Virus record (IMG/VR): IMGVR_UViG_3300037808_000554
Span: 1-34,799 of that record
Direction: 5' to 3' (one strand)
Origin: a virus
Length of the DNA: 34,799 nt
Positions 1 through 34,799 of the stretch are shown piece by piece (position 1 is the stretch's first letter; each line of letters opens with the position of its first letter). Under the pieces are notes generated by a model. That model had not been told where the DNA came from. It did not search any database and saw only the letters and a program-made list of their open reading frames with translations. The position numbers were made by a program, and so were the translations under genes.

Positions 1-176
1 TTTGTGGGTATCAAGGTTTCCTCAGGAGAGACTTGAGGTAATTCGTGGTCAAATGGGGCAAGTTGCTTACGACAGGACATATCGTAACAAACCCCTCTCT
101 GCAAGTATGGATTTGTTCAAAAGAGAGTGGCTTTACAAATGTCAATCTCATAATCATAAATGGTTAGACAGCTATT
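1..176. repeat. Terminal direct repeat, left copy (assembly overlap)
   Basis: These 176 bases recur at 34624-34799. All differ-free except eight positions between 25 and 49, which change three residues of the terminase (E/K, V/E, R/Q). The repeat lies inside a single gene that becomes complete when the ends are joined, so it is best read as the overlap of a circular or circularly permuted genome and not as a biological terminal repeat. The clustered differences point to two strain variants in the sample. Confidence 0.9.
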
Positions 177-730
177 CAGGTTCAGACATGGTTTCAACTG
201 GAGTTGACCTCGCTGTAAAAGCTGGTGAGGAAAATGACCTGACTGTCTTTTTTACCGTAGCTCTTGATTCTGAGTCTGGTCGATATAGGGTTTTGAATAT
301 TCTGGCTAAAAAAATGGAAGCTCCTGCAATATTAAGCACATTTATAGATATATATAGACGATTTCACAAAAATGCAGCTCGTGGTAGGTTTACTGTTGAG
401 GATAATGCAGCACAAGCCTATATCGTCCAGATGATGAAAGATAAGGCAAGTTTTAATGCAAGAGGCGGTACTGACGATGAATGGCGACATATAGGCATAC
501 ATGGGTACACAACAACAGCTAAAAAGAGGGATACTGAATATGGTATACCTTCATTGGCGGTAGATTTTGAAATGGGACGCTGGGCTGTGCCGGAACACCT
601 TGAATGTAAATCATGGTACGAGGAGATGTTCCGATGGAGTCCAGACGCACACTACGGAGACAGGCTAATGGCAAGTTGGTTTGCAAGAGAAGGTCTTCGT
701 GCGCCAAAACCCGGTGTTTTTATAATGTAA
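2..730 (+). CDS. terL: Terminase large subunit, C-terminal (nuclease) part
   Basis: Continues in frame from 33860-34799 across the window junction; the whole protein would be about 497 residues. This part holds the end of the ATPase domain and the RNase H-like nuclease that cuts concatemeric DNA during packaging. Visible nuclease-type motifs are STGVDLAVKAGEENDLTVFF (first acidic residue in GVD), FTVEDNAAQ (second acidic cluster, as in many phage terminases) and HYGDRLMASWFA (third Asp). The first in-frame TTG at position 2 is not a real start. The portal gene follows after a 62-base gap holding two hairpins. The family call is from motifs; the join is inferred from the 176-base overlap. Confidence 0.9.
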   Translation: MWVSRFPQERLEVIRGQMGQVAYDRTYRNKPLSASMDLFKREWLYKCQSHNHKWLDSYSGSDMVSTGVDLAVKAGEENDLTVFFTVALDSESGRYRVLNILAKKMEAPAILSTFIDIYRRFHKNAARGRFTVEDNAAQAYIVQMMKDKASFNARGGTDDEWRHIGIHGYTTTAKKRDTEYGIPSLAVDFEMGRWAVPEHLECKSWYEEMFRWSPDAHYGDRLMASWFAREGLRAPKPGVFIM

Positions 731-731
731 T

Positions 732-780
732 TTAGACATTTTAGATGTCTAAGCTAGACGACTTTAGACACATGGTCTAA
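732..780 (+). promoter_or_regulatory. Two tandem hairpins sharing a TTAGAC/GTCTAA stem
   Basis: The terL-portal gap contains TTAGACAT (732-739) paired with ATGTCTAA (745-752) around a 5-base loop, then TTAGAC (764-769) paired with GTCTAA (775-780), again with a 5-base loop. A further CTAGAC lies between them. No T-tract follows, so a classical terminator is unlikely. Operator, RNA-processing site or phage sigma-dependent control site are possible. A related inverted pair CTAGAC/GTCTAG is at 32717-32743 upstream of the terminase genes. Confidence 0.6.
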
Positions 781-792
781 CAGAAGGTAGAT

Positions 793-2655
793 ATGAAGAA
801 GCCTAATTTTATTCAAAGAACTCTACGCAGAATGGTAGGGAAATCCTTTGATTTAGACAGTATGTTTCTAACCGGGCAAGAGATGCCGTATAGCAATCTG
901 TCTGGTGGTGGCGTGGGCGGTGCTTACAAATCAAGTGCAACTGCCTATGCGTGTATGCGAAGACAAGCTGTAGACATCTCAAGTGTGCCATTGCTGTTCT
1001 TGCGGGACCCAGATGACATGAACAGTGGCATGACCACACCCATACAGGGATTATTTGAGCAACCTAACGGATGGACAAGCCAAGAGCAGTTTTTGCAACA
1101 GATAGTTATTATGGCTTTGCTTCGTGGCGACATGATGGCAGTGTTCGATGATGCCCAAAGCCCAACTAAGATGTATTCACATTATGATAGCAATAATTGG
1201 TCAGAAATTATAGATACCAAGACAGATAATTTAGTTGGCTGGCATTATCAAAAAGAACACCGAGATTTTGTCAAGCTACCATCTGAGATATTATTTCATA
1301 GGTTGCCATCTCCGTATGACCCGTATCGAGGTCAAGCACCACTAACTGCTGCTGTTGACTCAATGAATATAGCCAGGCAGACAGACAGCGTTCACTCAAG
1401 CATCACAGCTCGTGGCGGTGAGTCGGGCATTGTATATAAGACGGCACAAGAACTTACTGGCGACCAGCACGACCAGTTGCTAGGTAAATTACAAAACAGA
1501 CACCGAGGTACTGGGCAAACCCCAAATGATATTTTACTTCACGGTGGTCTTGAGATAATTCCTCCTAGTTTTACTAAAGCTGATGTTGAGTTGCTGACAT
1601 TAAGACAGCCGGCAGTTGAAACAATCTGTCAAGTGTATGGCATGTCTCCGACCTTGATTGGTCAAGCTAATGAAAGTAATTATTCTACATTCAGAGGCTA
1701 CATGAAGATATATTGGTTGCAGACATTGCTTCCTTTCCTTAGAGGGCTTGAAAATAGCTTTGACAAGTACTTCGCAAGCAGGCATGGCGTGTATGTCCGG
1801 TTTGATATACGAGCCATAGACGCTCTGCAGGACTACCTCTCCGAGAGGAAGGATACTGCAAAGACTTTCTACCAAATGGGTGTACCTATGGTCGAACTAA
1901 ATCGTAGGCTAAACCTAGGCTTTGATGTGAGTAATGTCATTGCAAGTGAAGATTGTCTGATGCCTGTTAACATGGCTCCAATGTCTGTCCTTGCGGAAGG
2001 CGAACATATAGCTATATTAGCTGGGTCAAACGATAGCAACCAGCAACCTCCAGCTAAAGCTATCAAACAGAATAGCGAAGTGACTCCCTCTGAAATCCCT
2101 ATACATAAAACGGGGATTCCGAGTGAATCTCAACAACAGACAATAGAGCCAGTAGGCGAGTCGCTTCCTATTTTACCACTTGACAGAGTAAAGCATCCAA
2201 GCATCAGCATACCATGTAATCGCAGAATAGCTGGAGTATCCAAGAAATACAAAGGGCTATTGCGTAGGGAACTGCTGAATCAAAAATCAAACGGATATAA
2301 TCAAGAAAAACTAGATGATATTGTAGGGCAATTCGCAAGCAGAGTAATGCTTGAGGGCTGTATCAAGGCACTTGTGTGCGTAAGTGACAAAGATGTTACT
2401 GATGCTACATGGGATGAGCTGAAAAGTGCAGTTACAATTACGGATATTGATAAGTGGCAGGGCTTGTTTCCTGACATAGTTAACAATTTGGTTGACAGTC
2501 AAGTCGACACACTTGACGACAAGGCAAGAAAAGACACCTATAACAAGGTAATTAACGGTACAAATGCGTACTTGAATGAGCTGGCTGATATGGTTTCCGA
2601 AACAGGATTCCAGTTACAGCTCCTCGACTTAGGCATAGACATCGAGAAGGAGTGA
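793..2655 (+). CDS. Portal protein, HK97 family, with C-terminal extension
   Basis: Forms the dodecameric ring at one capsid vertex through which DNA passes; partners are terminase and the head-tail connector. Family hallmarks: the segment SSATAYACMRRQAVDISSVP near residues 47-66, the EILFHR...DPYRGQAPLTAA block, and VYGMSPTLIG near 280-289. At 620 residues it is about 200 longer than typical HK97-type portals. The extra part starts near residue 410 with a Q/P/S-rich linker, then a mostly helical charged region that I do not recognise. Position between terminase and protease is the usual HK97 order. It ends 2 bases before the protease start. Confidence 0.92.
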   Translation: MKKPNFIQRTLRRMVGKSFDLDSMFLTGQEMPYSNLSGGGVGGAYKSSATAYACMRRQAVDISSVPLLFLRDPDDMNSGMTTPIQGLFEQPNGWTSQEQFLQQIVIMALLRGDMMAVFDDAQSPTKMYSHYDSNNWSEIIDTKTDNLVGWHYQKEHRDFVKLPSEILFHRLPSPYDPYRGQAPLTAAVDSMNIARQTDSVHSSITARGGESGIVYKTAQELTGDQHDQLLGKLQNRHRGTGQTPNDILLHGGLEIIPPSFTKADVELLTLRQPAVETICQVYGMSPTLIGQANESNYSTFRGYMKIYWLQTLLPFLRGLENSFDKYFASRHGVYVRFDIRAIDALQDYLSERKDTAKTFYQMGVPMVELNRRLNLGFDVSNVIASEDCLMPVNMAPMSVLAEGEHIAILAGSNDSNQQPPAKAIKQNSEVTPSEIPIHKTGIPSESQQQTIEPVGESLPILPLDRVKHPSISIPCNRRIAGVSKKYKGLLRRELLNQKSNGYNQEKLDDIVGQFASRVMLEGCIKALVCVSDKDVTDATWDELKSAVTITDIDKWQGLFPDIVNNLVDSQVDTLDDKARKDTYNKVINGTNAYLNELADMVSETGFQLQLLDLGIDIEKE

Positions 2656-2657
2656 TT

Positions 2658-3428
2658 ATGTCTCTAATTGAATTAAAAGATGGACAAATGCTGGGCAGTA
2701 AACTGATTGACACAAAATCAGGTGGCAGTAAACCAAAAGAAGGCACTGCTCTGGTTTCAACTGCCAATGTGGATTTGGATAACGATATAATCCATCAAGG
2801 TAAGAACGATAAAGGTAAAGGCTGGGTGCTTGATAAATTCAACAAGCATGGCCGTATCTTGTGGGGACACGAACACCACATTCCAGCTATCGGTAAAGGC
2901 AAAGCCTATATAGATAAATTCAAAGGCAATGACGCTCTACACATGGCGTATGTGTTTGATGTAGATGATGAGTTTGCTGCTGGCATCGCTGGTAAGATGG
3001 AACGAGGATTCCTTGACCAGTGGAGCGTTGGCTTTATGACAGTTGGTGACAAGTGGGCGTGGCGTGATGATAGCGACAAATGGGCTGGTGGTGTGGAAAT
3101 ATTTGAAGCATCTCTACATGAGGTGTCTGTTGTGAATGTTCCTGCCAATGCAGACAGTAGCACTTTTGCAAAGTCGTTTCTGAGTGCCAATCCAAACTTG
3201 GTTAAAGATGAACATGCAGAGAATAAAGAAGTTGAGGAGTTGCGAGCTGAGTTGAGTTTCTATCGTGACGAACTTGAGGCACGGTTGAAGGCTATTGAGT
3301 CAGCAATGAGCTACTCAGAGGAAAAGAATGTTGAAGTTATTGAGGCTGTGCAAGAGATGCAGTCCGATGAAAATGAAGTCTTGGGTAGGTTGGCAACAGC
3401 CCTACAGCGATTGACTTCTGATAGATAA
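2658..3428 (+). CDS. Prohead protease (HK97 gp4-like, peptidase U35)
   Basis: Serine protease that trims the capsid protein N-terminus during head maturation. Likely catalytic residues are His71 (or His73) in GHEHH and Ser123 in QWSVGF; the closing LHEVSVVNVPANADS block is typical. Residues after about 185 form a charged coiled coil, possibly a scaffold-like tail. Start chosen at ATG 2658: AAGGAG sits 5 bases upstream (2647-2652), whereas the in-frame GTG at 2652 lies inside that ribosome site. 256 residues. Confidence 0.9.
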   Translation: MSLIELKDGQMLGSKLIDTKSGGSKPKEGTALVSTANVDLDNDIIHQGKNDKGKGWVLDKFNKHGRILWGHEHHIPAIGKGKAYIDKFKGNDALHMAYVFDVDDEFAAGIAGKMERGFLDQWSVGFMTVGDKWAWRDDSDKWAGGVEIFEASLHEVSVVNVPANADSSTFAKSFLSANPNLVKDEHAENKEVEELRAELSFYRDELEARLKAIESAMSYSEEKNVEVIEAVQEMQSDENEVLGRLATALQRLTSDR

Positions 3429-3464
3429 GATAAGAATAATTTAACCTGAAAAGGATAACTCAAA

Positions 3465-4637
3465 ATGAGTGAAGAAACAAAAGACAATGCGCTTAACGAA
3501 GCCGTTGAACAAATCGAGAAAGCTGTAGGCAAGGTTGATGAATCAACCAAGTCTGTAATAGAAGTTGAAAAGAGCCTCTCAGAGCTACAAACATCCAATG
3601 CTCAAGTAGTAAAAGATGTAGTTGAGATGCGAGCTTATTTGGAAGCAGAGCATGGCAAGTCAGGTGCACAGGACTTTGAGCATGAGATGTCAAAGTTTAT
3701 CAGCAAGGCGTTTAAGCACAACAAGACAAACAAAACCTCCGCTGGCTTTAATGAGAAAGCTGTTGCTGACTACACCACTACTACTGATGCCACTGCTGGT
3801 TATTTGGTAGACGACATTCTGGCAAAAGAGATATTTGGGATTGGCGATGCGTATGGAAACATTCTGCCAAGAACCACTCAGATAACTGTTCCTGCCGGGA
3901 CTACCTTAAAAGTCAATAAAGACCTCCTGTTGCCTATCGCTACATGGCGAGCAACTGGACAGGGTGTTGCAATGGACGAGGACGAGTCAACATTTGCGCA
4001 AGCAACACTGACCCCTGCATTGCTTGGTTCTTATGTCAAGATTGCTAACGAGCTTCTTGATTCACCTGATATTGGCTTTGGTGGTATCATGTCGGCAAGA
4101 ATGGCTCGTTCCATTTTGCTTGCAAAAGAAACCGCAATCCTTGCTGGTGATTTAGAGAACGCAGAACCTACTGATGGTTTGCTTAATGGCGGTCTGGCTA
4201 CTAATGACCAGACAGCTATTACAACCCTAGGGTTTGACGATGTTGCTGCCTTCTTGGGTGAATGTATCGTTGACTACGCTCCTTCTGGCAACCCTGCTGA
4301 AAACCAAATCCTAATGACTCAAGGTGAGTATTTGGGACTTATAGCTTCTGGTGCTATTCTAACCACTCCAGGCTTCTCGTTCTCAGACCCGGCTAACGAG
4401 CAACCTGCGAGAATCTATGGATACGAAATTGTCACACATCCACAAATGTCTGGCTTTATCGCTCTTGGTAACTTGAAAGACATTCTGGTTGCGAATAGCG
4501 GTCAAATGAGTGTTGACTTTAACCCTTATGCAACTACTGGTTGGACAGCCAACGAGACTTGGATGCGAGTATTCACTCACTGTGATTACGAAATTATGCA
4601 ACCAACTCAATGGAGTAAAGCAACTATTGATGCGTAG
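3465..4637 (+). CDS. Major capsid protein, HK97 fold
   Basis: 390 residues. The first ~100 are a charged coiled-coil (delta/scaffold-like) region expected to be removed by the upstream protease. The rest has HK97-fold features: TDATAGYLVDDILAKEIF, the ATWRATGQGVAMDEDESTFA strand region, a long helix LLAKETAILAGD, and the closing MRVFTHCDYEIMQPTQWSKA. Preceded by AAAGGATAACTCAAA as ribosome site. A strong hairpin cluster follows the stop, consistent with separate control or mRNA stabilisation of the most abundant virion protein. Confidence 0.92.
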   Translation: MSEETKDNALNEAVEQIEKAVGKVDESTKSVIEVEKSLSELQTSNAQVVKDVVEMRAYLEAEHGKSGAQDFEHEMSKFISKAFKHNKTNKTSAGFNEKAVADYTTTTDATAGYLVDDILAKEIFGIGDAYGNILPRTTQITVPAGTTLKVNKDLLLPIATWRATGQGVAMDEDESTFAQATLTPALLGSYVKIANELLDSPDIGFGGIMSARMARSILLAKETAILAGDLENAEPTDGLLNGGLATNDQTAITTLGFDDVAAFLGECIVDYAPSGNPAENQILMTQGEYLGLIASGAILTTPGFSFSDPANEQPARIYGYEIVTHPQMSGFIALGNLKDILVANSGQMSVDFNPYATTGWTANETWMRVFTHCDYEIMQPTQWSKATIDA

Positions 4638-4648
4638 AGCATAAGTTA

Positions 4649-4710
4649 ACCGTGTAGCCTCCACACGGTAAATGGTGTACACCATGTCGGGGCAGGGTTC
4701 ACGCTCTGCC
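4649..4710 (+). terminator. Three consecutive hairpins after the capsid gene
   Basis: ACCGTGT (4649-4655) pairs with ACACGGT (4663-4669). ATGGTGTACACCAT (4672-4685) is a perfect 14-base palindrome. GGCAGGG (4691-4697) pairs with CTCTGCC (4704-4710) through one G-U. No T-run follows, so this may be a leaky terminator or an mRNA-processing or stabilising element and not a full stop. Confidence 0.5.
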
Positions 4711-4728
4711 TCGATAATAAAAGGATAG

Positions 4729-5205
4729 ATGATGGATTTGTTGGCTGGAGCAGGGAACACGACAGTTTTGAGACGCGATGCAAGCGCACCCCTGCTTGCT
4801 GGCGCAGGTGAACTGATTGTTGCTTCAGCAGGTGATGCTATTGGCGCAGGAGAAGCATCGATATTGAGTTGGACCTATGCGTCATCCGCACCGGAAGGAC
4901 TTGGCGGCACAGGTCTTTTGCAAATAAACTGCACAACGAGTGGAGTGTGCAGAGTGTGGTGTGTAATAGAATGGGGCAGTGGCAAAACAGCAGATAATAT
5001 ACATTTCTGGTGCGACAGTGAATACACAAAAACTCATGTCAGCGTTGCTGCTGACACACCGCCACAAATGCAGGGACAAGATTGTAATTTCACGGTTAAG
5101 TTCAGTCCCATAAACGGAGACCTGGATACAGAAACAACAACAATTTGCGAAGGCTGTATCTACATCCCGGTTTATGGAGAACCAAACTCAGGAGGCGGTA
5201 GCTAA
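4729..5205 (+). CDS. Hypothetical head-region protein
   Basis: 158 residues, not recognised. The N-terminus is Gly/Ala-rich with LLAGAG repeated twice; the middle looks like beta-strands with five to seven cysteines (INCTTSGVCRVWC, CDSEY, CNF, CEGC), unusually many for a phage cytoplasmic protein; the C-terminus ends in GGGS. Position just after the capsid gene would suit a decoration or fibre-like head protein, but this is inference from order only. Start is either ATG 4729 or ATG 4732; AAAGGAT lies just upstream. Confidence 0.6.
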   Translation: MMDLLAGAGNTTVLRRDASAPLLAGAGELIVASAGDAIGAGEASILSWTYASSAPEGLGGTGLLQINCTTSGVCRVWCVIEWGSGKTADNIHFWCDSEYTKTHVSVAADTPPQMQGQDCNFTVKFSPINGDLDTETTTICEGCIYIPVYGEPNSGGGS

Positions 5206-5537
5206 TGAGAGAATCAAAACAAGTAATAGTTACTTACATTGGAGCTGACGGCAGGACTCTTGAGTTTACCGCCAAGGACAGCGATGGCGTAGTCTATAAT
5301 TTAACTAACCTGACTGTGACCATCTCAGCCAAACTTGGAGCAACGGTAAAGATAGATGACAGTGCATGCACTATAGTGTCAGCGGTGGCAGGTACATTTA
5401 CCTACACGCCCACATCAGCAGAGATAAGTGCTTCTGGTGAGTATGACGCACAGGTTAAACTTGAGAATCAATCAGCAAAAGTAGATTACTTGGAAGCGTT
5501 TATTATTGATGTTCGCAGTCCGATTACAGGGAGTTAA
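5205..5537 (+). CDS. Hypothetical structural protein, Ig-like N-terminus
   Basis: 110 residues with alternating polar and hydrophobic beta-strand pattern. The opening (IVTYIGADGRTLEFTAKDSDG, then LTNLTVTISAK, then EISASGEYDAQVKLENQS) resembles the Ig-like fold found at the N-terminus of some phage baseplate or decoration proteins (BppU_N-type). Its start overlaps the upstream stop by one base (TAATG), which indicates translational coupling. The role is not certain; head decoration is possible given the location between capsid and connector genes. Confidence 0.6.
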   Translation: MRESKQVIVTYIGADGRTLEFTAKDSDGVVYNLTNLTVTISAKLGATVKIDDSACTIVSAVAGTFTYTPTSAEISASGEYDAQVKLENQSAKVDYLEAFIIDVRSPITGS

Positions 5538-5540
5538 GAT

Positions 5541-6104
5541 ATGGCAATAGCATTAACCTCAGACCCTATTGTAGCTATAGAGGATGTTAAGGCGGTTCTG
5601 AATTTAGACAATGATACAACTGCAACACTTTTAATTAACTCTGTCAGTGAGAAGTTTCTCAAATACACAGAGCGTACCGTATTAAACAGTGCATCGGTTA
5701 TTGAAACCATGCGTGGTGATGGTACGAGCGTTATATGGTTGCACAGTTATGCTTCGGCAGTAGCAAGTGTAATCTTCCTTGAGAACGGAGTGGCTTCTAC
5801 CACATACGACAGTGATGACTTCTCGCTTGATACTGTAGGTCGCATTTCAATGCACAGTGTAGCAACTCCTATAAGTGTAGATGAGGAGAATGTTAAAGTA
5901 ACATACACTGGTGGCTGGGCTACAATTCCCGGTGACATTGTTCTGGCAGCACTGGAGCAAATGCAGGTTGAGAACAATCGCCTGAGTGGTCGTGGTGCAG
6001 GTATAAGCAGTGAGTCGTTTGAGGGTCACAGTGTAAGCTATGCACAGAGTGGCATTGTGAGTTCAGTTGAAGATGCTTGGAGAAAGTATAGGATAATGCG
6101 ATGA
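5541..6104 (+). CDS. Head-tail connector (HK97 gp6-like)
   Basis: 187 residues. The helical opening (IVAIEDVKAVLNLDNDTT... LLINSVSEKFLKYTERTV) followed by beta-rich middle and a final helix PGDIVLAALEQMQVENNRL matches the layout of phage gp6-type head-tail connector (adaptor) proteins, which form a ring under the portal. Gene order (after capsid, before gp10-like gene) supports the call. Ends in an ATGA overlap with the next gene. Confidence 0.7.
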   Translation: MAIALTSDPIVAIEDVKAVLNLDNDTTATLLINSVSEKFLKYTERTVLNSASVIETMRGDGTSVIWLHSYASAVASVIFLENGVASTTYDSDDFSLDTVGRISMHSVATPISVDEENVKVTYTGGWATIPGDIVLAALEQMQVENNRLSGRGAGISSESFEGHSVSYAQSGIVSSVEDAWRKYRIMR

Positions 6105-6712
6105 AGGCTTTTGCTGAAATTAAGCTAATACGACCTTCCGCTGGTTTACTGTCTAAGGGTATTGATAGCGGGGCGACACAGAAACAAGTCATGAGTCGCT
6201 TAGTAAAAACAATGGGCATTGTGCTTGGGGATTTCAAGAAAGAACATCAAGGCAAAATGATACCCAACAAGGGTGGCTATTCAAAAAACAGAAGCCGTGA
6301 CAGGCTTGGTATTAGGTCGGGTGACTTAAAGAAGGCATTTAAGGATAGCGTCAAAAGGCAAGGCGATACAGTTATTGGAACAAGGGGTGCAGGAGCGCAT
6401 AAGTACGCAGGTATTCATGAGTATGGAGGCAGAATAACAAGTGGCAACTATATGTGGATTCCACTGCCGGGCGTTCAGATGACTCCTCGTGAGTTTAGGG
6501 ATAAGAAAGTGTTTTACTTGAAGCGTAAAAAGGGTGACGGCAAAGTTGCTATGTTGATAACTGGTAAGAAATCAGCAGAGCCAAAGTTTACCTTGGTCAA
6601 GGAAGTTAAGATACCAAAGAGGGACATCTTGGCTCAAGCTCAAAGAGCAATCATGGATAAAGCTACAAACAGATTCCAAGATGCAGTCGTTGCAGTATTG
6701 GAAGGAAGATAA
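6101..6712 (+). CDS. Tail completion / HK97 gp10-like protein
   Basis: 203 residues, basic. The KYAGIHEYGGRI motif near residues 107-118 is a hallmark of the HK97 gp10 / Mu gpG-type virion morphogenesis family, which works at the head-tail junction or in tail completion. Starts in an ATGA overlap with the connector gene and abuts the next gene directly (stop at 6712, start at 6713). Confidence 0.75.
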   Translation: MKAFAEIKLIRPSAGLLSKGIDSGATQKQVMSRLVKTMGIVLGDFKKEHQGKMIPNKGGYSKNRSRDRLGIRSGDLKKAFKDSVKRQGDTVIGTRGAGAHKYAGIHEYGGRITSGNYMWIPLPGVQMTPREFRDKKVFYLKRKKGDGKVAMLITGKKSAEPKFTLVKEVKIPKRDILAQAQRAIMDKATNRFQDAVVAVLEGR

Positions 6713-7180
6713 ATGGCTATTCAAAAAATAACAGACAACATGAGGAACAGTATCTTTAGCCTGATATTTGCAAGGCTTGAGACTATTCGCATAGCAGGTG
6801 GATACAACACCTCTCCGATTGTCACCACAGAGCCACTTGATAATAACGCAAAAGACACTCCTGTTGTGTGGGTCTCTGCTGGGTCGGAGCGATTTGGAGA
6901 TGCTTTCACAAACAGACAATACAATATGGATTTTGATATAATCATTACGGGCTATGTCACAGAGGGACATGGCAACATACAGCTTGAAATGAATAAGCTA
7001 TTACAAGATGTCAGGAGTTGCATACATAACTATGTAGATGACTTCCAGACAGCAATCGGTTCTGGCACAATCTTCAAATGGGGAGACTGTGAAACAGATG
7101 AAGGAATGTTATTGGCAGAGGGAATGGGAATGTTCGCTCAACCTATAACAATCACCTATAGACAAGGAGTGGACTGGTAA
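6713..7180 (+). CDS. Probable tail terminator protein
   Basis: 155 residues. The N-terminal helix with IFARLETIRIAGGY, then the strand DTPVVWVSAGSERFGDAF and the long helix GNIQLEMNKLLQDVRSCI fit the small alpha/beta tail-terminator (lambda gpU / HK97 gp11-like) proteins that cap the tail tube. Context, immediately after the gp10-like gene and before the major tail protein, supports this. The assignment is from pattern and order, not from a decisive motif. Confidence 0.6.
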   Translation: MAIQKITDNMRNSIFSLIFARLETIRIAGGYNTSPIVTTEPLDNNAKDTPVVWVSAGSERFGDAFTNRQYNMDFDIIITGYVTEGHGNIQLEMNKLLQDVRSCIHNYVDDFQTAIGSGTIFKWGDCETDEGMLLAEGMGMFAQPITITYRQGVDW

Positions 7181-7365
7181 TGCCTCTCTACAAGAATGTT
7201 AGTAAAATTGGACTCGTACTCCCTGGAGTCGGCTTAGTGAGTTCTGGCGAGGAATTTGAGTCCACCAATGAAGGCTTTATCAAACTCAAGGCTATTGAGC
7301 TGGTAAAGAAAGAAATCAAATCAAAGAAAGTCGCTAAAAAAAGCGAGACAGGGAGTGATGAATAA
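7180..7365 (+). CDS. Small hypothetical protein before major tail gene
   Basis: 61 residues; N-terminal half hydrophobic/Gly-rich (KIGLVLPGVGLVSSGEEF), C-terminal half strongly basic (KKEIKSKKVAKKSE). Overlaps the neighbours by one base on each side (TAATG), so it is translated as part of the tail operon. Function unknown. Confidence 0.6.
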   Translation: MPLYKNVSKIGLVLPGVGLVSSGEEFESTNEGFIKLKAIELVKKEIKSKKVAKKSETGSDE

Positions 7366-8270
7366 TGGCTTTTTTCGTAGGAAACAACGGAAGTATCGTT
7401 GTAGCTAAAGAGTCTACTTACGGCACAGACCCCGGTTCGGGTTATGATACTCTATTTGGTATCGGCTCAACCTTAGCACTAAAGAATACTCTAATCGCAC
7501 CAGCTCACCTGAGCATTAATCCAGTAGCTAACACTGACTGTGTGCCTAGATTTGTTGATGGCGAGATTACTTGCAACTGGTCAGAGGAAGCAAGCGTGAT
7601 GGACGAGCTTCTGAAATCAATGTTTACTGGCGGTGGTGCAACTGCATACACAATGTCTGGCGCACCGGCCAACGCAAGCGTTACTGCTGTGACTGCATAT
7701 AGTACTGCTTTAGGGTATGTCTACACAGGACTTGTAGCGACCAGTTTCAGTATGGAGATTAACCCTAATGATTATCCCGTTGTTACAATGGGATTCATTG
7801 GGCAGAATTGTGTCAAAGATGTCTCTAGCCCAGCCACCGGTACACCGGATATTGCAAATATCGCTGCACCGTCAGCGGTAACTGAGGTTACTATTGACGG
7901 AACGGCTCTCGGTGCAAAAAACATTACAATCAATGCCAACCGTGAGTACACGGGTGGAGACAGGGCTATTGTTGGTGCGTCCATGATTCATCAGCCAGTA
8001 GAATCTGGAGTCAGGTCGATGGGGCTATCAATGACAGTTGAATTGTCAGACGACACTGGATTCGATTCAGTTGATGTGCTTGACCAGTTTTTGTCAGCCA
8101 CTACCACTAACCTTGACCTCGGCACAATTATAGTTGGTGAAGGACAAAGTGAAGTTACTTTGACGGACTGTCGTATAGTTGGTGACCCACCAAGTCTTAG
8201 TGCAGGAATGACTGAGTTCCCAATCAATGTAGAAGCAACCGCATGGAGCATGGCGGCTCTTAATGCGTAA
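7365..8270 (+). CDS. Major tail (tube) protein
   Basis: 301 residues, beta-rich, with the opening GNNGSIVVAKESTYGTDPGS typical of phage tail-tube proteins of this kind, which often begin with an 'E-x-T-x-G-T' segment. The internal SFSMEINPNDYPVVTMGFIGQ and INANREYTGGDRAIVG segments fit the tube-protein fold. The first gene after the terminator-like protein and followed by a hairpin and the tail chaperones, the usual order. Confidence 0.8.
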   Translation: MAFFVGNNGSIVVAKESTYGTDPGSGYDTLFGIGSTLALKNTLIAPAHLSINPVANTDCVPRFVDGEITCNWSEEASVMDELLKSMFTGGGATAYTMSGAPANASVTAVTAYSTALGYVYTGLVATSFSMEINPNDYPVVTMGFIGQNCVKDVSSPATGTPDIANIAAPSAVTEVTIDGTALGAKNITINANREYTGGDRAIVGASMIHQPVESGVRSMGLSMTVELSDDTGFDSVDVLDQFLSATTTNLDLGTIIVGEGQSEVTLTDCRIVGDPPSLSAGMTEFPINVEATAWSMAALNA

Positions 8271-8279
8271 ATAACCAAC

Positions 8280-8299
8280 GGGGAGGCTTTGACCTCCCC
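8280..8299 (+). terminator. Hairpin between major tail and chaperone genes
   Basis: GGGGAGG (8280-8286) pairs perfectly with CCTCCCC (8293-8299), loop CTTTGA. The following bases (TTAGCTT) are only weakly T-rich, so it may act as a partial terminator or 3' stabiliser, keeping the tube protein more abundant than downstream gene products. Confidence 0.6.
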
Positions 8300-8316
8300 T
8301 TAGCTTGGAGGCTAAA

Positions 8317-8691
8317 ATGAGTGTTAGTGATATTCTAAAAAAGAATCGGTTTGTTATTACTGTCAACGGCAGTGAGTATGAAGTTCGCAAAGTTCAAGGC
8401 TATATGGCGTTGGACGCAATGGGTGCAGATGCTATGGCAATGCTATCTGAGGGTGGAGAGCAAACACCTTGGGAAAAGCAGAACTACAAGAAGCAGATTG
8501 CATACATGAAGTCTTATATGAAAATAGCAATGGTATCACCTGCTCTTGGTGATAAGACTGATGCCGATAACGACATTATATGTGCCGAGGATATGGGCGA
8601 TGATTTTGGTAGTTTGTTTGGTGAGTTGATGGACTCGATAGAAACTGATGCAGATGTTTTTCCAGAATCCTCCGAGGTGCTAGAGGAATGA
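8317..8691 (+). CDS. Tail assembly chaperone (G-like)
   Basis: 124 residues, acidic C-terminus. Position between major tail protein and tape measure is that of lambda G-type chaperones that coat the tape measure during tail assembly. Start at ATG 8317, 5 bases after GGAGG (8307-8311); the upstream in-frame TTG at 8305 overlaps that site and is rejected. The end overlaps the next small gene as ATGA. Confidence 0.7.
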   Translation: MSVSDILKKNRFVITVNGSEYEVRKVQGYMALDAMGADAMAMLSEGGEQTPWEKQNYKKQIAYMKSYMKIAMVSPALGDKTDADNDIICAEDMGDDFGSLFGELMDSIETDADVFPESSEVLEE

Positions 8692-8816
8692 AAACCGCTG
8701 AGATACTAGATGCGATTGCTCAGAGATACAGCTGTCTGCCTAGTGCGTTAGTAAAACTAGACCCTGTTGAATTGGCATTTAATTATGAGGTTATAGCAAA
8801 AGCCTCAGCGAAGTAG
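8688..8816 (+). CDS. Second tail assembly chaperone (T-like), 42 residues
   Basis: Small ORF (opens MKTAEILDAIAQRYSCLPSA) starting in an ATGA overlap with the G-like gene, with GAGGA just upstream, and ending 5 bases before the tape measure start. The ORF is in the -1 frame relative to the G-like gene, the place where many phages make a G-T fusion by frameshifting. I see no slippery X-XXY-YYZ heptamer near the overlap, so stop-start reinitiation looks more likely. Confidence 0.6.
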   Translation: MKTAEILDAIAQRYSCLPSALVKLDPVELAFNYEVIAKASAK

Positions 8817-8821
8817 GAACA

Positions 8822-11710
8822 ATGGCTAAAAAAGATGCAAATATTAGCATAAGGGTTAACGCCACTGCGGTCAACGCAGGCCTAAGTAGTGTTGCGGTAC
8901 ATCTAAAGCATCTTGAATCATCAGCATTAAAAGCTGGCGTAGCTATGAACACGATGGGTAACCAAGCCACTGCTGCTGGGAAGAAAACAAGCGGGTCTTA
9001 TGCTAAAGCCCTGAATGACAGCAAAAGACTCCAGCGTTCAATAGACCCTATTACTGGCTCTTACCAAAAGCTAGGCGAACAGGGCAAGATGTCACTTACT
9101 AGCATAAACGATGGAATGATTAAGTTACTGCGTGGTCGTGCTGGTTTAGTTGTTTTGGGCTTGATTGCTAAACAAGCATTTGATGTTCTTATTGGTAACA
9201 TGATGAGGTCGTCAAAGGAAGCTGCAAAGCTGACTGGTAAAGTTGAGACTCTTGCTCTACAAATAGAAACGCTTACACTAGGCACAGACCAAGAGAGATT
9301 GTTCCCTCCAAGTATGGAGCAAGACATCTTGAGTTTAGCCGTAGCTTTTGGTGAAACCTTTGAAGCTATTGGTAAAGCTAGGTACGATGTTGTGTCTGCT
9401 GGCTTTATTAAAACAGCAGAGAGTGTGCAGGTTTTAGATTCTTCATTACGCCTAGCTATTGCTGGTGTAACTGACTCGGCTACTGCTACAAAATTACTCG
9501 TTGGCGCAATGAAAGCCTATGGAGCTGAGGCTGATGAGGCTGCTAGGTTCTCTGATGTTTTATTTGCTACAGTCCAGAAAGGTATTACAACAATACCAGA
9601 ACTGGCTGGCTCATTTGGTAGGGTCGCTGCGATTGCAAGCATAGCTAAAGTCCCTATTGAGGAAGTCGGGGCTGCGTTAGCAGTAATGACTCAAAAAGGT
9701 CTTAAAACATCCGAAGCAACGACAGCCTTGAGAGCGTTACTAAAAGCCCTGTTGGACACATCAAGCACGGCTGGTCAAGAATTAAAAGCAATGGGCATTG
9801 ACCTTGAGAGCGGTCTTGGCGGTGCGCTGATTTCAATATCACAAGCATCTGGCGATAGTGCCGAAGCACTAAAGGCTATGTTCGGCAATACTAGGTCGTT
9901 TACTGCTGCTGCCTCCATTGGTACAGATGGTGCGAGGCAATACTACGAAGCACTAAGGCATATTGAAGGTGCGTCTGATGTCGCTGCGAAAGCACAGGAG
10001 TTACTTGCTGATTCTGCTGAGAGGCAGACAGCAAGAATTGAGGCTGCTGAAAAAAGGCTTCAAGCTATAGGCGGTCGTGGCTATGCTAAACAAATGACTC
10101 AATCAGCAGATGAGGTAATAGAGTCTTTAAATTCAATGTCAGGTGTGATTGACGCTACAGGGCAACACTCCGGAGCTGTGCTTGCAAAATTGGAACTGGA
10201 GTGGAAGGAGTTTTCTGCTGAAGTGAAACCCTTAGCGTCAGTGCTTGCCGCTACATTTGGGACTCTTGCTTTGGCGGTTGTTTTGCTGTTAGACACCATA
10301 CTATATCCGATGAATAAGCTAATCCAAGGGTTCTCGTGGCTCGGAGAAAAAGTAGGCTTAATCGACCCCCTTATTGAATCAATGGGTACGGAAACAAAAG
10401 AATCTGCTGCTGCTATGGAATTGTTAAATGCCAAACTAGCGGAGATACTACTTCCTCTTGAAGATGTCGCTGAGGCTACTGGCGAGATGGTGAGCCGACT
10501 ATCAAGGTCAGATGTTCTTGCAATTAAAATACAGAAAATTACAGACGCCTTCAATGACGGTAAAATATCTGCTGAACTATATGTTAGTCAAATAGAAAGA
10601 ATAAATGACGAGCTAGATAATACACCATACGACAGAATCAAGTCTCGTGTAGACTCACTCAGGGGATCTATGAGTAACCTGACTAGCTCTATGGATGCTG
10701 CAAGACTAAAGCAATGGAATAAGGAAAGTAAAGAATATCTCGATTTGATTAGTGAGGATGAGGAAGACGTAGCTGACTTATTGATTGACCCAGAAGAATC
10801 GCTTGGTGAGATGGCTTCGTGGGAGCAATTAAAGACATACATAAAGTCTGTGCGTAGATCATTAGAAAAACCAATAGCTGTCGATGACAGCGAATACACC
10901 GAAGCCTTAAACAACATGACAAGGGATGAGTATCTGGACTATTGGTCTTACCAAGAAGAAAAGATAGATAATGTTAACAAAGCCCTGTCCTCATTATTCA
11001 GCAATGCCGGCTCTTTTAAGGGTGTTGATTATTCCTGGGATTTGCCAGACGTCGCTCCAGAAGACGAGTTGTTGGATGCAGGTATGGAGGGGCTACAGGC
11101 TATGACAGCCGAACAGGTGAAACAGCATGAGCTGTGGCTGGCAAACAAAGAGAAAGCTAAAGACTTTTCTGATGAGTTACGAAAAACAGCCGAACAGGTT
11201 TCTGAAAACTTTAGTAGCAGAATCAGTGGTAGCCTTATGGATATAATGTCAGGTTCAAAGAAAGCAGGAGACGCTTTCAAGGAAATGGCAATGGGAATGA
11301 TAGCTGACATGACACAGATGACAATTAAACTGCTAACATTCAACCTACTAATGAGTTCTCTGGGTGTGCCTGTGAGCAGCCCTGAAATAGGTGGCATGGC
11401 TAAAGGTGGCGATATTCCCAAAGCTGCTGCTGGAATGATGATTCCAAATACGGGTCAAGCTGGACTTGATTCTGTTCCGTTTATAGGTATGCCAGGTGAG
11501 GGTGTTATTAAAAGAAACACAATGCAACGCCTAGAGAGATTCCTTTCTTCAAGTGAGTCTAGTTCAGCTATGGGCATACAGCCTATTGGCGGTGGCTCAC
11601 CAATGATGGTTAACTTTAATATAGCAAGACCGCAATCGGCAAGCGATAGTGTTGGTATGGCAAGGACAGTAAGTAGAATGGCAAGAGAATACAACAGGAG
11701 AGTAATGTAG
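8822..11710 (+). CDS. Tail tape measure protein (TP901-type core)
   Basis: 962 residues. Sets tail length and is injected with DNA. The region of about residues 180-330 (VVSAGFIKTAESVQVLDSSL, LLVGAMKAYG, TTIPELAGSFGRVAAIA, MTQKGLKTSEATTALR) is the TP901/PhageMin_Tail core. Hydrophobic stretches lie near residues 103-125 and 472-495. The C-terminus (MSGSKKAGDAFKEMAMGMIA...) resembles the lambda-type tape-measure end. At roughly 1.5 angstrom per residue a tail of about 140 nm is implied (inference). It overlaps the next gene by one base. Confidence 0.92.
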   Translation: MAKKDANISIRVNATAVNAGLSSVAVHLKHLESSALKAGVAMNTMGNQATAAGKKTSGSYAKALNDSKRLQRSIDPITGSYQKLGEQGKMSLTSINDGMIKLLRGRAGLVVLGLIAKQAFDVLIGNMMRSSKEAAKLTGKVETLALQIETLTLGTDQERLFPPSMEQDILSLAVAFGETFEAIGKARYDVVSAGFIKTAESVQVLDSSLRLAIAGVTDSATATKLLVGAMKAYGAEADEAARFSDVLFATVQKGITTIPELAGSFGRVAAIASIAKVPIEEVGAALAVMTQKGLKTSEATTALRALLKALLDTSSTAGQELKAMGIDLESGLGGALISISQASGDSAEALKAMFGNTRSFTAAASIGTDGARQYYEALRHIEGASDVAAKAQELLADSAERQTARIEAAEKRLQAIGGRGYAKQMTQSADEVIESLNSMSGVIDATGQHSGAVLAKLELEWKEFSAEVKPLASVLAATFGTLALAVVLLLDTILYPMNKLIQGFSWLGEKVGLIDPLIESMGTETKESAAAMELLNAKLAEILLPLEDVAEATGEMVSRLSRSDVLAIKIQKITDAFNDGKISAELYVSQIERINDELDNTPYDRIKSRVDSLRGSMSNLTSSMDAARLKQWNKESKEYLDLISEDEEDVADLLIDPEESLGEMASWEQLKTYIKSVRRSLEKPIAVDDSEYTEALNNMTRDEYLDYWSYQEEKIDNVNKALSSLFSNAGSFKGVDYSWDLPDVAPEDELLDAGMEGLQAMTAEQVKQHELWLANKEKAKDFSDELRKTAEQVSENFSSRISGSLMDIMSGSKKAGDAFKEMAMGMIADMTQMTIKLLTFNLLMSSLGVPVSSPEIGGMAKGGDIPKAAAGMMIPNTGQAGLDSVPFIGMPGEGVIKRNTMQRLERFLSSSESSSAMGIQPIGGGSPMMVNFNIARPQSASDSVGMARTVSRMAREYNRRVM

Positions 11711-13422
11711 TGAGTGCTAATAATCCAACTCCTTTATTTACCTTAGTGAGAACTGAGACTTTAGAAGATTCTGAGGGATTAGACTATACCACAGGTAGCA
11801 GTGAAGCTAGTTTCAGCGATGAGATAAAACTTATTGATGGCAATGGTGAGCCATGTGCTATCCCATCTGCTCAAGGTGTAGAGGATTTGGATTATGAGTA
11901 TGAATATATTGACGGCTCAAGAGGCGGTATCAACAGGGTACTGCGACAGAAAATAACATTAAAGTGTGATTTTTTAACAGGCGAAACACGCAGGAAGTTG
12001 CACCAGTGGAAACAAGATAGAGCTAAGGTCAGGTTTACTCCCGGCTATGGTTCTAAAACTGAATGTGCGTGGCGACCTGTTCCCGACTCAACTACGCATG
12101 ACTTGACCGGTAGATATGAACAAGATGAAACTAACTCAGATACCGAAGCTCATTATGTATGGGATGATTATCTTATGGACGGCATGATGCGTAAGTTTGA
12201 GAATGATGCGTCAAGACAGATTAAGACTTCTGCTGGAACAATGCAGATGTTCTCTGATGGCTCTGGCACGAATCACGCTAACCCAGCTACGCCAGTAAGT
12301 GACGGTAGTGGGTGGAGTGTAGCTGATGGTTATCCAATGACAGGCACTTATATCGAAGACGGCTTTGGCTGTACTGGCTGTCCTGATTCATGGCGATACG
12401 ACTTTGCGTCCACATCAAGCAATGGCTATCTTTATTATCCCATACCAACTGGAATGACATTTGACAGCGATAGTACAGTGTGTATTACTGTGTGGTTAAA
12501 AGGAAACCTATCCTCCCTTGCTCGCATGAGACTAAGAGCAACACCGGATGATTATGTTGACGCTGACATTGGCGAGATGGATTTATCCTCATGGACTCCG
12601 ATACACCTAACCCTTAACACTGATTGGACAGTTGCTACCGATAGGCATATTTTAATTTACTCCCATTCTGCTGACGCTGTAGGTGCTTTAGAGGTAGGTC
12701 CAATAATAATAACTGATAGTGCTTCAAATTACACAGAGCCGTTTCCTCAGTGGAGCGAGACTGGCGAAGCACCGGCGACAGAAAGAATCAAACTTACTGA
12801 TGTTGAATACCCAGATTCAGGAACACAGACAGCTTCTTTTTGGTTAAGTGACAGGGTGAGCGATTTACGCATAGCGGCATTTGATGTTTCTTATAGAGGT
12901 GATGGGGGTGGGATGTATATAGTTAATACGGGGTCGGCTGAGAGTGCTTCTCTGACTTGGAATGATGGAACAGAAAATCAGAGCCAGTCTTTTGATTACG
13001 ACCTACTGAACTTCGGTGGAGTTAATGTCGCCTCCGTAGTCTACTCAACAAAGGACATTAAATACTACATCAATGGGACTTACATAGGAGAGGATTCGGC
13101 AGAGTTTGGTGACTTAGGGGTAGATGATTTAGATATAGGCAACGCAACAAGCTATGGCGGTTCGGGCATACACGGACTGCTGACCTTTAGGCTCGATAGA
13201 GAAAAATTGACTGCTGATGAAGTAGCTGACCTACATAAGCAATTAACAGACCCTGGTTCTCTTGAGGTAATAGTACCTGCAAGGGGCAGGGTGTTTAGAA
13301 TAGACTCAATACCTTCAACGCCAAGAGCAACTTCTGGTGGTACTCACTGGATAGGAACTCTTGTTTTAGAACAAGTGGATTATGAATCAAGTCTTGAGGA
13401 CTTAACAAGCAAGGAGTATTAG
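11710..13422 (+). CDS. Distal-tail-like protein with carbohydrate-binding-like inserts
   Basis: 570 residues. The N-terminal ~130 residues (IKLIDGNGEPCAI..., QKITLKCDFLTGETRRKL) and the last ~50 (ARGRVFRIDSIPSTPRATSG, LVLEQVDYESS) look like two halves of a small tail beta-domain. Between them are two jelly-roll-like segments: one near 190-340 ending GALEVGPIIITDSASNYTEPF, the pattern of phage fibre CBM-like domains, and one near 350-510 (FWLSDRVSDLRIAAFDVSY, STKDIKYYINGTYIGEDS) that resembles LamG/concanavalin-like folds. This is the plan of an 'evolved' Dit that binds cell-surface sugars. Start GTG 11710 overlaps the tape-measure stop. Function is inferred from fold pattern and place. Confidence 0.6.
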   Translation: MSANNPTPLFTLVRTETLEDSEGLDYTTGSSEASFSDEIKLIDGNGEPCAIPSAQGVEDLDYEYEYIDGSRGGINRVLRQKITLKCDFLTGETRRKLHQWKQDRAKVRFTPGYGSKTECAWRPVPDSTTHDLTGRYEQDETNSDTEAHYVWDDYLMDGMMRKFENDASRQIKTSAGTMQMFSDGSGTNHANPATPVSDGSGWSVADGYPMTGTYIEDGFGCTGCPDSWRYDFASTSSNGYLYYPIPTGMTFDSDSTVCITVWLKGNLSSLARMRLRATPDDYVDADIGEMDLSSWTPIHLTLNTDWTVATDRHILIYSHSADAVGALEVGPIIITDSASNYTEPFPQWSETGEAPATERIKLTDVEYPDSGTQTASFWLSDRVSDLRIAAFDVSYRGDGGGMYIVNTGSAESASLTWNDGTENQSQSFDYDLLNFGGVNVASVVYSTKDIKYYINGTYIGEDSAEFGDLGVDDLDIGNATSYGGSGIHGLLTFRLDREKLTADEVADLHKQLTDPGSLEVIVPARGRVFRIDSIPSTPRATSGGTHWIGTLVLEQVDYESSLEDLTSKEY

Positions 13423-13424
13423 AG

Positions 13425-13790
13425 ATGAAGAAACTTTTAATTATGGCATTGGCGTTGGTTGTTGCGGTCGGTGCTTTTGCAGAGCCACCACAGTTTATTA
13501 ACTCAGAAGCTAGTGGCACGGATGCTGTAGTACTAGAACCACCGGGAAATATCAGCTTCATCGAAGTGTTTGCGCCAGACGAGGATGTTACTGTGAGTCT
13601 TTGGGAGTTCACCGCTGCGGATACATTTAAGCAAAAGTACCCATATTATAACACAGACAACTGTGCTGAGTGTGATAGTATTTACACAGTTTATGCAGGC
13701 ATACCACGCAAATTTACTGGTGCGTTTGATACGGACTTAATTTACATTGCCAGACCAAACGCTACAAAAGTTGAGGTGTCAGCACGATGA
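13425..13790 (+). CDS. Secreted protein in tail operon (Sec signal peptide)
   Basis: 121 residues. Clear signal peptide: KK, then LLIMALALVVAVG, cleavage expected after AFA (residue 19). The mature part (~100 residues) looks beta-rich with an isolated Cys pair (NCAEC near residue 77-81) and is not recognised. AAGGAG 8 bases before ATG 13425. The next gene starts in an ATGA overlap and also has a signal peptide. A Sec signal on a gene within a virion operon is unusual; it may act in the envelope instead of in the virion. Confidence 0.75.
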   Translation: MKKLLIMALALVVAVGAFAEPPQFINSEASGTDAVVLEPPGNISFIEVFAPDEDVTVSLWEFTAADTFKQKYPYYNTDNCAECDSIYTVYAGIPRKFTGAFDTDLIYIARPNATKVEVSAR

Positions 13791-14521
13791 AGTATTTTGT
13801 TCTACTGATGTTGCTTATTGCTATGCCGTCAATAGGGCAACACGCAACACCGTTTACAATGGGTGGAGATGATAATGAAGATGGCATGATTGGCGGTGTT
13901 ACGGGAGACGCTGGCGTGAACCTCTTTAATGCCAGCACCGCAGGTGGAGTTCAAGGAAGCGGTAATTGGCTTGTCCAGTCCCCGATAGTTGTAACTCTGG
14001 GTACAGAAGACTCTGACGGTGGCACTGATGGATTCACGTATTCAACAGCCAGTGCTGCTGCGTATAAGCATGGTACTAATCACCCCATAAGAATGCCACT
14101 TCACACCGACGGTTATCTTGGTGCTGGTAAAAGTCTTTGTTGGTCTATTTGCGTCCAAAACGTAAACACTCCGGCAGGCACAAGAATACAACTTTATTCA
14201 CAATCGGGTGGAGCTGCATGGATATTGAGAGTAGATTGTAATTTCGCCAGCAGCGGTACTTCAAAGATAATTAGTACGGTCGTAGCGAGCTCAGCCTTGA
14301 CGGCTTTAGGTGGCTCAGCCTCTTACGAGAGCTTAGGAAGCGATTGGTATCGAGTATGGGGAACTGTCCCGATTGACACTGCTGGTGAATGGGATGATTG
14401 GGAGATAAGGCTTCTTCCGTGGATAGCATCAACAGCTACCGACGCGGAGATTATGTATTGTTTCCCACAAGTAAATCCAGGAACAGAGCCAGACACATTC
14501 GTACCAGTGGTAGTAGAATAA
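13787..14521 (+). CDS. Secreted jelly-roll (CBM-like) protein in tail operon
   Basis: 244 residues. N-terminal signal-like segment KYFVLLMLLIAMPSIG, cleavage likely after SIG or SIGQHA. The body follows the phage fibre carbohydrate-binding-like pattern: a long open strand (SLCWSICVQNVNTPAGTRIQ), then LGSDWYRVWGTVPI and a final strand AEIMYCFPQVNPGTEPDTFV, comparable to the 'GaQlE.GsfaTsYIpT' ending of such domains. Coupled by ATGA to the preceding secreted protein. Could be a secreted lectin-like protein or a fibre whose signal is cryptic. Confidence 0.65.
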   Translation: MKYFVLLMLLIAMPSIGQHATPFTMGGDDNEDGMIGGVTGDAGVNLFNASTAGGVQGSGNWLVQSPIVVTLGTEDSDGGTDGFTYSTASAAAYKHGTNHPIRMPLHTDGYLGAGKSLCWSICVQNVNTPAGTRIQLYSQSGGAAWILRVDCNFASSGTSKIISTVVASSALTALGGSASYESLGSDWYRVWGTVPIDTAGEWDDWEIRLLPWIASTATDAEIMYCFPQVNPGTEPDTFVPVVVE

Positions 14522-14537
14522 ATAACACGAGGTAACA

Positions 14538-15122
14538 ATGGGATTACTGACGACACCTGAAAAAACTGGAATAGATAACGGCTACCCCATAAGGCAAGTG
14601 TGGAAGATATGGTGTCCTGAGAGCGTGTCTCATAGTGCTTATGGTAGCCAAACAATAGAGGACACTGGAGACTCAACCGTTAACCCTAGAGTACTAGACG
14701 CTGGCGAAAGAGATTTTAGTTGCTACAACTTATCTATTGGTAATCCCGGTGACTTCGAGATACCTGAATACACAATAGAGGTAAGCAATGCTGAGGGAGA
14801 GTTTTACCCAGCGATAGCAGGTTCTTTTTTCATACACCCCACTACCGCCTATGAAGCCTTGCCTCAAGAGTGTTATTTGACACATGAGGTGTATGTTGGT
14901 TCAACTTCCAACAAGTTGCCATGTAGTTACATAGGCTCTATAGTATCAATTAGCTACGAAGACACATCAGGGATGGACTCCCTAAAGCCTGCCATGTGTG
15001 TTATAGCTACTGAGCCAACTGTTATATCTAGGGTGCTAAACACGGAATGGACAGAGGATGTCCACTCTAATGAGAGTGCAGTTGGATTATCTTCTTGGGT
15101 ACTAGAAGGGACGGACTGGTAA
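14538..15122 (+). CDS. Tail (hub N-terminal-like) protein
   Basis: 194 residues. IPEYTIEVSNAEGEFYPAI resembles the opening beta-domain of phage tail hub/Tal-type proteins, where an N-x-(D/E)-G-x-F segment follows the first strands. The short length and the one-base gap to the next gene suggest that this and 15124-16590 are two parts of a hub that is one protein elsewhere. GAGGTAAC precedes the ATG. Confidence 0.55.
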   Translation: MGLLTTPEKTGIDNGYPIRQVWKIWCPESVSHSAYGSQTIEDTGDSTVNPRVLDAGERDFSCYNLSIGNPGDFEIPEYTIEVSNAEGEFYPAIAGSFFIHPTTAYEALPQECYLTHEVYVGSTSNKLPCSYIGSIVSISYEDTSGMDSLKPAMCVIATEPTVISRVLNTEWTEDVHSNESAVGLSSWVLEGTDW

Positions 15123-15123
15123 C

Positions 15124-16590
15124 ATGGCAATGCCTGCATTATGGTGGTCGCTAAGCGGTAGTGCTTCTTGGAGGAGCGCATGTAGATTTAAGAACGACTG
15201 GAGCGGTGCTACTGTATATTTTCAGTCAGGTCGCGCGAATAGGGCTGTTTGTTATGACGGTGATGGTATTTGGCAGGGAGTAGACTCATCAATGGAGCTG
15301 GATACACAATGGGGTACTTTCTACTGGGTGAGACAGAATGGTCCACTGGCTGGTTCTGCTATGCCGTCACTAGGTGTTGCTGTCTCGCAGACTACCCAGA
15401 GGCACTACCCTAGATATTTAGAGACATACTCGAAGGGAGACATCTTTCCTTTCGTAAAAGGGGCAGACGATGCTCATCACAGCCAAAGGCTATTAGGGTT
15501 CTCTAGTTCGCTTGGGTCTACGGCTGGCTCGGCTGTTTACTATGTAGCCTACTACAACGCTGACTATGATGAAATAAACGCAGACCCTCAAGACACCTCA
15601 GTGGACAGTTATTGCACCCTGTACCACTCCCAGCCTCCCGTGTATTACGGTACGGTGGCTAAGGTTATCTCTGCAATAATAATGGAGCTTATGGACATCA
15701 GTGACAATGCACTAGGTATATCTGATTTTATAGACACAAGTTCATTTGACGATGCCCATGACGCTCAGCATGACCATGACGGTGATTACGGTACAAACAG
15801 ACCACACATCGTTGCTTATGCAAAATATGGTGAGCCTGTTGTTGACACAATAAAAAGGTCGGCACGACACGCATGGGAGTACTTGGGTGTAGGTATAGAC
15901 ACAAAACTTTGTTATAGAGAACGAAATGCTGATAGTGTTTCAACTATTAACAAAGACACTATTGTTGGCAATGTCGGTTTTTCATATACAGAAGAATACC
16001 TTTACAATAAGCTAAACATAAGAGCCGGGGTAGGTCGGTTAATATATAATTGGGATGAGTCACCTGCCGATGGCGACACCCCTAACATTGATGCTTCTAA
16101 TTTCGCTGGCGGAGAATCCTTGACTGAGGATATAAGCGAGGACACTGCTTTGTATTTATTGAAGACAAAATCAGTGAGTGCGTCTATAGCAAAATACGGT
16201 GAGAGACTTGTTCCCGGCACAGAGCAGGATGTCGATAGGGCTTTGAGGTTCAGGACGGGAGACAGGCGCAGGACTCCACCTCCATCGCTAAAGCTAAAAA
16301 GAAACCAGACGATACCGTTCATATCTCACCCATACTTCCCTGACATATATGACCTTAATTATAGTAACAGAACAGCTAAATACATGGAGCAATTAGACGA
16401 GGAGTCTGAACCTAAAAGAGAAATCACTATTACGCAGAATTTATATGGTTTGGATTATGACATAGGACATGTCGTGACGGTTGACGGCATAACAGGACAA
16501 GGCGACTCATGGGAAGCAGTGTGTTTTAGTAAAAAAATTAACTTTAACAACTTGACAGTAACATCAACTCTCGTAGAAAGAGCAGGATAG
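15124..16590 (+). CDS. Tail hub / baseplate-like protein
   Basis: 488 residues. The middle has the typical hub pattern: VDTIKRSARHAWEYLGVGID followed by EEYLYNKLNIRAGVGRL; the end (ITITQNLYGLDYDIGHVVTV, then SKKINFNNLTVTSTLVERAG) matches the 'GDxVxV ... V..I..D...LxVx.TL' close of siphovirus hub proteins. No lysozyme or peptidase domain is visible. Begins one base after the upstream stop and lacks a good Shine-Dalgarno, so it is probably translationally coupled. Confidence 0.6.
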   Translation: MAMPALWWSLSGSASWRSACRFKNDWSGATVYFQSGRANRAVCYDGDGIWQGVDSSMELDTQWGTFYWVRQNGPLAGSAMPSLGVAVSQTTQRHYPRYLETYSKGDIFPFVKGADDAHHSQRLLGFSSSLGSTAGSAVYYVAYYNADYDEINADPQDTSVDSYCTLYHSQPPVYYGTVAKVISAIIMELMDISDNALGISDFIDTSSFDDAHDAQHDHDGDYGTNRPHIVAYAKYGEPVVDTIKRSARHAWEYLGVGIDTKLCYRERNADSVSTINKDTIVGNVGFSYTEEYLYNKLNIRAGVGRLIYNWDESPADGDTPNIDASNFAGGESLTEDISEDTALYLLKTKSVSASIAKYGERLVPGTEQDVDRALRFRTGDRRRTPPPSLKLKRNQTIPFISHPYFPDIYDLNYSNRTAKYMEQLDEESEPKREITITQNLYGLDYDIGHVVTVDGITGQGDSWEAVCFSKKINFNNLTVTSTLVERAG

Positions 16591-16593
16591 CAA

Positions 16594-16818
16594 ATGAACA
16601 TTATCATGGAAATTAGTTTAGGACAAATTATCTCAGTAGCCACAGTTGGTATAGCTTTGATAACATTCTTTGTTAACCAGAAATATAGAGGCGAAAGCAT
16701 AGAGGGTACGCTCGCACAAATGACAACCCTAATGGAGCGACATGATAAGAGACTTGTGAAACTAGAGGAGTTCCGCATTGAATATGAAACAAGATACAAA
16801 GTAGAACATGCTAAATAA
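16594..16818 (+). CDS. Small membrane protein with coiled coil (holin candidate)
   Basis: 74 residues: one membrane segment (about residues 8-26, LGQIISVATVGIALITFFV), then a charged helix with heptad-like spacing. Lies directly before and overlaps by 11 bases the endolysin gene, a usual place for a holin or membrane partner of lysis. ATG 16594 or ATG 16606 could start it; AGGAT lies upstream. Holin role is inference from position and topology. Confidence 0.6.
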   Translation: MNIIMEISLGQIISVATVGIALITFFVNQKYRGESIEGTLAQMTTLMERHDKRLVKLEEFRIEYETRYKVEHAK

Positions 16819-17173
16819 ACAAGTATCAGAGAGCTTTCATTTGAGAGAGTTTGCCTGTTCTTGCTGTGGGCTATACGCTCCGCTAAGGGCAGAGCTTGTC
16901 CTTGCATTGCAGGAGTTACGAGACTTGGTTGGTAAACCGATACATATCAACAGTGGCGTACGATGCGCATCGTATAACACAGCAGTTGGTGGCAGTAAGA
17001 AGTCGCAACACTTAGAGGGCAGAGCGGTAGATATAGTTGTAGGTGGAATGAGTCCAAAAGAATTAGCTAACTATGCCAAGCAGGTGCATAGTTTTCAAAA
17101 TGGTGGCATCGGAGTTTATGAGGACAAGGGATTTGTTCATGTAGATGTTCGAGGCAAATTAGCAAGGTGGTAA
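16808..17173 (+). CDS. Endolysin, peptidase M15 family
   Basis: 121 residues. Zinc peptidase of the D-Ala-D-Ala carboxypeptidase type (Peptidase_M15_3-like) that cuts peptide bridges of peptidoglycan. Zinc ligands visible: His68 and Asp75 in SQHLEGRAVD and His111 in GFVHVDVRG; the N-terminal HLREFACSCC and INSGVRC segments are typical. No signal peptide, so a holin is needed for export. Flanked by small membrane proteins. Confidence 0.93.
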   Translation: MLNKQVSESFHLREFACSCCGLYAPLRAELVLALQELRDLVGKPIHINSGVRCASYNTAVGGSKKSQHLEGRAVDIVVGGMSPKELANYAKQVHSFQNGGIGVYEDKGFVHVDVRGKLARW

Positions 17174-17176
17174 AAG

Positions 17177-17350
17177 ATGGAATGGTTAAAGAGTACAAAA
17201 CTATTGGTTACTATGTCAGCAATGTCAATGGCTTTCATTGGCAACCTGCTCGGCACAATCAACGGTGAGTCTCTGGCTGCAATCTTGATTGGTGTCAGTG
17301 GTACATTCGTTGCAGGTAAATGGGCTGAATACAAGAATATGGCATCGTGA
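17177..17350 (+). CDS. Small membrane protein in lysis block (57 residues)
   Basis: Opens MEWLKSTKLLVTMSAMSMAF. Two hydrophobic segments (about 8-26 and 32-49, ESLAAILIGVSGTFVAGKW), the layout of small class II-like holins. Starts 3 bases after the endolysin stop and ends in a GTGA overlap with the next gene. Holin is the likeliest role but the preceding 74-residue protein is an alternative. Confidence 0.65.
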   Translation: MEWLKSTKLLVTMSAMSMAFIGNLLGTINGESLAAILIGVSGTFVAGKWAEYKNMAS

Positions 17351-17604
17351 TAACGGTGTTGCTTTGGCTTAAAAAGTTTTGGGGTGCGATAGTGGTTGCT
17401 TTTGCTGTAGTAGGATATTTACTTAGAAGCAGAACTCCCAAGCACCCCAGTGACAGGGAGTCATGGCGTAGGCGTGAAATACTCAAGGAGCTTGAAGATG
17501 AGGATAAGAAGGACGCTGTTGATACTTTGGTTGATAGGCTTGATGACGACTTCGAGGAGCGTAGAAAACGCATACTGTCAAGAGCAAGATCTATCGAGAA
17601 GTGA
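17347..17604 (+). CDS. Membrane-anchored charged protein, i-spanin-like
   Basis: 85 residues: N-terminal membrane segment (about 8-27, LKKFWGAIVVAFAVVGYLL) followed by a highly charged helix (RRREILKELEDEDKKDAVD, DDDFEERRKRILS). GTG start in a GTGA overlap. This is the topology of inner-membrane spanins (Rz), though shorter than usual. The last 107 bases are shared, in another frame, with the next gene, as in Rz/Rz1 pairs. Spanin role is inferred. Confidence 0.6.
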   Translation: MITVLLWLKKFWGAIVVAFAVVGYLLRSRTPKHPSDRESWRRREILKELEDEDKKDAVDTLVDRLDDDFEERRKRILSRARSIEK

Positions 17605-17839
17605 AGCAACTGAGTTGTTTAACTTAGTTGATAAGCAGGAGTACGATATAACTGTACTGAAAATTGAGGCTGCTTACCAGGACAGTTTTCATACCCTGGA
17701 GCTTGATAGGCTTGAGTTGTTTTATGTTGAAAGAGAAAAGGAACTGAAAGCTGAAAAACGCAGACAGTTCCTTTATAGTATTCTCGTCACCACAGTTGCG
17801 GGTGTATCAGTGTGGGTCGGTGCTACTGCTGTTAAGTAG
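17498..17839 (+). CDS. Exported protein overlapping the Rz-like gene (spanin partner candidate)
   Basis: 113 residues. Starts inside the preceding gene at ATG 17498, with AAGGAG 7-8 bases upstream; this start is preferred over in-frame ATG 17450, which has no good ribosome site. N-terminal RR plus LLILWLIGL gives a signal-like segment ending near Cys27 (NAYC, not a standard lipobox). A helical coiled-coil middle follows and a C-terminal membrane segment (about 91-112). Signal plus C-terminal anchor is the plan of unimolecular spanins, while the overlapping layout is that of Rz1. Last gene of the rightward operon. Confidence 0.6.
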   Translation: MRIRRTLLILWLIGLMTTSRSVENAYCQEQDLSRSEATELFNLVDKQEYDITVLKIEAAYQDSFHTLELDRLELFYVEREKELKAEKRRQFLYSILVTTVAGVSVWVGATAVK

Positions 17840-17845
17840 CAAATA

Positions 17846-19348
17846 TCACTCACTGGTCTTCAATAAAGGCCAGGCCACAGTAGCGCAAATTGCTACCTGA
17901 CCATTACCGATTGCCTTCAGTCTCGCAACTCTGTCTGTCTTTTTCGTTGTTACTCTATCAATATCACTAATGTCCGCAATATCTTCTCTCCAAAAACTGC
18001 CGTCAATAACTGACTCTTTCCACTGATTAAAAGCCTCTCTGGATAATGGCTTCAAATCAGTCCAGCCAATAGGCCAGCCCATTAACCATTCGACCCAATC
18101 AGGATTCAACACTGCTGTTGATTCTGCTTTATTTTCTACGCAATCGGGTAACGAATTAGTCTCTGGGTTTCTGCCAGTCCTTGCTATTGTATCTGGCAGC
18201 CTTACTCCCTTGTAATCTCTTGCTGCTGGTGTAGGATATTTTTTAACTGTGTCAGAAAGATTCAAACTATGACTACTGTTGCCATCTTTTGACAATCTTC
18301 TTCCAGTATCAGTCAGAGTTGCATCTGGATGCTCACACTCTTGGCAGGTCGGTGTTGGATATAATTTTTTATCCTCCAGATGGTGAATAGCGTCACGCAA
18401 CTTTACTCCCCACCTAACACCCTCTTTGTTTTTCCTGCTGAATGAGCCTTCATGTAGCTCAACATTCTTGACTATACCGCCCTCAACATCGGACACTGTT
18501 GGCGTAGGAAACTTCAACCTATTTTTCACCTGCTCCGAATATGGTATTCCCTCCTCAACTTCTGCATTGAGATTTGGAATTGGATGTTTTCTAACACCAC
18601 CATCTGGATATCTCTTCTCATATTGCTTGCTTGCTGTCGTTGTTGGCGTATGCCACATCTGCCGTTGTTTTTTCTGGTGATTATCCCACGCCTCAATCTG
18701 GTGCGGGTGTACACAGTCTCTCAGGTTAGCTGGTTTGTTTCTACCCGGTCTAGCTTGCGTTGCTTCCTTTTTCAGCGCACTCTCGCTCTTTGGCGGAAGC
18801 TTGTCCATCGTTGTCGGAGTAGGAAACACTTGTCGCTCTAATCCAGATTCTATTGCGCTTATGCCATCCTCCCAGTTTATCAGCTCCCAGCACACCCCAT
18901 TTTGCAGCATACCCCATTTCGGCAAGGTCACTGATGACCACGGCAAGTCCTCTTGAAACAAGCATTGGTGAGTTCTCCATGTACGCCTCTCTAGGTCGTA
19001 TCTCACAAATAACTCGTGCCATTTCTGACCAGAGTCCTGATTTTGCCCCCTCGATTCCTGCCCCTGCTCCTGCAACTGAGATGTCTTGGCATGGGAATCC
19101 GCCTGTGATAACAAGCTGTTCTCTGATTCCTTGCATTGCTTTGATGAACTCGGTACACTCTTGGTTGTCGATTCTAAAGGTGCAGATGTCGTCCCAGATA
19201 GGGAACGCAGGTAGGATTCCGTCAGCTTGCCGTTGCAATAAAACTCTGCGTGGGTAGTCTTCGATTTCAACTGCGCCAATGGTTCGCCACCCGTGCAACA
19301 TGCCTCCGATGATGCCGCCCCCCGCTCCTGCAAATAGTGCCAACTCAT
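17846..19348 (-). CDS. DNA-methyltransferase-related protein with PTPT repeats (overlapping frame)
   Basis: 500 residues. Starts 4 bases after the C5 methyltransferase ORF (18750-19352) and shares its first ~600 bases in the +1 frame. The first ~115 residues are Ser/Gln/Thr-rich and read as the alternate frame of the catalytic half. Then come VRYDLERRTWRTHQC, LPKWGMLQNGVCWEL, five xPTP(T/A) units (near 176, 233, 281, 331, 372), LNPDWVEWLMGWPIGWTDL (414-432) and RVARLKAIGNGQV (473-485), which resembles motif X of C5 methyltransferases. I recall phage proteins of this plan annotated as methylase-like, but could not search. It may supply the missing C-terminal half, by frameshift or as a second subunit. 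Confidence 0.75.
   Translation of the reverse strand: MSWHYLQERGAASSEACCTGGEPLAQLKSKTTHAEFYCNGKLTESYLRSLSGTTSAPLESTTKSVPSSSKQCKESENSLLSQADSHAKTSQLQEQGQESRGQNQDSGQKWHELFVRYDLERRTWRTHQCLFQEDLPWSSVTLPKWGMLQNGVCWELINWEDGISAIESGLERQVFPTPTTMDKLPPKSESALKKEATQARPGRNKPANLRDCVHPHQIEAWDNHQKKQRQMWHTPTTTASKQYEKRYPDGGVRKHPIPNLNAEVEEGIPYSEQVKNRLKFPTPTVSDVEGGIVKNVELHEGSFSRKNKEGVRWGVKLRDAIHHLEDKKLYPTPTCQECEHPDATLTDTGRRLSKDGNSSHSLNLSDTVKKYPTPAARDYKGVRLPDTIARTGRNPETNSLPDCVENKAESTAVLNPDWVEWLMGWPIGWTDLKPLSREAFNQWKESVIDGSFWREDIADISDIDRVTTKKTDRVARLKAIGNGQVAICATVAWPLLKTSE
17853..17873. terminator. Hairpin between convergent operons (possible terminator)
   Basis: CTGGTCTT (17853-17860) pairs with AAGGCCAG (17866-17873) with one G-T wobble and a 5-base loop. 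It sits just past the last rightward gene and inside the 3' end of the leftward methyltransferase ORF, where both transcripts meet. No T-run, so activity is uncertain. Confidence 0.35.
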
Positions 19349-19352
19349 ACAT
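18750..19352 (-). CDS. C5-cytosine DNA methyltransferase, catalytic half
   Basis: 200 residues with motif I (LALFAGAGGGIIGG, 4-17), II (AVEIEDYP), III (WDDICTF), IV with catalytic Cys88 in GGFPCQDISVAG, VI (MEN, 125-127) and VIII (HKRNRIWIRA, 164-173). It transfers a methyl group from SAM to cytosine C5. The ORF stops soon after motif VIII; no target-recognition domain or motif X remains in this frame, so it is about half the usual length. Those parts appear in the overlapping frame (17846-19348). The ATG at 19352 follows AAAAGGATAACA; the other start is 4 bases on, so one ribosome site may serve both. Confidence 0.85.
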   Translation of the reverse strand: MYELALFAGAGGGIIGGMLHGWRTIGAVEIEDYPRRVLLQRQADGILPAFPIWDDICTFRIDNQECTEFIKAMQGIREQLVITGGFPCQDISVAGAGAGIEGAKSGLWSEMARVICEIRPREAYMENSPMLVSRGLAVVISDLAEMGYAAKWGVLGADKLGGWHKRNRIWIRATSVSYSDNDGQASAKERECAEKGSNAS

Positions 19353-19406
19353 TGTTATCCTTTTGTTAACTGCCTAAATCAAACTCAGTTGTTTTGATTT
19401 AATGTT

Positions 19407-19706
19407 TTAGTTCTCATCACAGTCACCTAAAATTTTACCTATTAAAACAGAAAATCCAGAGTACATTCTTTTCAGATGTTCAAGGCATTCTGCTTTTGCC
19501 TCAATTTCTGTCTTATCCGGCTTGCCCACAGAGTGCCCTCTATTTCCATGCCAGAACATTGCTTCCCATAATCCCGAAACATCTTTTCGGACAGAGTAAT
19601 ACGCCATCCCTGCATTTGTAGAGTGTTCAAGCCACGGTATATCCATGCAATATTCGCCCAAACAAGAAAGAGGATTGTTTCGGTCTGTTGTTTCTATCCA
19701 TTTCAT
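19407..19706 (-). CDS. Hypothetical protein
   Basis: 99 residues, soluble, Trp- and Cys-containing (KWIETTDRNNPLSCLGEYC, LWEAMFWHGNRGHSVG). Ends with a long helix and LGDCDEN. Not recognised. AAGGAG lies upstream of ATG 19706, and the ATG overlaps the TGA of a small upstream reading frame. Lies between two methyltransferase loci, so it may be part of that cassette, but nothing in it shows a function. Confidence 0.7.
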   Translation of the reverse strand: MKWIETTDRNNPLSCLGEYCMDIPWLEHSTNAGMAYYSVRKDVSGLWEAMFWHGNRGHSVGKPDKTEIEAKAECLEHLKRMYSGFSVLIGKILGDCDEN

Positions 19707-19824
19707 ATTTTATTAACTCCTTTTTCAACCAATTCAATTAAGTGGTTATCATTGCCTTGTATAACTGCGTCATACATCGCTTCTTCATTTTCAAGGCATC
19801 TTCCTTGATTTTATAGATTTTCAT
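19703..19824 (-). pseudogene. Small ORF apparently broken by a one-base indel
   Basis: From ATG 19824 (overlapping the end of the upstream methyltransferase) the frame reads MKIYKIKEDALK, then meets an AAAA run; in the -1 frame the sequence continues NEEAMYDAVIQGNDNHLIEL to a TGA at 19703 that forms an ATGA overlap with the next gene. Joined, they give a plausible 40-residue protein, while the uninterrupted frame stops after 28 residues with an unnatural composition. Either a frameshift mutation or an assembly error at the A-run. Confidence 0.4.
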
Positions 19825-20536
19825 TGATTCGCTTCTCTGCAATTTTGAAATAATTTTCATCCAATTCAATACCGATAAAATTGCGATTTGTATTGACACA
19901 TGCAACTCCTGTCGTGCCTGAACCCATCGTGAAGTCGAGCACCGTTTCGCCCTCATTTGTGTAGGTTTTTATTAGATATTCCATAAGTGCTACTGGTTTT
20001 TGAGTTGGGTGTTTTCTGTTTTTATCACCTTCGGTTGCTACAAACTGTATAGACCTTGGATAATTTCCGATTTTTTGAACATAGTCACCACCATCATAAT
20101 TTGAATATAGGTTTGAACTTTTGTTTTTTCTTCCATTTTTAATATTAACCTCAACTGTCCCCTGCGGGTAGTAATTTACTTTTTCTTTACTAAAAACTAA
20201 TATATTTTCATGTTCTTTTAGTGGTTGCGTTTTCACTTGATAAAAGTTAGTAGGTTTTTGCTTCTTCCACACCCAATCATACTTGTAATTCTTAATATTA
20301 CTCATTCTCAAAGCACTACTAAAAGGCTCACTACCAAAAAGAACTATAGCACCATTTGGTTTTATTAGTTTGTTTAGTCTTTTCCACATCTCATCAAAAG
20401 GAATTATACTATCCCATTTACACGCTGTTGTCCCATAAGGAGGGTCTGTTATTATTGCATCAACTATTACACCTTTAGCTATCAACTCATCCATAACCTC
20501 TAAACAGTCGCCTTTGTATAAATCTATCTTTACCAT
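19811..20536 (-). CDS. DNA amino-methyltransferase, DPPY type (probable N6-adenine)
   Basis: 241 residues, beta-class order: motif IV ITDPPYGTT (30-37) near the N-terminus, motif I VLDFTMGSGTTG (199-210) near the C-terminus, then FIGIELDENYF. DPPY is the usual signature of N6-adenine (sometimes N4-cytosine) methyltransferases. HPTQKPVALMEYLI (176-189) is also standard. No restriction endonuclease is adjacent, so it is probably an orphan enzyme protecting phage DNA or marking it. Its first codons and last ~17 residues are almost identical in DNA to those of the next methyltransferase upstream. Confidence 0.92.
   Translation of the reverse strand: MVKIDLYKGDCLEVMDELIAKGVIVDAIITDPPYGTTACKWDSIIPFDEMWKRLNKLIKPNGAIVLFGSEPFSSALRMSNIKNYKYDWVWKKQKPTNFYQVKTQPLKEHENILVFSKEKVNYYPQGTVEVNIKNGRKNKSSNLYSNYDGGDYVQKIGNYPRSIQFVATEGDKNRKHPTQKPVALMEYLIKTYTNEGETVLDFTMGSGTTGVACVNTNRNFIGIELDENYFKIAEKRINENL
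19822..19876. repeat. 55-base repeat, copy 1 (3' end of DPPY methyltransferase)
   Basis: Matches 20583-20637 at 54 of 55 positions (difference at 19832/20593). It encodes the shared C-terminal IGIELDENYFKIAE(K/N)RIN of the two amino-methyltransferases. Identity at DNA level, including silent positions, suggests a recent duplication or gene conversion. Confidence 0.85.
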
Positions 20537-20551
20537 CTTTCAACTCCTTAT
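20527..20551. repeat. 25-base direct repeat, copy 1 (start of DPPY methyltransferase)
   Basis: Identical to 21329-21353. On the minus strand it contains the ribosome site TAAGGAG and the first codons (MVKI) of the methyltransferase gene, so both amino-methyltransferase genes begin with the same DNA. Confidence 0.85.
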
Positions 20552-21339
20552 TGTGGACGCAAACGAGAAAATAAATCTTCTGCATTGATTCGATTCTCTG
20601 CAATTTTGAAATAATTTTCATCCAATTCAATACCGATGAAGTTACGGTTTATTTGTTTCGCCATCTTACCTGTTGTCCCACTACCCATAAATGGGTCAAG
20701 AATATTGTCACCTTCATTGCTCCACGAAATAATATGGTCTTTTGCTAACTTTTCTGGAAATACTGCTGGATGATTCTTTGCATCTTTTGATTTTGTTGGG
20801 CAGATAGTCCAGAGATTTTCGGCATCTTTTGTTTCTCTATCACAATCTATAGTTTTTAGAATTTGAGAACCATCTTTTTGCCTAAAATATGATTTTTCAC
20901 CTTTATAATTCTTCCTCACTTTTTCTTGTTGTATTGGCGTAAACGATTTTGGCTTGCCTTTGGAAAACACAAACATATATTCAAACGTGTTTGCATACCT
21001 TCTCAATGTTGGGTAGGCTGGAGCGTAGTTGCTTTTATGATAAATCATTGTGTCCAGAAGATTGAATCCGCAATCTTCAACAAAATATATTGCCTGTTTG
21101 AACGATGTTAAAGACTCACAGAAATTCTTAGTTTCATCTCCAACAACCCAAACAACAACACCACCCTTTTTGGTAACCCTAAACAATTCCTTAGCAATAC
21201 TTTCAAAATCAAATGAATACCCGTTATAATCACGCAAATTGTCATATGGTGGAGAGGTAACTGTTAAATCAATACTTCCATCATGAATATCTTTCATCTT
21301 CTCCAAGCAATCACCTTGTATCAATTCAATCTTTACCAT
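20548..21339 (-). CDS. DNA amino-methyltransferase, SPPY type (probable N4-cytosine)
   Basis: 263 residues. Motif IV TVTSPPYDNLRDY (27-39) is the SPPY form typical of N4-cytosine methyltransferases; motif I ILDPFMGSGTTG (213-224) and FIGIELDENYF (234-244) follow. Ends LFSRLRPQ, beyond the point where the neighbour DPPY enzyme stops; these last codons are one arm of the 21-bp inverted repeat. Start ATG 21339 overlaps the 52-residue upstream gene by 14 bases. No partner nuclease is seen. Confidence 0.92.
   Translation of the reverse strand: MVKIELIQGDCLEKMKDIHDGSIDLTVTSPPYDNLRDYNGYSFDFESIAKELFRVTKKGGVVVWVVGDETKNFCESLTSFKQAIYFVEDCGFNLLDTMIYHKSNYAPAYPTLRRYANTFEYMFVFSKGKPKSFTPIQQEKVRKNYKGEKSYFRQKDGSQILKTIDCDRETKDAENLWTICPTKSKDAKNHPAVFPEKLAKDHIISWSNEGDNILDPFMGSGTTGKMAKQINRNFIGIELDENYFKIAENRINAEDLFSRLRPQ
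20551..20571. repeat. 21-bp inverted repeat, arm 1
   Basis: Exact reverse complement of 21359-21379. The arms bracket the SPPY methyltransferase gene almost exactly (787 bases between). This arm codes for the last residues and stop region of that gene; the other arm lies within the small upstream gene. Confidence 0.9.
20583..20637. repeat. 55-base repeat, copy 2 (3' end of SPPY methyltransferase)
   Basis: Second copy of the near-identical 3' border described at 19822-19876. Confidence 0.85.
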
Positions 21340-21484
21340 CTTTCAACTCCTTAACTAATTTCTCGTTTGCGTCCACAATCTTCTGCATATCCTCAACGGA
21401 TATTTCTTTTTCCAAAGGCTCGAAGAAATAAACCTTTTCATCTTCTGTCTGAAAATACTCTTTCGTTACTTTGATGACTTTCAT
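21326..21484 (-). CDS. Small hypothetical protein upstream of methyltransferases
   Basis: 52 residues, charged: opens MKVIKVTKEYFQTEDEKVYF and ends DANEKLVKELKDGKD. AAAGGAG lies 6-7 bases before ATG 21484. Its stop is inside the SPPY methyltransferase start region (14-base overlap), suggesting coupled translation. It carries one arm of the 21-bp inverted repeat and one copy of the 25-base direct repeat. Function unknown; a regulator of the methyltransferase pair is conceivable but not shown. Confidence 0.65.
   Translation of the reverse strand: MKVIKVTKEYFQTEDEKVYFFEPLEKEISVEDMQKIVDANEKLVKELKDGKD
21329..21353. repeat. 25-base direct repeat, copy 2 (start of SPPY methyltransferase)
   Basis: Identical to 20527-20551; contains ribosome site and first codons of the SPPY methyltransferase. 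Spacing between copies is 802 bases. Confidence 0.85.
21359..21379. repeat. 21-bp inverted repeat, arm 2
   Basis: Exact reverse complement of 20551-20571. Lies immediately upstream of the SPPY methyltransferase start, inside the 52-residue gene, six bases from the 25-base direct repeat. Confidence 0.9.
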
Positions 21485-21499
21485 ATTTCACTCCTTTAA

Positions 21500-22369
21500 T
21501 TAAACCATTGAATCGTCATAAGATTGCATATATCCAAACGCCCTAAGTGTTCTTATCTTCTCTAGGGCATCTTCCTTGATTTGTTGAATACGACTACCGC
21601 TCAAGCCTAGCATTATCCCTATACTCTTGAACTCCAAAGCGTCATTGCCCTCAAGTCCGTAGTATAGCTTCAACACCCGCGCCTCTTTGGGTGTCAAGTT
21701 GCAGAGCATCAGCTCAATACAATCGTTAAGGCTTTCGACAGCGAGTGCATGGTCTGGCAAGTGTCCTGACGTATCCTCAAGGAAGTCTAAGAATGTATCC
21801 CCATCTTCGTTGCCCACAAAATCATCAAGCGACAGTCCGTCACTAAGAAGCGGAGCTGTGTCGTTTATTACGCTGACTGAAACACCAAGCTCTTTTGCAA
21901 TCTCCTCCCTAGTCGGCTCTCGTTGTAGTTTTTGTAGCAATACGCCAGATACTTTTTTGGTTTTGTTTACCACTTGAGACTTGTCAAGTGGCATCCTGAC
22001 AGCTTTTGAATAGTCGCCAATCGCTTTATGGATTGACCTCTTTATCCACCAAACAGCATAGGATATAAACTTTAACTCTTTAGTTTCATCAAATGTTTGA
22101 GCAGCACGAATGAGTCCCATGTTGCCCTCACATATTAAGTCCTCAAGTGGAATACCAAAGTTGGTAAACTTCTTGGCAACGGTAACTACAAACCGCAGGT
22201 TGGAATTAACTAGCCTGTCTAGTGCCTCCTTGTCACCCCTGCGGATACTGCGAGCTAACTCACACTCTTGTTGAATGGTGAGTATTGGGTAGGCATCTAT
22301 TTCTTTGAAATAAATATCCATGCTTGTTGGTTTCTTGTCATTTTTTTGTAGTGAGCTTACTTGCTTCAT
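21500..22369 (-). CDS. Sigma-70 family RNA polymerase sigma factor
   Basis: 289 residues, like the short primary-type sigma factors lacking region 1.1: region 1.2 (DIYFKEIDAYPILT, 18-31), region 2 (NLRFVVTVAKKF, GNMGLIRAAQTFD, ISYAVWWIKRSI 102-113), region 3 (REPTREEIAKELGVS), region 4 (LTPKEARVLKLYYGL, IMLGLSGSRIQQIKEDAL 252-269). It would direct host RNA polymerase to phage promoters. Residues at the promoter-reading positions differ from E. coli sigma-70 (see findings), so altered specificity is likely. AAGGA precedes ATG 22369; overlaps the RuvC-like gene by 32 bases. Placed in the leftward arm, it may switch on the rightward late operon. Confidence 0.92.
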   Translation of the reverse strand: MKQVSSLQKNDKKPTSMDIYFKEIDAYPILTIQQECELARSIRRGDKEALDRLVNSNLRFVVTVAKKFTNFGIPLEDLICEGNMGLIRAAQTFDETKELKFISYAVWWIKRSIHKAIGDYSKAVRMPLDKSQVVNKTKKVSGVLLQKLQREPTREEIAKELGVSVSVINDTAPLLSDGLSLDDFVGNEDGDTFLDFLEDTSGHLPDHALAVESLNDCIELMLCNLTPKEARVLKLYYGLEGNDALEFKSIGIMLGLSGSRIQQIKEDALEKIRTLRAFGYMQSYDDSMV

Positions 22370-22841
22370 GTATAGTCCTTCCTGCTAAAGCTATTCCGAT
22401 TGCGTCCGCTATTGCCTTGTCTTTGTAGTCAACTCCAGTTGGAGTAACATACGCCCTTGACGCAGTAACCATTGCCGTCTTGTCTGCGTTGCCTATACCA
22501 GCTAGAGACTTCTTGCCTTGCTTGGGTTTTACCCTCACTACTTCTAATCCTTTTGTAACTGCGTGATGAATGATTGCTCCTATAAGCTGTGCTTGGTGCA
22601 AGGTGGATATGTTTACAAACTTCTTGTTGAGAACATTCTCCTCTATGCACAGTACATCGCCAACCGAGAAGTACCATTTCATCTCATGTATGATTGCCTC
22701 AAACCTATGTTCAAGCTGTATGGCATCACCATGTCTTGTTTTAGCTTTGACCTTAATACATTTGGGCTGTTGTATCTTAGCTCCATTAAGAAGCACAGCT
22801 CCAGTTGCGTTAAGTGAGGGGTCAACTCCTATGTATTTCAC
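22338..22841 (-). CDS. RuvC-like Holliday junction resolvase
   Basis: 167 residues with the RNase H-fold acidic residues of RuvC: Asp7 in YIGVDPSLNATG, Glu67 in VLCIEENV, and Asp145 in IADAIGIALAG; KTAMVTASRA (120-129) is the usual helix. Resolves branched recombination or packaging intermediates. GTG start at 22841 forms a GTGA overlap with the phosphoesterase gene; ribosome site AAGGAGAGGTGA lies upstream. Fits with the ERF annealing protein in the same arm. Confidence 0.88.
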   Translation of the reverse strand: MKYIGVDPSLNATGAVLLNGAKIQQPKCIKVKAKTRHGDAIQLEHRFEAIIHEMKWYFSVGDVLCIEENVLNKKFVNISTLHQAQLIGAIIHHAVTKGLEVVRVKPKQGKKSLAGIGNADKTAMVTASRAYVTPTGVDYKDKAIADAIGIALAGRTIHEASKLTTKK

Positions 22842-23821
22842 TCACCTCTCCTTATTTGTTCCCTGTAAATCATTTCCCATTGGTAGAGCTGAGGCATGCC
22901 ACCCTCAACAGTCACCCAGCCTATAGTTGTAGATGGGTATGCACTATCCCTCATGCACTTGTACTCAACTTTCTTTTGGTCAAACATACTGCCACCCTCA
23001 ATAGCTAGGTATGGATTCATGGTTGTAGATACACCACTAAACAAGTGATGGCTGTGACCAGACACAACATTGACATTGTACTTATCTGCTAGTGCGATAG
23101 CTACTCTGCCAGGTATCTTGGAGTAACCTTTTTGATGCGAGTATCGCCAGTCACCAACAGGGCTACCCTCCATAATCATGTAGTATCTCTCAGTGATGGT
23201 AAACTTTTTCATCAAGTTGGGTGGCTCACTGCCGTCTTTATCTCGCCAGTCGTTAGATGGCACAAGGTACATTTGGAGTATTGAGCTAAACGGTACAGCT
23301 CCATCCAGCTTTCTAATAATACGATAATCATGGTTGCCTAGCACGACATAGATAATATCAAATGTATTATATAGCACCCGTAGGTATTCATAGATAACTC
23401 GTCTCGCTCTCTCTGTCTCTGGAACTGACCTACCTACATAGCTTGTCTCCCAGTGACTCGCCCAATCAGCATCAATAAAGTCACCATTGAGTATGCAGAC
23501 TTTCAGCCCTCTCTCCTTAGCCTGAGTCATAGCGTCTACGAAAGCCTTCTTATTAATGTATGGTGCATGGCAATCTCCAAGTATCATGCAGTCTTGGTAT
23601 GGTACTATAAGTTCAGGAGGGAGGAGATTTGGCACATCTGGCAGTGAATCTAGTTCTTTAACTAGGTCAGGCAGTGTGCGTGAGATAGATGCTACCGTGT
23701 GAGGTAGTTCAAAGTGACCCTTCACCGCTTTGCTTGCTTCTGTTTTAGTCATGTCTTGTAACACGCATCCTCTAAAATAGTCAGCGTGTACTGCTCCAAG
23801 TTTTATTTTATATGCTGGCAC
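22838..23821 (-). CDS. Calcineurin-like metallophosphoesterase
   Basis: 327 residues with the full metal-binding set: GDCH (82-85), NGDFIDAD (112-119), GNHDYR (162-167) and GHSHH (255-259). The first ~70 residues look like a helical, possibly DNA-binding segment (KTEASKAVKGHFELPHTVA) that is not needed for catalysis. Phage members of this family are often placed among DNA repair/recombination genes and may be nucleases or phosphatases; substrate unknown. GTG 23821 start with AAGGAG 6 bases upstream. Confidence 0.88.
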   Translation of the reverse strand: MPAYKIKLGAVHADYFRGCVLQDMTKTEASKAVKGHFELPHTVASISRTLPDLVKELDSLPDVPNLLPPELIVPYQDCMILGDCHAPYINKKAFVDAMTQAKERGLKVCILNGDFIDADWASHWETSYVGRSVPETERARRVIYEYLRVLYNTFDIIYVVLGNHDYRIIRKLDGAVPFSSILQMYLVPSNDWRDKDGSEPPNLMKKFTITERYYMIMEGSPVGDWRYSHQKGYSKIPGRVAIALADKYNVNVVSGHSHHLFSGVSTTMNPYLAIEGGSMFDQKKVEYKCMRDSAYPSTTIGWVTVEGGMPQLYQWEMIYREQIRRGE

Positions 23822-23834
23822 TAATCACTCCTTG

Positions 23835-23921
23835 TTAAAAGAACATCCCTATCATAGCCAGTACTAGCACTGCGCTTAATGCCATACCGCCAATAACTAT
23901 AACCATGTCTTTTTTAGTCAT
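23835..23921 (-). CDS. Tiny single-pass membrane protein (28 residues)
   Basis: Opens MTKKDMVIVIGGMALSAV and ends LVLAMIGMFF: a short positively charged start followed by one membrane helix. AAGGAG is 6 bases before the ATG at 23921. Lies between the phosphoesterase and a secreted protein. Function unknown. Confidence 0.6.
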   Translation of the reverse strand: MTKKDMVIVIGGMALSAVLVLAMIGMFF

Positions 23922-23931
23922 TGCTTGCTCC

Positions 23932-24273
23932 TTAGTTCAGCGACTCAATAAATCTACCAATAACCCCACATCCACCTGGCGCACCTAAATCAATTAGCGG
24001 TTCACTCTCAGTTGACCACACGCCTCTCCTGCCAAACTCGTCAACACCAGCAACTCTGATAATTGACATCCCGACAGGAGTCTCTGTTGTCAGCTCAGGA
24101 TTGATTGTAGTTCCAAACGGTTGCCAGCCAGCGTTATCTACATTCTGTTCAATCTCGTAGTAAACTACTGGCGTACCTGTCGTTGGTGCTGTCCATGTGT
24201 AGGTTACTGTGACGGCACTTGCTTGTCCGACCATCATCAGTGTTAAGATGATTGCTGTGATTAGTTTTTTCAT
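23932..24273 (-). CDS. Secreted fibronectin type III-like protein
   Basis: 113 residues. Signal peptide MKKLITAIILTLMMVGQASA, cleavage after ASA (residue 20). The mature part has an FnIII-like pattern: VTYTWTAPTTGTPVVYYEIE, then ISIRVAGVDEFGRRGVWS-like strands (the 'aVD..G..G.WS' close is typical). The end GAPGGCGVIGRFIESLN is unusual. Begins in an ATGA overlap with the zinc-ribbon-like gene. A secreted protein in the replication arm could alter the cell surface (for example exclusion), but this is inference. Confidence 0.7.
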   Translation of the reverse strand: MKKLITAIILTLMMVGQASAVTVTYTWTAPTTGTPVVYYEIEQNVDNAGWQPFGTTINPELTTETPVGMSIIRVAGVDEFGRRGVWSTESEPLIDLGAPGGCGVIGRFIESLN

Positions 24274-24521
24274 TTCAACCTCTTTCTATCTCTCTGTTTC
24301 TGTGAATGTTCTCGGATGCACTCTTTGCACCAAGACTGTCTATTGGTTGCGGTATGTGGGTGAAAGTAGAACTCATCTAAGTCTAGTTGTTCACCGCTTC
24401 TATTGCAATTCTTATTACCACAAGTTTTGTTATACACAGCGTCTAGCTTGCGCATTAGCTCAGTCATAGAAACTTTGGCTCTGGCTACATCTAGCTTGCG
24501 TGTTGGTCTATTCATATCCAT
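24270..24521 (-). CDS. Small protein with four-cysteine zinc-ribbon-like motif
   Basis: 83 residues. KTCGNKNC near residues 32-39 and WCKEC near 64-68 form a CxxxxC...CxxC arrangement around LDEFYFHPHTATNRQ, like the short zinc-binding 'C-x-x-C ... L-x-x-F-x ... C-K-x-C' proteins often found in phages near recombination genes. Basic C-terminus (SQKQRDRKRLK) suggests nucleic-acid contact. ATG 24521 or ATG 24515 may start it. Coupled by ATGA to the next gene. Confidence 0.6.
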   Translation of the reverse strand: MDMNRPTRKLDVARAKVSMTELMRKLDAVYNKTCGNKNCNRSGEQLDLDEFYFHPHTATNRQSWCKECIREHSQKQRDRKRLK

Positions 24522-24529
24522 CAGTCTCC

Positions 24530-24931
24530 CTAGAATGGCAGGTCGTCATCGTTGTCTGGTTGTCCCGATGCTGTTGGTGCAGGAGCGTAGCCCTCTTGGT
24601 CATCACTTCGACTGCCAAGCATCTTCATTTCATTAGCAACAATCTCGGTAGTGTATCTGTCAGCACCGTCTTTGTCCTGCCACTTTCTAGTTTGGAGCTT
24701 ACCCTCAATGTAAACCTGCTTACCTTTCTGTAGGTACTTGGCACAGATGTCAGCTAGGTTAGCCCATGTGACGATGTTGTGCCACTCGGTATTCTCTACC
24801 CACTCACCCTCTTTGTTCTTGTACTTATCTGTGGTAGCTATAGAGAAGCTACATACTGATGTGTTGCTTTGTGTAGTCCGTAGCTCAGGGTCTTTTCCTA
24901 AGCGTCCAATTAGTTGTACTTTGTTTAGCAT
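24530..24931 (-). CDS. ssb: Single-stranded DNA-binding protein
   Basis: 133 residues. N-terminal OB fold in standard form (NKVQLIGRLGKDPELRTTQS, FSIATTD, TEWHNIVTWANLADICAKYL, KGKQVYIEGKLQTRKWQDKDG) and an acidic tail ending DDDLPF, the partner-binding tip of bacterial SSB. Coats ssDNA during replication and recombination and probably recruits host proteins. Next to the replication initiator. Confidence 0.96.
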   Translation of the reverse strand: MLNKVQLIGRLGKDPELRTTQSNTSVCSFSIATTDKYKNKEGEWVENTEWHNIVTWANLADICAKYLQKGKQVYIEGKLQTRKWQDKDGADRYTTEIVANEMKMLGSRSDDQEGYAPAPTASGQPDNDDDLPF

Positions 24932-24940
24932 TTCAACCTC

Positions 24941-25150
24941 CTAGTTAATTGTATCGCCATTATAATCAATGACATCTTCTCTCTTATCTTCGTACTCAAC
25001 CTCAAACAAGCTCTCAATCGCATCTGTTATACCTAGCTTTTTAGCCATTCTATTCTGCGTCCACTGAGCCAGCTTGCCACAGAAAACTATACCCCACAGG
25101 CTAAACCTGATGATGGTTATGTAGTACCAAATCTTAATTCTGAGTATCAC
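24941..25150 (-). CDS. Small protein with N-terminal membrane segment
   Basis: 69 residues; the first ~30 (KIWYYITIIRFSLWGIVFC) are hydrophobic, the rest acidic (VEYEDKREDVIDYNGD). GTG 25150 start in a GTGA overlap with the replication initiator. Unknown function; translation is probably coupled to the initiator. Confidence 0.55.
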   Translation of the reverse strand: MILRIKIWYYITIIRFSLWGIVFCGKLAQWTQNRMAKKLGITDAIESLFEVEYEDKREDVIDYNGDTIN

Positions 25151-26133
25151 GCCTCATCCCCTTTGTTACTTGCGTTATCTCTCACATGTTCCCATATACC
25201 CTGAACACGCTCCCACTTCATATCCATATCACCATAGACAGTGTTTATTACTACAGGAAGATTATCCTCACCACCTGTAAGCTCTGCCAAGTAAACCCAA
25301 ACCCATCTCATAACCTCAGCCCTACGCTTCACATCAAGGCTCTTTAAGAACTCTTGAACTTCTACTATCTTAGCCTTGCTAAACAGGTACTTCACATTAG
25401 CAATGTCTGTCCTGATAATCCTACTCACGCCCTCACCAAACATCTGCTTGAGTCTTTCCTCGACCTTGTCAGGGAACGGAATAGCTGTGCCGTATTTCTT
25501 CCTGACACTATGGATGGCATTTTTACATTGCTCATCCGTATACCTCTCCATAACGCTCAAGTAGTCCTTAACCTGCGATGTATTTAAGTCCTCGTTGTAG
25601 TGAGAGCCAAGACTCACTATTAGTCCAGTCTTAAACTTCTCGTCCAGTAACTCCATATCCGTATCAATAGCCTCTACTAAAGACTCAATGCTCCACCCTC
25701 CCTCTGGTCTGTCAATCACTTCGTTAATCTTGCGTAGCTTTCTGGTGTGCTTGTTCTGCATCCTTGCGTTAGCAGAAGCCTCTGCGTAGTCTGGATACTT
25801 CTCTAGGATACTATCAGGAGGGTCGAATACTTTAGACTTAGAAAAGTAATTTAGCCCCTGATGCTCAAACCAGTTTGGCGAGAAGTAGTGATCGGTGTTG
25901 TAGCGAACAACCAAGTCAACAGTAAGCAACTCTCTGAGTGCTTTCTTTAATCTATCAAGTTCGTAGTTCCCCCAAGGATGCAGTTTCATTTTGAACTCAG
26001 ACTCAGTAGCCTTAACTTTACCATAGTCATCACTGAGTGTTATGATGCCAAAGAATAGCAACTGTGCATCTATTGATAGCGGTGCAAATCTTTCATCTTG
26101 CCATATACCGGGGTCAATTAGTCTAGGTCGCAT
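25147..26133 (-). CDS. Phage replication initiation protein (DnaD-like N-terminus)
   Basis: 328 residues. The N-terminal ~110 residues follow the phage initiator pattern: RPRLIDPGIWQDERFAPLSI, AQLLFFGIITLSDDYGKV, then LKKALRELLTVDLVVRYNTD and FSPNWFEHQGLNYFSKSKV, a winged-helix domain like that of DnaD/phage O-like initiators. The C-terminal part is helical and unassigned. It probably binds the origin and recruits a host helicase; no phage helicase or polymerase is visible. The leader upstream (26134-26327) is strongly structured. Confidence 0.78.
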   Translation of the reverse strand: MRPRLIDPGIWQDERFAPLSIDAQLLFFGIITLSDDYGKVKATESEFKMKLHPWGNYELDRLKKALRELLTVDLVVRYNTDHYFSPNWFEHQGLNYFSKSKVFDPPDSILEKYPDYAEASANARMQNKHTRKLRKINEVIDRPEGGWSIESLVEAIDTDMELLDEKFKTGLIVSLGSHYNEDLNTSQVKDYLSVMERYTDEQCKNAIHSVRKKYGTAIPFPDKVEERLKQMFGEGVSRIIRTDIANVKYLFSKAKIVEVQEFLKSLDVKRRAEVMRWVWVYLAELTGGEDNLPVVINTVYGDMDMKWERVQGIWEHVRDNASNKGDEA

Positions 26134-26263
26134 TCATCCCCCTTTCCAAGTAGGCAGAACAGTAGTAATGAGTTTATTGGAGCGAAAGGGGTAACTCCCT
26201 CATTATCCACTGCCCTGCCTGTGTATGTTTGATGCCCTTTCATCGTTCCCCTTGTAGGAAAGA

Positions 26264-26318
26264 CAGTCTGGTTGCCAGTACTCCGTTACTGTAGCCTCCA
26301 TGCAACGCACCCAGACTG
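26264..26318 (-). promoter_or_regulatory. Structured leader: 17-bp bulged hairpin upstream of replication initiator
   Basis: On the plus strand the arm CAGTCTGGTTGCCAGTA (26264-26280) pairs, after loop CTCCGT, with TACTG (26287-26291), GCAA (26302-26305) and CCAGACTG (26311-26318), leaving bulges of 10 and 5 bases on one side only. The paired arm is contiguous on the other side. Lies in the 194-base gap before the initiator gene; no SD-bearing ORF of confidence fills the gap. Could be an RNA leader/attenuator, an antisense control site, or an origin hairpin. Confidence 0.55.
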
Positions 26319-26327
26319 CCTAGTTAG

Positions 26328-26513
26328 TTATTTCTCTGCGGATTTCCGCTCCATTGCCAACCTGATAATTTGTAGCTCTGCCTCAATCCTGATAGCTTGC
26401 GCCTCATTTAGCTCACCGTTCATATTTAATAACACCGCAGTAGCCTCAATCTCATCGTGCATTTTCTGTAGTTGCTCAAGAGTCGCATCGGATAGTTTTC
26501 CTGATACATTCAT
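26328..26513 (-). CDS. Small helical hypothetical protein
   Basis: 61 residues, wholly helical with heptad-like spacing (KLSDATLEQLQKMHDEIEA, AQAIRIEAELQIIRLAMERK). GGAGGG precedes ATG 26513, which lies inside the end of the upstream gene (38-base overlap). Ends just before the structured leader. Unknown function. Confidence 0.65.
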   Translation of the reverse strand: MNVSGKLSDATLEQLQKMHDEIEATAVLLNMNGELNEAQAIRIEAELQIIRLAMERKSAEK

Positions 26514-26733
26514 TTAACTTTCCCTCCTTGAGTGATTTCAGGTGTTTATCAATAGCCTCTGTGTCGTCCAAGAAACAGATAAGATTATTTTTGAACCCAG
26601 TGTTAATCACTACTGCAGTTCCACCGTTGCTAAAAAACTTAACATGAAAAGTTACATAGCGGTCGCGTTTTGTCCTATGCTCATCCAGTGCCTCAACAAT
26701 CCCAGCTAATGTTTCCATGTGCCTTTGCTTCAT
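26476..26733 (-). CDS. Hypothetical protein
   Basis: 85 residues. Start chosen at ATG 26733, which forms ATGA with the upstream stop and has GGAG close by; a longer in-frame start at 26748 is less likely. RTKRDRYVTFHVKFFSNGGT and a charged helix TEAIDKHLKSLKEGKLNE are visible. Not recognised. Confidence 0.6.
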   Translation of the reverse strand: MKQRHMETLAGIVEALDEHRTKRDRYVTFHVKFFSNGGTAVVINTGFKNNLICFLDDTEAIDKHLKSLKEGKLNECIRKTIRCDS

Positions 26734-26948
26734 TCTCCACAGCCCCACTCGTAAGCCAGCTCATCAATGTAGTCAGAGTACTTAGCGTTCAGCATTTCAA
26801 GTGAGTCCTCGTTCAAGTCAGAGCCATCATCATCAAACTCAGCCTCGTCTACATAGCCTATTACGAAGTTGCCGTCTCGCTCCTCCTCGTAGATGATAAC
26901 ATGTGATATAGTTCTGCCGTAAAGCATCATTGGATTTTTAAGTTTCAT
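26730..26948 (-). CDS. Acidic hypothetical protein
   Basis: 72 residues, very acidic (EAEFDDDGSDLNEDSLEML). Start ATG 26948, 7 bases after GGAGG, overlapping the upstream stop (TGATG); GTG 26951 is an alternative. Such acidic small proteins can be DNA mimics, but nothing here proves it. Confidence 0.6.
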   Translation of the reverse strand: MKLKNPMMLYGRTISHVIIYEEERDGNFVIGYVDEAEFDDDGSDLNEDSLEMLNAKYSDYIDELAYEWGCGE

Positions 26949-27151
26949 CACTCATCCTCCAATACTTCTAGCTGGATTACATCTAGTGCGTTTGCCTTAA
27001 CGACTCCCATAATACTAGCATCTGTTCGCTTTAATCCACCCTCATGCTTACGCCACTTTTTCAACCATTGCTCCTCAGTGCCGACATACACACCATCAGT
27101 AAATACTTCCTGCCCCATAAGTATCATGTGTGTTAGTTCTGCTTTATTCAT
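26948..27151 (-). CDS. Hypothetical protein
   Basis: 67 residues (opens MNKAELTHMILMGQEVFTDG, with EEQWLKKWRKHEGGLKRTD in the middle). Coupled to the downstream acidic protein. GGAGG-type ribosome site. Not recognised. Confidence 0.6.
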   Translation of the reverse strand: MNKAELTHMILMGQEVFTDGVYVGTEEQWLKKWRKHEGGLKRTDASIMGVVKANALDVIQLEVLEDE

Positions 27152-27162
27152 TACTCGCCTCC

Positions 27163-27402
27163 TTAGAAATCAGGGTAATTCTTAATGTGCTCACGATACT
27201 GTTCAACTGCCTCCATAATTGTTGATGCAAGTTTATTAGCATCATCGTAAGTACTCACCATGTCAAGGTTGGTACAGGCTTCGTTGATGACCCTTTGAAT
27301 TGACCGTACCAAAGTAGTACCTGACTCATCAAGTACGCCGTTGCTCCAGTCAGATACATATCCCTCGTAGCCTGGAATCTGTGTTTGTCTTCGTTTAGCC
27401 AT
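27163..27402 (-). CDS. Hypothetical protein
   Basis: 79 residues starting at ATG 27402 (MAKRRQTQIPGYEGYVSDWS), with GGAGG upstream and an 8-base overlap with the preceding gene; the longer in-frame reading to 27459 has no ribosome site. Helical C-terminus (DANKLASTIMEAVEQYREHI). Not recognised. Confidence 0.6.
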   Translation of the reverse strand: MAKRRQTQIPGYEGYVSDWSNGVLDESGTTLVRSIQRVINEACTNLDMVSTYDDANKLASTIMEAVEQYREHIKNYPDF

Positions 27403-27739
27403 TGGCTTCCTCCACTCTGCGTTGAACTTCAGCGTCCCATGCGTTACATACACACACAATGCGTCTTAAAGTTACATTAACAAGCCATGACTTTATAATA
27501 GGCATCGGGTCTAATGGTTTACCCTCGCACTCAAGCTCCATTATGTTGTGAAGGCAATAGTCTTCCTCGACAGCTAATACTATGTCTGCAAAGTCACTGT
27601 AAAAATCATCGTTCTTGTTCTCTAGCCGTTCGTCCCACCAATCATAGAACGCGCCATGATTTTCCGTCATAGACTCAAGCTTTCTCTGCTTGTCTTCCTG
27701 CCGTTGTAAGTGCTTGTGTGTTTCTTGTTCTATACCCAT
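27395..27739 (-). CDS. Hypothetical protein, first gene after the 27.8-kb promoter
   Basis: 114 residues, highly charged N-terminal helix (HKHLQRQEDKQRKLESM), then FYDWWDERLENKNDDFYSDF and a helix with CVCNAW. AAAGGG is the ribosome site. First gene downstream of the promoter at 27793-27821 and its palindrome, so probably an early gene. Function not recognised. Confidence 0.6.
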   Translation of the reverse strand: MGIEQETHKHLQRQEDKQRKLESMTENHGAFYDWWDERLENKNDDFYSDFADIVLAVEEDYCLHNIMELECEGKPLDPMPIIKSWLVNVTLRRIVCVCNAWDAEVQRRVEEANG

Positions 27740-27761
27740 GATTTTCCCTTTCTTTGAGTGT

Positions 27762-27784
27762 GGGGCTGAGATTATCTCAACCCC
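27762..27784 (-). promoter_or_regulatory. 23-bp near-perfect palindrome just downstream of promoter
   Basis: GGGG-C-TGAGAT-T-ATCTCA-A-CCCC: a symmetric site starting within about two bases of the predicted transcription start. Either a repressor operator or, in the transcript, a 5' hairpin that protects or regulates the mRNA. The HTH regulator next door is the natural candidate binder. Confidence 0.6.
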
Positions 27785-27792
27785 TGTGATGT

Positions 27793-27821
27793 AGTATAAC
27801 CTATGTTTATAACCCTGTCAA
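27793..27821 (-). promoter_or_regulatory. Leftward sigma-70-type promoter
   Basis: On the minus strand: TTGACA (27821-27816), a 17-base spacer, then TATACT (27798-27793). This is consensus at -35 and one base off at -10. The -35 lies in an imperfect palindrome (ATAACTCTGTC/GACAGGGTTAT, 27812-27835 approximately), a likely repressor site. It would transcribe the genes from 27739 leftward, including replication genes. The motif fits a host primary sigma factor. Confidence 0.8.
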
Positions 27822-27835
27822 GACAGAGTTATAAA

Positions 27836-28114
27836 TTATTTACTTTTGTCAACCTGTACCAACTCAAACCTAGGAATTACAATCCCTTGCTTCTCCCAGA
27901 ACCTTATCAGCTTCTTGACCGTCTCCAAGTGTGGTGTCCCTACATGCTCCTCAAGGTGCTGAATCGTAGGTCGTGAGATTTTGATTTGAATCGCAAGCTC
28001 ACTCCTGCTTAGACCAGACCTCTCTCTGATGTCTATCCAGTCGGTAGACATGTACCTCAAGTAATCAGGTTCAAGCAGTCTGTTCCTCTTGGCGTGGTAA
28101 TTTGGCTTACCCAT
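27836..28114 (-). CDS. HTH regulator (XRE/Cro-CI type)
   Basis: 92 residues from ATG 28114 (TAATG overlap with the ERF gene, GGAGG 7-8 bases upstream). The helix-turn-helix is about 26-70: DIRERSGLSRSELAIQIKIS, RPTIQHLEEHVGTPHLETV, the classic 'R...S..ela...gis..ti...E' pattern. Preceded by a basic N-terminus. Its gene ends right before the promoter/palindrome block at 27762-27835, so it may repress that promoter. No integrase accompanies it, so it is not by itself proof of lysogeny. Confidence 0.82.
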   Translation of the reverse strand: MGKPNYHAKRNRLLEPDYLRYMSTDWIDIRERSGLSRSELAIQIKISRPTIQHLEEHVGTPHLETVKKLIRFWEKQGIVIPRFELVQVDKSK

Positions 28115-28785
28115 TACTTTTCCTCCAACTGCAAAATCATCTTGCATCTTGAACACTCGGCTATCATTTCGTCTAACCAATGTTCTGCTCTTGCTTGGTC
28201 GCTATGCTTTTTGTAAATGTTGCCAATATGCACAGTAGATTTGGACTCCTTGATTTTTCCCAGTATTTCCTCTTTAGTAGCCTTGTCATCCTCTGGTGTG
28301 ATGGTTGGCATTTCAGCTTCTTGTTGTGCAGGTTCAGGTGCTTTCTTTGGTTTTGGTTTTGGTGCAGGCTTGGTTGCCTTCGACTCGTTGTTATACTCGT
28401 CTGTGTCTGCGTCCTTAGTGTCATCTAGTAGGAACATTCCGTTGGCTGCGTACTTGCGAGCGTAGGAACTTGCCGTTCCTGTTATTTGACTATCGTCCAT
28501 TCCTTTCCTGTCCTCCGTCTCCCTTGCACACGCGGTAACCTGGACAGCCTCGCCTGAGAGCGTCAAGGTTAGCTCTGCTTCGACATAGTACCTGTCGCCT
28601 ATGTGTCTGATTGAGTCAGATGCAGTGAGCGTACAGTCACCCAGCAATGGCTTGACAGCCTTGCAGATGTCCTCAAAGTTTCGATACATATACTTGCCAA
28701 AGTTATTTCTCTGGTCTTTTGGGACATGAAGTCCCTGTTGGATTCTTGCCAGTTCTGAGTGAACTGTTTTCTTAGCTGTTGTCAT
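28114..28785 (-). CDS. ERF-family single-strand annealing protein
   Basis: 223 residues. ERF core: KYMYRNFEDICKAVKPLL (31-48), then GMDDSQITGTASSYARKY (95-112) and AANGMFLLDDTKDADT, the family's signature block. A Pro/Lys linker (about 138-153) leads to a helical tail with two Cys. It anneals homologous single strands in phage recombination, working with SSB and the RuvC-like resolvase encoded downstream. TAATG-coupled to genes on both sides. Confidence 0.93.
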   Translation of the reverse strand: MTTAKKTVHSELARIQQGLHVPKDQRNNFGKYMYRNFEDICKAVKPLLGDCTLTASDSIRHIGDRYYVEAELTLTLSGEAVQVTACARETEDRKGMDDSQITGTASSYARKYAANGMFLLDDTKDADTDEYNNESKATKPAPKPKPKKAPEPAQQEAEMPTITPEDDKATKEEILGKIKESKSTVHIGNIYKKHSDQARAEHWLDEMIAECSRCKMILQLEEK

Positions 28786-28868
28786 TACCTACCGTCCTTT
28801 GCATTTGGAAATTCCTTGAATACATCATCAAATAAAACGCCATCAGTTTCTCGCCCGTCAACGCTCAT
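28785..28868 (-). CDS. Tiny ORF upstream of ERF (27 residues)
   Basis: MSVDGRETDGVLFDDVFKEF plus seven residues. AGGAGG 7 bases before ATG 28868; its stop overlaps the ERF start (TAATG). Possibly a real small acidic protein or a leader peptide coupling ERF translation. Confidence 0.5.
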   Translation of the reverse strand: MSVDGRETDGVLFDDVFKEFPNAKDGR

Positions 28869-28900
28869 TCTCTTTCCTCCTGTTAAGTCCTGTTATGCTT

Positions 28901-28969
28901 CTATAGGCTTGTTAAACGCCACAAATCCAGCTTGTCCGGTAGCTTGTCCGGTGATTTTTTGTCATTCAT
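28901..28969 (-). CDS. Tiny ORF (22 residues) with internal repeat
   Basis: Opens MNDKKSPDKLPDKLDLW. AAGGAAAATA upstream of ATG 28969. Contains an exact 12-base tandem repeat (28929-28952) giving PDKL twice. Too short to judge; a leader peptide is possible. Confidence 0.35.
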   Translation of the reverse strand: MNDKKSPDKLPDKLDLWRLTSL

Positions 28970-28995
28970 TATTTTCCTTCTTTCTGTCCTGTAAA

Positions 28996-29112
28996 TTAAA
29001 CTCCAAGCCTCTCTCTCAGTGCTTCAGGTAGATGCTCAATAGAGTATACCGTGTAGCTACCTTTAGTCAAATCTTTACTGACAAAGTTTCTTTTTGTTTT
29101 AGCAAACACCAC
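28996..29112 (-). CDS. Small ORF (38 residues, GTG start)
   Basis: VVFAKTKRNFVSKDLTKGSY, then TVYSIEHLPEALRERLGV: natural composition and a basic N-terminus. The frame is open for another ~13 codons upstream but without ATG/GTG; GTG 29112 has GGAG about 9 bases before it. An upstream GGAGG-ATG-TGA (29140s) in another frame hints that the true start was lost by an indel. Confidence 0.4.
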   Translation of the reverse strand: MVFAKTKRNFVSKDLTKGSYTVYSIEHLPEALRERLGV

Positions 29113-29206
29113 CCCATCTTTCTCCAGATTATCATCACATTCCTCCGTTCATGTTTACCTCATCGACACAACTTATTTATATGTCGATATTTTCCCAGCA
29201 TTTACG

Positions 29207-29338
29207 CTATTTACGCCTTATGTGCCGATTCAGCTCATATACACCCCATATCAAGCATGTGGTCATAGACAGAACTGAAAGAACAGCCATCGCCATCATG
29301 CAAACAGGTATAACGATTTCAACAATTTTATCTAGCAT
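29207..29338 (-). CDS. Small membrane protein (43 residues)
   Basis: One long hydrophobic segment (IVIPVCMMAMAVLSVLSMTT) and a basic end (NRHIRRK). ATG 29338 is 4 bases from the preceding stop; GGGGTGG acts as ribosome site. Unknown. Confidence 0.5.
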   Translation of the reverse strand: MLDKIVEIVIPVCMMAMAVLSVLSMTTCLIWGVYELNRHIRRK

Positions 29339-29341
29339 TAT

Positions 29342-29608
29342 TTACCACCCCGTTCCGTTTAATAAAAGTACCAGCCTTGCCAGCAGAACGCCAGCCAGCA
29401 TCCAGCCAGCACGAGACAGGACTATGCTCAGCCTGTTGAACCTGTCATCAACTGTCTTGACCCTGAACTGAGCAGTAGCCAGTGAGCAGTCCTCCAACCG
29501 TTCGAGGTACTCCACACAATCCACTGCCTGACTATGGCTAGTAAACATTGCCTTAGTCTCCCACTTGCCGAGACTCTGCTTTTCTTGCAAGTGGTACATT
29601 TTACTCAT
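29342..29608 (-). CDS. Hypothetical protein with C-terminal membrane anchor
   Basis: 88 residues. Soluble N-terminal part (QSLGKWETKAMFTSHSQAVD, CVEYLERLEDC) and a C-terminal membrane segment (AGWMLAGVLLARLVLLLN). AGGAGG 7 bases before ATG 29608. Tail-anchored topology; function unknown. Confidence 0.6.
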   Translation of the reverse strand: MSKMYHLQEKQSLGKWETKAMFTSHSQAVDCVEYLERLEDCSLATAQFRVKTVDDRFNRLSIVLSRAGWMLAGVLLARLVLLLNGTGW

Positions 29609-29619
29609 CTCTCAACCTC

Positions 29620-29781
29620 CTAATTTTCCCCACATAGGCTAAACAGCCTGGTTAGCCAGGATATAATCCTGTAGTTTGATTTTGGTTTAACCGGTTCTGA
29701 TTTGTCCCATGACGGGCCGAGTGATCTGACTGTTTTACTTACTGGCATTGCCTCCATTTTCCCCAGCATATCATCGCTCAT
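29620..29781 (-). CDS. Small hypothetical protein (53 residues)
   Basis: MSDDMLGKMEAMPVSKTVRS, then a basic Pro/Lys segment and SWLTRLFSLCGEN. GGGGAAAAT precedes ATG 29781. Ends 11 bases before the next start, with its stop inside that gene's AGGAGG site. Not recognised. Confidence 0.5.
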   Translation of the reverse strand: MSDDMLGKMEAMPVSKTVRSLGPSWDKSEPVKPKSNYRIISWLTRLFSLCGEN

Positions 29782-29842
29782 ATTTTCCCCGCTTTTTTCA
29801 GAAACAGCCTTATAGTGAAATAATCCCCACTACTTTACTATT

Positions 29843-29938
29843 TCAGCCTTGCATAATCTCGATCTTGCACACTGCTAGTGCCAGCGTAACCGCCAACAGA
29901 ATTATAAAAGCAATGCTTTTTAGTGTTCGCATGTTCAT
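29843..29938 (-). CDS. Tiny membrane or exported peptide (31 residues)
   Basis: MNMRTLKSIAFIILLAVTL followed by ALAVCKIEIMQG: basic start, one hydrophobic helix, a Cys at its end (not a proper lipobox). GGAAGGGG upstream of ATG 29938. Unknown. Confidence 0.45.
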   Translation of the reverse strand: MNMRTLKSIAFIILLAVTLALAVCKIEIMQG

Positions 29939-29988
29939 GATTTACCCCTTCCGTTATTGGTGTGCCTGGTAGGGTTTAGTTGTTGCTT

Positions 29989-30099
29989 TCATTGTCCATT
30001 ACCTCCAGTTTTTACCAGAAAATCCTTATTATACCTTCGTACCGTTAGAAAATCCTTATTATACCTTCGTATCCAAAAATAATCCGGTCTACTTATCAT
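29989..30099 (-). CDS. Tiny basic ORF with in-frame duplication (36 residues)
   Basis: MISRPDYFWI, then RRYNKDFLTV and RRYNKDFLVK, then TGGNGQ. The two ten-residue units come from an exact 25-base repeat with 30-base period (30017-30041, 30047-30071). Starts in a TAATG overlap and ends in an ATGA overlap with a 12-codon ORF, typical of coupled genes. Very short; real expression is uncertain. Confidence 0.4.
   Translation of the reverse strand: MISRPDYFWIRRYNKDFLTVRRYNKDFLVKTGGNGQ
30017..30071. repeat. Tandem repeat, 25 identical bases at 30-base period
   Basis: Units at 30017-30041 and 30047-30071 are identical. The period is a multiple of three and keeps the frame of the tiny ORF that contains it. 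Confidence 0.85.
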
Positions 30100-30215
30100 T
30101 ATAGCCATCCTTCCGTTATTGCCAGTAATACTAGCAAGGTAATTATCATTGCTACCTGCGCAGTCACTAGCTTGTGACTATAAATTGTGTTAATCATTAC
30201 TGCCACCGTTTTCAT
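30099..30215 (-). CDS. Small membrane protein (38 residues)
   Basis: MKTVAVMINTIYSHKLVTAQ, then a hydrophobic helix VAMIITLLVLLAITEGWL. AGGAG about 9 bases before ATG 30215, in a leader resembling those of neighbouring small genes. Unknown function. Confidence 0.5.
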   Translation of the reverse strand: MKTVAVMINTIYSHKLVTAQVAMIITLLVLLAITEGWL

Positions 30216-30238
30216 TGTTCAATTCTCCTGTTAGTGTT

Positions 30239-30259
30239 AGGCAACCTGAATGATTGCCT
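30239..30259 (-). terminator. Small hairpin after 30268-30480 gene
   Basis: AGGCAA (30239-30244) pairs with TTGCCT (30254-30259), 9-base loop, in the gap between two small leftward genes. No T-tract; an intercistronic structure more than a strong terminator. Confidence 0.35.
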
Positions 30260-30267
30260 CGGTTTAA

Positions 30268-30480
30268 TTATCGCAAGTCTAACAATTCTACATCATCGAT
30301 AAGTGGCAGTTCGATTTCCAACTTGCCATCACTCTTATTAAAATAGATGCTTTCTATCGGAACTTCTGTGCCGTTTCCGTCCGACACTACAAATGCGATC
30401 GCATCATCAATGTAAGTATCAGAACTAGTTGCGTCGGACATTGCCTCTTCAAGTTCGCTTATTAATCTTCTAATATCCAT
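30268..30480 (-). CDS. Acidic hypothetical protein (70 residues)
   Basis: MDIRRLISELEEAMSDATSS, then a beta-like part (AIAFVVSDGNGTEVPIESIY, LEIELPLIDDVELLDLR). Start chosen at ATG 30480, 7 bases after GGAGG, because the preceding 'CACTTGAA..TGGAGGA' leader is shared with neighbouring genes. The frame is open to ATG 30585 (ATGA overlap with the upstream gene), which would add 35 residues made from a repeat that is non-coding elsewhere (30883-30924). Confidence 0.5.
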   Translation of the reverse strand: MDIRRLISELEEAMSDATSSDTYIDDAIAFVVSDGNGTEVPIESIYFNKSDGKLEIELPLIDDVELLDLR

Positions 30481-30535
30481 TCTATCTCCTCCAGATTCAA
30501 GTGTTTGTGGTATGTTCCAAAATGGAACCAACCAC

Positions 30536-30575
30536 TTTTTCCCAGATTTTCCCAGTAAACGCCTTATTACGCCTT
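30536..30575. repeat. Dispersed ~40-base repeat, copy 1
   Basis: TTTTTCCCAG-ATTTTCCCAG followed by TAAACGCCTTATTACGCCTT matches 30883-30924 with a one-base indel and one or two substitutions. A more diverged copy lies near 29188-29222. Confidence 0.7.
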
Positions 30576-30581
30576 TATCGC

Positions 30582-30797
30582 TCATTGTTCGATTACCTCC
30601 TGAATGATATTTTGATTATCGGAGTCGTGTTTCCAACCGCCCGTATGTTGGATACTGAACGGTTCGAGCGACAAATCAAATGTATTGATTATCTTATCAC
30701 GAATACCCAATTTGGTTGATGTCGCTGATTGTTCACCATGCGCCCAGGTGACAACACTTGTACCGTTTCTGTCTGTAACTATATATTCCAGTAGCAT
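30582..30797 (-). CDS. Hypothetical protein (71 residues)
   Basis: MLLEYIVTDRNGTSVVTWAH, HGEQSATSTKLGIRDKIINT, ending in IIQEVIEQ. AAGGGGTGAATA before ATG 30797. Not recognised. Confidence 0.6.
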   Translation of the reverse strand: MLLEYIVTDRNGTSVVTWAHGEQSATSTKLGIRDKIINTFDLSLEPFSIQHTGGWKHDSDNQNIIQEVIEQ

Positions 30798-30807
30798 TAT
30801 TCACCCC

Positions 30808-30867
30808 TTACAGGTCAGCGTTATATTTATAAGTTCCGTCTGTAAACTTGCTTATGTTGATGTTCAT
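30808..30867 (-). CDS. Tiny ORF (19 residues)
   Basis: MNINISKFTDGTYKYNADL with GGAGG 9 bases upstream, in the shared leader context. Could be a remnant of a longer gene or a leader peptide for the 71-residue gene. Confidence 0.3.
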   Translation of the reverse strand: MNINISKFTDGTYKYNADL

Positions 30868-30882
30868 TGTTCAATCCTCCAG

Positions 30883-30924
30883 TTTTTCCCAGATTTTCCC
30901 AGTAAAACGCCTTGTTACGCCTTA
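30883..30924. repeat. Dispersed ~40-base repeat, copy 2
   Basis: Second copy of the repeat at 30536-30575; here it lies in an untranslated leader. Confidence 0.7.
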
Positions 30925-30954
30925 CATAAAAATCTATCCTACGATTTTACAGGA

Positions 30955-31016
30955 CACAAGCTGCCATAGTTGATAGCTTGTACCTTGTGGCCTCTCGATT
31001 AGGAGGCCACAAGGTA
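30955..31016 (-). terminator. Tandem hairpins, terminator/attenuator-like
   Basis: TACCTTGTGGCCTC (30981-30994) pairs perfectly over 14 bp with 31003-31016 (8-base loop). ACAAGCT (30956-30962) pairs with AGCTTGT (30975-30981). CACAAG (30955-30960) could instead pair with CTTGTG (30984-30989), so the two hairpins compete. No T-run follows on either strand. Lies after the gene at 31024-31293 and before the next small genes. Confidence 0.6.
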
Positions 31017-31023
31017 TCGTCAA

Positions 31024-31293
31024 TCAGGCGTATACGCGGACTTCAACGAGGTTTCCGCTGCAATGTTGAGAGCTACCGTCTCGCGCCATGAGTTCAAGTT
31101 CAGTTGCCAGCTCCTCTAGTGCATCTTGATCGTTGTAATAGCTGCCGATCTCAACGTAACCGTGACGTATGAAGCCTACGTTGCAAGAAGTGCCATAACT
31201 GAGCCTGTCACCTATCCGCACAATAGTCCAGAGATCATAGTCGCCGTCGTTTCTTTTCAACTCCATAATTCCAATGTACTTCTCTGTTTTCAT
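31024..31293 (-). CDS. Hypothetical protein (89 residues)
   Basis: MKTEKYIGIMELKRNDGDYD, IVRIGDRLSYGTSC, then a helix DQDALEELATELELMARD and a short strand LVEVRVYA. Shared leader (CACTTGAAATTGGAGGATTG) before ATG 31293. Not recognised. Confidence 0.65.
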   Translation of the reverse strand: MKTEKYIGIMELKRNDGDYDLWTIVRIGDRLSYGTSCNVGFIRHGYVEIGSYYNDQDALEELATELELMARDGSSQHCSGNLVEVRVYA

Positions 31294-31335
31294 TGCTCAA
31301 TCCTCCAATTTCAAGTGTTGGCAGTCCAGAGCGGA

Positions 31336-31587
31336 CTATCCGTAAAATGCCATAACCGTGACCGTGTCTGCTAGGGCGTTGGCGGTTGCCCTGCATTCCA
31401 GGTTATCAATGTAGCTCCAGAAGCTACTTTCAACCTCCCGTTGAGCGCTAGTCTCTGCAGATTCAGCCAGTTGCAAATCGAACAGCCTGCCGTTTATAAA
31501 TGCTTCAATGCTTTCGAGCTCGGCGTCGCTTGCGTGACAGTTACCAGTAGCTGTAAGTTCACAATTCCAGTGTTTTGTTCTTTTCAT
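31336..31587 (-). CDS. Hypothetical protein (83 residues)
   Basis: MKRTKHWNCELTATGNCHAS, DAELESIEAFINGRLFDLQL, ESSFWSYIDNLECRATANAL. Start ATG 31587 after GGAGGATTGGACA; the longer in-frame start at 31608 lies in that leader. Helical. Not recognised. Confidence 0.6.
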   Translation of the reverse strand: MKRTKHWNCELTATGNCHASDAELESIEAFINGRLFDLQLAESAETSAQREVESSFWSYIDNLECRATANALADTVTVMAFYG

Positions 31588-31622
31588 TGTCCAATCCTCC
31601 ATTTTCAAGTGTTTGGGGCAAC

Positions 31623-31880
31623 CTATCCGCTTACCAGTATCCGTTGAATCTCAACAAGACTCTTCCCGTATGTACCGTTTCGCTTCTGACGCGAAATGTT
31701 ACGCTCCTGAAGGTAACTATCATAGGTTTGCTTATCAAAACCTTCAGCCTTGCAATGCTTATGTAGGCGGTCAATCTCAATGCTAGCTTGCTTCCAAGCC
31801 TTTGTGTCATAGCGGTTCATCATCTGAATCTCTTGATTGTCCACTATCTGTTTAAATGTCTCTTTTTGTGTTAGCTTCAT
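31623..31880 (-). CDS. First gene of leftward arm, hypothetical (85 residues)
   Basis: MKLTQKETFKQIVDNQEIQM, a helix with KAWKQASIEIDRLHKHCKAE, then RNISRQKRNGTYGKSLVEIQ. Start ATG 31880 with GGAGG 6 bases upstream; the longer in-frame reading to 32069 crosses the promoter and is rejected. Basic, helical, possibly nucleic-acid binding. The first product of the promoter at 31932-31960, so an early gene. Confidence 0.6.
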   Translation of the reverse strand: MKLTQKETFKQIVDNQEIQMMNRYDTKAWKQASIEIDRLHKHCKAEGFDKQTYDSYLQERNISRQKRNGTYGKSLVEIQRILVSG

Positions 31881-31931
31881 TGTGACCTCCAGCTTGAGTA
31901 GTGTCGATTGCTCTTCAATCAACTTGAAGTA

Positions 31932-31960
31932 ACTATAACTATTATGTCGGCAAGTGTCAA
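31932..31960 (-). promoter_or_regulatory. Leftward early promoter
   Basis: On the minus strand: TTGACA (31960-31955), 17-base spacer, TATAGT (31937-31932). Consensus -35 and a near-consensus -10 indicate a host sigma-70 promoter driving the leftward arm; start about 31925, leader about 45 bases. Confidence 0.82.
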
Positions 31961-31969
31961 GTGACACTT
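31952..31969. promoter_or_regulatory. 18-bp palindromic operator over the -35
   Basis: AAGTGTCA-AG-TGACACTT: perfect 8-bp arms, covering the -35 hexamer of the early promoter. A 15/18 match lies at 32570-32587 and a half-site AAGTGTCAA at 32071-32079, so this is likely a repressor family of sites. The HTH protein at 27836-28114 is one candidate binder. Confidence 0.7.
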
Positions 31970-32401
31970 TACTTTTATTATTAACCAACTCAATAATCCC
32001 TTGCCAGGCTTGAATAAACAGACATAAAAAAAGATTGTAAGCCTGCACCTTGCAACCCTGCGGGAGCAAAAAGTGTCAAACCAAAGGTTACAGTTTAAGT
32101 ATCAGCAATTCGAGTAGTGTAGTAAAGTAGAGTAGTAACCGCACGCGCAAAAAGTCGCAAGCGACGGAACCAAGAAACCGGAGCCGGAGCCGGCGGTAGA
32201 TAGTGAGTCGGTTTGGCATCCATTATGGCGCACCACCTCCGCCTTGCTCAAAAACCATACGGCTGTTTTCTTACCAGTCACAAAGTACGCTGGGTGGTCA
32301 GGAAGTTACCGGTCACAAAATACGCAAGTGGTCAAGAATTTACCCCTATGCCCGTTGATAGATACCCGACCAGATGAGAGAGGGTGAGATAGAGGGGTGC
32401 T
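31970..32401. other. Non-coding control region, left part
   Basis: No convincing gene. Holds a half operator (32071-32079), a TTGC-CCC/GGG-GCAA hairpin near 32050-32069, a GTCGC-AA-GCGAC palindrome near 32153-32164, CCGGAG repeats near 32174, and the 34/35-base tandem repeat at 32271-32339. Candidate for origin, packaging site or regulatory switch. Confidence 0.6.
32271..32339. repeat. Tandem imperfect 34/35-base repeat
   Basis: Unit 1 (32271-32305) and unit 2 (32306-32339) share TTACC(A/G)GTCACAAA(G/A) then TACGC and GTGGTCA(G/A)GAA, with a one-base length difference. Iteron-like layout in the control region. Confidence 0.75.
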
Positions 32402-32560
32402 ATGAGTCCCACGACTATAAAATCTGGTAAAATAATGGGCACTGAGCTTTCCGGCAGGGTTAGAGCTGTAGATTTTGAAATATTTTTAAAATTATTTTTA
32501 GTATTGAGGAGCTATGAATTGGGGATTTGTGTTTTTTGGGAAAGCCCATTAATGGTGTGA
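32402..32560 (+). CDS. Possible small ORF in control region (52 residues)
   Basis: MSPTTIKSGKIMGTELSGRV, then a hydrophobic, helical VDFEIFLKLFLVLRSYEL. GAGGGG 4-5 bases before ATG 32402. Rightward, facing the terminase genes. Composition is plausible but AT-rich sequence around it makes chance possible. Confidence 0.3.
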   Translation: MSPTTIKSGKIMGTELSGRVRAVDFEIFLKLFLVLRSYELGICVFWESPLMV

Positions 32561-32954
32561 TTGGCTTTATAGTGTCAAGTAACATTTCCCTGTGTGTGTG
32601 GTTTGTCTATTCTCTACTACGCTTTTCTTGTCTAATCTAATCTTTGTATTTGGATTAGTTTTGAAATAGTTTAAGGTTAGATTTTTATTTATATCTACGA
32701 TTGTATTTGTGATTAACTAGACATGGGTTAGTATTGGGTCTAGGTATATCTCTACGGTTGTTTAACCTTGAAGATTCGGAGTGTTGCTCCGAGATTGCAG
32801 AGAACAGACCCCTGTTTTATGCGGTTTATGCAGATAGTTGGGGCATGGTTAATGAACTGACTGGGAATACAGGGTAGTTGGATTTGTTATACCGCATCGG
32901 GTATATTATATATGGTATGTGCTGGAATACAGCTAGATAGGGTATAATTTATTA
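32561..32954. other. Non-coding control region, right part
   Basis: AT-rich, no gene seen. Contains the second operator-like site (32570-32587), a CTAATC/GATTAG hairpin near 32635-32656, an imperfect direct repeat TATATCTACGATTGT / TATATCTCTACGGTTGT (near 32691 and 32746), the inverted pair CTAGAC/GTCTAG (32717-32743), a TATACC-GCATCG-GGTATA hairpin (32888-32905) and TATAAT (32943-32948) just before the tRNA-like sequence. Confidence 0.55.
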
Positions 32955-33025
32955 GCTGGGGTTAGCTTAATTGGTAGAGAACAGGTTGCATACTGTGGAT
33001 GTGGGTTCGACTCCCGCACCTCAGC
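32955..33025 (+). tRNA. Degenerate tRNA-like sequence, anticodon unclear
   Basis: Acceptor CTGGGGT (32956-32962) pairs with ACCTCAG (33018-33024) with one G-U; an extra G32955-C33025 pair precedes it. The T arm GTGGG-TTCGACT-CCCGC is canonical and AATTGGTAG is a normal D loop. But the D stem has only about two pairs and the anticodon stem is 4 bp (ACAG/CTGT) with an 8-base loop GTTGCATA. Insertion of one C would restore a normal stem. Readings of TGC (Ala) or GCA (Cys) are possible. No encoded CCA. Either a pseudogene or an unusual tRNA. Confidence 0.6.
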
Positions 33026-33149
33026 TATATTAAGTTATCGTGTTGAGTTTTTATTATGGTATTCGGTTGTGCTTGGATAGTATAGTTTGCTTGTTTGGCT
33101 CTATTGGCTAATATAGTTTACTTTCACATTTAGGATATGGTGTTGAATT
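33026..33149. promoter_or_regulatory. Leader before terminase operon
   Basis: 124 bases, AT-rich. A TATAGTTT(G/A)CTT element occurs twice (about 33079 and 33112), possible -10 regions for the late operon, but no clear -35 of sigma-70 type is seen at the right distance. A promoter for the phage sigma factor could lie here. The start codon at 33150 has only a weak, distant AGGAT. Confidence 0.35.
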
Positions 33150-33659
33150 ATGGCTGGTAAAAAGAAAAAGGGTGAGTCTTACGGCAACACTGCTGTGCGC
33201 AGGGTTGAGATAGCTAAGATGTATGCTAGGGGTGTATCACCCACTAATATATGGAAGAACTTAATTGCATTCCCTGAGTATGAAGGTATGTCATTAAAGA
33301 CTATCTATTCGGATATTAGGAAGATTAAGGAAAAGTGGGGGGATGCTTATAAAGAGCTGAACGATTTAGAGAACCCTCGGCTGGAATATGAATTAAAGAA
33401 TGCAGACTTGCGTGAGATGGCTCTCAAGGAATCCGTCATGGAGGACGGTCGCAAGGATGTGCGTAACATTAAGCTTGCATCTGACTTGGATAAAGATTTG
33501 GCTAAGGTTCAGGGAGTATATAGCGAGAAGATAGTTATTCAGGTAGAGGATGCTCAGAAGCTAATTGCAAGGATAACTGATATTATTGATACTGAAACAG
33601 ATGGCGACCTGCGTGAGAGAATGATGGATAGGCTGTTGTCCGTTGCTGAGGAGATTTAG
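33150..33659 (+). CDS. terS: Terminase small subunit
   Basis: 169 residues. N-terminal basic stretch (AGKKKKGESYG) and helix-turn-helix region (VRRVEIAKMYARGVSPTNIW, 17-36), then a charged coiled-coil (EYELKNADLREMALKESVME) and C-terminal helices, the usual plan of phage small terminases that recognise the packaging site. Located directly before the large terminase; the non-coding repeats upstream could include the pac/cos site. Confidence 0.72.
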   Translation: MAGKKKKGESYGNTAVRRVEIAKMYARGVSPTNIWKNLIAFPEYEGMSLKTIYSDIRKIKEKWGDAYKELNDLENPRLEYELKNADLREMALKESVMEDGRKDVRNIKLASDLDKDLAKVQGVYSEKIVIQVEDAQKLIARITDIIDTETDGDLRERMMDRLLSVAEEI

Positions 33660-33730
33660 ACTCGTCTGCCATGTGTAGAAGGAGTTCTGCTTGCGCTAAG
33701 GCGTGAGTGGCATATAGCTGGGAGGCTGTT

Positions 33731-33832
33731 ATGGATTACGGACACGGCTCAGGTTTCCGAGCAGTTCTTGGGACTCTTGCCATTATCCTAGTTTGCGTTA
33801 CGGTCGGTGCTGTTTTATTTCAAATGTTTTAG
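33731..33832 (+). CDS. Tiny membrane protein between terminase genes (33 residues)
   Basis: MDYGHGSGFRAVLGTLAIIL, then VCVTVGAVLFQMF: one membrane helix covering most of the protein. GGGAGG is 4-5 bases before ATG 33731. Ends 27 bases before the TTG start of the large terminase. Function unknown. Confidence 0.5.
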   Translation: MDYGHGSGFRAVLGTLAIILVCVTVGAVLFQMF

Positions 33833-33859
33833 AGCAGATAATAACAAGGATGTTAAATC

Positions 33860-34799
33860 TTGCCCGGACTTGGTTCAATACTACGAGAAGAAATAGGTGA
33901 GAGGCTTAATAAGTCCTCAGATGCTATTGAGGCTCGTAAAGATGTTAACAAGTTTGCTGAATACTGTTTTATAGCTGACGACAGCAAGCACTTTGTGCAA
34001 GCACCACATCATATACTACTTCATAAAGTTCGTGGTGAATCTGACAGGCAGATAGTTTGGTTTCCTGTAGAGCATGGCAAGACCCAGCAGGCTAAAGTAA
34101 TGATACTGCATGAAATGGGTCGTCATCCGTCACAGCAATATGCTTATGTTTCATCTAAATCCGACCAAGCGACCAAGTTCGTAGCATCAGTTGGCCGTGA
34201 GATTATAAAGAACATCCGGATTAGCGATGTCTTCCCACACTTAAAGCCTCAACAATCTTCTACATCGAGAGCTTATGAGCAGTGGGGCGACACCGCAATT
34301 CGTATTCAGGGCGCACCTCCCGGAGCTAAAGACCCATCACTTGCTGCTTATGGTATAGATGGTCAGATTCTAGGCTCAAGGCTACACGGTATTGTGCTGG
34401 ATAATATTTTAGATAGGTCAAACACTCAAACTCAGACCATGCGTGAGAAAACTCTAAGCATAATTGAGACAGAAATTCTGCAGCGATTGCTTCCCGGTGG
34501 TTGGATTTTGATAATCGACACCGCATGGCACATAGATGACGCTTTGCACCAGTTAAGTAGACGAGAAGGCTGGGATAGCGTCAAACTGGACGCAGAGGTT
34601 GGAATTGTCGAGGGTGATGAAAGTTTGTGGGTATCAAGGTTTCCTCAAAAAAGACTTGAGGAGATTCAGGGACAAATGGGGCAAGTTGCTTACGACAGGA
34701 CATATCGTAACAAACCCCTCTCTGCAAGTATGGATTTGTTCAAAAGAGAGTGGCTTTACAAATGTCAATCTCATAATCATAAATGGTTAGACAGCTATT
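33860..34799 (+). CDS. terL: Terminase large subunit, N-terminal (ATPase) part, runs off window
   Basis: Starts at TTG 33860 (PGLGSILREEIGERL...), the only usable start since TAA lies two codons upstream; AAGGA is 9 bases away. Walker A-like VWFPVEHGKTQQAKV (about residues 74-88) is the deviant HGKT form of phage terminases; Walker B is LHGIVLDNILD, where Asn replaces the more usual Asp/Glu after the first Asp. The gene continues at position 2 of the window after removing the 176-base overlap. Powers DNA translocation into the prohead. Full length about 497 residues. Confidence 0.9.
   Translation, partial: MPGLGSILREEIGERLNKSSDAIEARKDVNKFAEYCFIADDSKHFVQAPHHILLHKVRGESDRQIVWFPVEHGKTQQAKVMILHEMGRHPSQQYAYVSSKSDQATKFVASVGREIIKNIRISDVFPHLKPQQSSTSRAYEQWGDTAIRIQGAPPGAKDPSLAAYGIDGQILGSRLHGIVLDNILDRSNTQTQTMREKTLSIIETEILQRLLPGGWILIIDTAWHIDDALHQLSRREGWDSVKLDAEVGIVEGDESLWVSRFPQKRLEEIQGQMGQVAYDRTYRNKPLSASMDLFKREWLYKCQSHNHKWLDSY
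34624..34799. repeat. Terminal direct repeat, right copy (assembly overlap)
   Basis: Matches 1-176; differs at eight positions within 34648-34672 only. See left copy. Confidence 0.9.

Follow-up and report, generated by a model that had tools for sequence, protein, structure and literature searches.

One of the questions raised by this locus is why a row of tiny genes on one strand of a phage genome, encoding proteins that do not resemble each other, should begin behind the same leader sequences. What might such leaders do, and why do they recur in front of such different genes? The window, by which is meant the whole 34,799-nucleotide stretch of IMG/VR record IMGVR_UViG_3300037808_000554, derives from a tailed phage that encodes an Erf recombinase as well as a sigma factor of FCB-group type, the latter pointing to the FCB group as host of this uncultivated phage. 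The array comprises about 12 genes on the minus strand between 29.3 and 31.9 kb. The reading that we favour, with a probability of roughly 0.55, is that the leaders and their associated repeats are start-associated control cassettes of an accessory-gene array, presumably expressed early, which double as homologies for gene exchange. The setting is given below, where L010 is a sister contig.

31932..31960, minus strand: promoter-like site TTGACA-N17-TATAGT immediately ahead of the array; the palindrome AAGTGTCAAGTGACACTT (31952-31969) overlaps it
31623..31880, minus strand: array gene 1, 85 aa; its leader ACACTACTCAAGCTGGAGG is, by eye, weakly type A-like
31336..31587, minus strand: 83-aa protein without a convincing family match
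31024..31293, minus strand: 89-aa protein; an unrelated phage contig has a homologue in its own array of tiny genes (L095:7816-8013)
30582..30797, minus strand: 71-aa ORF placed after a 19-aa ORF, with a stop codon that overlaps the ATG at 30585 (ATGA)
30268..30480, minus strand: 70-aa protein; the L010 allele is 77% identical and has the same leader in front
28114..28785, minus strand: ERF-family single-strand annealing recombinase (PF04404, E 2e-32), downstream of the array
21500..22369, minus strand: phage-encoded sigma factor of FCB-group primary type

Leaders shared by unrelated genes

The starts at 31587, 31293, 30480, 30867, 30215 and 29992 are as given in a preliminary description of this DNA, which had proposed a common leader before the first three and shorter forms of it before the others. 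The common leader stands, since ACACTTGAANNTGGAG occurs exactly three times in the window, always within the array, at 31587, 31293 and 30480. What had been taken for shorter forms separates into two things: 30867 and 29992 carry a second leader type, TCTGGnAAAAACTGGAGG, and 30215 has the downstream part only. These two types are referred to here as A and B, respectively, and GGAGRATTGNNCAATGAA is common to four of the starts.

31588..31618, minus strand: type A leader CCCCAAACACTTGAAAATGGAGGATTGGACA, precedes the 83-aa gene (start 31587)
31294..31321, minus strand: type A leader CCAACACTTGAAATTGGAGGATTGAGCA, precedes the 89-aa gene (start 31293)
30481..30510, minus strand: type A leader CCACAAACACTTGAATCTGGAGGAGATAGA, precedes the 70-aa gene (start 30480)
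29993..30019, minus strand: short type B leader TCTGGTAAAAACTGGAGGTAATGGACA, precedes a 12-aa ORF that is conserved in L010
30211..30228, minus strand: only the downstream part (GGAGAATTGAACAATGAA), which extends into the start codon of the 38-aa gene that begins at 30215

The leaders thus listed sit a few nucleotides before the starts of several unrelated genes and in one orientation. The proteins downstream of them are not paralogues, only the L010 alleles being similar, and whole-gene duplication was therefore rejected as the origin of the pattern. Six array proteins of the window gave no match at E below 0.01 against Pfam and PHROG, and for the L010 genes 482, 981 and 2325 the PHROGs matched are of unknown function.

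The presence of GGAG in both leader types is what would be seen if these were ordinary strong ribosome-binding sites, made alike by base composition and by selection for good initiation. This explanation is very improbable and is largely refuted by the extent of the likeness, which reaches beyond the Shine-Dalgarno core into the flanks CACTTGAA and ATTGNNCA. Likeness confined to that core had been named beforehand as the finding that would speak against a common leader. When the 20 nt upstream of the Shine-Dalgarno were compared, the best of 78 array pairs scored 13, 11, 11 and 10, with the next at 7, and none of 780 control pairs, formed from 40 of the phage's other starts, reached these four (best score 8). 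The exact repeats of 19-20 nt likewise speak against it. With up to three mismatches allowed, CACTTGAAAWTGGAGGATTG gave two matches, each of them exact and in the array on its minus strand, and none on the other strand or with a reversed-pattern control. The third type A copy, at 30480, fits the shorter ACACTTGAANNTGGAG, for which five matches with three mismatches allowed, against 3.87 expected, are not rarer than chance; the evidence for this pattern is therefore its exact matches. Two of the five lie outside the array, with three mismatches each, and are the only matches found among the structural genes. For GGAGGATTGNNCAATGAA there were three exact matches and one with a single mismatch, where the shuffle mean was 0.38 and none of 100 shuffles reached four. 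All exact leader and repeat matches fall in the minus-strand array, on the coding strand of a non-structural region, and with the pair scores, shuffles and expected counts taken together chance or base composition was rejected as the source of the shared leaders.

A 20-nt sequence common to several start sites would also suit a shared target of a small regulatory RNA, including one of host origin, as the preliminary description had suggested. This is the least probable of the explanations considered, and the suggestion found no support: a complementary copy of the 20-nt leader is absent from the window (up to three mismatches), there is no relevant Rfam match within 28.0-34.8 kb, and the leader regions show no unusual folding, nor are they unusually unstructured (P 0.21). 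The leaders most likely act in translation initiation, some of them probably fused to elements of transcription punctuation.

Direct repeats and a twin hairpin ahead of the leaders

The second component of the array is a repeat of about 45 nt, made of 10-nt direct repeats, at 30532-30575 and 30879-30923. The preliminary description had placed it at 30536-30575 and 30883-30924, and the two copies are indeed 93% identical over 45 alignment columns; CTGGGAAAATCTGGGAAAA within them has exact matches at 30537 and 30884 (two, with 0.02 expected).

30868..30923, minus strand: type B cassette AAGGCGTAAC-AAGGCGTTTTA-CTGGGAAAAT-CTGGGAAAAA-CTGGAGG + ATTGAACA, precedes the 19-aa ORF at 30867
30532..30575, minus strand: second type B core, lacking the Shine-Dalgarno; it lies ahead of the type A leader that serves gene 30480
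29779..29821, minus strand: diverged repeat copy, 80% over 35 nt to one of the L010 copies, reaching the start of a 53-aa ORF at 29781
29189..29221, minus strand: weak diverged copy ATAAGGCGTAAATAGCGTAAATGCTGGGAAAAT, containing one end of a 556-nt segment missing in L010
30956..31016, minus strand: twin hairpin ahead of the type B cassette, with a 14-bp perfect stem followed by a second stem and without a U tract

The ORF that starts at 30585 reads the repeat at 30532-30575 in frame and continues into the 30480 gene, in agreement with the earlier proposal of an in-frame copy. The copy reported near 29188 is a weaker case: it belongs to the family only at the level of 70% to a repeat-family reference at 28254 (73% for the 30883 copy), and blastn at E 0.05 pairs it with neither of the good copies.

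The twin hairpin has relatives at L010:342-394 and L010:1663-1717, and all three copies fold strongly, with z of -5.5 for the whole window cassette and of -6.3 and -7.4 for the L010 hairpin segments. A terminator scan gives it no score, the U tract being absent. Hairpin folding of the B segment itself is moderate in two copies (z about -2.5) and weak in three (-1.3 to -1.7).

Two B cores, 30532-30575 and L010:1989-2032, are not adjacent to a start, and type B is therefore not purely translational. The same two cores lend weight to a tentative but credible alternative in which the repeat is a DNA element, either an operator or a promoter used by the sigma factor of this phage or by an activator, with the leader simply an accompanying ribosome-binding site. 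The 10-nt periodicity in L010:63-109 would align protein sites along the same face of the helix, a sigma factor is encoded by the phage, and a palindromic element, GTTGTATA...TATACAAC, lies upstream of two L010 repeat copies (its arms occur nowhere in the window's array in a 7-nt search). Precedents in the accounts available are the putative promoters with inverted repeats held by the ESAS of Adephagia (PMC11373665) and the pairing of a sigma-factor gene with repeated intergenic motifs in Microbacterium clusters EC and EI (PMC7302621). Against a DNA element, the sequence upstream of the core varies among copies and the B cassettes contain no consistent -35/-10 pair by the sigma-70 consensus, from which that of the phage sigma factor may differ. 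Furthermore, three B copies (two in L010, one in the window) end directly in a Shine-Dalgarno at the start codon, suggesting a role in the mRNA.

With control cassettes as the favoured reading, several genes would each carry a translation-initiation leader of 20-30 nt, consisting of the Shine-Dalgarno with conserved flanks, and some would carry an added upstream segment of 10-nt direct repeats that may separate or restart transcription between genes. Ahead of this segment lies the twin hairpin or, in L010, the palindromic AT-rich element. Transcripts would then be expected to end at the twin hairpin and to begin at AAGGCGTAA or a little ahead of it.

Gene content changes at the elements

L010 is 98% identical to the window in three long shared blocks and retains leaders, repeats and twin hairpin amid different surrounding genes. 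For instance, 30876-31010 (135 nt, twin hairpin plus repeat) is 96% identical to L010:342-473, with different flanking genes on both sides. Two gene-content junctions fall inside the elements themselves. One, 29201|29758, lies inside a copy of CTGGGAAAA and delimits the following segment.

29202..29757, minus strand: 556-nt segment missing in L010, comprising ORFs 29338 and 29608 together with the 3' portion of ORF 29781; the junction falls within ATGCTGGG(G)AAAA

The other, 30207|30242, lies in a leader, from which point the window has 34 nt and L010 has 380 nt in their place. These two events and the conserved cassette with changed neighbours support the earlier proposal of gene shuffling with a common leader, for a comparison with one sister genotype (L010, together with L009, which is nearly identical to it). 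Six of seven block edges fall in elements, a purely descriptive count, given that several edges are the ends of multi-copy matches and that weak repeat sites were added after the junctions were known.

The coincidence of junctions with elements, and the Erf gene in the block adjoining the array, would also fit repeats that serve purely as recombination linkers, 'boundary sequences' that spread along with captured genes and have no regulatory role beyond the Shine-Dalgarno. We regard this as unlikely, since the exact copies keep a single orientation, the leaders a fixed position relative to starts, and core, linker and leader are conserved between alleles at least as well as the gene. The repeat core, linker and leader are identical at 88 of 92 compared positions (three gap columns), within which the type A leader at 30481-30505 has 21 of 22 compared positions identical and a 3-nt gap; the gene behind has 164 of 189 (24 gap columns). 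The differences in that gene lie mostly in one central patch, the remainder being nearly identical, and the higher conservation of the leader is therefore weak evidence of selection.

Because unrelated genes share the same leaders, these could offer short stretches of homology for the insertion, deletion or exchange of genes, a process in which the Erf of the phage itself is the probable agent. Paired with its exonuclease, an Erf recombinase is described as recombining identical substrates, and substrates of 78% identity, with roughly the success of the lambda Red pair (PMC3945230). The part of Erf, like the translational role of the leaders and the transcriptional role of the upstream element, is put forward here as an interpretation. 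A stronger version, a dedicated plug-in system in which the cassette is recognised by a phage factor, either the FCB-type sigma factor or an RNA-binding protein, and foreign small genes are inserted there by Erf, is distinctly doubtful; were it true, a captured gene would enter the early regulon at once, in an integrase-free counterpart of a gene-cassette array. Against the favoured reading, both junctions could also arise by ordinary microhomology deletion without Erf.

Distribution and relation to known phage repeats

Among the contigs matched in viral scans, the array is carried only by L009, L010 and further cuts of these two; the queries were the leader pattern and two repeat patterns, the genes for Erf, the large terminase and a putative small terminase (33150), gene 31293 and L010 gene 981. 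Among nine phage records searched, the three known to hold array sequence match both the leader and the repeat pattern, and the other six, none of them known to include this array and each either a fragment or a distant relative, match neither; the reversed-pattern control for the short leader, with two mismatches allowed, gives one match each in two records. Five near-identical contigs cease to match the window at 31990-32845, before the array is reached, and L011 (53% Erf) has none of the motifs. An exact 20-mer inside an ORF of L014 (9.2 kb), a contig otherwise dissimilar to the window, was taken as chance.

No close isolate relatives were found with the array region, a terminase fragment or the cassette as queries. 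The array region matched 87 phage records in one place each; the 20 matches listed span 118-143 nt at 72-74% identity and 2-3% of the query, in Streptococcus and Vibrio phages and under hypothetical or Erf-like genes, and three of the 87, outside these 20, reach 80-90%. The terminase fragment matched 96 records, all below 60% identity, and the cassette matched none among phage records.

The closest known kind of element is the start-associated sequences (SAS/ESAS) of cluster K mycobacteriophages, with similar repeats in Microbacterium phages and in Mordin. As far as the accounts available go, the cluster K SAS are also short asymmetric repeats with a Shine-Dalgarno core and conserved flanks, a few nucleotides before the starts of genes of different families, in a non-structural region and almost all in one orientation; a longer upstream element, the ESAS, occurs on a subset, and in Adephagia a stem-loop is predicted ahead of the gene 91 ESAS. 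The 13-bp consensus GGGATAGGAGCCC has no match in the window with up to two mismatches, and whereas the ESAS are described as 17-bp imperfect inverted repeats directly upstream of the SAS, here there are 10-nt direct repeats. Also unlike cluster K, two leader types coexist here and gene-content junctions within elements are seen directly.

Microbacterium clusters EC, EG and EI are reported to have 5 to 12 copies of motifs in short intergenic regions before gene starts, EC and EI encode a sigma factor, EI has an Erf system, and SAS/ESAS occur in one further Microbacterium cluster (PMC7302621). Compared by description, the EC motifs differ in lying 21-30 bp upstream of starts, above the ribosome-binding site and not including it (PMC7302621). 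Citrobacter phage Mordin is reported to have a 26-bp SAS-like repeat ending in ACTGGAGAATCTA before eight hypothetical genes (PMC4611695), and the window has no match to its consensus when as many as 8 mismatches over the 26 positions are allowed.

Similar phage repeats have thus been described before, and what is added is the same kind of element in an uncultivated phage with an FCB-pointing sigma factor, together with two closely related phages whose gene content differs at the elements, a link between expression signals and gene exchange that can be tested. The leaders look like plug-in sites for the swapping of small genes, and arrays of tiny orphan genes are a phage's store of many fast-changing accessory functions. 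How newly captured genes come to be expressed immediately is not settled, and start-associated repeats are described as unclear in function in the 2011 to 2025 literature covered here. The repeats can also be used as a search handle for the accessory genes of related phages.

A similar organisation is found in the L095 array, where a row of small genes, including the 31293-gene homologue, stands behind repeated AAGGGGGATAA leaders; unlike those of the window, these leaders have a different and simpler sequence that is mostly the Shine-Dalgarno itself, on a contig that is otherwise unrelated.

Start leaders shared beyond the Shine-Dalgarno sequence

Among the tiny minus-strand genes of the array (about a dozen at 29.3-31.9 kb, named by their start positions), several have one of two kinds of shared start leader, termed type A and type B. 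Leader counts refer to 13 ATG starts (29338-31880), a set chosen by visual inspection of the sequence and its ORF list that includes tiny ORFs. The exact sequence ACACTTGAANNTGGAG is found at three of the 13 starts (31587, 31293 and 30480), TCTGGnAAAAACTGGAGG at two (30867 and 29992) and GGAGRATTGNNCAATGAA at four. Over the 20 nt upstream of the Shine-Dalgarno sequence, 4 of the 78 array pairs score at least 10 (13, 11, 11 and 10), while none of the 780 control pairs, drawn from 40 further starts in this genome, scores above 8. Because these four array pairs surpass the controls in this segment, the likeness noted in the preliminary description is not restricted to the Shine-Dalgarno core, and the shared leaders are real and non-random. 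Outside GGAGG, the conserved leader positions show no obvious complementarity to the usual 16S tail, which may not be the tail of the host. Pope et al. argued likewise for the start-associated sequences (SAS) of cluster K mycobacteriophages (PMC3203893). The leaders of the array would govern how translation of its presumably early accessory genes begins; the suggestion that they are a regulatory RNA target found no support in searches of the window sequence.

A further instance of a shared start region is seen at 19811-21339 (minus strand), where the leaders and first codons of two adjacent DNA methyltransferase genes with PHROG matches (starts 21339 and 20536) are nearly the same (AAGGAGTTGAAAGATGGTAAAGAT). 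Within the array, a type B leader precedes a 12-residue ORF, MKATTKPYQAHQ (29957-29992, minus strand); the identical peptide is present in L010, a contig of a sister phage, with the sole internal difference at position 29963.

A conserved cassette with exchanged neighbours

The type B leader and the 10-nt direct repeats upstream of it form the B cassette. In its well-kept form the repeat reads AAGGCGTAAT AAGGCGTTTT CTGGGAAAAT CTGGGAAAAA CTGGAGG, that is, five units in a 10-nt register of which the last is the Shine-Dalgarno sequence.

Copies of the type B repeat
L010:63-109, well-kept copy
L010:427-473, well-kept copy
30876-30923, the single copy of the full kind in the window, with one additional A
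30532-30575, repeat core without Shine-Dalgarno sequence, lying some 50 nt upstream of gene 30480, with a type A leader after it

The diverged copy reported near 29188 is present but weak. As had been described, the repeat is in frame with a gene in one place: an ORF from 30585 translates the core and runs on into gene 30480. In L010 this core and leader are preceded by other sequence, an AT-rich palindromic element (about 60 nt, two occurrences), so the in-frame case may be read as a by-product of a junction. The palindromic element is included in a control segment of 106 nt duplicated in L010 (1-106 and 1927-2032, 99%); one of the two copies forms the very start of the contig, so more of them probably lie past that end. 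At 30017-30076 (minus strand), immediately upstream of the type B leader of the ORF at 29992, a 30-nt repeat containing TATAATAAGGA occurs twice in tandem (87%).

The L010 contig (29,468 bases) shares three long blocks with the window, all of them downstream of the array and 98% identical, and the shorter blocks between them show 69-90% identity; L009 is of the same genotype, with 12 mismatches in 12,480. The segment 30876-31010 is 96% identical to L010:342-473, and the flanking genes differ on both sides. When the window and L010 alleles of gene 30480 are aligned, core, linker and leader agree at 88 of 92 compared positions (3 gap columns). The gene itself agrees at 164 of 189 (24 gap columns), its differences lying mostly in one central patch. 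Window 29202-29757 is absent from L010, and comparison of its flanks (left ATGCTGGGGAAAATGG, right ATGCTGGGAAAATATCGAC) with the L010 sequence ATGCTGGGGAAATATCGAC places the junction inside a copy of CTGGGAAAA. A second difference begins in the leader region: 34 nt at 30208-30241 stand against 380 nt in L010, within which two other small ORFs (56 and 33 residues) start. All five near-identical contigs cease to match the window at 31990-32845, as would fit a variable region that breaks assemblies. Gene shuffling with a common leader, as first proposed, is thus supported, by one sister genotype, in that non-paralogous genes share leaders and a conserved cassette has different neighbours in L010.

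Exchange at shared elements is the most interesting part of this arrangement. The shared sequences would provide short homologies for gene exchange, annealed, in all likelihood, by the phage's Erf recombinase (minus strand; PF04404, E 2e-32). An Erf recombinase paired with an exonuclease roughly matched lambda Red in efficiency, both on identical substrates and on substrates of 78% identity (PMC3945230).

A twin hairpin precedes the B cassette, with a 14-bp perfect stem in the window copy; the L010 hairpins differ in sequence and keep both stems. Predicted folding gives z -5.5 for the whole window cassette and z -6.3 and -7.4 for the L010 hairpin segments, and no shuffle folded equally well. 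The hairpin has no U tract, and an intrinsic-terminator scan gives it no score. Together with the direct-repeat element it may separate or restart transcription. The main rival explanation gives the repeat a DNA-binding role, which is compatible with a part in translation, transcription and exchange, and both can be true. Adephagia has its parts in the same order, a predicted stem-loop lying between gene 90 and the start-associated element (ESAS/SAS) of gene 91 (PMC11373665).

Genome setting and likely host

The best-scoring promoter-like site within 28.7-33.2 kb, TTGACA-17-TATAGT (11/12), sits immediately upstream of the array, which it would drive; an 18-nt palindrome overlaps the site. The 1.2-kb non-coding stretch preceding gene 33150 holds AAAATCTGGTAAAA (32419-32432, plus strand), a one-mismatch, opposite-strand copy of the repeat core AAAATCTGGGAAAA that is also present at the start of contig L005. 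About 350 nt ahead of the gene, a 33-nt stretch with CGGAG...CTCCG arms (32768-32800) is 94% identical to 771-803 of L008, a relative otherwise about 70% identical, and is perhaps a packaging or regulatory site. A tRNA gene lies at 32955-33026 (plus strand; Rfam tRNA 36.4 bits), its anticodon unreadable to ARAGORN.

The virus record of 34,799 bases carries plus-strand PHROG matches to portal, major head protein, tape measure, endolysin and large terminase. Gene 33150 has no PHROG match and is, on its position, a putative small terminase. The record ends (1-165 and 34635-34799) are near-identical, inexact copies with the same terminase segment, so the genome is probably circular, or else circularly permuted, and was closed over a strain variant.

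Minus-strand genes at about 17.8-31.9 kb include a single-strand DNA binding protein, a replication initiation protein, the two DNA methyltransferases and a sigma factor, which contains sigma-70 regions 1.2, 2, 3 and 4. Among the best 80 of at least 595 matches to the sigma factor, the top one (52%) comes from a Krumholzibacteriia MAG, whose sigma gene stands in surroundings that look chromosomal. Of the remaining 79 loci, most are labelled Gemmatimonadota, Bacteroidota, Calditrichota or similar, at 40-46%, and a few have unplaced or odd labels, for example Sphingomonadales and Bifidobacterium MAGs. The sigma factor thus suggests a host in the FCB group.

Similar arrangements in other phages

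The window elements would work in the manner of SAS/ESAS but are not members by sequence, with no matches to the cluster K SAS consensus or to the SAS-like repeat of Citrobacter phage Mordin. A sigma factor, a recombinase and intergenic repeats likewise occur together in Microbacterium clusters EC and EI (PMC7302621).

On an unrelated phage contig, L095, one gene is homologous to gene 31293 (E 2e-6) and belongs to a row of tiny genes (7279-9160) that has its own reiterated leader, AAGGGGGATAA. This sequence has nine matches in the contig at up to 3 mismatches, three of them exact and two on the other strand, against 1.49 expected; none of 200 shuffles reaches nine. With the window array and this row each under a reiterated leader, such leaders over tiny-gene arrays may be a recurrent solution, as seen in two unrelated phages only. 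Genes 482 and 981 of L010 match PHROGs of unknown function, and the latter has relatives in 31 phage records (Mycobacterium, Gordonia, Erythrobacter).
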